Shown here: piece by piece, positions 1 through 64,000 of the stretch
Numbering within the stretch: the stretch's first letter is position 1
Layout of the letters: every line of letters starts with the position of its first letter
NCBI GenBank assembly: GCA_963971405.1
Contig: OZ020490.1
Coordinates: forward strand, 29,847,464-29,911,463
Direction of reading: 5' to 3'
DNA length: 64,000 bases
Source: Psococerastis gibbosa
Lineage: Eukaryota; Arthropoda; Insecta; Psocodea; Psocidae
Notes under the pieces: model-generated
Database searches by the model: none
The model's input: only the letters and a program-made list of their open reading frames with translations
What the model was told of the DNA's origin: nothing
Made by a program: the position numbers and the translations under genes

Positions 1-58
1 ATGTGCCGCCCTAGTCACCGCAGCCGACCCATTTCCTGAGCTGAGCAGCGCGACTACC
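1..58 (+). other. 5' flank / 5' UTR of the RhoGAP gene
   Basis: GC-richer stretch leading directly to the first ATG of the BAR-RhoGAP gene at 59. No acceptor or promoter element is visible, so the transcription start probably lies left of the window or within these bases. Confidence 0.5.
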
Positions 59-3000
59 ATGAAGAAGCAGCTGTTTCGCGTGAAACAGTTCGCGGACCAG
101 ACGTTGGGACGCAGTGGCAAGTCCAACGCGCTCTGCGACGACCTTCACGATGCCGATCGCAAGGCCGAGTACATGAAAAACTCGTGTCAGAATGTCAGCA
201 AGAAGATCAGCGCGTGTCTCATGTTCTCTGCAGCTGCGCAGAACGATGCTGCCACGTCGAAAGACAAGAAGGAGAAAGCTCTTGTAAGTAGTATGGAGTG
301 CATGCAGTATGTTGTTGATGAGGTGAAAAGCCGATCAGTGCTGATAGGGAAATGTTGGGTTTCAGTGACCGGACCGTGGCTGTCCCCAATCAGGTGGTTC
401 AATTTGGTTTTGGGAGTGGCTGTAGAGTAAGAAGCGCAACCGGTTATTATGTGATTAACTGCTAGGGACAAGAGTATATTTTACTTACTTCTTACATCAG
501 CCAACGCCCATCCTTGGCTGATTGGTCATTAGACGCCGTGCCGCATACGACAGCAGTGCCAGCGTTGTAGTTGGGTTTTTTGCCTCCAGGCCGCTGCAGC
601 GCAGTTGGTGGTCGTTTCCTTCCCCTTGCAAGCATAGGGGCATTCGGATGCGTCGGCGAAACCTATTCTATAGAGGTGGCTCTGGAGGTAGTCGTGTCCT
701 GTGGTCATTCTGAACGCTGCCACAGCGTAAAGTGCTGGGGATGGTTTCGACAAAAGAGGTTCCCATCGTTTGCCAGCTCCTTTTGCTTTCCGGGAATCGG
801 AAAAAATATACAACATAGCATTGAAAATAATTCCCAGAATCTGTTGTATTTCAGAAAAAGTGTCCGGAGCACGCATTGGCAACTACATTGAAACAATGCA
901 GTTCTGCATGCGACGAAAATTCGTCCCTGCGAGCTTGTCTAGACCTGTGTGGCCGCACAGAAGAGGCGCTCGCGGAGAACTACGTGGAAAGAGACAGCAC
1001 CATCGACACCAATGTCGTCTCCCATATGCAGGAGCTGCTAGATAATGAGGTCCCAGCAGTAGCTAAACATAAACGCAATGTTATACGGCTGTGCGCCGAA
1101 AGGGACAACGCCCAGGCCAGGTGAGACTAGAGAATTCTATATAAGATACGTTTTTTAATGGCTGGTCATGGGGAGCGTAGTATCAGGTGGCCCGTGGATT
1201 CAAAAAATATTTTTGGCGCGCTCGAATGTCCGATCTCCCCTATTTAGAAGTTAAGGTGAGATAAACTATTTTTCCTTCTGTTCTTTTATTTATTATTCAA
1301 ATCAAGTTAATTCCCTATGACACAATTTAGAGTGTTAATAAAATTCTACAAATATATGTCATTGGATTCCCCAACCAACTGTGAAAAACATGGGGTTTGG
1401 TAAATCATTCATAACTAGGTAAGCGTGAAAGTGGCTGGACTAGTTCTTCAGTTCTTGTTGTTTATGATATCTTCTATAAATGATGTGATATTATGATGTC
1501 TTCTATAAATTTCCGTCCTATATGGATCATTAACGTTTGAATTGATTGTCTAATGTGTTTCATTGACACCAACTACATTTTCTGGGCATGTTTCGGAAGG
1601 CACGTAAAGTAGGCGGTCCCATTCGTTCCTATTTCTCTGTTACAGTTCTAACTCCGCCAGGTTGGCTTGGATGTATTATATTTATCAGACACTGACTAAA
1701 ATACATACAGTGTACTTCATACGCATTATATCCGAAATAGGGTAGTAAGAAAAAACTAAATCCGGTCTACAATCTACGGCTTACCGGGGCATCCTATTAA
1801 CCACTACGCTACCGACTCCACCGAACACAGCTCAGACCGCATACCCTACTTGATTGTCAACAACAAGATTCAAATTGATAGACAGACGGGCACCGCCCTA
1901 ACTGAACCAATCACCGAGCTAATCTTTTCTGCATAAATTTTAACACTAAATTGTCTTTTGGTTGAAGAGACAACCTCCTTAGTATATTATATCCGAAATA
2001 GGGCATATTTTAATTAATATGCGCATTTGATTCTTTTGCAGGCATGGACAAGCACAGAACAAACACAGCGGGGGCACGCCCGGTTCCAACAAGGCAGTTT
2101 CGGTCAAGGAAGAACTGGAAGATTGTGAGATTAAGTTGGAGCAGGCCAGGGATATTTTCGCATGCGAGATGTTTCAACTTATAGTAAAGGAGTCAGAGCT
2201 GTGCCACAACATGTTGGACCTCTACAGGTATAGGAGGACCTACTACGCAGATGCCTTAGCCAAATTGGACTCTCTTATACCCCAGCTAGAGACTGTTGTA
2301 GGTGAGTGTAAATCTAAGTGGGGTGGTCTAGAAATGCACTTGCCCCTGAAATGTTTCAACTTAAAGTAAAGAAGGACCTAGTGTGCTATTGCCTTCGCTA
2401 AAATGGACCCTCTTCTACCGGAGCCAGGGATTAAGTTCGTAAACCAGCGTGATCCGCCATTTTGTTAGAAGAAGAAGGCCGATCAAATACTTAAAAATTT
2501 CATATCACATTTAACATTGATCGCAGAGGGATGGTATAAAATATGACTGAAAGCCCGTGTTTTTATCTACGATAATGGTAATTAACTATTTTTACAGCAA
2601 CTTAACGATTTTAAAGTGAAAATAATGTGATACTTGAACTAAAGTTCATAGTTGTCTTCACTTCATTGTGTTCTACATAGCGTTTTAAAGGGAGGAAAGG
2701 GAGGTTGGCGCTTGCATGAAATTTGTTCTAGTGTACTATTATAGTGCAAAATTATAATGTTTATGAGTGAAGGAGGAAGTGCCGCCCCGCGAAGTGAAAT
2801 CTCCATACACCGGCCAGAGCCGAAACCGATTTTTATTCTTGTCCACTGTTGCTCATAAATCGAAATATTGCCTTGGTTTCTGTTGTTCGTAAGAAGACTA
2901 CTGATAGGTATCTCTGTTATTGTAGATTTTCCAGATGGTAGGAGCGGTAATTAGCACTGTCTTGCGAATAGACTGTCTTGTTCGGGCCATAAGTGTTAGA

Positions 3001-6000
3001 GCAAACTTTAGTCAAAGTCACTCTTTGTCTCAGTATTGCATCTGTTGGAAGAAACAGCTGTGCATTATAATGTACAACCGGTCTTGCCATAAGCTGTTGC
3101 ATCATGAAATATTAACAGCTTCTGCAGCTGTAGCACAAGGCTCAAATTTAACTTATTCTCTGACTTAAAAATGTGAACAAAACAATTTTAGAATAGTAGG
3201 TTGATGGGGAAAAATTAAAACTATTGAAGTAACATAAGAGAGTGTGAGAGATTCGTAGCGTTGTGAATATCAGACAGATAGTAGAAAATTTTCTGAGCTT
3301 TTGTACCTCTTTCTAACTCAGATCGGCCACAATTTTCGATTGATTTGTACAAATAATGATTGGTATTGTAGTCCCATGGAAAGATTGGTGTTAGTGAAGG
3401 CCAGATGTCATATATAGAAATGTAGAGATTTCCTCTAATTAAATAGATAGTCTATTATTGACGGTCGAAATCGAGTTCGTACAAAAAGCGTGCTCCGATT
3501 TAATCTTAAGGTGAAGGCACAATCGTTTGCAATTTAAAACTTTTAATCCATGATCTTTTTAGGAGAAAGAACCATTATTTCATTGACAATGGAGCTAGTA
3601 AGTTGTGCACTTTATCATAGAGTGATATGTGCATTAACTGTTCTATGTTTAAGAGGACATGCTACGCAGAAAATGAGTACCCCAAAATTAATGAAGAACC
3701 AGTAGAATCCGGGCTGATGGGCCGGATTCTACTGGTTCTTCATTTGACTCCGGCCGTGAAAGCCTTTGCAGTTACATTACCCCAAAATTTGTTGTTTTTA
3801 TTGACTTTTTATTTTTTATTTAATTAACAAAGCAAGTCATTAAAGATTTGGCTCATAGAAGTTGTAGAAGACTACTTCATGCATCATATAATAGGGAATA
3901 TTACATTTTTGGTGCCTTAGTTCTTCCATAAATACCAGAACAGAAAGGACAGGACTAAAATTTCGCATATTCTGGTATTTGTGGAAGAACGACAAAACCT
4001 AAAAATAAAAATACCCGATTATATGATGCATGAAGTAGTCTTCTACAACTTACATGAGCCAAATTTTTAAGAACTTGCTGAGTTAATTAAATAAAAAATG
4101 AAAAGTATGTAATTTTGGGGTGCCAATTTTCTACATAGCATATCCTCTTAAGTGCTAAACTCAATTCAAATGCTGAATCGTAAAACAAAACGTGGTCCTC
4201 CTCAATGTAAGCTGCGCTGCTATTGATGGATTGACGTCATGCCTTCAGTATTGGCTGACTACAACTACACTATAATATTATAATTACAAAGGCTTTTACT
4301 TGACGAAGTGGTAGAATAGGCCGTGGTCGTTCTGAAAGTGTACTTCGAAACGTTTCGTCAACATCTGTAGTCGAAATCTTCAGTGGAACTGCGTACTGAC
4401 TTTGACTTTCACCCGAAAAGTTGTTGGCTCGAGTCCCGCGCTTGCTGTATTTTCTGGCCCTGTCTGGGTACATAAAGCCTTCCGACTTAGTACAAGAAAG
4501 GGTTTTATAGCCCTAACTCGTCGTTATTTATTTATTTTAATCAGTAATTGTGGTTAATGTGTTTGCGTTACTTGCAGGTGATAGCAGTGTAAAGCGAGTG
4601 TATGGAACTAAATTAGAAGAACATTTACGAATAACCAGTAGAACAATAGCGTATCCTATAGAGCTCTGTGTCTGCGCATTACTAGAACTTGGAATTGAAG
4701 AAGAAGGCATTTTTAGACTAGCCGGTAGGTATTGTACCTTTATAATATAATGTCAGGGCAAGTAGAGTAGTGGTACGAGCTCAGACCTTCACACTTGTTG
4801 TAGCGAGTCCTTCTCATACTATATTTTCTAGCCATGCATTGGAGGGCATATAAAGCAGCCGGTCCCGGGATTTCCTAGATAAGTGTAAGAGAGGGCTTTA
4901 CAGCCCTAACTCCACTAGGTTGGATTAGTAATAGAATGTGGCAGGTGGCACCATAAAGTCAAAAAAAAAAAAATCATTGGTGGGAGTGAATGTCCCATCT
5001 AACCTGTTGTGAACTCTACGGACTGGTCCACCCAAAGAATACCGTTATGCATTGGACCATGGGGGTGCCGTCCTGTCTTTCTTACGAAAACTTTCCAAGC
5101 ATTGATGGGTCGAAAACCTAAGTCAAACCACTTACAAGAATATTATGCGGGCAGTCATCGTAACTAATTTTATGTTAATTAATTGCTGTGGGGTTACAGG
5201 CAGTTCTACCAAAGTCAAACGGATGAAACTAAGTATGGACGCCGGATGCATGACGCTGGCGACTGCGTTATCCTACCGGGACCCCCACGTGATAGCGGGG
5301 GCCCTAAAAAGTTACCTGCGAGAGTTACCGGAGCCCCTCATGACCTTTGCTCTCTATGAAGAATGGCTCAGTGCTGCTAGGTAAGCTAGGCATCTACCTT
5401 AGCCCTCCAGAGATCTACCTTAGAGAGTTACTTCATGAACGTTGCATTCTATCAAAAATGGCTCTGTGCTTCTAAGTAACTACCGTAGGCCTACATAAAT
5501 ATGTTAATAGCTCTAGAAGCCTGGGGGTCACAAGGGCCCCCACGTGATAGCGGGGCGTTGCTTTCTATGAATAATGACCCAGTGCTGCTTGGTTACAACC
5601 GTAGGCCATTCATGCTGTAGGTTCATAGCTCTAAAACAAAAATAACGGATACTAGTGGCCCCATTGCAATCAATAGCCGCGGGCCCTATAAAGTTAGCTG
5701 GAGCATGAAGAATGGCCCAGTGCTGCACATTCTTGTGGCTTGCGAAAACTTGCGAATATGGAATGTAAGACAACGATATTGTTTAAAATAAAATCATTCG
5801 CTTCGCCAAATAAACTAGAGATTGACTTAAATAATCATCCGCAAATTCTGTCTATTGTAGAAAATAGCAATGCACAAGAAAAACAAGAACAAAATAAAAT
5901 TGCATTCTATAAGATTCGCTAAGTTACACGTATAGTTGTTAATCAATATCCAGCTACAGTTTTCCGGGTGGGATTTGCAAGCCTCTTCCACTCCCTCTTG

Positions 6001-9000
6001 TCTCACCCCCTCTGACTGTCCAGCATTTCCTCCGCCATCAGTCCCACTCTTGTGAGATCGTCCTCAATCTGGTTCCAGCCTTGGCCTTCCATTTCTCCTC
6101 CGCATTTCTTCTTCTAAGCATTTCCTCACGCAACTACTGTTCATTCGCTTTACGTGTCTGCACCATTTCACTCTCCTTATCATAATGTATTTATTAAATT
6201 TGCCAATAATTATGCCTATCTGTAACTGGTGGGTTGCGAAATTTATTTTAGCTCCCGTGGTGGGCAGCATTATGACAAAGGTTTACCATATTGTTGGTTT
6301 TCAGGGTTCAAGTGGCTGAGCCTGAACGGTTGAGACTGCTGAAAGCAGTAATTGATAGGCTGCCTGAAGCACAATATGAAAACCTGAGGTATCTCACACA
6401 CTTCTTCCACATGCTCTCTAAGTACCAAGACTCCAATAAGATGACCCCGCAGAATATTGCCATTGTGCTCGCACCCAATCTTCTTTGGATGGACCAAGAA
6501 AATGCCGGGTAAGTGTTTTGCTTTCTCATTTATATGTTATCAGGAAATTCAAATTTTTCGATTTTGAAATTTCTAGGAATTTACACTTTTTTCTGCCTCA
6601 GGAACTAAAAAACATGTTTTTTTTTTACAAAATACCTGTCTATCAGTCTGCCTGTCGATTTGTGAGTGAACTACTCGATCGATTTAAGTGAAATTTGGCA
6701 TGCAGGTTCACAAAAATCATATCTCGGGATAATTTTTTAACTTGCATACTAAAAAAACGGCTAAAAATGTTTTTCTCAGAAACGGCTCTATCAGTTTTTT
6801 TGCAAATTCACATATATTGTAGTATTTATTAGTCGAAATTAGAGGATATGGAAAAAACTGGGCTTGGCGGGATTCGAACCCACGATATACGCCTAACCGG
6901 GGCGTCGTCGTAACCGCTGGACCACAAGCCCCGGCAAGGTTTCGGTTATAACGAGGAGGTTACCTCTTCAACCAAAGTTAATTTAATGTCAGTGTTATAT
7001 ATACCATATAATACTACAATGTACTGTTCGCCCAGAAAAGTTTGCAAATGTCCATGAAAATATCCCTTAATGCTTTACCAAGTCGGGGGCAAGCCCCGCC
7101 TCTCCATGTAAATTCCCTATGCTGCATTTTCAAATCAGATAGAACTACTTTGCATGTGTTTGTATACACAAAACATACGGGGTTCCATTCCAAATTTAAT
7201 GCATTAAGGTCGCAAGTGGACATTGCTTATTTTTTTAGCTAAAATTGTCGATCTGTTGCACTTTTTACGAATTCACGACTCCAATGTCAAAATTAAAAAT
7301 AAAATTTTCTGAATGTTAGTTAATTGTCTTCAACTACTGCAGCAACGTTAGTGGAACGGTTTTAGGATCATCATAGAACAAAATCAAAGCAATATTTATT
7401 GTTATAAATATTATTAGTGATGCGTTTCTTGAATTTGAGAAATTTATAAAATTTTCATCTTACCATACTGTGTTATAAAATGGATCAACTTGAAAGTAGA
7501 AAGTTAACTTAAGAGCATTCAGGCCACAGAATAGAGTTTCTGTGTATCACACCAATAAGGGTCTCGTCAAGGTATACAATGCGATTTCCTTCAGACCTGG
7601 CGTTTCGGATTCCTTGTAAATACCTATAACGCCAAGAAAGCGTGCGTGGCGACTCGACCTAGACGTTGTATTTTGTCAAACATCTTAAATATGCACAGCA
7701 TTTAAATTGTGACTTCTTTGTTTCTGCTGCACTTCTGATGCGTGTATTTATAATAGTCTCCTCAACCGACTGGTTGTGTTTTTTATTTTACCTGAAATGA
7801 AGACGCCTAGTGATAAATACGCGGAGGCTCTCCTTGGGTATTTGGTAACGACCATCAAGCTCTAATATTTCTTGTCACAGGGTGTCCAAGCTTAACAGTC
7901 AGCAATCATCCTAGGATGAATATACATAATTATGGGGTTCCTTATCATACTTTCATCACATTCGTCGAGATGATTGTAGTATTTTTGACGTCTTCTTTCC
8001 TTTATATTTTTGTTGATTTTATACCTCGACGGACTCCTGGACTCTGTATATATATATATATATATATAATATATATCGTAAATATAACTTTCAACTTCCT
8101 TAAATAGTTCGCAAAGGTTTAAGATCATCATTCATGCCTCCTAGTGAATTTGCTTGCCTTACCAAACGGTTCATGGGGAAATGTTGCTTCAGTTGCTTCC
8201 TCTTACTAGGCCTGCTTCCTATGGTAAGACTTAACACTCTTTTCTGTGGTCTGAATGCCATTAACTTCGATATTAACTGCCTACTTTCAAGTTGATCCAT
8301 TTTATAACACAGTATGGTAAGATGAAAATTTTATAAATTTCTCAAATTCTAGAAACGCATTACTAATAATATTTATAACAATAAATATTGCTTTGATTTT
8401 GTTTTATGATGATCCTAAAACCGTTCCACTAACGTTGCTACAGTAGTTGAAGACAATTAACTAACATTCAGAAAATTTTAATTTTAATTTTGACATTGGA
8501 GTCGTGAATTCGTAAAAAGTGCAATATTTTTTTTATATTAATGTTTAATTTGTGGATATTCAGTGAGAAATATGTTTTAATGTATTACTTAACTTTCTGT
8601 GTTTGTGAAGGAGCTTTTGGGCTGTCCTTGTTAGTGTCACTAGCTAAAAAAAAATAAGCAATGTCCACTTGTGACCTTAATGCATTAAATTTGGAATGGA
8701 ACCCCGTAAGTTTTGTGTATACAAACACATGCAAAGTAGTTCTATCTGATTTGAAAATGCAGCATAGGGAATTTACATGAAGAGGCGGGGCTGGTCCCCG
8801 ACTTGGTAAAGCATTTAGGGATATTTTCATGGACATTTGCAAACTTTTCTGGGCGAACAGTAATAGTATTTATTAGTGTAAACAAAAATCGCATCCCTAT
8901 TGATAGTTTGGTTGAGGGCAGAAAAAAAAAATAAAGACGGCTCAATTTTCATGAAAAATGAATAGCAAACAATTTTTCTGGGGAGCCCTTCTATCGATGC

Positions 9001-12000
9001 TTTTAACTTCATGATTGTTATAGGTGCTAAATAGTGTAACAAACCCGCATAGATTGCCTCCCAAGGAATGTGTCGGTTTTGATTAAAAACATTTTTTTTT
9101 AGATATAGACAATTCATGTCCCTAAGCATTTTATATTTATATTTATTTATATTTTAATATTTTTTTAGAGCTACAATAAATATTTACTGTAAAATTCGAC
9201 TTCTTACAAAAAAAAAAAAAAAAAAAAAACAAGTTGCGTTAGTGTCATACGGGGGAGAGGAACTCCGATTGGGCCTTAATTTGATAGTTTGAAGTGTTGC
9301 CGATTGTATTGTTCATATTTATTTGTTAAAATAATTCATTCTGATTATGATGACTGATTGTATTGCTTATAATACTGTTGTTATATGCTTCCAGTATGTT
9401 CCTAAATGCGACTACACTGTACCCATTCATAGTGCAGCTGCTCGTAGTCAATGCCCACTACTTGTTCCCCGTCGAGCCAGACTACTACGTCACACTGGAG
9501 CCCATGGCCAATGGGGAGCACGAGGGCATCGACAACAAGGGGTACGTCGCAAGTTTGAATTTTATAAAGGAGAAATGGGACATTCGAGCTCGCCACAAAT
9601 ATTTTTTGTGTCCTGGGGTCGCCAGCTGCGTCTTTAAATGTCTTCTTCTTCTTCTCCTTCTTAAAATGCCTCTTCTATCGAAGATTGGCGATCATCATGG
9701 CAATTTGGCCCTTGGAGACTGCTGCTCTGAAAATGTGCTCTTGCCAAACCACTGCCTCAGGTTTTTCAACCATGGTGATCTTCATCTGCCGGGAGCCCAC
9801 AGTTCTTCTGTCTTCCCTTGGATTATAACTCGCAGACGGCGTTATTGCTTTCCAATTTATTCTTCATTCCTCTTCACATAGCCGAAGTTTGTTAGTTTCC
9901 TTTTCTTAACCGTTACCAGCTACTTGGCTTCTGTGTTCATTTGCATCCGGACCCCTCAGCATTAGGGACATGATCTCTCCGGGATACTGCAACATGGGTT
10001 TGTATACACATTGCAGAATGCACTTATTCTGTTCTCCTTAGCTTATGCCAAAGTCCATGCCTCCATACCAACTACCATAATGTCAGTGCTGTATATACCA
10101 TATAATACTGTAATATAATGAATAAAACGATAAAGTAAGCTCACAGACCAGTTCGGCTAGATGGAAAGATATAGTATAAGGATGATGAGATGATGAACGA
10201 AGAATTTAACGTGATTTCAGCAAATCAGCGATGGATGATGGATTCACAAGCTTCAAGGCCTTAATAATTTAAACGGTCCTTTCTTGATATTTCAACTGCC
10301 GTTGCCATCGTAAGCTAAATACCTGATATATTTGTTTACTAACATCTTTTGATTTATTCTCTCCGTGAATAGCTTTGACCCTCGGGTCATCGACAACGGC
10401 ATGAAGCGCAGCCAGTCGACCAACAGTCTGAACGACGAGCCGCCTGGCAGCCCGAAGCCAATGCAGCGGAAGAGGAACAAGCCTGTAGCACCGACTCCGC
10501 CCGTCGCGAAGCCGCCGCGGCCCACCGCTGCCCCGTCTACTGCAACCCTGCCGCGACACAAACCGCCCCGCGACAATAAGGCGACCGCCACTGAGGATCC
10601 CATGACGCAGTCGGTGGGCAGTGTCGAGGCGTTCATGAAGGTCGAGCAGGAGTGCGAGGTCAAAATGAGGATCAAAGTAAGTACTGTTCATTTGCTGTTG
10701 TATAATGGGGGTAGCCATTGCTGTGACGCATGTCTTTCCGGGCCATTCTCTTGAGTTCCAAGTATACTCTGCACCTTTTTTTTTGCTTGAGGTTGCCCCC
10801 TGGCGATGCCTACTACTGTGTTAAGCTCCTTAAGTTTATATCTTATCAGGAGGTATTAGTCATTCCTTCGTTTGCCCTGTGATCTAGAAGATTCATATTT
10901 CCTGTGAAACTTTATTTTTTAACACCCTTAACGGTTTTGCCCCCTCTGTTAAATATTTAAATTTTGCAGGAAGAGAAAAAACCGAAGGCGACAGTAGGTA
11001 CCAACACGGAGGAGAACATGAGACATGATCTCAAGTCGATGAAGATGCAGTTCCTGCATGGAAAACCTGCGCTGCCAGAAGGCAAGCCTGCCATACCTGA
11101 GCGGCCAGCCGCATTGAAGCCGACGGGGGTTAAGGCGTTGAGAAGTGCCTTCGATGGTGGCGTTTCGCTCAGCTGCTTGCAGAACTACGAGAATGTCTCC
11201 ATGTCGTCCAATGAGAATTTGAGCGGCGATGAGAGGACTCTGCAAAAGGCGCAGGTACCGAATTATAACAATTAAGGTGACACACACAGAGCCTTAAAGT
11301 AATACAATTTTCCGATTGGAAACTACTTCAGTGCGAATCGGACACTCCCCACTAAACTAAGTCGGACAGCCAGTACACCGTTTGGTCACAGATCACATGT
11401 TAGGTCTACGCATTAAAAGCTGTATCCAAACAGCGCGGCGTTAGTGCCGGCTTCATACTATGTATCAAGTTTTAGGTGAGCGTTTATTCTACTTCTATTA
11501 TATTATGGATGTTTCATAGAAATTTGAGCTGAGGTTTCTAAATTTTTGTAAACATAAAATATTTATTTTCTTGTAGTAGCAAAGTAATTAATATCATCTT
11601 CAAATTGATCACCAAAATAATAGTTTTCTCAATTGAAATATTATTACTCAAATAAACACAATTCGATTTTCCAGATTTTATAAAAAAAACTACTATGAGA
11701 AATATTCGATTCGGGGCTCGAATCCAGACCCTCTTCTGTCTATTGTTCATAGTACAATTTGCTATATAAAGCAACTTGGCTAAAACTGTTTTCTTACATA
11801 ACTTAATTGATATTTTAGGTGTATACCATCGACAAACACCTAACTTCCATAATCAAATTTAATAACGAGAAGAAGAGAGATAGAAGTCTTGAGAAAACTA
11901 AGCCGGCCAGCGCAGATTTGCACCCCCCTCCTACGTCTAGTGAAGAGTCAAAGGAGGACAAGCCGCCACTGCAGCACGGGGAGCCAGTCAGACCGCCACT

Positions 12001-12578
12001 GGAGGAGCCCAAGAACACGGCAGATGAGGGCATGGCAGCGCAGATAGATGATGTTGACGTGGAAGCAGACAGGCGGAGATCGTCTGGTGACACGCCTACG
12101 CCGGAGCGACGGAAGTCATCTGATTCTATCGGCAAACGTCCTTCTTCCTTATCAGGTAATATACCTATTATTATTATTCTCGCCAGTCGGCAGTCACCAG
12201 CTGCTAGAGAACTTGGCTCGAATTCATAACACTAGTTTACATTGCATCTGCCCCACTACCTGCACTCTATACGACCATTGGAAGTGGACTGACAATGGCA
12301 TCAGGGTGGCAGAATACTAGTTATTTAAACATGCATCCATAATGTTTCTATTTCTGCCGACAGGTTGTGAGAAGCCGGAAAGACCGCCCAAGCCGGAGCA
12401 CATAACCTCATCTAGTCACACGAGAACTCTCTCCGACGGACAAATCATAGACCGAGTGCAGCGCGACATCAACGCGAATGAAGGCCGCGCTCTCAAGCAT
12501 CCCACCACCTCGCCCCCGCCCCCTCCAGTGCCTGCCAAGCCGAGGGCCAACTCCCACGGCGAGAGTACCGATTTGTGA
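59..12578 (+). CDS. RhoGAP92B: BAR-domain Rho GTPase-activating protein (RhoGAP92B / ARHGAP17 family), complete, 11 exons
   Basis: Exons: 59-283, 855-1120, 2042-2301, 4578-4724, 5200-5380, 6305-6508, 9395-9541, 10373-10676, 10970-11254, 11819-12155, 12364-12578. All junctions are GT-AG, phases agree, and the sum is 2571 nt (856 aa). Residues 1-250 form a BAR domain, opening MKKQLFRVKQFADQTLGR, which resembles the ARHGAP17 start. Residues 258-447 are the RhoGAP domain: the arginine finger is R297 in EEGIFRLAG, followed by GALKSYLRELPEPLMTF and NKMTPQNIAIVLAPNLLW. The tail is proline-rich (APTPPVAKPPRP; SPPPPPVPAKPR) and ends ESTDL, a class I PDZ ligand like the ESTAL I recall for human RICH1. 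By family knowledge it bends membrane and switches off Rac/Cdc42 at junctions and synapses. Odd: exons 3, 5 and 11 are each followed by decayed copies of themselves. Identity is firm; the symbol follows the fly orthologue. Confidence 0.93.
290..475 (-). mobile_element. 3' end fragment of a Jockey-type LINE in intron 1
   Basis: The minus strand reads a decayed peptide with the motif SHGPVTETQHFPIS. It parallels the better copy at 31324-31620 (RHGPVTAMLTFLSKTG). It starts just after the exon 1 donor. Only a short relic. Confidence 0.5.
520..720 (-). mobile_element. LINE fragment, RNase H / C-terminal region
   Basis: The minus-strand peptide AAFRMTTGHDYLQSHLYRIG followed by ADASECPYAC matches the pattern FRLxTGHDxLxxHLxRIG...CPxC seen at the C terminus of Jockey/R1-like LINE ORF2 proteins. 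It is 5' and 3' truncated inside intron 1 of the RhoGAP gene. Confidence 0.6.
1578..1690 (+). mobile_element. SINE fragment (GGGCTTTATAGCCC-tail family)
   Basis: It shares TTCTGGxCATGxTTCGGAxGGC, the ACGTAAAGxAGGCxGTCCC block and the terminal CTAACTCCGCCAGGTTGGCTT with the fuller copies at 4765-4945 and 31862-32065. The tRNA-like head is missing. Confidence 0.6.
1724..2005 (-). mobile_element. tRNA-like SINE copy between 17-bp direct repeats
   Basis: The segment is bounded by ATTATATCCGAAATAGGG at about 1726 and again at about 1986, which looks like a target-site duplication. The minus strand carries a decayed box-A-like block (GGTAGCGTAGTGGTTA) and GCCCCGGTAAGCCGTAG, as in the clearer copies at 6840-7020 and 63625-63724. 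The part near 1935-1980 (GGTTGAAGAGACAACCTCC) matches the flank of the copy at 6940-6985. Confidence 0.55.
2346..2425 (+). pseudogene. Decayed tandem copy of RhoGAP exon 3
   Basis: Forty-five bases after the exon 3 donor, GAAATGTTTCAACTTAAAGT reads like exon 3 at about 2166 (GAGATGTTTCAACTTATAGT). It is followed by copies of AGGACCTACTACGCAGATGC (here AGGACCTAGTGTGCTATTGC) and AAATTGGACTCTCTTATACC (here AAATGGACCCTCTTCTACC). The stretch between the first two blocks is deleted. Frame is lost and it cannot serve as an exon. Confidence 0.75.
3653..4147. mobile_element. Long palindromic element with TTAA at both ends
   Basis: The left end GAGGACATGCTACGCAGAAA and the right end are near-perfect inverted copies (TTTCTACATAGCATATCCTC), and both are flanked by TTAA (3649-3652, 4148-4151). 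The arms pair over most of their ~240 bp. TTAA targeting fits piggyBac-type elements; no transposase remains. A second, smaller palindrome sits inside the left arm at 3690-3744. Confidence 0.75.
4390..4535 (+). mobile_element. tRNA-derived SINE copy
   Basis: It has CTTTCACCCGAAAAGTTGTT, then box-B-like GGCTCGAGTCCC, a degenerate middle, and the tail GGGTTTTATAGCCCTAACTC. This is the same family as the copy at 31862-32065. It lies in intron 3 about 45 bases before the exon 4 acceptor. Confidence 0.7.
4765..4945 (+). mobile_element. SINE copy, GGGCTTTACAGCCC tail
   Basis: The middle and 3' part of the SINE: TTCTAGCCATGCATTGGAGG, AGCAGCCGGTCCCGGGATTT, AGGGCTTTACAGCCCTAACT, then TTAGTAATAGAA. 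The head is degenerate. Confidence 0.7.
5421..5735 (+). pseudogene. Three decayed tandem copies of RhoGAP exon 5
   Basis: Relic a (5421-5490) matches the end of exon 5 plus donor and early intron. Relic b (5530-5612) starts with GGGCCCCCACGTGATAGCGG, which differs from exon 5 (GGACCCCCACGTGATAGCGG) at one base, and ends CCAGTGCTGCT. Relic c (5674-5735) keeps GGGCCCTATAAAGTTAGCTG and GAAGAATGGCCCAGTGCTGC. The spacers also match (GTAGGCC...CATAGCTCTA), so whole exon-plus-intron units were copied in tandem. All have lost frame. Confidence 0.82.
5965..6270 (-). mobile_element. LINE 3' coding relic
   Basis: The minus strand reads IRRVKWCRHVKRMNSSCVRK, CLEEEMRRRNGRPRLEPD. This is the usual C-terminal sequence (RWxGHVxRM...GRPxxRW) of endonuclease-reverse transcriptase LINEs. 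It lies directly before the exon 6 acceptor. Confidence 0.7.
6840..7020 (-). mobile_element. SINE with tRNA-like head (GGGCTTGTGGTCCAGCGG)
   Basis: On the minus strand 6932-6862 folds like a tRNA: a GGGCTTG/CAAGCCC acceptor stem, box A TGGTCCAGCGGTTA, an ACGCC/GGCGT anticodon stem and box B GGGTTCGAATCCC. The loop would carry C at position 33, and the same block recurs at 63636-63706 and, decayed, near 1770. It is therefore a SINE head, not a working tRNA. It is followed by CAGTTTTTTCCATATCCTC. Confidence 0.72.
7024..8860. mobile_element. DNA transposon relic with ~500-bp inverted ends, TA target
   Basis: The ends CTGTTCGCCCAGAAAAGTTT are inverted copies, flanked by TA on both sides (7022-7023, 8861-8862). 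The arms match for about 500 bp (7024-7500 with 8276-8860). Each arm carries the same ORF start: MDQLESR reading rightward from 7480, and on the minus strand near 8300 MDQLESRQLISKLMAFRPQK. The middle (7535-8100) differs from both arms and includes an AT run at 8047-8080. The family is unknown; TA suggests a Tc1/mariner-like relative. Confidence 0.7.
9640..10060 (-). mobile_element. LINE 3' coding relic
   Basis: The minus strand shows a decayed C-terminal LINE sequence: MVEKPEAVVWQE... in one frame, the block WLKNLRQWFGKSTF in another, and ISKGQIAMMIANLR-like ending. The pattern resembles RPRxSWLxxLRxWFG...IAxMIANLR of insect LINEs. It lies in intron 7 of the RhoGAP gene. The SINE-type block AATGTCAGTGCTGTATATAC follows at 10080-10115. 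Confidence 0.6.
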
Positions 12579-12822
12579 CGCTAGGAGCCGCTAGTGGTGC
12601 TATTTTGTATGTTAATAGACCGAGTGCAACGGAGGAGCAATGCTAATATTTAAGTACCCTATACTCTTATCGCATCGCCCACCACTTGTTAGCCTAGAAG
12701 TTCCCTGCTGAGTCAAGAGTACCGATTTGTGACGCTAGGAGGTGCTAGTGGTCCTATATAGGATGTTAATAGACCGAGTGAAACGGAGGAGCGATGCGAA
12801 TAAAGGCCGTGCTCTTAGGTAC
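12445..12822 (+). pseudogene. Terminal RhoGAP exon repeated twice into its own 3' UTR
   Basis: Unit A is the real exon end (ATAGACCGAGTGCAGCGCGA to past GTACCGATTTGTGACGCTAG). Unit B, 12614-12768, repeats ATAGACCGAGTGCAACGG, a diverged TCGCATCGCCCACCACTTGT (exon: AGCATCCCACCACCTCGCCC) and AGTACCGATTTGTGACGCTA. Unit C, 12769-12822, repeats ATAGACCGAGTGAAACGG and GCGAATAAAGGCCGTGCTCT. The copies lie after the stop codon at 12578, so they are transcribed at most as 3' UTR. Confidence 0.85.
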
Positions 12823-12829
12823 AATATAC

Positions 12830-13460
12830 TATCATTGCAAAGTGTCACTACTTTTTATAGTCTGAATTTCATAATTTAGACCATCCGTGGGTTTCTTATT
12901 CTAGCGAATAGTAAACATTACTGTGGCGATTATTTTTAATCTTAACCTGGGATTAAAATTGTAAACAAAATTATTTTAGAATGGAAAGTGCACAATTCAA
13001 AATTGTATGGTTTACATTTTTATTCCCAAGAATAAGTTAATACTAAACTCTAATATTTATTCGATCGAAGAAAATATATTTGGAATGTTTATGTTGAGGT
13101 ATTACTTTCCAATTAGATATAAATCTAATATTAGAGCAATATAGTCCATTTCATAAGCTCACCATAATTGAAAAAAATAGGTTTCGTCTCAAAGTGACCA
13201 TGCCGCTTGATAATGATGGTAGAGACAAGATAGTTATCCATTTATAGCTGCCGATTAATTACCACACAAGACAAGCAGATAAACATAAATAAATATTGCA
13301 AAATGGTTCAATATTTTAACAATCACCCAAATTAAAAGTTAACGTTAATTAAGTTAACTTAATGCAGCTCAGCTCATCATCCTGTCCCTAATGACTAAAA
13401 CAGAGGCAGAGTTCTATGTTTCCTATGGGTTAGAATAAGAGCCCCCCCCCCCCCGGGTGG
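12830..13460. other. Intergenic, AT-rich, one MITE piece
   Basis: 12915-13035 contains GGCGATTATTTTTAATC and GATTAAAATTGTAAACAAAA with an inverted partner, the same family as 16990-17480. The rest shows no coding sign. A C14 run precedes the next element. Confidence 0.4.
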
Positions 13461-13778
13461 TGGCGGGGTTTCCACCGACCTCTCATTGCAGAATGCAAAG
13501 ACATTGACGTGGTAGCAGACATTCAAGACTTAGGCGGGGTTTCCACCGACCTCGCATTGCAGAATGCAAATGACAATGAAGAAATTTATGTTTTACTCTA
13601 TGCCATAGTTGATCAATGATCATAGAGTAAAATCACAAACAAACAAACTAAAATTAAAAAATGGCGTCATGGGATATGTTAAGTACAAACATTTTAATAG
13701 ATTTCTATAAAAAGAAAAATTCAAATTTCTGTCAATGTCATTTGCATTCTGCAATGAGAGGTCGGTGGAAACCCCGCC
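13461..13778. mobile_element. PIF/Harbinger-like palindromic MITE, inner module
   Basis: The inner palindrome 13533-13778 starts GGCGGGGTTTCCACCGACCT after TTA and ends in its inverse, followed by TAA. The centre carries TTTTACTCTATGCCATAG and TGATCAATGATCA, as in the other copies. An extra partial left end lies at 13463-13530. The 3-bp TWA target and GG... ends fit PIF/Harbinger (Tourist-type) MITEs. Confidence 0.75.
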
Positions 13779-15413
13779 TAATTATAGACTGAGTCTAACA
13801 CACCACACACCATCCATAGACATGAACTATAGTCGACACTTCAATTAAAATTCTTGTCAAAATTGGATCAAATTGGTGACTGCCTGGGTTCGAGGCCCGA
13901 ATTGTAGCGTCGCCAATAAGGGCAGACAGTTAAGACGATATGGATCGGAGATATTGGTCACTCCTGGATCACGCATAAATCAATCAGTTTAAAATATTTT
14001 TTATTTAATTTACTACGTAAGCTATATGGTCATGGATATTGTAAATCATACTTCATACAAATATAATAGGAGAATGGATTACTTAACTATTGAAATCCCT
14101 AGAGTAAGGGAGGTTGAGCCCTTGACCTGATAGGTGGGGTGCAACCTCCTTACTTTGTGGAGTTATGTGGGAAAAACCAAAACGCTTCCTTCAGATTCAT
14201 CTTAGTAGGTTACTTGACAGATCTAATGTTATTTCATACCCCTAAAAATATATATATATATATATTTTTTTTTTCATATAAAATCTTATTTAGTTTGTGG
14301 AAAATTTAAGTTTGATGGTTAAACAATGGGTTGCGTGGGATTGGACTGAGTCATTTTCATGTTATCCATGTCTCTTGTAATCCACAGCTAAAAAGACACA
14401 TGTATTTATTTATTTTTTATTATATACAATTTTTCATGTAAAAGCATGTATTATTATTATTAAATTTTAAGCTACCTTATCTAGCTTATTTTATATTTTA
14501 TTGTTACAACTGTCAAGTAGCCTATTGTTGTCGGCCCCTGTTTTTAGGGTTAAATGTCACCTTTTAGCTACAAAAAGAGTAGGTGCGAGTGCAATCATTT
14601 TATGTAATTTAAACTGTTTCCGGTCTGTTATACCGTGTTCTTATTTTATGCTGTACCATAAAATGTTGGCTGTTAAGAGCAGGAACTTCGGACCTTATGC
14701 CCTTTCACATATGGTGTCTTTTCTGGCTATTTCACAAGTTTCTTTTGTTCATTCAAAGGTTTCAATGTTGAAATACTAAGACTTGAAAAATCTGCCCTAC
14801 TTGTTTGAGTATCAAACTTATTTTACCCAATAATGTATAGTTACAATGTATGAAATAGTCTTCTACTGCTTGAATAGACTAAATCATAAGTGGAGAGGTT
14901 TCAAAATATTTTGTAATCAAGAAATAACCGTGGATTTTTTAACAAAAATAATCAATTTCACGTTCCACAGCTTCAAAGTTTTGAAAATGGGCAGATGACA
15001 TATTCATAAAAGATTTGTTTAACAAAATATATTGAAATCACTAGGTACCTTAACCTTGAACAATATTTTTCTGCTTATTTTTCTTAAAGGTATTCTATGA
15101 TCCACTTTGGATTGGCTTGCTGGAGTGATTGTTCGTGAAAGGCCTGTGTACTGCTCTGTCCCAATGGTGTTGCAAACTCAGAGGTCTTCCATATTGTATT
15201 CAACACTTTTTGCCCCTTTCATGTTTATACCGGTGAATTATTTAAACGTATGCCCATGTGTACGGGAAAACTATTTGTGGCTGTTCTTAGTAGATATGCA
15301 AACAAATATGCTGAGAAAAATATTTTCAAAGGCTTCAGCTGATGATGGAACTGGAGAATGGGTCTTGGTCGATATGAAAGTGGATTAAATCTTGGATGCT
15401 CAGTTGCTACTAA
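13779..15413. other. Intergenic, nothing supported
   Basis: AT-rich sequence with an AT dinucleotide run at 14250-14266. A 93-codon reading frame at 15107-15388 has no family motif and no conserved splice context, so I do not call it. Confidence 0.35.
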
Positions 15414-15600
15414 GGCGGCTATTCCACTAGTCGATTTTCCCGTCAAATGTGATAAAAAAGAGTCTGCTACCATATTATAACGTAATTTAAGGAGACTATT
15501 GTTTAGATACGTAACTTATCTATTATAAATTAAGTTATAATATGGTAGCAGATTCTTTTTAATCACATTTGACGGGAAAATCGACCAGTGGAAAGCCGCC
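15414..15600. mobile_element. Short palindromic Harbinger-like MITE with TAA duplication
   Basis: The ends GGCGGCTATTCCACTAGTCG and the inverse (CGACCAGTGGAAAGCCGCC) are flanked by TAA at 15411-15413 and 15601-15603. The arms run about 75 bp and include GTCAAATGTGATAAAAAAGA. The ends resemble the larger composite family but the arms differ. Confidence 0.8.
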
Positions 15601-16190
15601 TAAGCATTCTCTTGTTTCTTTATATGCTGAGATAAATCGTGTACCATAACTCTAGAGACTTTGCTTAAGGAACAACTTTCCATTTTTTTTTTTTTTTGTC
15701 AACGAAAAACGACCTGTTCTTTTAACAAAATGAAATAATGTCTTGATCCACAACCAAAAACATATTAAATGTGGGTAAATTTTATCTTTGAGGAAACTTA
15801 CCGTTGACCCCAGCCCAAAATAGGTTGATTTATATTTTTTATTTGAGCTAATACTTAAGTTATAAAGATTTTGTGTATCATACACTATATTGTATAAGTT
15901 GTTTTTCATTTTCGCTGTTATAAATTTTCCATGAATTTGATAATTTGGTAAATTTCTGTCGCCTATAAAAAAATTCCCATGGTAATATGTACGAAACTTG
16001 GGGTTGACCCAGGGGTGGCCAATGTCAACGGTCATCTTCCTCTAAAGAGATCTCAATGCTAAGGGAATAACATTTCCCGCTAAATTTAATTTTAAATGCA
16101 ATAAGAATTGTCTCAATTTTGACAATATCGATACTAAAGGTGGCTTGGCTCCCACAATCACATGACAAGTTTCAGTTATAGTTCCATATA

Positions 16191-16783
16191 GGAGAGATGG
16201 AACATTCAAGCACGCCAAAAGCATTTTTTTTAATCCTGGGGCCACCTGATACGTTTTTTCAATGGCTAGTCGCAGGAGACGTGGTATCATTTAAGTGACT
16301 TTGGTGGCAAGGTTGTAGCGTGCTTGTACTTGTGCAAGTCTCAACACACCTTGCGATCGAAGACGTGTCGTAACTCACAACACAAGTACCTATTAGGTTT
16401 CTCATTGAGGCGATTGAAGAGGGTAATCGGATACATTCATGAAATTGTTTGTATGTTATAAACTTTTTGTAAAATAGCCAATAATCAGGTGGCCCCAGAA
16501 TTCAAAAATATTTTCAGCGTGGTATCATTTAAGCGACTTTGGTGGCAAGGTGGTAGCGTGCTTGTATTTGTGTAAGTCTCAGCACACCTTGCAATCGCAG
16601 ACGTGTCGTAATTCACAACACAAGTACCTATTAGGTTTCTCAGTGAGGCGATTGAAGAGGGTAATCGGATACATTCATTAAATTGTTTGTATGCTATTCA
16701 TTTTTTTTTATAAAATAGCCAATAATCAGGTGGCCCCAGAATTCAAAAAATATTTTCAGCGCGCTCAAACGTCCCATCTCTCC
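16191..16783. mobile_element. Inverted-end element holding two tandem SINE-like units
   Basis: The left end GGAGAGATGGAACATTCAAG and the right end CGTCCCATCTCTCC pair, as do ATCCTGGGGCCACCTGAT and ATCAGGTGGCCCCAGAAT. Between them the unit GTGGTATCATTTAAG to TTCAGC (about 220 bp) stands twice in tandem (16270-16500, 16500-16760). Pieces of the same ends occur at 1195-1250, 9572-9625 and 55385-55415. Confidence 0.65.
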
Positions 16784-16989
16784 TTTATAGATCTCTAGTT
16801 TGAGTAAGGAACGCTGGACGGCACCGCTATCCGCATGGGCAGATGGAGGTTGCTTACTGTTACGGTTACTTTCCAGACGATGATGGGCCCGGGTAGAGTT
16901 CTATATTTTTGGCGCGCTTGTATTTCCCCTCTTTTCAATATCTCTCCCAGCAGCAGCCTGATCATGGCGATTATAATACCGGTATTTAT

Positions 16990-17480
16990 TTAATCCCCAG
17001 GTATTAAAAATGTAAACAAACAAATTTTGAATAGCACTTTCCATTGTACAATTATCTTGTTTACATTTTTTATACCAGGGGATTAAATAAACACCGGGGT
17101 TTATTTATTTCCCAGCAGTCTGATCGAGGCGTTTATAATACCGGGGTTAAATAAATACCCTAGGATTATAACTGTAAACAAACAAATTTTGAATAGCACT
17201 TTCCATTATAAAATTATCTTGTTTACCAGTGGATTAAATAAATACCGGTATTATAAACGCCCCGATCAGGCTGCTGGTAATAAAAATGTAAACAAATAAA
17301 TTTTGAATAGCACTTTCCATTATAAAATTATCTTGTATCTTGTAATATCTTGTATCTTGTCTTTTTAATTCCCTGGTATTAAAAATGTAAACAAGATAAT
17401 TTTTTAATGGAAAGTGCAATTAATTCAAAATTTGTTTGTTTACAGTTTTAACCCCAGGAGTAAGTTAATACCAATCGCCA
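16990..17480. repeat. Compound palindromic repeats (CCTGATCATGGCGATTATAA family)
   Basis: At least four blocks of GTAAACAAACAAATTTTGAA, AGCACTTTCCATTATAAAAT and their inverses, with end motifs around CAGCAGCCTGATCATGGCG. Related pieces lie at 12915-13035 and 26565-26600. It looks like several nested or tandem insertions of one MITE. Confidence 0.6.
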
Positions 17481-18141
17481 TGATCAGCCTGCTGGCGTAG
17501 GGGATTCTTTTAAAACTTGTAGTAAACTTTGTGGAGTACTTGACCTGCAATGGTACACGGCTTGCCTAAAAGAAAGCTTTGTTAATGGCTTGTGTTAATT
17601 TTACAAAAATTTTCTTGTTACATTTTGTGATGAGGTTTTTTTCTTAATTTTAAATATTACATTGGTTTATTAAATTTTATAACTTTCACTCCTTGTTTTT
17701 ATCTTGCCTTCCTAAGATAGCTAAGAGATGCCATGCCATGCCAACCACCAAATCAAGAACCTGTCAATCCACCTCAAGTGTTCTCGCCTGGTGAGATTTT
17801 CCGAGTTTTTCAGTCCTGAATAGGCTGAAAGACACTTCTAAAAGGAAGACGCAGGCCAGAGTAAATTTATTGGTCAAAAGATGGGTGGGTTCCACGTGTT
17901 CATTTGTATAGGGAAGAGATTTGAACATATTTTTTAAACAAATTACCACCGTGTTTTTTGATGATATTAATTGATTCCTTACTTATGGCAGCTGAAAAGT
18001 TATGATAATGGTTAGACTAAAAATTCATTAAAAAAATGTGCCAGGTAAGGTACTTAATTTTGTCAAAAAGACCCGGGCAGCGGCCGCCTTTTGTTTATAA
18101 ATGTGTAGCCTAAGTAGCTCCACAATAATAAGAACAGGCAA
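17481..18141. other. 3' flank of the synthetase gene; nothing else seen
   Basis: No coding or repeat signal that I recognise. The part nearest 18142 should be the 3' UTR of the minus-strand synthetase gene. No clear poly(A) hexamer was found on the minus strand. Confidence 0.35.
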
Positions 18142-21100
18142 TTATGAACACGGCGGAAGAAATGGTGTTAACGCGTTGGCCAAATGGAGATCAACCGTTG
18201 TGTCTATTTCCATAGCTCTTTCAGAAGGCACCTCTATGATTCCACATCTGAAACATTGTCAATATTTCAAGATTTGATTTTATATCAATTTTATTTCTAG
18301 TGTTAAGACTGGATCAGCATATGTTGCTCTCAAACCTGACCATGTTTCAACAACCTAAAAAAGCCTACCGTGCCGTGGCCTACCTGTTATTCTGTAGCAT
18401 CCCCGACTGTACGAGGGACCTCTTGGTGAAATAAAACATGCCAGTCTCCACTAGGTCGCCTGACCAATCCTGACGACGGGGCCGCTTCGAAATGTTGAAG
18501 TTTTCCGGAATCACGAACCCTTCTGCAACATTCAACGCAAACTTAATGATGCGGAATCAACCATTGTAAAATTCTATAAGTCATTTGCCCAGAACATGAA
18601 ATGCATGGATTTGCTACATTCAGTGGCGACCTTTATACCCGGAATTTCATAGTTCACTCGCCCTATAGTGAGAGTTTTCACTAGTGGCTTCGCAATGCAT
18701 GGATGATAAATTCGTTTCGACCATGCCACACTTGGGTAAATTGTTGGATGTTATGCAATAAATTGTAAAGATAAAGTTGAGAATTTGAGCTGATCAGCAG
18801 GAGTCTACAAAACTTTGTGTACCGTAGTGATGATTGTGGCATATGTCTTGTCTAGCCTATATAATATACGGTATATATATAGGCTAGACAAGCCGCATAA
18901 AACATTAAATAACAACGTGGGAATTATAGGGCCCACTATACTTGTCTTATACTTATGATATGGATATATAGCCTCCCTTATTTTTGCATCCCTTAATTCC
19001 AATGCCCTAACCCAATGAAAAATGCTGTGCACGGTTTCCTGTGGAAGAAAACGCCATGCCACCAGGCACTACGACCCTATTTAGGTTCTAGGCCTGTTAA
19101 AGAGGACCCTCTCTCACGAGTCACGATGTGGGATCGTCCAACATGGCCGACAACCGCGTTTTCCCCCTATCGATGATATGTGAAAATATAGCCTACCTAC
19201 CTAATATATTACTGTTGAATGTTACCTACCCAGGCCATGCCGAATATTTTTCCTTTTCAGCAGGGGTGAGTCTCGAATCTCCCCTACCTGACCAATTGAC
19301 CATAGTGCAATGGCGGATCCATGGGGGGGGGGGGGGGGGTCACGGGGGTCATGACCCCTTAAATGAATAAATTCATAAGAAAGTAAACATATTTTTTTAA
19401 CGAAAACGATTTATCGGGAGGGTGGGGGCATATAGGCTGCACACCTATACACATATACAACTTGTGACCCCCCCCCCCGCCTCCCCTAAATTTTTCGCTG
19501 GATCCGCCCTTGCTGCAGTAGGGCCTCGGTAATCGGTAATCGCTGTAATCCGACCGGGCAATGGGCTTCGCGGGCAAGGGCGGATTTGAAAAATTAAGGT
19601 GAGGGAAGGTCACAGGTTTTTTGCGTGTAGGCCTAAGTTTAAAAGCTTTTTTGTTTTTGTTCTTGTTGAAAAGTTAGGTTTTTATTCTTTTTTTCACTAG
19701 GTATCTTTTCAATGCATTCATTTAGGGGGGGGGGTCATGACCCGTAAAATTCTTTCCTATATATTTATCAATTATTAGTAAATATATAGGTAGCCGGTAG
19801 GCCTACAATAATAGTTCCATAATAAATGGTTGTCACATTGAAAAATATAGACTGCCTACTTAGATTTTCCCTATCTTAACGCACTAGATGGATGGGTTAG
19901 TCCCCCCCCCCCCCCCCTCAATGGGGTTCTTCATCGTCCTATGCCAAATTGCTTACCTGTTGTGGGTCTCCATCTCAGTTTATGCGTCTTGGTAACGGCA
20001 AACACGCAGTCTGCCCCATCCTCCATCAATTTGACTGCTTTTTGTAAATATTGAGGGCACAAGAATGGCGAAGTGCATTGGATTACTGCTAAATTGTCCA
20101 CACCTGCCATCATCAAAATCAGAATCTGAATATTCAACAATAAACACAAAGTTGTATTTAATATAATAATAAGCCACCAAGCCTTTTTGACAAAAATGCA
20201 CCATTAAAGAATATAATAAGAAAAAGTTACGGTACACTTGATGCACCCCCCCCCCCCCCAAGAATATCCTGGACATCCGCTCATAATATAGAGTCTATCA
20301 ACAATAAGTAATCAAAGGTCTCTATGCACTTTAAAGTACGGTAGGCCCTACTGAAGTTTTACAGCTACTTATTGTACTAACTAGCGCCATAAAAAATTAA
20401 AAATTTCATTATTATACTTGGATAGCTTACTAGGATGATGGTGTAAGAACTCGCTGACTGCCAGGATGGTAGGTGCGGTGTCTGTGGCGGTGTCAGGATG
20501 TCTCCAGTGAACCTGCCCCCCTCTGGCCTCCGCCTCTGCCGCAATCTCAACCCCGTTGGTGCTCACCCATACACTGCTGAATACTGAAAAAAAATCAGTA
20601 CATCTGCAAATTCAAACTATGCAACTTAGTTACACTCAAGTCTGTTGCAAGGCTCATCGAGGTTATATGCTTGAAAACTGCGCCTATATATATAGTGCCT
20701 GTTCATATATACTTTATATTAAATTTCTGTATACAATTTTAGATATACGAGGAGGTTGTTCACAAACACAGACCATTCCAAGTTGTAGAATTTTTCAGGA
20801 GAGCGGAATTTCTGTTGAAGATTTTGATCAAGTTTATGACTAACCGTAGATTTCTCAGCGCTTCTGTGCGCAATCTGGCTGCTTTTGTCACTTTATTTCA
20901 CAATGTGCCGGTGCCGGTGGACATTACAATTTTCTGCAAGGTCAGATCAAATCCCCATTTTGTGAAAAAATGGAGTTGTCCAAGTTTGTAACCAAGCTCC
21001 TCAACATTCAATATTGATTAATTCATTATTTTTCATTTTTGCGCGGGGGGGGGGGGGGGGGGGATCAATGCTGGCTTCGCTAGCACTACAATTATAATAT

Positions 21101-24100
21101 TATACTAAATTATATATTAATATATTATATTATATTATTTGAATCGAACCTACTGTAGTAGGTATTGCAATAACCAGTGTCGGGTTTGGCTCCCACAAAT
21201 GTCGCAACATACAAAATTATACAAGAGGTTTAACAACCAAAACAAAAAAACTAAAGCAAATAAACTTTACGAAATATTTGGCGGGGAATCGGAGCGTGTC
21301 GTCGCACATCATTTGTGTCTCCATTTTATAATATTGATATTGAAATATTCCTTAAAGGGCATATACAGTATGTAAGATTTTTCTGCCCCCCCCCCCCCCC
21401 AAGGCTAAACCCGACACTGGCAATACCGTAACGAGTAAATAAATAAGTGTATATAGGACTATACCTATATTAAAGGCATTATTTATTTGTTATATTATTA
21501 CCTACCATTTGATTTAAATATTGTAGATAAAGCCCTTGCTACAAGAGTCTCATTGGCAACTAGTGCCATATTTTTGTTGGCAATTCCTTTACTGCCCGCT
21601 CGAGTAGGTATTAAAGCGGTGAGGATTGTCTTCTGCTCTGTTGCTCGATCGTCTGCAGTAATGAAAACAAGGAAGGTATAAGCACGGAAGAAGTTATTGG
21701 GGGGGGGGGGGAGGGGGAGCCTCCCCCCCCCCCAATAATTCGGTTTTGGCAAGAGTTTGTAGGCCCTAATTTGCCTTTGCTCAGTTGGCAAAAACAGAGT
21801 TCCATACAAAGAAAAAAATTAAACAAAGTTGGCTTAAAATAAGATTGTACTAATGTTTTATTCTTATGTAACCAACTTGCCAACTCGCTGTGTCAAACTT
21901 AGAAAAAGGCGCGAGAAATTCAAATTTTAATTGACACAATAAGTATATCCAACTCATATACAGCGACGTATAAACTGTAAAAATAAACAAGGCCTTTGTT
22001 GGCAGACGACAAACACATGGACAATTTTCTGCAGTCAGCATGTATTGTCTATGGTCAGCATCAAAAATGAAAGAGCGTTTAGCCGGTTAAAATTGTAAAA
22101 AGCTATCTAAAAAGACAATGACAGATTCACGCTTGAGAAATCTTATATGCTTACATGAAATGCGAAAAAGAACTTGCTTCAGAACTAAATTTGGGCAATA
22201 TAGTAAAGTTGTGCTGGGCTGATTTAAAAGAACGGCATGGGGCCCGAGAAAAATTAGCCTACAAATACAAAATTGGACATCCTAAACAAAAACCTTACAT
22301 GAATATGTCTTCCATCCTTAAAGAACCGGTCCGAGTTTACTCGAACATGCTTTCCAATTTATCAACATTAGTAGATAGAGAATATGAGTAATTTCATGGT
22401 AAATAATTTTCCAGGGGTTAAATTTCCGATATCTCCGGAGGGGGGGGGGGGGTGTTGTCCTCCTGACGTCACTGGAAGTGACATAAATTCTAGATAGGTC
22501 GGACCAACACATTAATTACCACACAGCAATAGTGGCAGGGCACGCAATGCATTTGAGAGCGAATTTTCCATCATTTTTTCAAAAAAACATTTTTTCTACA
22601 AAACCAAATACTTTTCTGGGAAAGCAACCTGTCCGGTTTCGTTACTCAATTTAACACCTAATACATGCCTATGAAGGCAGAAATCATCGATGGAATGGTT
22701 TCACAGAAAAATTATTTTTTAGTCATTTTTCATTAAAATTTAGTTATTTTTATTTTTTTGCCCCCAGAAGCAAACTATCATGGGGCAAGTGACCCCCGCA
22801 TTTTATCAACATTAATAATGACTACGATATATGTGAATTTAAAAGAAATCGTTGGAGCCGTTTTTGAGAAATAATTTTTTAGACGTTTTTTTTGGAGATT
22901 TTTGAGAATAAAACCCTCCCAAATTAAGTTAGCCCCCCAAAAAAAAGAAATCGTTCCGAGGTATAATTTTGTAAACCTACATGCAAAATTTCATCAAAAT
23001 CGACCGAGTAGTTCGCCCGGAAATCGACGCACAGACATACAGACACACAGACATACAGACACACAGAGCGACAGACTGACATTTCGTAAAAACCACTTTT
23101 TGGGGTTCCTGGGACCTCAAAACGTGTAAATCCGTTGAAATCTCGGAATCGAAAATTTCGACCATCACAAAGCTTTCCTTATACTAGGCTACGTATAAAT
23201 TGGAAAGCAATTATATAATAAATTTTACTGCTTAATATAGCAATATCAATAAAAAGTATTTAAGCATTCCCTTGTAAGTTTAAAAAAAATCTGATACTTT
23301 ACCGCTGTTACAATGCGTAAAACCCAACTATTTTGCACTTAAATTTTCAATTTTTTCCCCCGGGGGAGATTCCCGGCCCCTCGCAACTTCCAGCAATATG
23401 AATAAGTATTTAAGCATTCCTTTATAAGCTATAATTAATAATAATAAATGTAGGCTATTTAGTTTCTTCAATATTACATATACAGTGATATAATGAAGTA
23501 GGGGTGGCCCAAAGGATTTCTCCCGTGCTGGGGCCCCCTTAATACTAATAACTAAGCTAAAACTAATCTAAACTAAACTAAACTAAACTAAAACTAAAAC
23601 TTTAAATAAATCTATACTTTACCGCTGTTAAAATGCGAAAACCCAACTATTTTGCACTTAAATTTTCAATTTTTCCCCCGCAGTCAGGCGCATTGGCTTT
23701 TCAAACAATGCACTGAAAATTAATGTGCCTTGTTTCGCTAACAAACACACCAATTGCACAATCGCTAAGAATTAATTTGTCTTGGTAGGCTACACATTGT
23801 AATACAATGTAATGCAACGCTTACCTAATCATCCCAGTTATTATTTTGGTAGGTCTATTATAAGTTATTTGAGTTGGCAAATTAGACACACCTCCCCCCC
23901 CCCCAAAAAAAAAATCATGCCTTCGCTACTCCCCTGGGTATAAGCACGGACTAATGATAAAGATGTAACATAGGCTATAACCTATAAATGAATTCATGAG
24001 AGTTCTATCCAATAAAAATAGAACTGCGAAACATCATTTTACTGCAAAACTTAATTTGATATATAGGTACAATAGTGTTACATTGAGAGCACGATTGGAG

Positions 24101-27100
24101 TAAAGACTCAGTGGCGGCGCAACGGGGGTGCCCGAGGGGGCCTGCCCCCCCCCCCCAACAATTTCTCCGGCCCCTCCAGCCCCCCCCCCCCCTATTATTG
24201 AGATATTTCACATTTTGTTAAATTGAAAAATTATTGTAATCCAAAAACGTCCGACACAACTGGTATATAACAAGTTACTTACTTCCATTACGGTATGCCT
24301 ACTCCCCATTGGCGTAAATGCTGTTTGTTTGTTTCTAACGCCTGCTTTCAGCATTTCTGCTTTAAGCAACCCTGTCAGCCTGGCGGGGGGAGTGAGTCTG
24401 TTTGTTAACTTGAGGCACCCTAAGGGCAGACTCTTTTACCTCGGGGAAAGGGGAGTTGACTAACAGGGTGGACCTCCTGATTATAGTGGATTCCGAACCA
24501 CTTTGGGAACATAGTAAAGTCACACGATTAAATCGGAGGTGACCAGGACTCGACTTATACTGCCTAAGCGAGTTATCATGTCCCACCAGGTTCCCCTGCC
24601 AACGCTGTGCACACTACCAAGTTGCCGCTGTTTGAAACATGCTCTGCTCTCATGGAATCAACATGGTAAGGCCGTTGGCCATTGGCGTAAATGCGGCACC
24701 CGTAGCAACCCCCAGTATTTCTGGTGACAAAGACGTTATGGGGGCGAAAGGCATAGTGTCCACAACAACGAAAGGGAAATTATTTTTTGGTATGCCTATT
24801 TCACATGAAAGACATCATGAAACAAAATCAACATATTGACTAATTACTTTCACAAAAATAAATTATACAAAATGCTCAAAACCCCAATAGTTCAGACCTA
24901 TTTTTTCAAACTTTTTCTCCGGGGGAGGCCCCCGGGACCCCCTGATGAGTGGTAGGTTTATTCGTCGGTAAAGTCTCAATTGCTTGCAAAATCCGTAAAA
25001 TCTCACTAAGTTAGGCCTATTCCTCAATTTTTTCTCTCCGGGGGAAACCACACCTTTGTCTCCCTCGGGCCCCCATTTTCCCAGAGGATAACATGGGCAA
25101 AATCTCAATAATTTGGGCCCATTTATCAATGTTTTTCTCCGTGGGAGACCACCTTTCTCTGCGCCTGCTGGTACCACCATTCCGAACAGGTTCAGCAATT
25201 TTGCCGTCGTGCATTATAGAGAATGAGACGACTAGGTCGCTGAGCTTGTCAGAACTTGTAAAGAATTTCAGGAGATTAAAAACAATTTTTTTTTTAATTT
25301 TTTGTAAATTTCGAAAATTTACTGAACTTGAATAGCTTTGAGTAGCCTGTAATGTATTTCATTCACATTAAAAAAAATAAAATTGAAATAATAATACAAT
25401 TTTCTGGGCAGACTTCAGAAGTGAATAAGTAATGAATCAAAGTCTTGGGGTCCTAAAGCCCCCCCCCCCCCCCCCAAGAAATTTTGGGAGTTTACGCCAA
25501 TGCTACTCCCAATGAAAAATGATTTGTTTTTTCATTGGCCCGCCAGATGGAAGTCATGCCCCCCCCCCCCCCATGGCCCTCCAGCCTTAACATTGTAGCG
25601 CCGCCACTGTACTGTACAGTAAGTGCCTATTAAGCTAACTAACTAATTGGTTCCAAGTGGGGGACATAATGGATAATATAGGGTGTGGCAAAATGGATAA
25701 AGATAAATGAATAACATATTATAAGATGCATTTAAGAGAGTAGACCTATAGGCCTGTCGAATAATAAATTTAATAATTAAATTCAAATACACTTATAGCA
25801 ACATTTGGTGTTATTTAATGAGGACACAGTTCAAAAGTTTAGTTAGCTTAATAGAAAATAAGTTCTTATTAAATAAGTGGCTATTAGGCTAACTATCAGG
25901 TTCGAAGTGTCCAATCAAAAAGTCTAGTTCTAGAATAAATAAAGAATATAGTTAAATATAACATTTGACCTGCAATCAAAAAGTATTGTTCATCAATTTT
26001 TCTTATAGTAAGAAGCAAATATTTGCATTTAGTTTCGACCTAAAAATTTAGTTTTAACTCTACTATTTTATATTTAAAGAATAAATTCCCCTTGACAGGG
26101 TAAGATAGGGTGTGTAACATTTTGGAAACTGACATCACAGACCAAAATAGTATTTCTCTGCGTTGACAGTTACCTTTCCTTATCTTAAAGCTATGATAAT
26201 AGTACAAAATATAAGAATTAATGGCTGCCCAGCCTATCGGACTATAGCGATAAAAATATTAAAGTTCAGAAAATTTAATTAATAATACTGATGTCTACAA
26301 CTACCACATTGAGGCCGCTCAAGCAACCACAAAGTCCTAGCTACAGAAAACGTAATAGGCTATAGCTCAACACTCTCAGGATTAGGGTTTAACGATTTAT
26401 GACGATTCTACAGATCCAAGTTAATTTAAGAAGACCCACATCCTTAAACTTGCTTGCGACGATTACCAACATCAAAAATTAAACAAATCTGAACTTTGCT
26501 TGACTTTTACTCTTTTATTTTAACAATTGAATTAATACCATCACGTGACATGGTGCGATATTATATTACCCCCGGGATTAAAATCGCCATGATCAGCCTG
26601 CAGAAAAGGAATCCAAAATCTTGAACCACTTACAATATATGTAATTTAACAAAGAGTATACGTAATTGACATTTAAACTGGCCAAAATGTACTACCTACT
26701 GAAAACTTTACAATCTTTTAGGCTAAGCATTGGGAATTTTGATGGCCATTATTCAAAAGTTTAAAATTAAGTACAATTTACAATTTAACGTTTGGAAACC
26801 TTTAATAATGCTAACTTACCTTTACACACAGTGTGAACGAGATATCCATGAATAATTTTATATTCCTTTAACTTTTGTTTTCTGTTTTGACAACAAATAT
26901 TGCCACGAATGATAGAAACTTATACAGTATATTTAATATTTACGTAGGATAGGTACCTTTTTCGAGAGACATCTCAGCTCAATGCAGTATTAGGGTTCTA
27001 AGGGTTCTTACAGAGTGGAGCCGGGATGTACGCTGGTAGCCGGGATGTACGCTGGTAGCCGGGATGGTAGCTTACTCGCTTACCGCTATGTAACAATGTT

Positions 27101-27951
27101 GCCTCAGCAGGCAGTGTACCCGTTCACAACGGAGCCTAGCAGGTTACCAGGATGGGCGCAGGGAGCCTAGATGGAAGGAATTAAAATTGCTACCTAGATT
27201 GTTACATAGCTTGTAAGCGCTGGTCGAGCGGCGTACGCATGCCCAGTTGGCCTCCTCCTCCAATGTCGAAGTGACTGCTGCTATTACTACAATCAACAAT
27301 CCCGGTCTGTCAGTGTTTATACACTTACTGTTTTACGATTTCATATAGTTTTTGGATATTCACAATGGACATAGAAAAACTCATTTCCGAAGTATTTAAT
27401 AGGATCCCTATATGGAATCAGGCGCATCCTGATCACAACAGACATATATTAACTAAGTTGACGAAGTGGCGAACGAACTGGAAGTTCTCTTGATCTCTTT
27501 CCATATTCACAGGGTGAATACTAAACTCACGGTCATTACTAAAAAATAAAAACCACTTAGTAGCAGCACTATCAATCAATATTGTTTCTTCTAATAATCC
27601 ATCCATCTTGAACTACAAAACAAAACTGCAAGGAAGGAACCGGCGATTAAAACAGTGCCAACACGAACACCCCTCATTCCGGCCAGGTACTCATCGACTA
27701 AGCGAGTAAGCTACCATCCCAGCTACCAGCTTACATCCCGGCTCCACTCTGTAAGAACCCTAAGACAAGCGTAACTGCTCCTGATATAAAGTGCACACCA
27801 TACATTTATCGGACAGAGGTACACAATTGTACAATAAGTCCAGGCTCTAAGTTCTAATAAAGTCCTGCATAAAGTACTTACCTACATCGAGCAAGCTTAC
27901 AACAGAAAAAATCGCAGTGAAAATGATCAGCTGATTTCGCCCCCGCGGCAT
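18142..27951 (-). CDS. CMAS: CMP-N-acylneuraminate (CMP-sialic acid) synthetase with signal peptide, complete, 6 exons
   Basis: Exons on the minus strand: 27951-27882, 21652-21502, 20573-20431, 20103-19957, 18522-18384, 18247-18142. Phases fit and the total is 756 nt (251 aa). The enzyme charges sialic acid with CTP to give CMP-sialic acid. Exon 1 encodes a signal peptide (MPRGRNQLIIFTAIFSVVSL) with donor GTAG|gtaagt. The catalytic fold follows: IPTRAGSKGIANKN (residues 38-51), VWVSTNGVEI, IQCTSPFL (129-136), KRPRRQDW (183-190), ETGMFYFTKRSL, IEVPSERAMEIDT (221-233). There is no C-terminal HAD domain, as in fly CSAS and unlike the vertebrate enzyme. A signal peptide implies Golgi or secretory location, as known in Drosophila. 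The exon 3 acceptor may be one CAG earlier (20576). Intron 1 is 6.2 kb of transposons. Identity is very sure; exon 1 rests on phase and signal-peptide logic. Confidence 0.9.
19310..19515. mobile_element. hAT-like MITE with poly-G/poly-C
   Basis: CAATGGCGGATCCATGG followed by G17, and at the far side a C run, then CGCTGGATCCGCCCTTG. The ends are imperfect inverted repeats of the CAGTGGCGGATCC type. I found no exact 8-bp duplication, so the limits are approximate. Confidence 0.5.
21175..21419. mobile_element. hAT-like MITE (CAGTGTCGGGTTT ends)
   Basis: The ends CAGTGTCGGGTTTGGC and GGCTAAACCCGACACTG are inverted. The flanks GCAATAAC (21167-21174) and GCAATACC (21420-21427) agree in 7 of 8 bases, as expected for an aged hAT target duplication. 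A C14 run lies near the right end. Confidence 0.75.
22037..22320 (+). mobile_element. hAT transposase C-terminal relic
   Basis: The plus strand reads VSIKNERAFSRLKIVKSYLK then RTMTDSRLRNLICLHEM. After a frame change it continues as EKELASELNLGNIVKLCWAD. This matches the hAT dimerisation-domain pattern (ERxFSxLKxIKxxLRxTMxxxRLxxL). It is the only trace of a hAT transposase that I see in the window. Confidence 0.65.
22321..23212 (-). repeat. Repeat family R, full-length-looking copy
   Basis: It starts CCGGTCCGAGTTTACTCGAA, CATGCTTTCCAATTTATC and ends CGTATAAATTGGAAAGCAAT, so GCTTTCCAATTTAT is inverted at the two ends. Internal marks are a G12 run, AGACATACAGACACACAGAC repeats, TTTCGTAAAAACCACTTTTT, and GGGACCTCAAAACGTGTAAA. 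The class is unknown. Confidence 0.7.
23250..23690. repeat. Two copies of the AAGTATTTAAGCATTCC...CCCCCG module
   Basis: The blocks AAGTATTTAAGCATTCC, ATACTTTACCGCTGTTA, AAATGCG(T)AAAACCCAACTA and TTTTGCACTTAAATTTTCAA stand twice, about 150-360 bases apart. This is the internal module of the hAT-like elements (see 24307-25502). ACTAA repeats lie at 23550-23600. Confidence 0.55.
24307..25502. mobile_element. hAT-like element (CATTGGCGTAAAT ends), TSD CTACTCCC
   Basis: The ends CATTGGCGTAAATGCTG and GGAGTTTACGCCAATG are inverted and flanked by CTACTCCC at 24299-24306 and 25503-25510. Inside, three tandem ~110-bp modules of the type GTAAAATCTCACTAAGTTAG...TTTTTCTCCGGGGGAG run from 24870 to 25160, and a G-family repeat is inserted at 24365-24665. 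A close relative stands at 28254-28752. Confidence 0.82.
24365..24665 (-). repeat. G-family interspersed repeat, diverged copy
   Basis: The minus strand shares TGTGCACAG(C)GTTGGCA, GGTCACCTCCGATTTAATCG, GGTTCGGAATCCACTATAAT and AGGAGGTCC with the near-identical copies at 35104-35297 and 38225-38420, with extra sequence in between. It is a possible SINE. Confidence 0.55.
25615..27001. other. CMAS intron 1, mostly unexplained AT-rich sequence
   Basis: The words TAAGTGCCTATTAAGCTAAC (25620) and TAAGTGGCTATTAGGCTAAC (25875) form a decayed direct repeat. 26565-26600 is a piece of the 16990-17480 family. Otherwise nothing is seen. Confidence 0.35.
27002..27760. mobile_element. PIF/Harbinger element, internally deleted, TAA duplication
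   Basis: The ends GGGTTCTTACAGAGTGGAGC and the inverse are flanked by TAA (26999-27001, 27761-27763). From 27365 (+) it reads MDIEKLISEVFNRIPIWNQA then HPDHNRHIL, a MADF (Myb/SANT-like) domain start, then after a shift DEVANELEVLL. From about 27608 (-) it reads MDGLLEETILIDSAATKWFL, an unrelated start, as expected for the transposase ORF of this superfamily that runs the other way. GCCGGGATGTACGCTGGTA is repeated at the left end. Confidence 0.8.
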
Positions 27952-28253
27952 CTCTGTAATATAGGCTATATAAAGGGGTCACAACAGAAGGGGATGCTGC
28001 GCTATGAGAGCGCTTGCTCAGGCAGATTGGCGCGAGAATTTGAAATCCCACATTGATTGAGCAAGTACAATATTATACAGTATTTCTGCTGCTCCACACA
28101 AATTATTCGTTATGCATTTATATTGGGTATAGGCTGTTCGTAGTGGCATTAGAACGACAAAAATAATGTTTTTGTTTAATGCTGTACTTACATATGAGGC
28201 AAAGATACAAAGTAAATTATAACAGACCCTTGATATACCAGAGACGAAAATTG

Positions 28254-28752
28254 CATTGGCGTAAATAGGAGGTCCACCCGCAGCCCCCCAGGATTTCTGG
28301 TCACAAAGACATTATGGAGGCTAAAGGCATAGTATCCACAATAACAAAAGGGAAATTAATTCTTAGTATGCTTATTTTACATGAAAAAAATCAACATATT
28401 GACCAAGTACTTTCACAGAAAATATATTACTCAAAATGCTCAAAACCCCAATATTTCAGACCTATTTTTTTTCAAACTGTTTCTTCGGGGGAGACCCCCG
28501 CCCCCCCCCCCCTCTCAGTGTTAGATTTACTCGCCTGTGATGCTTGTAAAATGCGTAAAACCTCCCTAATTTGGGCATATTCATCAATTTTTTCTACGGG
28601 GGAGACCCCCGGGCCCCGCTTTCTCCAGGATAAAATATTCGTAAAACCTCACTAATTTGGGCCCAATTATCGACTTTTTTTTCTGCGGGGGAACAATGTC
28701 TTAAGGTCCTAAAGCCCCCCCCCCCCAGAAATTTTGGGAATATACGCCAATG
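28254..28752. mobile_element. hAT-like MITE (CATTGGCGTAAAT ends), TSD GAAAATTG
   Basis: The ends CATTGGCGTAAATAGG and GAATATACGCCAATG are flanked by GAAAATTG at 28246-28253 and 28753-28760. It contains C14 and C10 runs and two or three GTAAAACCTCACTAATTTGG / CTACGGGGGAGACCCCCGGG modules. It is a shorter sister of 24307-25502. Confidence 0.85.
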
Positions 28753-28760
28753 GAAAATTG

Positions 28761-30256
28761 CCATATCGTGGAAATAAGGAGCCAAAATGCGAGTTCGTAT
28801 TCTTGTCGCACTTTGTCGATGTGCGAAAAAATGTGTTTATACGTTTCAGCTGTTAAAATAATATACATTCTATGGCCATACGGTACCTACCTACAGTGTG
28901 CATCAAAATTATTATAGCCTAAAATAAATACGGTACAGGTGCAAACAGGCATGAGCTGTATAAGTACATTGACATACTGTATCACCGTAAACGCCCCGCT
29001 AATGACCTTCGATTTACTGAATTAAAAATTTTGGGCGTTCTTAACCTGCTCACCATGAATCAATAATATATATATTAACGTCACCTGTTTATTATTGTCA
29101 TTATTTATTGCAGTAGGCCTAGACTAATGGCATATTAATTATTGACATCGCCATCTGGACTTCTTGAGGACCTGCCCGTCCCGCTCTGTAGGGGAGGTCT
29201 GCGACAGTTTTCAATTTTTGATTAAAACTACTGATGCTATATATTGTATGTGTAGGAAAAAATGTACGGGTTCACTCGTACTGGTTGTAGCATTATCAGG
29301 CAATCCCTATTACATGTGCAGTCACTGGATGAGACCGACATAGCTTATGAGAGGAGAAAATATCAACGTTGAAATTACTCGGCGTCTCCGGATATAGGTT
29401 GCTGCTTGTTAATATTTCCACAAGCTATACAGCAGTGACTAAAATCTAAAATTTCATTCAAAGTAAGACCATTGTAGACTGTGAGGTTATATATATATAA
29501 GTTATACCTTCTCATCTTCAAGTTACAGCCGGATGGCTGGTTGGCAGCAACATGTGACTTCGATGCCTTCACTCCCCTCGATCCTGGCACGCTCGCTTCA
29601 GCTCCACGTATGTCTTGGCCCCTACGTCCTCCATAATAACTTGCTATAAGTTATATACAGTACATAAAAAGTCAATGATTTTTTTTACTGACCGTAAGTT
29701 AATTTAAAAAAATTTTATACACGCGGCTTGCCCTTCAAATCCACATAGTCGGCCTATAAGTTCCATAAAAAGGCATTGAATTGTCAACTGACAACACTGG
29801 GCCGCATCCTGGAATTTCGCATCTAATTTTAGATCAGAGGACCGGGTTATTTATACGAAGCTGTGGTAAACGCCTGGAAATGTATCCATTTTGTATATCT
29901 TTTTATTATTTGAAGGGCTTATGGACTCACATTTGGCCTACTGTATATATTTGCCCATTGAATCTTGCCCCTTTTCGGACATGATTGGCACTATTTCCGT
30001 ATAAATTTTGGCCATGGTATAAACTGATGCGTAGCCTCGATGCCAACCCACATCTAATTCCAGAGACTATAATGGACAAACTGAGACATGCTTATTATTA
30101 ACACAATGTAACAGGCGTGTGCGTGACTTGATCAACTTCGGAGACCGGTCATTTTTATCCATAAACAAATTCAGGAGTAGGCCTAAGGCCGATTTCAACT
30201 TTAAAAAAAAAAAAAAAAAAAAAGCCATATCTGGTGGCTAGCTTCGAATATAACGA
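28761..30256. other. No supported gene; one SAP-like coding relic
   Basis: On the minus strand at 29630-29540 a short run reads MEDVGAKTYVELKRACQDRG, then in another frame VKASKSHVAANQPSG, resembling a SAP-type helix (LKxxCxxRGxxxSGxK). Too short to assign. An A20 run lies at 30202-30222. The rest is unexplained. Confidence 0.35.
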
Positions 30257-30957
30257 AGAACCGGTCCGAGTTTACTCGAACATGCTTTCCAATTTATCAT
30301 TTAGTAGATAGATAATATGAGTAATTTCATTGTGAATAATTTTCCTATGGTAATAATGGCAATTGGAGCGTGAATTTTCCATAATTTCTTCAAAAAATAA
30401 TTTTCTGCACAAAATCAAATCTTTTTTTTATGCAACCTTTATAGTAGGTTTTGTTACTCTATATTTAACACATACAACATACTTGAATGTAGAAATCGTC
30501 GATGGAATGGTTCCACAGGGAAAAAAAATTTTAGTCAATTTTCATGAAAATTTAGTTACTTTTATTTTTTTACCCCTAGAAGCAAACTATCAAGGGCGGG
30601 CAAGTGACCCACCGCATTTTGTTAACATTAATAACGGCTTCAATATATTACAATTGAAAAGAAATAGCTAGTTGGAGCCGTTTATGAGGAATTATTTTTT
30701 AGAGTTTTTTTTGTCGTTTTTTGAGAATAGAACTCCCCAAAATTGTGTTACTCCAAAATAAAAATAAAATCGGCTGAGTAGTTAGCCCGCAAATCGATGA
30801 ACAGACAGAGCGACAGACAGACAGACATTTCGTAAAAACCACTTTTTTTGGTTTCTGGGACCTCAAAACGTGTAAATCCGTTGAAATCTCGGAATCGAAA
30901 ATTTCGGCCATCACAAATCTTTCCTTATACTAGGCTATGTATAAATTGGAAAGCAAT
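30257..30957 (-). repeat. Repeat family R copy
   Basis: Starts ACCGGTCCGAGTTTACTCGA, ATGCTTTCCAATTTATC and ends ATGTATAAATTGGAAAGCAAT, with the GACAGACAGACAGACATTTC block. Slightly shortened internally, and lacking the poly-G run seen in other copies. Confidence 0.7.
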
Positions 30958-31323
30958 AAGCGGTGCAGATCAGGCAGTTGCATAATCGGAGAGCTTGGTG
31001 GCAAGTCTAGTGGTGCAGGCTTATCTAGAAGAAGCCACAGTAGCCCAAGGATGGCTATAAAGCAACCACTTTCCACTGCTAGGACACACTTTTGTCCTGG
31101 GGTTGAGTCCAGAGGCGGAGGAACTCAATGAAGAGTCAACGGCATAAGGATGCAGAAGGCAACGGGAAACCACTGCATTACAATTCCCTAGCACAGTCAT
31201 CATGGCATTACGTATATGTACATAGTCATAGTGCATTCGATACACTATCCGGGACTCTTTCGAGTATTTGCGCCGGTCGGTGTGTGTGTGTGCGGAAGTC
31301 ATGGACTCATAGGCCGGTCTTGC

Positions 31324-31620
31324 TTAGAAAGTTAACATTGCCGTGACCGGCCCATGCCTGTCCCCTATTAAGTTTGGCAGGGTGTGTGGTTTAGGTAACG
31401 AAAATCTGCTCGCTGCGTATATAGGGCATTCGGTAATTAAGTGTTCCACTGATTGTGGGACTCCGCACCTGCTGCATGTAGGGGGCTGGTCACCAGACAT
31501 CAAATGTCGATGGGTAAGGCGGTGTGCCCTATGCGCAATCAAGCAAGAGCAGTCTCTTCTGCTCGATTTAGGCGATATGAGGTTTGCCAATCCCCAATTT
31601 TGTAGTTAGATGTGTCATGG
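31324..31620 (-). mobile_element. Jockey-type LINE, RNase H end
   Basis: The minus strand reads HRAHRLTHRHLMSGDQPPTC, SRCGVPQSVEHLITECPIY, then RHGPVTAMLTFLSK. This is the C-terminal pattern RLTHxHLLSGxxPPxCxxC...SVxHxLxECPxY of Jockey-clade ORF2. Unclassified repeat sequence (30960-31320) precedes it, including GGTTGAGTCCAGAGGCGGAG and GGCAACGGGAAACCACTGCA. Confidence 0.75.
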
Positions 31621-31861
31621 GTAGTTGGCAGTGGCGGAGCGTGGGAGAATTGCGAGTGGATTGGAACCCAACTGCCCCTCCAGAAGCTCAAGGCATGGCC
31701 TAATTTACCAGGGTAATGATAGTTTTATGCTGTGCACATTATGGCGCATGCGCCAGTGCGCCAATCACCGATTATTTTGGGTTCAAAGGAGTGTTTTGAA
31801 TATTATTAGTGCAAAATATTCAGTTTTTAGGAATTATTAACCATCAAATTTTAACTTAGCC

Positions 31862-32065
31862 TACAAATGACATGTAGCGTAGTGTTACGGACTCTCACTT
31901 TCACCCGAAAGGTTGTTGGTTCGAGTCCCACACTGGCTACATTTTCTGGCCATGCTTCGGAGGGCATGTAAAGCAGGCTGTCCCGGCCCTTCCTAGTTGA
32001 GTGTAAGAGAGGGCTTTATAGCCCTAACTTCGTTAGGTTGGCTTAGTAATAGAAACAATAAAAAG
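31862..32065 (+). mobile_element. tRNA-derived SINE, best copy
   Basis: TAGCGTAGTGTTACGGACTC (box-A side), CTTTCACCCGAAAGGTTGTT, box B GGTTCGAGTCCCACACTGGC, a body with GGCCATGCTTCGGAGGGCAT, and the tail AGGGCTTTATAGCCCTAACT, TAGTAATAGAAAC. Other copies: 1578, 4390, 4765 and, on the minus strand, 63966. Confidence 0.8.
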
Positions 32066-32799
32066 TCCTTATTTTTTTTTAAATATTTGAAAAAAGAGGG
32101 GCTCTCTGACTACTGCTTTCTTTTGAATATTGTGTTCAGCAGCATGCCCGGCAGCAGCTTTTTCCCCTTACCGATGGAGGTAAGGTAAGGGTGGACCCAG
32201 GGCGGATAATCTTTCTTCATATCGAAACTCGAACCTCGCCCCTCCATTTCATAGTCTAGTTCTCTATAAGGCCATTGATATAGTGTCAAAACTGAAGCTC
32301 GACTATCCGGTCTCTAATACATAGGCTATCCGGAGAGACACGCCCTTGGCGACCTTACAGAGGTCGTCGAATCCGTTGTCAATACCCCATACCTGTACGG
32401 AATACCTGACACCACCATACCTACCTGCAGTTGTACCATCCTTAATGTGACGACCGTATCTTTTGGAGGGCACTAAGTTACAATATCAGACAAGTATAGT
32501 CCATTGTAAATACAGCTCTTCATCTTACCACAGCTAGGGGTGTACGGTATACCAAATACGAATCCATAGATCCATAGAACTAACATAAAGGTGGTGGTCA
32601 CCTGTGGGAAGGAAAAGTGGACGATTTGAAGAAAATGTATGTATATGATAACGCATTAATTAAGAGTTAGGGAGCGGAAAAGTCATGATGCAAGAAATCT
32701 TTGGAGTGGTCATTTGTACATGAATGTTATAAAAATAAGTTTTAGAACCTATTAGTATAGCCTATATATAAGAAGGTGTTGAACAATGATCTAAGAAGC
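32066..32799. other. No gene or repeat recognised
   Basis: Mixed sequence without a coding pattern that I can support. Confidence 0.3.
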
Positions 32800-33660
32800 A
32801 GAAGTTCCACGGAATGACCGAGGAAGAGATGGACAGGCGGCGTTAATGTGAAGACCTCCGGAAGCTTAACGTCCGCAACTGGAGGAGAAAGGCGGCGTTG
32901 CAGGGCTGCCAGACCCAGTGAAGTTCAAAACAGAAAAAGAGAGCTTAAAAGTTATTTTACCTAGTACCATTTTTTTTTCCGAAACTCCAATTTTACCTTA
33001 GTATCAATATTTTCTGAGATTCCAATTTTACCAAGTTTAATTTCAATTTTCGGTTTAAAAAAAAATACAAATTTAATTTTTTTTTAAATTAAGTGACTAA
33101 ATTCAATTGTGAAGTTAATGAAAAATGGAAAAACATAGTTTCTATTTTGCGGTATTAATTATTATCTAATTTAGTAATAAATGTTGTACTTTTTTGGCAT
33201 CCCGTGGCTGGAGACCGTTATCAATATGGCTGCTAGTGTAGCCTGCACAAGATAAGTACGCAATTTGGCGGGGAAAACCAAGTGATAAGTGTAGCCTGCA
33301 CAAGCTAAGTACAGAGTTTTTGACCGGGTCCAGGTATCCGTTCTGCTATGCTGTAATGTGGAAGACTTCGATATTTCTTGCGTTGGTACTTATCTCTGAT
33401 AGTTGGCTTATGGTTAACGGGTGCCTTGTAAGGCATATATAATGGCTCCCGCCGCTCCAGTTTCTATGTTTTTTGGGTACTCCCTAAACACCGGACAACG
33501 CATTGTCCGGTTCGTCAACAAATTTTCAGCCGGACAAATCATTGAAAAACCGGACAGTCCGGGCGAAAACCGGACATCTGCGGCAGCTCTGCGGCGTTGA
33601 GGGGCGGCAATGGTTGCAGACAACAACTTACCCGACTTCAGAGCCAGCTAAATTAAAGTA
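32800..33660 (+). mobile_element. LINE 3' coding relic split by a hAT MITE
   Basis: Before and after the insertion the plus strand reads HGMTEEEMDRR and LRKLNVRNWRRKAA, then RGGNGCRQQL, the usual last residues of an endonuclease-RT LINE (LRxLxVxNWxxxAxDRxxWR). The insertion is 32901-33591. Confidence 0.6.
32901..33591. mobile_element. hAT-like element, TSD CGGCGTTG
   Basis: The ends CAGGGCTGCC and GGCAGCTCTG are inverted. CGGCGTTG stands at 32893-32900 and 33592-33599. The inside is AT-rich (ATTTTACC repeats) and then rich in CCGGACA. No ORF remains. Confidence 0.85.
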
Positions 33661-34149
33661 AACCTTTAGACGCACCTGGTCGCTGCCCGCTGGTAATAAA
33701 TTATAGGTGTGACCTGTGAAATATAAAATAAGGGAAGGAGATCTTGTGTGCATTCATAATGACCTTGATTGTGTCATCTAATATGCCAAGATAATACGTA
33801 GACCTATGCCCCTATGGTATATGTCTTACCTACACTTTACCAATAAACATATAGGCATCGACGAACTTCTTTCTTTAATATCGCATAGGCCTGCGATACG
33901 TATAATATCTGACAAGAATTTTATATAAGACATCGGAGTTAGGTATTTAAGTAAAAATATGCCGGGAGGGGGGAGGGAAGGGTGAGAATTAAGAGGAGAA
34001 AAGCCTTATAAGTGCAAAAATCAAATATCTCATGAAATATCAATCATATAGAGCAGTCAAAAATATATCGGGATCAACAACTTCAAATCGTTAAAAATCA
34101 TAACAGCTCCAAGTCTGTACATATTTAGCTGCATCTTACATATCTTAAA
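33661..34149. other. No gene or repeat recognised
   Basis: AT-rich sequence with GGGAGGGGGGAGGGAAGGGT at 33965-33985. No coding pattern seen. Confidence 0.3.
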
Positions 34150-34470
34150 GCCTGAGGTGTGGGGGACATTTAAACAAAACGGGGACACTCACACCTACAA
34201 CACGAGACAACGGGGAGACCTTGTAAGACCAGCGACACGCACAGCCAAGTTAAAGCGACTGGATCCTATACTACACAAGGTTTCGCCTACCTTAGAAAAC
34301 TCCCGATTGAACTGAGAGCGGCGAGAAATGCTTCTAACTTCCCTAAATTGCTTAGAAACCGCGTCTCTTAGAGAAAGCTTTCTACACTGTCACTGACAAT
34401 GACAGAACTACTCTGACGATTTTATTTTATACTTTACATGTGTTGTATAATTTAAAGGAAATATATATTG
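34150..34470 (+). mobile_element. CR1/L2-like LINE 3' end
   Basis: The plus strand reads THTYNTRQRGDLVRPATRT then, in another frame, FAYLRKLPIELRAARNASNF, PKLLRNRVS and stop. This is the C-terminal pattern HxYNTRxxxxL...LPxELRxAxxxxxFKxxL of CR1/L2-group LINEs. The same 3' end stands at 49070-49330. Confidence 0.7.
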
Positions 34471-34702
34471 TATTGTAACAAAGACTTTTTTTTTTCATTT
34501 TCCTGCATGATACCCCGTACTATTAGGTAGCATAAATTGGCCACAAATATTGAATTTGATTTTTACACAAAACAATTGAGTGTGCGTAACTTTGTGAGAC
34601 TCTAAAATAGTATGATCGCTATATACATAATTCTTCGCGACCAATATATGACATCATCTCCTTTTTCAATGTACAGTAATAGTATCAGCCGGTACCGACA
34701 AT

Positions 34703-35812
34703 AATGTTTTTGCTTTCCAATTTAATATATAATGTAAGGAAATAAATAAATAAACGTTTATTTGCAAACAGACAAAGTCCAATAATATGCAAATTAACTT
34801 AACTTACTTAACTATGCTTATCATAATTTACATGTGTGATACATAACTATTGTACAATTATAATTATAAGCAGTATATCGTACATCTATTTGACAATGTG
34901 AAGATTAAATAAATAAGTTGTATACAAGTTATCTAGTTGGTAAGTAATGATAAAAATAAAAAGTAATGCTATAAAGTAATATAAAAGCTTTGTGATGATG
35001 GTCAAAATGTTCGATTCCGAGATTTCAACGGATTTACACGTTTTGAGGTCCCAGGAACCTAAAAAAGTGTTTTTTACGAAATGTCTGTCTGTCGCTCTGT
35101 CTAACTTGGTAGTGTGCACAGTGCCGGTAGGGAAACATGGTAGGACTTGTCCTGGTCACCTCCGAACTAATCGTGTGACCTCACTGTGTTTCCCAAGTGA
35201 TTCGGAATCCACTATAATCAGGAGGTCCCCTGTCCTAAGGGCTCACACCGTGGCCTGGGACTGTGTCCAAACCATAGTTACTACTACTACTACTAGGTGT
35301 TGTTAAATAGAGTAATAACAAAACCGAACAGGTCGCTTTCCCAAAAAAGTATTTGGTTTTGTGCAAAGAACATTTTTTTTTTTTGAAGAAATTATATCAA
35401 ATTCATGCTCCAATACATTGCGTGCCGTGCCATTATTACTGTGTGGTACCTAATTTATTGTCTTCCCGTTCTATAATATGGAATGCGATCGTTTAATTCA
35501 GTGCTTCGGGATAGGGGCCGTAGCCAGAGGGGGTCCAGGGGTCCAGACCCCCGCCCCCGAAACGTTTGCAGTGTACACTAGATAGAATGGAGTTTGAATG
35601 ATTTTTAACTACGAGTATATGTTATCGTATATTGAGGTTACCTCACCTCCGGTGAGATCAGATGGACCCCCCCCCCCTCCGAGGGATCCAAAACTTTACC
35701 ATAGGGAAATTATTTACTATGAAATAACTCATTATCTCTGTGTACTAACTTTATTGATATTTTGGAAAGCATGTTCGAGTACACTCGGACCGGTTCTTTA
35801 ACAAAGGGTTAG
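34703..35812 (+). repeat. Repeat family R copy with a G-family repeat in its middle
   Basis: Starts TTGCTTTCCAATTTAATATA; TTTGTGATGATGGTCAAAAT and CTGTCTGTCGCTCTGTCT lead up to 35103, and it ends GGAAAGCATGTTCGAGTACA, CTCGGACCGGTTC. The unit 35104-35297 (G family) replaces the middle. Confidence 0.65.
35104..35297 (+). repeat. G-family interspersed repeat
   Basis: AACTTGGTAGTGTGCACAGT to GACTGTGTCCAAACCATA, followed by (ACT)n. The copy at 38225-38420 is almost identical over ~185 bp and has the same ends. A short length and a trinucleotide tail suggest a SINE, but no box A/B is clear. Confidence 0.65.
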
Positions 35813-35999
35813 TTGGACCAATATTGCCTACTGTGTTTATAGTCATTAGAGGCAGGGCGAAAAATTAGGGTGGAGCTCATTGTCAGGGGAAGCGGGTGAC
35901 GTTTCGGGAGTGACTGCTACTCCCATCATCAGGCTTAGACCTGAGATAGACTGATGATGGCTTAGTCCAGATAAGGTCTGATGGTTTCTGGACGACTTT

Positions 36000-36290
36000 C
36001 TCATTGCTCTTGTATTCTACTCCAAGTTATTGGGTAAATCCGATCTCCTCGATGATTTGAACTTCTGCCCATTCTTCTGGCTGTACAGCCCTTGATGAGC
36101 TTTGCCATGCTCGACAACACTCCTCCAGTCATCTCGGTTTTGTGCAATGCTCCACAATCTACTGACTCCCAACTCGCGACGGTCCAACTCATCCTTCCAG
36201 CGTTTTCGAGGATTCGAACTACCATTCTGAAATGCAAGTTCTCAAACCACTCGACCACGGTAGTTCTAATCCTCCAGCTGGGAGACTGTG
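36000..36290 (-). mobile_element. LINE 3' coding relic
   Basis: The minus strand reads RKRWKDELDRRELGVSRL, WSIAQNRDDWRSVVEHGK then AHQGLYSQKNGQ, a typical LINE ORF2 C terminus (RWxDxLxxxELGxxxLxxxAQNRxxWRxxVxxxK). 5' truncated. Confidence 0.7.
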
Positions 36291-36957
36291 GATAGTTACC
36301 GGTACTCTGAGCTGAATATATGACCTGCTATGTATTTAAGGACAACCATTAGGCAGGGGTATTCTTAAACAGACAAACGGACAGACTTAATGAACTATAA
36401 TACAGAGAGATTAATTAATTAGTGCTAAAAATTACCACTATTAACATTCTTACGCACGTCTATAATACGATATAACCATATTGGTATAACGTTAAGGAAC
36501 TGTGGAGCGTTAAGTTTGCCTACACAAGCCTAATATGTAGGTATACGTACATGGAAGATGCCCTGTAGTACCACGCCCATCTCGGTACCTCGTTAGCTCG
36601 TAAGCTAAACATAGGTGTCAGTCTCCAGCTTTACTTACTCCGCAACTGAATCTGGAGCTTATGCATTGCGTTTTAAAGATGAACTTGAGCAGTGAATTTT
36701 AATCTACAATTTTTTTCGTCTCCTGCGACCACTTTTCATTGCTTTAGGGTGCTGGTGGATTTTTGTCATACGTATAGGCCTACGAGTAACTAGACTACCA
36801 TAGTATTTTGCAGTAGATTTAATTTGGAATATGGTTGTATATTGTTATCATACAACACTGACAGTAATACAATAACACAAACATACAGGGCAATAATACG
36901 ATTATGGGCAAAGGACAATTACCTACTGATTGGCGCGGCGTATCCCCTTAATCGGCT
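36291..36957. other. No gene recognised
   Basis: AT-rich sequence; no family motif or repeat match noticed. Confidence 0.3.
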
Positions 36958-37125
36958 TCAATGGCCAGGTGGTAGCGTGCTTGTACATGTGCGAGTCTCT
37001 ACACGCCATGCGATCGGAGACGTGTCGTTACTCGACACAAGTACCTATTAGGTAACTTAGTGAGGTGACTGAAGAGGTCAATCGGATACATTCATTGAAT
37101 TGTTTGTATGGGCTTGTATATTAAA
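36958..37125 (+). mobile_element. SINE-like unit (GGTGGTAGCGTGCTTGTAC)
   Basis: GGTGGTAGCGTGCTTGTACA, GCGATCGGAGACGTGTCG, CACAAGTACCTATTAGG and TCGGATACATTCATTGAATT match the two tandem units inside 16191-16783. GGTAGCGTGCTTG resembles a box A; a box B is not clear. Confidence 0.6.
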
Positions 37126-37409
37126 AATAATAATAATTAACTTTTAATATGAGAAAATACCAATGAGAGCATTGGATCATTTACGAAAGTATTACGATGC
37201 CTCTTTTCTCTCTGTATGATTAGTATGGGGACTGGCCTCCACGTTGGCTTATCCAATAGGAAAGCTCTCTATCAAGCACAGGCTCGTCATAAAGGGTCCC
37301 CTCCTACTGCTATTACACTTATAAAATAATTGTTAATCTATATTTTGAAGGAAATAAAAATTACTTTACTTTAAAAAAATTACTTTAATTTTCAGTAACA
37401 CGTTATTAG

Positions 37410-38224
37410 GCTATCAAAGGATAGCTTTGTGATGGTCGAAATTTCAGATGCCGAGATGTACACTGTTTTGAGGGTACCAGAATCGGCCAGGACCCAAGAA
37501 AGTTTTTTTTTTTTTTATTTAATGAAATGTCTCTATTTCTTTGTCGATTATGTAGGTTCTTCAAAATCATATCTACGAGTATATCGTATATGGTCAATTT
37601 TTTTCTAGGTTGGACTAACTGAATTTTGTGAGGTTTATCCCCCCCCCCTCCTCACCAGCGGTCAAAATCGCTAATAAGGAGTTGTTAAAGATACGAGGTT
37701 ATGGCACCAAATACACTAACTATTCCATCAGAAAATAATAGTTATACTCTAAACATTATAAACCTGGTATCCGAAAACCTAGTATAAAACAGAAAAAAAA
37801 AGATGTGGGGAGTTTTCATACGGCTAGAGGGGGGGGGGTGGGGCTAAAATAATTTTATATATCTTCTCCTATTTCTACTTCCACATCATATATCAGGCAA
37901 CAAAATAGAGTTGCTACCGTATAATATAAAATACTGCATTATGATATAATATTTTGTAGTTTAGCATAGTAAATTTCCATGTTAAATAATGTAAATGCGT
38001 CTGCGGATTCACACCTTGCTATTATAATGATAAAATATAAAATTACATATCCTACCTTAAATAAAATAAAAATTGAGTAAAATCAAAATTATAAATAATA
38101 TTAAACTGTAGCCTATCTAATTTAATATATTTGTTAATAAATACAGAACAAATTTGGAGGCATTGGTTGCTTTACTTTAACTTATGCCGTTAGCTATACC
38201 AAGTTGAATCCATCGGACCAGAGC
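37410..38224. other. Diverged R-family piece, then unexplained sequence
   Basis: 37410-37640 retains AGCTTTGTGATGGTCGAAAT and ATGAAATGTCTCTATTTCTT with a C9 run at 37640. The rest (poly-G at 37826) shows nothing further. Confidence 0.4.
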
Positions 38225-38420
38225 TGGTTCAAAGCTGCAGATAACTTGGTCGTGTGCACAGTGCCGGTAGGGAAACATGGTAGGACTTGTCCTGGTCACC
38301 TCCGAACTAATCGTGTGACTTCACTGTGTTTCCCAAGTGGTTCGGAATCCACTATAATCAGGAGGTCCCCTGTCCTATGGGCCCACACTGTGGCCTGGGA
38401 CTGTGTCCAACCATACTACA
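38225..38420 (+). repeat. G-family interspersed repeat
   Basis: AACTTGGTCGTGTGCACAGT to GACTGTGTCCAACCATAC. Near-identical to 35104-35297. It lies about 190 bases upstream of the cuticle gene TATA box. Confidence 0.65.
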
Positions 38421-38608
38421 CTACTACTTTAACTTATTGTATTTGTAGCCTGCTTGGAATCTACTACTTACCCCGGATCTGTCAATGTTGCATAGCACAA
38501 TTTAAAAAAAAGTTACCACCCATTTAATGCCAGCCTACTCTATGAGTCGCCAATTGTGTCGAGGTTGTGCTTTAAAAGCTGCTGCAGTTTTTGTGTGAAA
38601 CTTGTTCA

Positions 38609-38617
38609 TATATAAAA
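38609..38617 (+). promoter_or_regulatory. TATA box of the cuticle protein gene
   Basis: TATATAAAA 77 bases before the ATG at 38686, with CTATTCAGTTAAG (an arthropod-like initiator TCAGT) at 38656-38668. The TATA-to-TCAGT spacing (about 50) is longer than usual, so the start may be nearer 38640. Confidence 0.6.
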
Positions 38618-38685
38618 CAAATACGCAGACGAATAGCTTTGTAGTTTGGTGCTTGCTATTCAGTTAAGAGACCTACTCTAACACA

Positions 38686-41022
38686 ATGCAAAGGTTATTG
38701 GTAAGTCCCATCATTTTATTCTCAATTTTAGCGGGAAAAAGGAATTATTTGAGTTCTTTTAGTTAAGTTAGGTATTGCCGTAAACTAAAGATAAATACCT
38801 ATATTGCACATTGATTTTAGTGATAGCCTATTAGATACAACATACAGTAAGCGAAATGTATAAGCACTGTACGCTACAAAGATGGGGTGGCTGAGGCGCA
38901 TGGCGCACAATAAAATTTGAAAATTAGTAAAAAGTTTATCAGCCGACATATGACAAGATTAAATTATTAATGGAAAACTTGCATACATGGCCGTGCCCAG
39001 GGGGGTGGCCCAAGGGGTCCGGACCCCCCCCCCCCCAAATAATTTTTTTTTATGTTAACCTGTGTTGTTTGAAGAATTGGAATAAATTTATTTTAGTTTG
39101 AACACTGGATCTAATGGACTTTCATTAATAAATTACGTAAAAACAATTTTTGAACCCTCTCCCCCGACGAAATAATCAATCAAAGTATATTTCCAAATAC
39201 AATTTTATACAGTTTTTGTCACTTTTCCCTATGGAATAGGCCCGTCAAAATCTGATGAGCACGGCCTTGCTTGCATATAACACTTTCCAAGACCTTTTCG
39301 CCTGATGATTGATAGGACGAGCCTGTGCTGTGCAGATCCATTATATTATAACTTTATTATTAAGTCGATATATGTAGACTATCTGTTGTGTAACTACGCA
39401 TACTAACTGATATACGCCTTGTTTAAAAACCAAATATTTTTGTAGGTTGTGCCATTCCTGGTAGCTGCATGCTCCGCCCAATTCCTATTTGCCCCTGTAG
39501 GATGGAATGGAATTGGAAGCCCAATTATCGGCAGTCCACTCGTGAGGACGGTCGTTAGCAGCCCAGGCCTGGTTTCCAGCCCTGTCGTCAGTCCCATCGC
39601 TGTGCCTATCACCTCTAGTCAGTACCACGCACAGGACGAACTCGGACAGTTTGCCTTTGGCCACAGCAGTATTAACCAGGTAAGACATTGCCACTGGCCA
39701 GCTGCAGTACGAGGTGGTCCAATCGTAACGACTGTTGCTAGCAGCCCAGGCCTAATTTCCAGCCCTGTCGTAAGTCCCATCGCAGTGCTCAACACCTCTA
39801 TAGTCAGTACCACGCACAGGACGAACTCGGACAGTTTGCCTTTGGCCACAGCAGTATTAACCTGGTAAGACATTGCCACTGGCCAGCTGCAGTACGAGGT
39901 GGTCCAATCGTAACTACTGTTGCTAGCAGCCCAGGCCTAATTTCCAGTCCTGTCGTAAGCAGCCCCATCGCTGTGCTCAACACCTCTTGTCACTACCACG
40001 CACAGGACGAACTGGGACAGTTTGCCTTCGGCCACAGCATCATTAAACAATGTAGCCTAATAATAAGTACGAGGCAATCCCAACCCCGGCGTCGTTCCTA
40101 ACGCGATCATGTCGTTAGTCCCATCGTAGCATACTTCCAGTCAACAGCGTCGGCTTTACCATCCGATGAATTCAGATAGCTCACTCTCTAGCAGGCGCGG
40201 ATCTACGGGGGGGCTATGGGGGCTATACCCCCCCCCCCATTAGGGTCCTCAAAAAGCGTAAAACCCCACTATTTGAGTCCTATTTTTCACACATTTTCTC
40301 CCAGGGGAGACCCTCGGGCCCCCCTTGTGCTAGATTGTATTAATTACCTATATATAACCCTATAAGAACCCTTATTACTGTGAAAATGCGTAAAACCCCA
40401 ATATTTCAGCCCTATTTTTCAAAAAAAATCGAAATTTAATCTTACCTTGGTCTCATTCTAGATCCACGCCTGCTCTCTAGTACATCAGTAATAACCAGAT
40501 ACGGTTTGACACTGTCATATAGCCTATGCATTGTAAATTAGTGCGGTTTAGTATTATGACGTTGTCATTTGTTACCGCTTAGTCACTATATTATTGCTAG
40601 ATAAGTTAAACTTACATTGCCTTATCGTGGAGAAAATAGTTAGCTATTAAACCACAAAGTTATATAATGTTTTATAGGCCAGACAAGAAGTAAAAAGTTT
40701 CGACGGAACCGTCCGTGGTGCCTACAGCTACGTCGACCCCACTGGAAAACTCAACAACGTCCAATATCTGGCCGATAGCAACGGTTTCCAAGTGGTTGGC
40801 GCCAATAACCTTCCCGTAGCCCCCGAAGCCGTTCTTGAGCCCGTTAAGGATACTCCTGAGGTAAGTCTCAATGTAGGCTATCAGTTGTCACCTCCGTAAA
40901 ACCTGGAAGATCAGATTTTGATCATGAACAACTGAAGAAGAAATTCAGAGAAATGCGTTCAGTTGTAAAAATTTCACGATAGCTAGGTACTAGTTAAAAT
41001 CATATGATCCTGGTGAATAGTT

Positions 41023-41058
<36 letters not shown>

Positions 41059-43479
41059 TACCTTTATTTTCATTATATAAATTAAATGAGAGAGGTCTCT
41101 CATCCCATTAACAGAATAATATAAGAAATCGCGTTACAAATTACACTAATTACAGTTACAGTCACAATTCTTTCACAATTCTTTTTAAAGTCATTCTAAA
41201 TTCTATTTTAAAATGATGCTTGAGATAGCTGCCGTTACTGCACTGTTACTGTGTAAAAGACATTTTGTATGAGGGTGGATTTGAATTTCTTGTAGGGCTG
41301 TTCTTTAAAGAACTGGGGTAACACATTTCAAAAGAACTTACTGTTATTAGTCGGGGCCAGTTCCACTTTCCTCCTAGTTGCTTTCTAATTTATAGGCTAC
41401 GTAGTATAAGGAAAGCTTTGTGATGGTCGAAATTTTCGATTCCGAGATTTCAACGGATTTACACGTTTTGAGGTCCCAGGAACACAAAAAAGTGGTTTTT
41501 ACGAAATGTCTGTCTGTCTGTCTGTCTGTGCATCGATTTCCGAGCAAACTACTCGGTCGATTTGGATGAAATTTAGCATGTAGGTTTACAAAAATCATAC
41601 CTCGGGAGCATTTTTTTTATTTTCGGCCAACTAAATTTGGGGGGGTTTTATTCTAAAAAAAAAAATCCAAAAAAACGTCTAAAAAAATTATTTCTCAAAA
41701 ACGGCTTCAACGATTTCTTTTAAATTCTCATATATTGTAGTCGTCATTAATGTTGGCAAAATGCGGGGGGTCGCTTGCCCCTTGATAGTTTGCTTCTGGG
41801 GGTTAAAAAATAAAAAATAAAAAAATTTAATGAAAAATGACTAAAAAATAATTTTTCTTCGAAACCTTTCTATCGATAATTTCTACCTTCAGGCATGTTT
41901 TAGGTGTTAAATTGAGTAACTAAACCGCGGATAGGTTGCTTTCCCAAAAAAATATTTGGTTTTCACAAAAAATTATTTTTTTGAAAAAATGACAGAAAAT
42001 TCGCTCAAATGCATTGCATGCCCTGCCATTATTGCTGTGTGGTAATTAATGTGTTTGTCTGACCTATCTAGAATTTATCTCACTTTCAGTGACGTCAGGT
42101 GGACAACAACCCCCCCCCCCCCCCCCCCCGAGATATCGGAAATTTAACCACTGGAAAATTAAATACCATGAAATTACTCATTTTCTCTATCTACTAATGT
42201 TGATAAATTGGAAAGCATGTTCGAGTAAACTCGGACCGCTTTTTTATCTTGAATCAATTTGTGAAGATGATTCTGGGTTACCTGATGCTGGTTTTCTGCC
42301 CTCTATAAAATCTTAGACACGGTATTCTGAGCCCCACATAGCATCTATATATTCTCCCTTGCCTATGAGAGAATCATATTTTAGATTTATAAAGCCACCA
42401 TATACCATTTAAATTATGTGCTCTCGAGGTTACAATTTCGATGCCTTACTCGGCAAAGGTCATAAATCCAAAATCGTCATTTTTCAGGAGAGATAAAAAA
42501 CTGTTATAAAAAATCCTCGACTTTGGGGATATTTTTTAGTAATTTTCAAGTTTTTATCCGAATTTGTATTAAGTATAACAATTTGGCACCCTAAAAAAGG
42601 ATAGAATTATTATATTTTGGACTTAAGACCATTTCACACAGAGTTTGGTTTGGTAAGGAGGATTTATGTGGTTTTCTATATCCACTTTATCTCTTCATAC
42701 GATTTTATTCAGGATTTGAGTGCATTGCCACTGGAAGGAGTATTTTTTTCTGCATCCAATGATAATAATAACTCAATTTCGCATTTTTTGTATTTAGTAC
42801 CTTTGCCGAGTAAGGTATCAAATTTCTATCCGATTCCGGTACCAATGACAAGGAACTTTTAATAAAATTTTGCAGAAACTTAATCAATTTTATTTAACGA
42901 CAGGTCTTGGAAGCCCGCGCTAATTTTGCCAAAGCTTTCAAAGAAGCTCAAGAAGCCGCAGAGCCCAAGAAACCAGAAGAGGAAGCCAAATCCCGATCAA
43001 GGCGCCAAGTCATCTACTCTCCTCTAATCTCCACCCTATCCGCCAAAACCATCCTCAAGACATCCGAGCTTAAACCCATCGATGACGCCAAGGTTCCAGC
43101 TGCAACGAAGCTGGCTGAAATCAAGGAGACCGAAAAAGAAATTGTAACGCCTTTGACCTACTCTTCTGTTATCTCCTCTCCGATCTTCGCCTCATCTCTG
43201 ATTGCTCCTAGGGCTATTGTCGCTCAGCCTACCATTGTAGCTTCCCCACTCTTGGCCAGAACCGTCGTTCCTGCTGTTGCCAAAGCCACTATCACCACGC
43301 AGGAGCTAAAGACTGTCGATGATGCCAAGACTCCTGCTGCTACCAAACTTGCGGAAATCAAAGAAGAGAAAAAGGAGGTCGTCGCACCTATTGCGTACTC
43401 TTCCCCTCTTGTAGCTTCTCCTTACATTAGTTCTCCCTGGATTTCTTCTCCCTACATTGGGTCTGCCATTACCTGGTAG
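38686..43479 (+). CDS. Rebers-Riddiford cuticle protein, complete, 4 exons
   Basis: Exons 38686-38700, 39446-39679, 40678-40860, 42904-43479, all phase 0, 335 aa. The small first exon (MQRLL) and the start of exon 2 make a signal peptide (MQRLLVVPFLVAACSAQ), the usual layout of arthropod cuticle genes. The chitin-binding RR domain is split between exons 2 and 3: YHAQDELGQFAFGH, then GTVRGAYSYVDPTGKLNNVQ, YLADSNGFQVVGANNLPVAP. Exon 4 has an acidic and Lys-rich stretch, a furin-like RSRR site (residues 175-178), and two ~35-residue repeats (LKPIDDAKVPAATKLAEIKE at about 200; LKTVDDAKTPAATKLAEIKE at about 269) separated by Ser/Pro/Val-rich sequence. It is secreted into the cuticle. Exon 2 is followed by decayed copies of itself. 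The poly(A) signal is near 43868. Confidence 0.93.
38992..39275. mobile_element. hAT-like MITE piece in cuticle intron 1
   Basis: GGCCGTGCCCAGGGGGGTGG, CCGGACC with C14, and at the far side GATGAGCACGGCC. The ends are inverted over GGCCGTGC; no exact 8-bp duplication was found. Confidence 0.5.
39700..40145 (+). pseudogene. Two good and one poor tandem copies of cuticle exon 2
   Basis: Copy 2 (39716-39864) and copy 3 (39899-40050) repeat AGCAGCCCAGGCCT, TTTCCAGCCCTGTCGTAAGT, CACGCACAGGACGAACT, TTTGCCTTTGGCCACAGCA. Copy 2 keeps a donor (CTG|gtaagac), and the intron start ACATTGCCACTGGCCAGCTG is copied too. A faint fourth copy runs 40066-40145. An insertion near CACCTCTATAGTCAG puts copy 2 out of frame, so it cannot replace exon 2. 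Confidence 0.9.
40192..40472. mobile_element. hAT-like MITE (CAGGCGCGGATC ends), TSD CTCTCTAG
   Basis: The ends CAGGCGCGGATCTACG and TAGATCCACGCCTG are flanked by CTCTCTAG at 40184-40191 and 40473-40480. A C13 run lies near the left end, with two copies of the GCGTAAAACCCC...CCCAGGGGAGACCCTCGGG module. Confidence 0.88.
41023..41058 (+). repeat. (AAT)n microsatellite
   Basis: About 12 uninterrupted AAT units in intron 3 of the cuticle gene. Confidence 0.9.
41380..42243 (+). repeat. Repeat family R, most complete plus-strand copy
   Basis: Starts GCTTTCTAATTTATAGGCTA and ends ATAAATTGGAAAGCATGTTC, GAGTAAACTCGGACCG. Internal (GTCT)n at 41507-41530 and C17 at 42111. Used as the reference for the other copies. 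Confidence 0.75.
42425..42835. repeat. Palindromic element in cuticle intron 3
   Basis: CGATGCCTTACTCGGCAAAG (about 42433) and its inverse CTTTGCCGAGTAAGGTATC (about 42802) bound an AT-rich stretch. The inner arms are weak. It is a probable MITE with unclear ends. Confidence 0.45.
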
Positions 43480-43867
43480 GTCACCATTGTCATCAGTTAA
43501 AATTTATTTTAAGGTGACTGCTAGCTCCTAAGCATTGCGGATCATGACAAAATGAAAATTTAACCCATATATAAGATCTGGACGTTCGGCATATTCAATA
43601 GAATTCGAATGCCATTTCCAAATGATACCAGGAAACCAGGGGTATCTATTTATAGGCCGACACATTAAAAATGAGTTCTTTAGCCTAGAAAAAATAGCCT
43701 ATTTTCTATTCCTAAACTATGTGCAATATAGATTACTCGCACGGCACAAACTACAGTGTAGCCTATTGATTGTATTGTTCGATGTAGCCTTCTACTTGCA
43801 TTCTACTATACTGTAGCCTATATCGTTTTGACGCTAAAAAAATGTACCCACATAATATGACAGGCTT

Positions 43868-43873
43868 AATAAA
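43868..43873 (+). terminator. Poly(A) signal AATAAA of the cuticle gene
   Basis: First AATAAA on the plus strand after the stop at 43479; it gives a 3' UTR of about 400 bases. Confidence 0.6.
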
Positions 43874-44214
43874 GAATTAATTAGGCCTACATTGAAGCGT
43901 TAAAATTAAGACCTACTTAACAAGGCAATCAATTGTACTAGACATACAGTAATATATTGTAATTGTTGCACTCTGATTATTATTATTACCATAGAAAAAG
44001 GCTAATATTACTATATAATAGTCCTTTACCAATTGTACAGTAATTTATTGAGCACATAGCCGTCTGATATCGAGTGAGAACCTATACAGTACCTATCGAT
44101 TAATCTAAGGCTAATCGATAGTTCGTCAAATAGGCTAGTAAAATTTGTTTATAATAGTTGCTATAGTTGATGTAGGCCTACAGGTCTATGACGGTAACCA
44201 TATTTTAGGCTGCT

Positions 44215-44465
44215 CAGCAGCTCTGGCAAGCCTCATCTAGCAAACAACACACTGGTTTAACACAAGCGTTGGCAAACTGCTCTTAGACGGTCACTGGGCA
44301 ACCCGTTGTCCAATGCCCTCCTGATCGCAGTTTGCCACACACCACCAACTCATACCATACACACAATACAAACAACAACACCGGCAAACTAACTACAAAC
44401 CAGAAAGCGTGTTTACCCACACGGGTCTGGCGCTTATAATTTTAAAAAAAAAAAAAAAAAAAAAA
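44215..44465 (+). repeat. Poly(A)-ended insertion, possible retroposon
   Basis: GC-richer sequence (CACCACCAACTCATACC, AACAACAACACCGGCAAAC) ends in A23 at 44442-44464, unlike its AT-rich surroundings. No coding motif is seen. Limits are approximate. Confidence 0.4.
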
Positions 44466-44650
44466 TTAGGCTGCAGATGTACATAATTATACATGCTTAA
44501 AGCTAGCGTTATAGTCAAAAACTGTTGCACAGACTTAATTTTAACTTTTTAGCTGTCAATGAACAATATTTCTACTATAGCATAAACAGCCCAATGCAGG
44601 CTATTTTGTTGACAACTCTGGTAACATCTTCATGAGACATTTTTCTCTTA

Positions 44651-45034
44651 GGTGCCCATTCCATTGACCGGCTAGGGCTATTTCCAAAAACGGTGACGTG
44701 GTAGCAGACATTCAAGACTAAGGTTGCGTTTCGAACGACCTCGCATTGCAGAATGCAAATGACATTGACGGAAATTAGAATTTTTCTTTTTAAAGATATC
44801 TATTAAAATGTTTATACTTAACATATCCCATGACGACATTTTTTAATTTTAGTTTGTTTGTTTGTGATTTTACCGTATGATCATTGATCAATTTTAACTA
44901 TGGCATAGAGGAAAATAAACATTTCAGTCAATTTTGCAATGCGAGGTCGGTGGAAACGTCACCTTAGTCTTGAATGTCTGCTACCACGTCACCGTTTTCG
45001 GAAATAGCCCTAGCCGGTCAATGGAATGGGCACC
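44651..45034. mobile_element. Composite Harbinger-like palindrome, TTA duplication
   Basis: The outer ends GGTGCCCATTCCATTGACCG and the inverse GGTCAATGGAATGGGCACC are flanked by TTA (44648-44650, 45035-45037). Inside lies a second palindrome that starts at GGTTGCGTTTCGAACGACCT, with the TGATCATTGATCA-type centre. It sits 31 bases beyond the stop codon of the threonine aldolase gene, so that gene's 3' UTR must run into it. Confidence 0.88.
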
Positions 45035-45064
45035 TTAGCCAGGTGATCAGGCTGTAGATGCATG

Positions 45065-45341
45065 CTAAGCCTTCAGTTCTTGCGCGATATAGACTAATTT
45101 CTTGACAACTCTCTGAACATCGTCGTCAGTGATCTCCCAGTATAAGACAAATCGGGCCATGGCATTGTTCCGAGGAAAAATTCGAACAACACAAGTATTG
45201 TCAGCTCCCATTGATTTTTCTTCTTCTTTAGTTACCTTAAACCAAAAATCACCATTAACGTTTAAGTATAGAAAGGTGTGCGTTAATTGTAAGAGTGGGC
45301 CGAAAGGCCCAAAATTCGCCCATATGGAAAATAAAGACAAT

Positions 45342-45372
<31 letters not shown>

Positions 45373-48300
45373 TATGCTGCAGGCTTCAAATCAGAGCCTT
45401 GCGGTTTCACGAACTGGTGAGGCGGTCGCATTCATTAGGTTGCAAAAGCACCAAGAGACGCCGAATGGCAGTTTCTTTCTGGCACTGACAACAAACAAAA
45501 ATTCCAAAATTTTTATCGACCCTTATTTTTTTATTTTATCTATAGGCCTATATATTTATACTATATACAGGTACTATAAATGTAAAATGTTTATCATTTA
45601 TCCGAGTACTTTGCGTAGTTTATTTCCCAAGTTTTGCCACACATGCTGAAAAATTCTACGCATGGCCCCATTCTACCATTAAAATTAAAACTAATTGGCC
45701 CTAACAATTGAAACTAATTTATGTATGTGCGCCATATACCGGTAAAATCTGCAATTAGACCAATATTGTACCTTTTGAGCATTATTTAAACAGTAAGAAT
45801 AATGGATATAATAATAGGTAGACCTAGTAAGTACAGTACCTATGTATCCTACCTGTTAGTAAATCTTGAAACCTAACAATAGAAAATTATATAATGTAAG
45901 AAGCGTATTGAAATATTTATATAGTATTGAATAATTTGGCCGTACCTTGCTCAAACGGGAGCAGAAGTCACTCGATGAAAAAACGTCAGGCTTCAAATAC
46001 ACCATTAGGATGTTTGTGTGTAGATTCTCCAAATCAACACGCAACAAATCGCTATTGCACTCAGCAATGCCTGTAGAAACAAAAATATATAATCATTACT
46101 ATATATGAAAATTTTTAAGGTCTCCCAAATGCTAGACTCTGTCATTTGTGCAAAAACATCTTACGTCGGGAAAATGTTACAATATCCCTGGTATCAGTGG
46201 CGTAGCCAAGGGGGGGGGGGGGTCAGCGGGGTCCGGACTGGATTTTTTTAAAATAAATATCTAAAATATCTTCTGCTTTACTCAATTTGTTTTTTTTTGG
46301 GGGGGGGGGGGGGTCAGCGGGTTCCGGACCCCCCCCCCCCAATTTTTTTTTAGTAAAACAGAAGATATTTTAGATATTTATTCAAAAAAAATCCAGTTTT
46401 GTTAATACTGTTATCATCTAAAATATCACATTTTTTTTTACGACAAACAATACTGTATTTCGGTTGTATCTTTTTAAAAAAACATTCCCCATGGTAGCCC
46501 CCGGGCCCCCCCTTGTTACCTGTAATAGTCATCATCTGTAAAATATGAGCATATAACTGCTTTCGAAGTACGTAAATTCCACTATTTTGGGCTTATTTTT
46601 TATTTATTTGAAAACCTATCGTAAACGGGCAAACCTTATGTATTGATGTTGCATGAAAACTGGACCCCCCAAAAACTTTCTGGCTACGCCACTGCCTGGT
46701 ATTTTTCTCCAGCAAAACCATTTGGCCTTTTCCCACTATGCACATTATATATTGTACTTTTTATATGGGGTTTATTATATTGCTATTTATATATATATTT
46801 TTTAAATGTATAGACTATATACAGGTATGTCTAGGTACCACTAACTTAATTTCTGCTTTTTTGACACTCATCATGACTACAGCTGATCCTAAAAATTTGA
46901 AATTCGCCATAATATTTGCGCTTTTTCTATGTATTTTGAAATCCTAAATCCGGAGTCTTAAATACAATATGATGCGGTAGCTTTCCATTGCTGCCTCCTT
47001 GACACTATACAGCACTACATGACATGATGAGTAGCCGTATTTACTAGAACCTGTACCTTTAGCAATTTCAGCAGCTCTTTTGTGGTCCAGCTCCAGACGG
47101 TCCACCATGGTATCCAGAGCTACCGCACAGGGGGCGGCTATAACACCAACCTGTCTCATGCCAGCGCCCAACACTTTTCTAAGGCGGCGTGCTCTGTGAA
47201 TACACCAAGAAGAAATTTAGGCAAAGGAATAAGTAATAATATCTGGCAGGTTGTATTTCATAAGTACAATATACCTGCGATACTTACAGGAGCCTATATG
47301 CAAATAGACAATCGAATCACAGTTGCTTGATATTTGTCTGATCTTTTTGTTTCCTGATTTAGGCCAATGCGCCTGTTGACGCGGCTGTTTTGTCAAGCAT
47401 TATTGAGGGATGGTGGCCCATACCTAAGTATTGAACCCCACTGGTTTATTCACTAGTTATTAAAGTACGCCATGAAGTTCAAATAAGGTATAGGCTCAGT
47501 GGCCTCAGTGGTATTTACAGATGGGCCGGATGGGCCATGGCCCAGATTATCAGATTTTAAAAGGCGGAAAAAAAGTTGAGCTGTGTGTTGAGTTTTCCCT
47601 CTATACATACTTGAACTAAAAGTTTATGACCCCCCCCCCCCTTAGTGAGTAAATTCATATGATGGTATTTTTTTATTGAATAAATCTCAAATTTGCAACA
47701 AAAAAATTACATTTTCAACTTACATAGAACTTGTGACCCCCCCCCCCCCCCTAAATTTTCTTCCGATCCGCTGTTGGTAACTCCGCGAATGATTGTTTGG
47801 ACAGGTTACTCAGAGACCGGTCTATCTGATACTTAAGCCTGATACATAAGCCCTGGAACTGGCTGTCTCTCTAAAAACCATTTATAAACAATTGTAATGT
47901 CACCATACCTGCGAATTAATTCCACTGACCCAACTAACATGGATCCGATAGGAGCACCCAATCCCTTGCTAAAGCAAAACTGCACGGAGTCGACGTCTTT
48001 TGTTATTTCAGCGACAGAGATACCTAAATATTTCGAAGCATTGAATATTCTTGCGCCATCCATGTGTACGGGGATACCATACCTTTTAGTCAATGTGGTG
48101 AGCTGAAAAATATACTGTACATCATAATTTTATATTAACTTAATAAAAGTCTTGTCCAGCATTAGTTTTCCAAACAGGCTGTTTAAAAAACTGATGATGC
48201 ACGACGAGGAAATGTAAGAAGAGAGGGCAGTGGCCTTACATGGTAGTTGAGATAAGAACTTCAGACATGAGGTGCACATGAATTGCAATGTGATGACCCG

Positions 48301-51300
48301 ATTTTCAGAAACGGGAGATGCGTTGTCCGCTTTCGATGTATTGTAAGAAAAGAGACTTGTCTGGCGATGCAACGACCGATGTTTCAATTTTGGCGATGTA
48401 CTGACTGACGTCTGATGATGGTATCTTACCGAAACGGGTCACTTATTATATATCTTATGGTGGATCAGTTGCTGCTTATTTTTTCAATCATTTTAAGCAT
48501 ATTGAAATACCAGAGTCTCACAATGATGTACTGACCAGTTTGGTAATGCCCGGCGTAATGTATCAGTCCTTACCAATGAGGGTCCATGCCTAAGGACTGT
48601 TACCTTCATGGATCGTAAATAGAAGAAGCGGTCCGAGTTTACTATAACATGCTTTCTAATTTATCAATTACTAGATAGAGAAAATGAATAATTTAATTGT
48701 AAACAATTTTCCTGTGGTCAAATTTCTCGGGGGGGGGGGGGGGCAGTGCCAGATTAACCCATGGGCACTTGGGGCACAGGTCCCCGGCCCCCCAGAAATG
48801 CCTATAAATAGTTCCGGCCCCCCAGAATGAGATATTTTTAGATTAAAATATAAAAAAAATTAGAAATTAAAAGTTTTGAAATTGGCGGGATTTTTTTTTT
48901 TTTTTTTTTTTTGCTGCATAGAGTCAGAGTCATAGTCTACTTTTCTACCAACTTGACTAATTTGGGCCATGCATTGCCAAAATTCTGTAGCCCAGTAACC
49001 ATCCATAATATTCCAAGTACCTATATACCTGCGTAGACACATCTGATTCTACTCTAGATACTACCGTCTTTTATGAAATTTAAGACTGTCGAAAACTCCC
49101 GAATGAACTGAGAGCGGCAAGAAAGGCTACTAACTTCCGTAAATTTCTTAGAGACCATCCCTAAGACTAGAGACAGCTTTCTACACTGTCACTGAGGCAC
49201 TAGCACAATGACAATGACAGAAATACCTGATTTGGGCGATAATTTGACGATTTTACTTTTTACTCGTATACTTCAATTCTTGTCGATTACTTGATTGTAT
49301 ATAATTTAACAGAAATATTTATTTATTTATTTTACTATAATTATTATTTTAATACTGTACCTTTTTGAGCCATTCCATGGGTAGTACTTTGCCACCGCAC
49401 ATGTTGTGCGTGTTCTCCACGGCGACCAGCCCCGTCACGGGCAAGTGAATGTCATCCCCTCGAATGGAATTCTCCAGCAACGTCAGGTCAAATGTCCCGT
49501 TCGGTAGGTTGGGAATCGTTCTTGTGTGGATGCCTCCAAGCTGAAAATAGAAAATATTGGGGCATGAAGTTGCCTGCAGAAACGTTTTTATGCAACCATG
49601 TAGTATGCCTGCCTATTCACATTAACAATGAACAAAATACAAGTATTCTAAAGCAAATTAATTTTTGTAAAACTAAAACAGTTTTAAATTCATAACGAAA
49701 TCTATTGAAAATGATAGCACGTGTTAATCTCACATTGCATGTAAATAGATTGACTACTATCGCCTATCATACGGTATAGGCTATAACCCATATTTTATGC
49801 ACTAGGCTATATAAAATCGGATTTTGCTTAGTGCCGACTAGTGAAAATTCCTTAAGGGCCAGCCGGAGTTGCCGATATTCCATTTTCTGTTCAAACTTCA
49901 ATTTCTCATGAAATATGGAACGCAAACAATGAAAAAATGCTAAATCGCAAGAAGAATTTGTTTTCCTAATTTTGATATATAGTATGTGGCTTTAAATAAC
50001 CCCAATTCGCCACAGTTGATGAAGTCCTTCAACATGAACTCCTGAGTGACCGTTATTTTTTGCGTATCAAGTTCACTAACTATGGGTCTGAGTGCTGGGC
50101 CGTGCGAAAACGCGAAGAAGACATGATGCACGCAGCAGAAATGCGAATGCTCAGAAAATCCTGCGGTGTAACATTGAAAGACCGACGCAGAAACGAGGAC
50201 ATAAGGCAGGAGATGAGAACGTGTTGCGTGCAAGAAAAACTGAGGGAAAAGAGGCTGAACTGGTGGGGACACTTACTACGTAGAGACGAAGACCACCTAG
50301 ACAGAAGAGTAATGGAACTGGAGATGCCAGGAAGAAGACTAGCAGGGAGGCCGAAACAAACACTGGATAGAAAGATCGCCGAAGACATGAAAAGATTGGG
50401 GCTCTCAACTGAAGAAGCACAGGACAGGACCATGTGGAAACGACGCTGCCGTGCCACCGACCCTCCATGAGGAAAAGGCGTAGTAAAAGTAAAAGTAAAA
50501 GTAAGTAACTATAGCCGATCGGTATTGATGATTGCAACATAATATATATATCAAAATTAGGAGAAAAAATTCTTTTTTGCAAATCAGCATTTTTTCATTG
50601 TTCTGCGTTCCATATATCATGAGAAATTGATGTTTGCACAGAAATGGAATATCGGCGACTCCGGTTTGCCCTTAAAATATACTATGAATTTAAGATTTGC
50701 ATGATTATTATTTAGTATAAGTATAGTATAGGTAATCTGACACCCAAGCAGAGACGAGACGGTTTTCAAATAGTCAAATTTCTCTTCAAATATAGCTCAT
50801 AGAGCCATAATGAGAGTAGTAAAATAAAAGCTCCTCGGCATTTTGATACATAGTATATGCAGCAGCAGCTACAATTAACACAGTTTTTTTTTAGCTTTTG
50901 AAGGGTAACCTACCCGCGTATTTTTTCACGCCTTCAAAATCTGTGCCCAAATATAGTAAATAATATGTGCGCAGCAGCATTTCTTCTACTATTCATTTTA
51001 TGGCTTTAAATATGACTTATTTTTTGTGAGAAATATGATATTCTATTGATATTATAGGTACCGTAGACTACAATAAAGTGATGAATATGTTATATTTATA
51101 TAGGCCTATGTTGATACTTGCATTGTGTTAACATTTATTTATTTATTTATTATTCTGTATTAAGTCAAAAAATTTAACGATATTGTATTGAAAATGGTGC
51201 AATATAGAACTATCTTATCTTATCTTATATACATTAGGTATGTTACCTGAGCAGGAGCGCCCTGTTCAAATTGAAAGATGTGGCTTTGATCACCGACTAT

Positions 51301-52610
51301 TATCTCTCTTCCACTCCGATCGCAATGTCCTAATACTGAAAAATAAATTAATAACATATTTTGCACCATATCTGATACTATTGTATAGTAGGCTATATTT
51401 AATAGTCAAATTTAATTAGCCGAGCCGAGCCGAACAACTATGGAAAATAAATTTCAAAGGTTCAGTGGAAGAACGCGTTAACTCGCATATTTTTTAAACT
51501 TTGTCATGAAGAGGGTGTTATTATATCAACCCTATACTTATTTAGGCCTATTTGACGTTTCCGGTATATAATAGTAGTATAGGAGGTGGTATAGTATAAA
51601 GAGATGAGTGAAAGAGTCGGGTACGTTGTACAGTATTATAACACCTTAATTAAATAAATGAATGAATTATTTCCCACACATCTACAAAACAATATAGTAA
51701 TTAATTAATTTTGTCAACTTGTAGGTAGGTACCCCGCACATCATCAGGTTAAGGGGGTCTACAAAATAATTTGTTATATCAATCATATTAGAAATACACG
51801 TAATTTTAGCCCAGATTAACTGATTTAAAGCAACTTAACTTTCTTGGAAGTATAAATATGTATTGTTGGTGTGGTAATGAGTACAGGCATGGTGTATGTA
51901 CGTGATGGAATGTTATTTATTATTTTACATTTGGTTTACGACACTTGGGTTATTTCTAAAAGCCATTTGCGGATTCTTTTTCTGAATAAATAATAGTTAT
52001 TAGTTTTATTTGGTGAGTTTTCTATTTCCATAGGATGTTGATTAAAGTATAACTTATATAGGTACTTTCTTTGCAACATAGGCCGATTGCTTTTGAGAGT
52101 AGGTTAAGTCGTGACTATTTACTAATATATAATATAGATAGTGGGTTGGTTTGTGTATAGCCTACCTATAGTGTTATGTTGATGTGTTGCGGCCTATCTT
52201 GGATTATGATGTTTTTAAAAATGATGAAATCTCATTTCTGATGTGTTATTAGTGAATCATTATTATGCAATTTTTTTAGAACCATTTCTCAGCACAAAAA
52301 CCATTACTTGCCTGTCACTGAAAAAAATTATTTTTTACGTCAAGTCTCGAACGTTTCTAATCCTATTTTCATACCAACTTCGCAAGAATCCTCGAAAGAA
52401 AATACCTGCTATGACGTTTCCCATAGTTCCAGTTGGCAAGAAAATGGCGGCGTCTTTTTGGAAGAGCTCGGCGACGCGTCTCTCCAGCCTGTTGGCCGTG
52501 GGGTCTTCACCGTAGACATCGTCGCCCACCTCGGCCTCCAACATGGCCCTTCGCATGCCCATCGTGGGACGCGACACTGTGTCACTTCTCAGGTCGATCA
52601 CTTTGTGCTG
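45065..52610 (-). CDS. L-threonine aldolase (PLP-dependent), 7 exons, leader exon unresolved
   Basis: Exons on the minus strand: 52610-52406, 51335-51247, 49540-49361, 48102-47909, 47193-47057, 46070-45946, 45235-45065. Phases agree over 1101 nt (366 residues to the stop). The enzyme splits threonine/allo-threonine to glycine and acetaldehyde. Motifs in order: [68 protein letters not shown] (PLP-binding Asp), [17 protein letters not shown] (Schiff-base Lys). The last exon ends [20 protein letters not shown]. An in-frame stop lies just before the CAG that follows the 52611 acceptor, so the start is in an upstream exon that I could not fix. A tandem paralogue follows upstream at 62.7-64 kb with the same exon sizes and phases. 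Confidence 0.92.
45341..45372 (+). repeat. (TTTC)n microsatellite
   Basis: About seven TTTC units in the last intron of the threonine aldolase gene, right after CATATGGAAAATAAAGACAA. Confidence 0.85.
46195..46694. mobile_element. hAT-like MITE (CAGTGGCGTAGCC ends), TSD CCTGGTAT
   Basis: The ends CAGTGGCGTAGCCAAG and TTCTGGCTACGCCACTG are flanked by CCTGGTAT at 46187-46194 and 46695-46702. Inside there are G12, G13 and C10 runs and a short internal inverted duplication (TAAAATAAATATCTAAAATA against TATTTTAGATATTTATTC). Confidence 0.92.
47514..47772. mobile_element. hAT-like MITE piece
   Basis: CAGTGGTATTTACAGATGGG at the left, two C runs (47631, 47737), and CCGATCCGCTGTTGG at the right. The ends are only roughly inverted and no 8-bp duplication was confirmed. 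It lies in intron 4 of the threonine aldolase gene. Confidence 0.45.
48628..48850 (-). repeat. Truncated R copy joined to a hAT-like end
   Basis: CGGTCCGAGTTTACTATAAC to TCAAATTTCTCGG, then G15. The R copy stops at 48742, where CAGTGCCAGATTAACCCATG, a hAT-type terminus, begins. Confidence 0.55.
49070..49330 (+). mobile_element. CR1/L2-like LINE 3' end, second copy
   Basis: AAACTCCCGAATGAACTGAG, AGCGGCAAGAAAGG, TTTCTACACTGTCACTGA match 34150-34470. It reads [20 protein letters not shown] on the plus strand. It ends in TTTATTTATTTATT just before the 49361 exon. Confidence 0.65.
49856..50671. mobile_element. TTAA-flanked palindromic element with a LINE inside
   Basis: The ends GGGCCAGCCGGAGTTGCCGA and the inverse TCGGCGACTCCGGTTTGCCC are flanked by TTAA (49852-49855, 50672-50675). 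The arms run about 125 bp. The LINE at about 50060-50513 sits in the middle and separates the arms. Confidence 0.8.
50060..50513 (+). mobile_element. RTE-like LINE, 5'-truncated, open reading frame to the stop
   Basis: The 136-codon frame reads [79 protein letters not shown] and ends RCRATDPP. This is the C terminus of endonuclease-reverse transcriptase LINEs. The tail is (GTAAAA)n, a short 3' tandem as in the RTE group. The absence of internal stops makes this the youngest LINE in the window. Confidence 0.8.
50680..51240. other. Threonine aldolase intron 2, nothing recognised
   Basis: AT-rich intron sequence without a repeat that I can place. Confidence 0.3.
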
Positions 52611-52619
52611 CTGAAATCA

Positions 52620-55180
52620 TAGACATGAAGCTCAGAGGTGTGGAGCATGAAATTAGCTAAGCAGAGCTATAGACTCCTGAAACGTGGCGGGCAGCGATCA
52701 TGCAAGCAAGATGGCCATCCCCAGCCCAGTCAATCAATCGATTCCAGGGTGGTGATCCAACGTAAGCCGGTGGCTCGTGGCCATCATAATACAGTCAAAA
52801 TCAAGATTGTAGGAGACTCAAGACGGAGAAAATCAACCATTCCCGCAGTTGTGACCGAAGATCGATCTATTGGGCAGAAGTTGTTGCATTATTTCTCTAG
52901 CAATTTTTGCATGGACGAGGAGAGGAAGATTTCAAACCTGGTTACCAACGATAACATTTTAGAATAGATTGCACCTAACCATATAAGCTAGTATAGGGGG
53001 ATATTGACAGAGGGCTAACTCTCGCCAAATCATTCCTCAACTACCCCAGTCGTTGGTCAGGGCTAGAGTAGAAATAAAGGAACAAACAAGGAACAAGCTC
53101 AGATAACCGGAAAACAAAGGGAAACATAACTCAGGGTTGGGCGCCGTGTGGATAAACCACTATTAAATTAAAAGAGATAAGGATACATACGGTAGACAAA
53201 ATATAGGAAATATGGAAATGCTAAATTATTATGACTTATTACCAGTCGAGCTGGTGTAGTTGAAGAATGATTAGGCTCCTTCCACAGGACAGGTAAAGAA
53301 AAATCAATAAATTCATATTAAAGTGGGCTGTTAATGAACAGTATACAGTAATCAGTACAGTATCAGAAATATAAGATATATAAAATGAGTAGGCTACTTA
53401 TCCTCAGCTGCTTCCTCCAGTAGCCGCGCATAAGTACCCACCTCCGCATCGTCTCAGCTCCTCCTGGATGTTCTCAGGCAGTGCAATGGCGGGGACACTC
53501 GGAACAAAAGATGGACGAAAGTTGAGGAGAATTGACATCGAGTATTGTACCTCCACCACCGCAGCACCTGAAAACACCCAAGAAGAGAAGTACACATGGC
53601 AAAAGTACAAGTAAAAGTATGCAAATAATATTGTAGTACAGAGTATAAGTAATATACAGTAATACTGTATACAATATAATGATATAAACAGTGATAATGG
53701 ACCCAATTCCCACCACCCTTCAGCGGCGCGCACCATACAAAACGTAATGGATAGCTCGCTGCTAGAAGGTGGGGAAAGAGCGTCATTCAGAATTAAAGAA
53801 CAAGATAACCCGGAATAGAAATTCGGGGTTATCCTGTATACAGAATTTTACTATAGAAATATAATACTTTAAAGTACGAGCAAGGGTAGCAACAAGTGCA
53901 TACCCTGCCGTTAAAAGAGTAGTAAATTTTGTTAATTGAAAATGGATAATAATCTTGAGTTATAAGTGCCACGATAGGCTATACCAGCACGCTGGTGACA
54001 GAACCAACATAGGATACCGTATATACCGGATATCCCGAACAAACACTCTACAATAAGTTCACTGAAACAGTAATAAAATAGGAGTTCACTGAAGAGGGAG
54101 GCGGGGTATACCCTAAAGTCTATGGGGGGGGGGGGGAATAATTGGAAGCTGATCACATGTACCTTCTTATGTGGGCCGACGCTCCATGGCGATGGCCCTT
54201 CCGCCTTTCACCCCATCGGGCGTGGAAGCTCTACCTCGTCATCACTGGCCGGTAAGGTACATGGGACAGCAGACTCGCATCATACAGGAAGAACGGTCCT
54301 TAGAGATGACCTATTGCGGCAGGTAGGTAGACCAACGGCACAAACACCGTGCCTAAGCACCGTACATAAGCGCCGTACATAAGCACCCTAAAATGGTTAA
54401 AAATAAATGTAGAATTAAGAATTAGTGTTTATAAAAGCTATAAAAGGACAATTTACTATTAAAAAGGGGAAAAGTACAGTCTACAAAATTTTCAAGAGCA
54501 GAGCTTGTCTGCGCCGGAGAATACGGGCAGTAGCCTATTTATAATGAGGAATATTGTGGTTAAATTATTACTAAATTTAATGATCGTACTATTAAAAGAT
54601 TTTACTCACCACCGTTGTGGGACGTTATGTGAAGGAAAAAGGAAATAAATGCATTAATTGCCTTGATTTAAATAATATTTGAATGCGAATAAAATCCTTC
54701 CAAGTTGCAGCAAGAAACAAGAAGTCCTGTCGTTTGATTCCCCCTTCTTCCGCCAGAGCGCTGACCGCAATTACGCCGTAGTACCGCCAAATTCAAATAT
54801 TGTAAAGAAATATTTTATTACACAAAATTCCAATTTGAAGCCTCCCGACAGTACATTAAGTACAAGAGGAGACCCCAAAAAGGAAATACGCAAAGCACAA
54901 AATATTTCCTCACAATATGTCAAACGAAACGTAACGTGACCAGGTTTGAAATTTTTTTTCTGCTCATGCAGAAATGATGCGCAGAATATCTGTGCACTTG
55001 ACCTTGTGTTACGATGTGCCGGAATTGTTGATTGCATGAGTCTCAGTTGGCCATCTTACAATCTGGATTTTGACTGTGTTGGGCTTATGGTGGAAACCAC
55101 CCGCTTTCGCTGGGTCGCAACCGTGAAATCGTTAACTGACTGAACTGTGTACGACCATCTTACGATGACGAAATTGATGA
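52620..55180. other. 5' region of threonine aldolase; possible leader exon
   Basis: 53567-53442 (-) is bounded by ttttcag and GGAG|gtgggt and reads MSILLNFRPSFVPSVPAIAL, PENIQEELRRCG, which could be a targeting leader. Its phase fits only a poor acceptor (cacaaag|TG) at the next exon. No other gene is supported. G13 lies at 54124. Confidence 0.3.
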
Positions 55181-55186
55181 GATGCC

Positions 55187-55364
55187 ATCGTAGCAGACAT
55201 CATTAATAAGTCTCTTCCATATGATAACTTAATTTATAATAGATAAGTTAAGTAGGCCTATCTACATTATAGTCTCCTTAAAATATGGCAGAGACTTATT
55301 AATGATGTCTGCTACCACGTCATGCACATGCACAATGAAAAACGACGTCGGTGGAATAGCCGCC
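55187..55364. mobile_element. Palindromic Harbinger-like MITE, left end lost
   Basis: GTAGCAGACATCATTAATAA and its inverse TTATTAATGATGTCTGCTAC pair around an AT-rich centre shared with 15414-15600 (AACTTAATTTATAATAGATAA). The right end GGTGGAATAGCCGCC is followed by TAA. A matching left end is not visible. Confidence 0.6.
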
Positions 55365-55571
55365 TAAGGAAATGTTCTCTGCGGCAGCGAATGTCCCATC
55401 TCTCCAAAATGGAGCTCTAGTCCAGGGGTTCCCAAACTTTTTTGGAGGTGGTGCCCCGCAGCATGGCCTGAACTTATAGCTAATGCATATTCAGTATTGT
55501 ATATTATATAGGCCTACATATGAACATATAATATCTACCCTGACAAAATTCAACTTCTCAAATACAAATAA

Positions 55572-56367
55572 ACCGGTCCGAGTTTACTCGAATATGCTTT
55601 CCAATTTATAAAGTAGTAGGCTAGATGGACATCATGGTTCATTTCATATTTCATTGTAAATAATTTCCTTAAGGTTAAATTTCGGATCCCTCGGGGGGGG
55701 GGGGGGAGTCCACCTCACTATATTAAAAACCACTTAAAATTAAATTGCATATTCTGGAACGAACAGACCAATATATTGTAACAGTATAGTAACAATGACA
55801 GGGCAGGCAATGTATTTTCCATTATTTCTTCAAAAAATAATTTTTTGCCCAGAACCAAATATTTTTTTGGGAAAATTATTTTTTAGTCATTTTTCATGAA
55901 AATTTAGTTATTTTTATTTTTTCACCCCCAGAAGCAAACTATCATGGGGCATGCGACCCACCGCATTTTGTTGACATTAATGACGACTTCAATATACAGT
56001 AGGCCTATGTGAATTTAAAAGAAATCGTTGGAGCTGTTTTGAGAAATAATTTTTTTTATACGTTTTTTTGGAGTTTTTTGAGAATAAAACCCCCCAAAAT
56101 TGAGTTAGCCCCAAATAACCTACATGCCAAAATTCATCAAAATCAACCGTGTAGTTTGCCCAGAAATCGACGCACAGGCAGATGTGACAGAGCGACAGAG
56201 CGACAGACAGAGCGACAGACAGACACTTCGTAGAAACCACTTTTTTGGGTTCCTGGGACCTCAAAACGAGTAAATCAGTTGAAATCTCGGAATCGAAAAT
56301 TTCGACCATCACAAAGCTTTCCTTAAATTTATACTACGTATAAATTGGAAAGCAATAAATAACCCCT
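55572..56367 (-). repeat. Repeat family R copy
   Basis: Starts CCGGTCCGAGTTTACTCGAA, TATGCTTTCCAATTTATA and ends CGTATAAATTGGAAAGCAAT. It has G14, AGAGCGACAGAGCGACAGAC and CACTTCGTAGAAACCACTTT. Confidence 0.72.
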
Positions 56368-57122
56368 AATTGGCGGGAAGTTAAATTGTTTCCATTTTAA
56401 GAAAAAAAAAATACTTTTATAGCATTAAGTGCCTAGTGCCTATAAAAGCACCGCGGTGCACAGTTTGGGAACCCCTGCGCTCTGATAGTCCTATCAATGA
56501 GATCTGGATACGCGCCTGGGTCCACTTGACAGTATTCAATACAAATATAGTCTAAAACTAAATTCATTAATATACACTGGCCAACGCAAAGACTAGTTTA
56601 ATTCAATGGCACACTGCCAATTATATGAGCTACAACCAGTAGATCGTCTTAACATGCCGTATAGGCCTACAATGCTATGTTTATCTCATAGCAAGCACTT
56701 ATATCTTAAGAGCAAATGGAACCCCTCACTTCCCATTTTTGTGCAAAGTCGAATTTCCTCCGATCCATGCCCTATAAGACGCAGTTACAAGACGTCCTTT
56801 ATCACTTCAGGGAGCATATATACCCATCAGCGGCCTAAAAGACATGTAACTAGCGCTCTGTTTGACTAATGATTGCCGCTACGCACAATTGATGACAGCA
56901 GACTGTAGACTACACTGTAACAGGCGGGGATCTAGAATGAGACCAAAGAGGGGGCTAAGATTAAATACGAATAAAAAAGATGGATTGCAAAAAATTGCCA
57001 ATATATATTCAGAGGTGGACCCAGACCTCTTTAAAGGGGGCGTGACAATAGGTTTTCGAAGGGGGCGGCGTATAATTTGGCGCCCCTCCAACCATTTTCA
57101 TAAAAGTGCATAAAATAGGTAA

Positions 57123-57518
57123 GGCGCGGTTTCCACCGACTGGCTAGGGCTAAACACAAATACGGTGACGTGGTAACAGACATTCATGACTTAGGCGGTG
57201 TTTCCACCGACCTCGCATTGCAGAATGCAAATGACATTGACGGAAATGTTTGTTTTTCTTTTTTATAGAAATCTATTAAAATGTTTGTAATTAACATATC
57301 CCACGACACCATTTTTTAATTTTAGTTAGTTTGCTTGTGATTTTACTCTATGATCATTGATCAATTTTAACTATGGCATAGAGTAAAACAAACATTTCCG
57401 TCAATGCCACTTGCATTCTGCAATGCGAGGTCGCTGGAAACCCCGCCTAAGTCTTGAATGTCTGCTACCACGTCACCGTTTTTGTATTTAGTCCTAGCCG
57501 GTGGGTGGAAACCCCGCC
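57123..57518. mobile_element. Composite Harbinger-like palindrome, TAA duplication
   Basis: The outer ends GGCGCGGTTTCCACCGACTG and the inverse are flanked by TAA (57120-57122, 57519-57521). The inner palindrome starts GGCGGTGTTTCCACCGACCT. The centre is ATGATCATTGATCAATTTTA. Confidence 0.85.
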
Positions 57519-57605
57519 TAAAGCCGTTCTCAAGGACGTACGCAGCTTTTAAATTAATGACCTTAGTGACCTTTGCACATGAGCCAGAGGAGTAAACAAA
57601 ATCTA

Positions 57606-58545
57606 ACGGAAACTTGGTATAACAACCCGAATTAGTAAAACCCAAATAATCGTTAAGAAATTAACTTTGTCTAAGAAACCCACTTGTGTTAGTATAAAAC
57701 CCTGAGCGCTTTCGGCAAGAACTGCCATATACAGAGGGAAACCCACTAGCACAGTTATACACCTTATCTGCGATACCTACTAGCTAGATCTATTAGAGGG
57801 GATGATTGTGTGAATGTTATGTCGTTTGTTAATTTTTCCCTACTGAGTAAAGCTCTTTTGATTTCAACAGCATTTTCAAAAAAATTTAAAGTGTAACTTT
57901 TCTTTATTTCGTGTAGGGCTGTCCAATTGTGAGGATCGAATGTGTGATTTTCCGAGTTTAGGTGTTTCGCGAATGTGCTGTTGGTGTTGGTGTCTCCTAT
58001 ACCTGGTATATGTTCTTTGACCCTAGTTTTAAAGCTTCTGCCTGTTTGGCCTATGTAAATTGCGTTAGAAGCGTTACAATTTAGCTAGACGATAAACTCC
58101 ATTGCCTTTTTCCTTTTCTGGTTTGGTTTTGCAGTTCATGAGTTTATATTGGCTAAATTGTTGCTGTTGTACGGGGCTGGTGTTTTGTCTGTTGTAGAAG
58201 AAATGAGGTTACTTATTTTTTCTGTGATTTTTTTCTATGTATTGTATCCTGAAATATGATTTATTGGTTACCGGGTTTATGCTCTCTGGGGGGTAAACCA
58301 AAGTTTCCTCTCCCTAGTCACATTTGCATATTCTCCTCGAGTTGATCAAGTCTCAAATCGCAGATAAGTTGTAATTGTTCTAGTGGGCTTCCCTCTGTAG
58401 ATGGCAGTTCTTGCCGAAAGCGCTCAGGGTTTTATACTAACACACAAGTAGGTTTCTTAGACAAAGTTAATTTCTTAACGATTATTTGGGTTTTACTATA
58501 ATTCGGGTTGTTGTAGCAAGTTTTTCTAAAACTCTAAGTTTTTGT
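57606..58545 (-). mobile_element. Penelope-like retroelement fragment with GIY-YIG motif and inverted flanks
   Basis: The minus strand reads AIYIGQTGRSFKTRVKEHIP and, upstream, GNGVYRLA: the GVY...IYIGQTGR pattern of the GIY-YIG endonuclease that ends Penelope-like ORFs. The flanks 57608-57790 and 58365-58540 are inverted copies (GAAATTAACTTTGTCTAAGA; GAGCGCTTTCGGCAAGAAC), as this group often has. It is a short, broken fossil; no reverse transcriptase part is seen here. Confidence 0.75.
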
Positions 58546-59019
58546 TATTTTTTTTTTTTATTAAAATGAAATACCACGAAATCACGAGTAATCTAATTAA
58601 TTATGAGCCAGAGGGTTCGAAAATATGAAAAGGGGCCCGGGGGTTTTACGCATTTCCAGAGCAATAAGGTTTCTATATTATGAGGAATTAATACAATTAG
58701 GCACAAGGGGGCCCGGGGGGTCTCCCCCGGGAGAAAATGTGTGAAAAATAGGGCTGAAATAGTGGGGGTTTACGCATTTTGAGGAACCGAATCTAATGTT
58801 CAGGCCAACAGTGAGTGCTATGACAAGCGGCTTGGTTGGTAGAATGCAAATATGTCTCATGCCTCTACTAGCTGCAACAAATTGCTGATACTGTAGCTAG
58901 ATCATAGGCGAAAATATTTCATATATATATATATACTGTATGCGCATATTCACCTCTGACTGTGGATATACTTGTATATGATATTATCACATACGGACTT
59001 CGAATATTGGTGAATTCGT

Positions 59020-59022
<3 letters not shown>

Positions 59023-59050
<28 letters not shown>
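59023..59050 (+). repeat. (TCAA)n microsatellite
   Basis: Seven TCAA units. Confidence 0.9.
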
Positions 59051-59051
<1 letters not shown>

Positions 59052-59609
59052 ATATTCAAAATTAAGAATACAATACAAAATATACATATTAGAAAATGAA
59101 CCCTATAGGCCATGTGGCCCGTGATGGGTTTTGTATTATTATAGGCATTATTTAAACTACTGGTACCTATTATTTTACAACTAAGGTCATTGTTGACTAA
59201 CTTACTGTTTTTTGTAAGGATATACAAAAAGCTTTAGACCTACCTACCTTAGCATCGTCCGAATCGGAGGTCTTCTTCTCCTCAGCAGCAAGCTTTTTGA
59301 TAGAATTATCACAATACATTATTATATAATAAGTATACTGTTTCGGTAATTTAGGAAACTGCTAAGAGTCACTCACTGTTAGTGCCAACCGTGTACGATT
59401 TATTTTTAAAAGTTTTGGAACGAATAACGGTGACAATAACCGTTTATGACAATACCTCGCGTAAAGCTGCTGGCACGGTCAACGAACAACTCACAACTGA
59501 GATAACCAACCAATCACACTACACCCAAGGTAAGTATGCTGTACGTACATACTCCTACTGTGTATCTGTTGATATAGAATAAGTATTCGTTTACTATTGC
59601 ATTATGTAA

Positions 59610-60037
59610 GGCGCCCATTCCACATACGTACAACGTCAATGAAAATTATGAAATTGAAGGACATTTCAATTTCTCATTGATGGGGGCCATTCCATATGTT
59701 TTTCAAAAATTGACAATTTTCAATTGAAGCGTATGCGCCAAATTTTTGAAATTTGTTTCTTGAAATTGTATTTGTTTTCTTCGTCGCCTTATTATTTAAT
59801 CCTTATTATAATTTTTATACCGAAATGCTTTCTTTTTAGAGAAATCAATTAAAATAGTTGTACTTGTCATATCACATGACGCCATTTTTTAATTTTAGAT
59901 TGTTTGTTTCATTGTTTGTGATTTTACTCTATTATCAATTGATCATTGATCAATTTTAACAATGGCATAGAGTAAAATTGAAATGCCCTTCAATTTCATA
60001 ATTTTCATTGACGTTGTACGTATGTGGAATGGGCACC
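59610..60037. mobile_element. Harbinger-like palindrome variant, TAA duplication
   Basis: The ends GGCGCCCATTCCACATACGT and ACGTATGTGGAATGGGCACC are flanked by TAA (59607-59609, 60038-60040). The core TTTTACTCTATTATCAATTG and TAACAATGGCATAGAGTAAA is shared with the main family, but the arms (TCAATGAAAATTATGAAATT) belong to the short form at 61509-61651. Confidence 0.85.
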
Positions 60038-60105
60038 TAACGTGCACAGCAGATACTGATTTTATAGTATAGGCCTACATCAAACTCATGAGATTTGATT
60101 GATAA

Positions 60106-60246
60106 GGCGGGGTTTCCACATACGTCAATGGTCAATGAGAAATATGAAATTGACGTTTTAGCAGACATTAAAGACATACTAAAAATTCTGCTACCACGTC
60201 AAAACCATATTTCTCATTGACCATTGGCGTATGTGGAAACCCCGCC
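60106..60246. mobile_element. Short Harbinger-like palindrome, TAA duplication
   Basis: The 141-bp hairpin starts GGCGGGGTTTCCACATACGT. The arms include TCAATGAGAAATATG. TAA lies at 60103-60105 and 60247-60249. Confidence 0.85.
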
Positions 60247-60537
60247 TAAGGTAATAACCTAGGTGCTTATCAATAATGGCAGGCTGATTATCTACGTCAT
60301 AATGATTTGAGTTTTTTTATAAGTCTAATAGTACCTATAATTGTGCGTTTAAGAGGAAATTGTACGGTATCGATAGGGATTAAAATATACACCTCAGAAT
60401 AGAAAAGTGTAATTTATTTCTTCAAAAACTGCTATAATCGTTTACAAAACTTTTCAGTCGCCTCACGAAAGTAACCTAATATAGGACAGGTGATTGAATC
60501 CAGTTACAACGCGTCTCTGATCACATGATATTCCATA

Positions 60538-60838
60538 GGCGCCCATTCCACCGACCGGCTAGGGCTATTCACAAAAACGGTGACGTGGTAGCAGACATTC
60601 AAGACTTAGGTAGCGTTTCCACCGACCTCGCATTGCAGATTGCAAATGACATTGACGGAAATGTTTTTTTTTTTAATAGAAATCTATTAAAATGTTTGTA
60701 ATTAACATATCCCATGAAGCCATTTTTTAATTTTAGTTTGTTTGTTTGTGATTTTACTGTATGATCATTGATCAATTTTAACTATGGCATAGAGGAAAAT
60801 AAACATTTCCGTCAATTCTGCAATGCGAGGTCGGTGGT
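60538..60838. mobile_element. Composite Harbinger-like palindrome, right end missing
   Basis: GGCGCCCATTCCACCGACCG to the inner right arm GCAATGCGAGGTCGGTGG, after which the outer right arm is absent. The inner part is almost identical to 63218-63598. Confidence 0.8.
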
Positions 60839-60899
60839 TTGCGCAACTTAAGTTCAAGTGATATAGAATATTTTTAATTGAACAATTTAAATCAAACCG

Positions 60900-61505
60900 T
60901 ATAATCAAAGAAGTGGAACGAGTGAACCAGTACGTATACATGCTTCCCTATTTATCAATCAGGATAGGCACGGTAATGGGCTAGTTCATTGGTAGGCTTA
61001 AATAATTGGTCCTAGGTTTAAATTTTTGGTTAGGTTTAAATTTCGAATTTTCCTATTCCAAAGCACTACACAAGATTCAAACTGCCACCATTTCACACCT
61101 CTATTATTTTGCTAAGGTAGCCGGGCGGTTTACATCGAGAATATAAGGTTCCGCATGCATTAAGGCACTATAAGCTTATACCCGGGTATTGTCATCCGCC
61201 ATGTTGTATCCCAAATTTCCTATATGGTAAGTATTGTAAGAAAAGTAAAAGATTGAAAAATATTGAAAAAACGAATATATACGTTTCAGTATTTTCTTAT
61301 GAACTACTTCCCTAATTGGTAGCACGTTTTTTAAATAATAATAAATAAACAACGGTAAATTTCTAAAAAATAATAGGTAAACACCCGCAATGCTTGGCTT
61401 ATAAACCAGACTTATAATGGATACAACATGGCGGATGACAATACCTGTCTAATATAGAGCCCTAGCATGCATCAAACAACATAATATGGGGTATCTACAC
61501 CTTCC
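60900..61505. other. Diverged R-family end, then unexplained sequence
   Basis: GAACCAGTACGTATACATGC, TTCCCTATTTATCAA near 60925 resembles the R start. CGGGTATTGTCATCCGCCAT at 61183 and GGCGGATGACAATACCTG near 61430 are an inverted pair that bounds about 250 bases, probably another MITE. Confidence 0.4.
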
Positions 61506-61508
61506 ATA

Positions 61509-61651
61509 GGCGGGTATTCCATATACGTACAACGTCAATGAAAATTATGAAATTGAAGGTGGTAGCAGAATTTTTAGTATGTCTTTAATGTCTGCTACCA
61601 CCTTCAATTTCATAATTTTCATTGACGTTGTACGTATATGGAATACCCGCC
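61509..61651. mobile_element. 143-bp near-perfect hairpin MITE
   Basis: The left arm GGCGGGTATTCCATATACGT... is repeated inverted without mismatch for about 59 bases, up to GGTGGTAGCAGA, around a ~22-base loop. Flanks are ATA on the left and TTA on the right, so the target duplication is imperfect. Confidence 0.8.
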
Positions 61652-61659
61652 TTACAACA

Positions 61660-62200
61660 GATACACCCACAAGATATATAGGCTACTCTGACCCTACTCG
61701 TTCCCATACTTTGGTAGCGTCAATGGTAAGCATGTCTGAGCATGCTCATTGGCACATGTAGTCGGTGTGGGTTGGCATCGATGAGAAGTGATCCAGCTTG
61801 AAAATGGCTAGAAATTAATTCGTAAACAATATCAGGAATATCCAAAATCCGCTGGCGTTTGTATGGCAGGAGATTGAGGAGAAAATTTAATGAGACCCAC
61901 ATCATGTATATATAGACCTGTGCCCATCATAAAACGCTCTTCAAGAATAGGCCTGATAATATATAATGTACGAGTATAATTTGTACATGTCTTATTTAAA
62001 TTCTTCAGATTCAATTAATTACATTAAATCGGTCTTAAAATGCCAATACATATACGGACGGGCCCACTAACATCAAGTGGTTAGTAATTAAACTATTGTA
62101 CTTTCATCACGGACCCACGGGACGACGTCAGACCAGCGCTTGAGTTCGCACTTCGCAGGCATGTCTACACCGAAACATTCTGCGAGTGATGCGAGTATAC
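61660..62200. other. Nothing recognised
   Basis: No coding or repeat pattern noticed; low-complexity AT-rich DNA. Confidence 0.3.
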
Positions 62201-62205
62201 GCATG

Positions 62206-62599
62206 CAGGCGCGGATCTAGAATTAGACCAAGGAGGGGGCTAAGATTAAATACGAATAAAAAAGATGAATTGCAAAAAATTGCCAATGTAATCAGAGCTG
62301 TGGTCCCGCAGACCCCGTAAAAGGTTAGGGGGCGTAACGATAGGATTTCGAAGGGGGCGGTGTATAATTTGGCGCCCCTCCAACCATTTTCATAAAAGTG
62401 TAGAAAATGAAGAAAACATACGATACGCAGCTTTTAAATTAATGACCTTCTATAGTGTCCTTTGCGCATGAGTCAGAGAGTTCCCCCGGGAGAAAATTTG
62501 TTAAAAACAGGACTGAAATAGTGGGGTTTTACGTATTTTGATTTGAGGAACCTAATGGGGGCGCCATAGCCCCCCCCCCCCCCCGTAGATCCGCGCCTG
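62206..62599. mobile_element. hAT-like MITE (CAGGCGCGGATC ends), TSD TACGCATG
   Basis: The ends CAGGCGCGGATCTAGA and CGTAGATCCGCGCCTG are flanked by TACGCATG at 62198-62205 and 62600-62607. C14 lies next to the right end. The inside matches 56921-57600. Confidence 0.92.
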
Positions 62600-62665
62600 T
62601 ACGCATGGGCCCACTAGGTATATTATTATAATATAACAATACAATACTATTAGTATAAGAAATGT

Positions 62666-63863
62666 CTACGCTGCAATAGAATGTTTTTCTTTGAGCTCCT
62701 GCGCAATATAAGCAATTTTTTTGACTATTCTTCGGACGTCTTCGTCGGTGATCTCCCAGTACACGACTAGTCTGACGATGGTATTGTTCTTCGGGGAGAC
62801 TCGAATAATACATGCTGCTTCTCCTATAGCCTTTGTCTCATCTTCTGTCACCTAAAATAAATAAATAAACAATATGGATTGTCTCTTCCAGCGGATAGTG
62901 GATCCACCTGTTTTATACGTTACTTGGCCGGAAAATGTGTAACAATAGTGTGGAATTATAGAACAGTGTGTCGCAAAATAGGGGTATAGGTAAGAAGCAA
63001 AACCCTTTGCAAAGCAAGAAGTGAATGTTTAGAAAGTGGTTCGAAGTTTTTCACATGGAGCAAGACACCAAAACTTATTTCTAGTCATTAAATCTTGTTT
63101 CCGCGAATCACTAGAGAAGAATTCGGGGGAAAGTCAGAGAGATGATCACAAAGTTACTATAACGGTACGTAATTTTGAGGTTAGCATTACACGAATAATG
63201 TCAATACGAGTAGATAAGGCGCCCATTCCATTGACCGGCTAGGGCTATTTCCAACAACGGTGACGTGGTAGCAGACATTCAAGACTTAGGTAGCGTTTCC
63301 ACCGACCTCGCATTGCAGATTGCAAATGACATTGACGGAAATGTTTTTTTTTTTAATAGAAATCTATTAAAATGTTTGTAATTAACATATCCCCTGAAGC
63401 CATTTTTTAATTTTAGTTTGTTTGTTTGTGATTTTACTGTATGATCATTGATCAATTTTAACTATGGCATAGAGGAAAATAAACATTTCCGTCAATTCTG
63501 CAATGCGAGGTCCGTGGAAACGCCACCTAAGTCTTGAATGTCTGCTACCACGTCACCGTTGTTGGAAATAGCCCTAGCCGGTCAATGGAATGGGCACCTA
63601 TGTAGAGGATACACGTATATATTCTTGTCGGGGCTTGAGATCCAGCGGTTAAGACGAAGCCTCGGTTAGGCGTAGATCGTGGGTTCGAATCCCGCCAATC
63701 CCAGTTTTTTATATCCTCCAATTTCGGTTATAATATACCTGACATAGACGGCTGCAGAAGTCGGTTGCCGAAGAAAAATCAGTATTTAGGTGCACCATGA
63801 GAATATTTGTGTGCAATCCCTCCAGGTCGACACGCAGATACTCGCTGTTGCACTCAGCAATAC
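62666..63863 (-). CDS. Second L-threonine aldolase gene, last two exons (rest beyond the window)
   Basis: Exons 63863-63739 (125 nt) and 62851-62666 (186 nt, to the stop). The first reads [40 protein letters not shown]; the second reads VTEDETKAIGEAACIIRVSP, YWEITDEDVRRIVKKIAYIA and ends HSIAA. The sizes and phases equal those of the neighbour's last two exons (125 nt, then V-T-start). The residues are clearly similar but diverged, so this is an old tandem duplication with both copies apparently under selection. The last intron holds a composite MITE and a SINE. Confidence 0.9.
63218..63598. mobile_element. Composite Harbinger-like palindrome
   Basis: The outer ends GGCGCCCATTCCATTGACCG and the inverse; TAA on the left, TAT on the right. 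The inner palindrome starts GGTAGCGTTTCCACCGACCT. It lies in the last intron of the second threonine aldolase gene. Confidence 0.85.
63625..63724 (+). mobile_element. SINE with tRNA-like head beside a splice donor
   Basis: GGGGCTTGAGATCCAGCGGT, TAGGCGTAGATCGTGGGTTC, GAATCCCGCCAATCCCAGTT, TTTTATATCCTCCAATTTCG. Same family as 6840-7020. It ends about 15 bases from the donor at 63738 of the minus-strand gene. Confidence 0.72.
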
Positions 63864-63965
63864 CTGAAAACCCACAAAAATTAAATCAGCCTTAGGCACC
63901 TTAAATATTGAGGCTCTATATATAAATAAAAAAATATATGTATTGACTTTTTTTGTTCTATTATT

Positions 63966-64000
63966 AAGCCAACCTAGCGGAGTCAGGGCTATAAAGCCCT
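63966..64000 (-). mobile_element. SINE tail at the window edge
   Basis: On the minus strand: AGGGCTTTATAGCCCTGACT then CCGCTAGGTTGGCTT, the 3' tail of the family best seen at 31862-32065. Confidence 0.7.

Follow-up and report, generated by a model that had tools for sequence, protein, structure and literature searches.

Exon duplicates that decay within their own gene have been described as pseudogenic exons in four mammalian genomes (DeLima Morais and Harrison 2009, PMC2718932). The array reported here resembles them in that duplicated exon sequence has been disabled by a frameshift inside its own gene, whereas here it is the end of an exon with its donor site that is repeated, in tandem and with one copy chimeric, and the described cases are mammalian. 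Tandem exon duplications, some of them intronic and unannotated, form a second related group (PMC9013439 and the 2002 survey cited there), which shares with the present locus an intronic homologue lying beside its parent exon, although here the duplicated exon is partial and lacks an acceptor. A third comparison is offered by the Rogers model of intron gain by tandem duplication of an AGGT segment, as described in PMC4974935, in which the GT of the first copy and the AG of the second delimit a removable intron and the protein remains unchanged. The likeness to this model lies in a tandem duplication across a CAG/GTAAG boundary (the slash marking the splice point), while the source segment is here an existing exon/intron border. 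The same paper mentions an 83-bp tandem duplication inside an intron that left the gene structure unchanged. Thus, the present array is a further case of a known kind, left by ordinary intragenic duplications, a process already well known, and opens no new question by itself. Among the titles and abstract openings of literature on exon duplication, cuticle proteins and crustaceans, none concerned a duplicated cuticle exon.

The array lies in a window of 64,000 nucleotides from the psocid Psococerastis gibbosa, in an arthropod cuticle protein gene whose joined exons 2–4 match Chitin_bind_4 (PF00379) at residues 63–122 with an E value of 5.2e-14, the domain by which RR-type cuticle proteins are recognised. 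The joined exons encode 330 residues without a stop, followed by the stop that closes the frame at 43479, and both the exon 2/3 and the exon 3/4 junctions are in phase 0. Exon 2 encodes a signal-peptide-like start, as judged by eye, and the first 16 residues of the Chitin_bind_4 match. Exon 1 of the gene was not located, and a search of viral_contigs for relatives by means of the exon 3 peptide returned five stretches that matched a pattern, none of which encodes a relative.

39446..39679, plus strand: exon 2, 78 codons, starting and ending in phase 0, with the acceptor TTGTAG before 39446 and the donor CAG/GTAAGA at 39680
40678..40860, plus strand: exon 3, 61 codons, phase 0, encoding most of the Chitin_bind_4 match
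42904..43479, plus strand: exon 4 to the stop codon

The head-to-tail repetition of the end of exon 2 that the first-pass annotation had noticed is confirmed by self-comparison: Tandem Repeats Finder reports an array at 39534–40046 (period 185, 2.8 copies, 90% matches, score 822), and BLAST of the window against itself recovers it with an E value of 9e-124. Its start had been placed too late, at 39700, since the repeated region begins at 39534, inside exon 2. The same self-BLAST, at E values up to 1e-5, gave no match to exon 2 elsewhere in the window beyond the array. The acceptor of exon 2 and its first 88 nt lie outside the repeated unit, and neither an acceptor nor exon 3 sequence is found within the repeats.

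39534..39716, plus strand: parental unit, 183 bp, consisting of the last 146 nt of exon 2, the donor and 37 nt of intron 2
39717..39901, plus strand: copy 2, 185 bp, chimeric, of the older-copy type in its 5' half and of the exon 2 type in its 3' half and spacer
39902..40049, plus strand: copy 3, the older copy, with an open frame, a 3-nt insertion and a destroyed donor
40069..40129, plus strand: trace of a further copy, starting with GTACGAGG and matching at 18 of 20 nt in 40110–40129

It had been stated that each unit comprises an exon end, a donor and the start of the intron, which is true of exon 2 and copy 2 but not of copy 3: where exon 2 reads AACCAG/GTAAGA, copy 3 has AAACAATGTAGCC, and its donor is gone. 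Homology of copy 3 is good to about 40049, and its spacer beyond this point is mostly unrecognisable except for GTACGAGG. The faint additional repeat suspected beyond copies 2 and 3 is also present, as 40110–40129 matches copy 2 at 18 of its 20 positions, with a local score that was reached by one of 2000 dinucleotide shuffles and by none of 3947 plus-strand segments of 141 nt drawn at random from the window. This resemblance suggests that the segment is the trace of an older copy, and that at least one copy preceded copy 3.

Copies 2 and 3 had been regarded as closer to each other than either is to exon 2, with the implied history of two sister copies of one unit. The first statement is correct for the 5' half of copy 2, which is 95.0% identical to copy 3 and 83.8% to exon 2, and is reversed in the 3' half, where identity is 98.4% with exon 2 and 85.9% with copy 3; moreover, the 37-nt spacers of exon 2 and copy 2 are 100% identical. 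The sister-copy history has to be abandoned, as the alignment presents copy 2 as a chimera that combines exon 2 with an older copy and changes type at a 2-nt insertion.

39799..39800, plus strand: 2-nt insertion, TA or AT depending on the alignment, located within the 9 nt over which copy 2 changes from one type to the other

Before the insertion, 12 alignment columns unite copies 2 and 3 against exon 2 and one unites exon 2 with copy 3, while exon 2 and copy 2 are united by four events (three substitutions and one 3-nt indel). After it and up to the donor, the corresponding numbers are zero for copies 2 and 3, one for exon 2 with copy 3, and eight for exon 2 with copy 2. The difference is significant (Fisher p = 0.0013) for these hand-entered counts, which left out both the 2-nt insertion, found in copy 2 only, and the columns past the donor, in which the alignment of copy 3 is poor and all differences group exon 2 with copy 2. 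In a break-point scan the insertion is the best position for the switch, with an equally good value in 81 of 20,000 label permutations. Overall similarity can thus mislead in arrays of this kind, as a shifted second duplication between an exon and its older intronic copy yields a hybrid.

From this pattern we infer an order of two events. Firstly, the last 146 nt of exon 2, the donor and 37 nt of intron would have been duplicated into intron 2, giving today's copy 3, which would have lost its donor afterwards. The second event would have been the later tandem duplication of a 183-bp segment that starts in mid exon 2, takes in the donor and spacer and ends midway through the old copy, via an unequal crossover between the two homologous stretches or via break repair. 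Since the newer unit runs from mid exon 2 to the middle of the older copy, copy 2 corresponds to the hybrid that necessarily results from such an event. Between the two copies of the newer event, 177 of 182 aligned bases are identical (97.3%), with four additional gap columns, and identity across the old split is 82.5–87.5%. The 2-nt insertion would have been left at the join by the event or added after it; because it falls within the 9-nt switch interval, it is probably the scar of the join, with a later TA slippage as a possible alternative. Gene conversion of copy 2 by exon 2 is likewise possible and would also yield a mosaic, although it would not explain the position of the insertion.

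The copies are very probably non-functional tandem duplicates of the end of exon 2, that is, pseudogenic fragments that would be removed together with intron 2. The unit leaves out the first 88 nt of exon 2, so that every copy lacks a homologous acceptor, and the copies are accordingly best assigned to intron 2. Six AG sites in the array are acceptor-like, with at least 10 pyrimidines in 15 positions; they were rejected as acceptors of cassette exons, none being homologous to the acceptor of exon 2, which itself has 8 of 15 pyrimidines by the same kind of count, so that the count does not discriminate. A partial exon without an acceptor is not a candidate for a mutually exclusive exon, and a function as a mutually exclusive or cassette tandem exon fails on the missing homologous acceptor, on the out-of-phase donor of copy 2 and on the lost donor of copy 3. 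Intron gain by AGGT duplication was rejected as well, as copy 2 ends in TG (39863–39864) and copy 3 has CAATG there, where AG is needed. As for the marks of a pseudogenic exon, the copies derive from an exon of the same gene, and copy 2 carries a frameshift through its 2-nt insertion, with a stop in exon 3 if spliced; copy 3 alone has neither a frameshift nor a premature stop, its frame being open, though its donor is lost.

The predicted consequences for splicing are given here with the donors of the array compared with the consensus CAG/GTAAGT.

39865..39870, plus strand: copy 2 donor GTAAGA in the context CTG/GTAAGA, matching the consensus at 7 of 9 positions; its use would lead to a stop in exon 3
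39770..39775, plus strand: cryptic donor GTC/GTAAGT in copy 2, where exon 2 has GTCAGT; its use would add 90 nt

The donor of exon 2 at 39680 matches at 8 of 9 positions, against 7 of 9 for that of copy 2. As we infer from these matches, splicing would continue from the better donor at 39680 to exon 3, and the copies would be removed with the intron. The earlier description of the copy 2 donor as usable-looking but in the wrong phase is borne out, the phase being wrong because of the 2-nt insertion: its use is predicted to give 419 nt of exon, two bases over, with a stop at nt 14–16 of exon 3. Occasional use of this donor would yield a transcript with a premature stop. Such a transcript would be expected to decay under the rule that relates premature stops to exon junctions, as the predicted stop lies about 170 nt upstream of the junction between exons 3 and 4. 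At 39717–40049, gene prediction by homology could report exons that are false.

The alternatives to decaying fragments carry confidences that are not mutually exclusive with that of the preferred reading or with each other, since an assembly error of one unit is compatible with a decaying older copy. The best-surviving one, itself unlikely, is that a donor within copy 2 is really used, with 39865 leading to a premature stop and down-regulation via decay, or 39770 leading to 30 extra residues. The 7 of 9 matches at 39865 are in its favour, as a score of at least 7 of 9 is found at only 44 of the 3420 plus-strand GT sites of the window. Moreover, the frame of exon 2 runs open through copy 2 to a stop at 39866–39868, and use of 39770 is predicted to lengthen exon 2 by 90 nt that are open and in frame with exon 3. 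The substitutions also deserve attention here: in the 5' halves (39719–39798 and 39904–39985), all four substitutions that arose after the newer event and are private to copy 2 or copy 3 are synonymous in the exon 2 frame, with P of about 0.006–0.010 under neutrality for a pattern spotted post hoc in small numbers. The translations of these two halves differ only by an inserted serine, the one indel being of 3 nt. Together, the four synonymous changes and the 3-nt indel are a small hint of coding constraint, which counts against the decay reading. The total becomes four of five when the one remaining private change is included, an A to T substitution at 39863 that weakens the donor and, read in the frame of exon 2, is non-synonymous. 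That copy 3 has an open frame was not accepted as a sign of coding, as 63% of random simulations with an equal number of changes stay open. Against the use of a copy 2 donor stand the better donor of exon 2, which is also nearer to its acceptor, the loss of the A at position -2 from the copy 2 donor, and the poor exon side of site 39770, which has C at -1, matches at just 6 of 9 positions and falls outside the list of sites with at least 7.

Marginally less likely still is an assembly artefact, in which an extra unit would stem from haplotypes or from a misresolved repeat. Heterozygous haplotypes of outbred arthropods can differ to about the extent seen between the copies of the newer event, and the identity of these copies thus leaves room for such an error. 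However, the 3' half of copy 3 differs from exon 2 by 12.5%, a distance judged too great for alleles, and by this judgement at least one duplication is real; furthermore, the chimeric unit and its 2-nt insertion fit the join of a duplication rather than a duplicated haplotype.

It is very improbable that the array is a nascent device for competition between 5' splice sites, in which unequal crossover would keep renewing the donor, yielding a longer protein through 39770 or a decay-bound transcript through 39865, with the 5' halves weakly constrained.

The comparison of exon 2 with copy 3 has a bearing on the last alternative. It counts 12 synonymous and 11 non-synonymous changes, with 15 of the 23 at third positions, against a mean of 6.1 synonymous changes under random change (P 0.004); these counts are unpolarised and take in both branches, so that the excess is expected with exon 2 alone constrained and the copy free. 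Least probable of all is that the copies are what is left of exon 2 from a tandem paralogue since lost, an idea favoured by the frequent clustering of cuticle genes in tandem and by the synonymous excess, which is anticipated anyway, and opposed by a unit that starts inside exon 2, ends 37 nt into the intron and is repeated without acceptor or exon 3.

The first-pass annotation had also likened the cuticle gene to a RhoGAP gene in the same window. That gene is real, its three joined upstream exon pieces matching PF00620 with an E value of 8.2e-42, and the last exon at 12363–12577 would belong to it by position; 183 residues from the end of this exon gave no significant Pfam family. The RhoGAP array (12447–12815) repeats pieces of the last coding exon, including the codons for STDL and the stop, together with 3' flank.

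12447–12493 with 12769–12815: RhoGAP array pair, 77% identical
12562–12648 with 12716–12802: RhoGAP array pair, 90% identical, spacing 154

Both genes have thus a nearby duplication of an exon end, but the likeness goes no further, as the RhoGAP unit spans a stop codon and contains no donor. When the window was scanned for repeats on the same strand, at least 60 nt long and offset by 80–500, seven rows resulted, two of which are the cuticle array and five of which fall at four other places, with offsets of 154–322.

12562/12716, same strand: repeat from the offset scan, in the RhoGAP array
16280/16518, same strand: repeat from the offset scan
16951–17336, same strand: repeat from the offset scan, two rows
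23276/23598, same strand: repeat from the offset scan

Among these four places, only the 16280 pair is arranged head to tail, and in the rest spacers separate the copies. Short-range duplication of this size is not rare in the window, and as such repeats occur at three further places besides RhoGAP, their presence in two genes needs no gene-specific cause. The head-to-tail duplication at 16280–16761 is of about 240 bp and 92% identical, and a related stretch lies at 36962–37110.

Several mobile-element-like sequences were observed in the same DNA. Just past the array in intron 2 (within 40184–40480), a 281-bp element at 40192–40472 ends in 15-nt inverted repeats, CAGGCGCGGATCTAC and CAGGCGTGGATCTAG, that match by eye at 13 of 15 positions, and is flanked by identical 8-nt direct repeats, CTCTCTAG. 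Target duplications of 8 bp are typical of hAT elements, and we take the sequence to be a hAT-like MITE; stretches related to it lie at 58640–58792 and 62476–62599. A repeat family at 41375–42246, with relatives on both strands that include 22319–23213, 30256–30957, 34984–35801 and 55571–56362, is probably a transposable element. Finally, a MITE-like dispersed repeat with inverted termini (GGCGGGGTTTCCACCGAC..., as read at 13462–13781) is found in at least five places, namely 13462–13781, 44650–45035, 57116–57518, 60537–60837 and 63217–63600.
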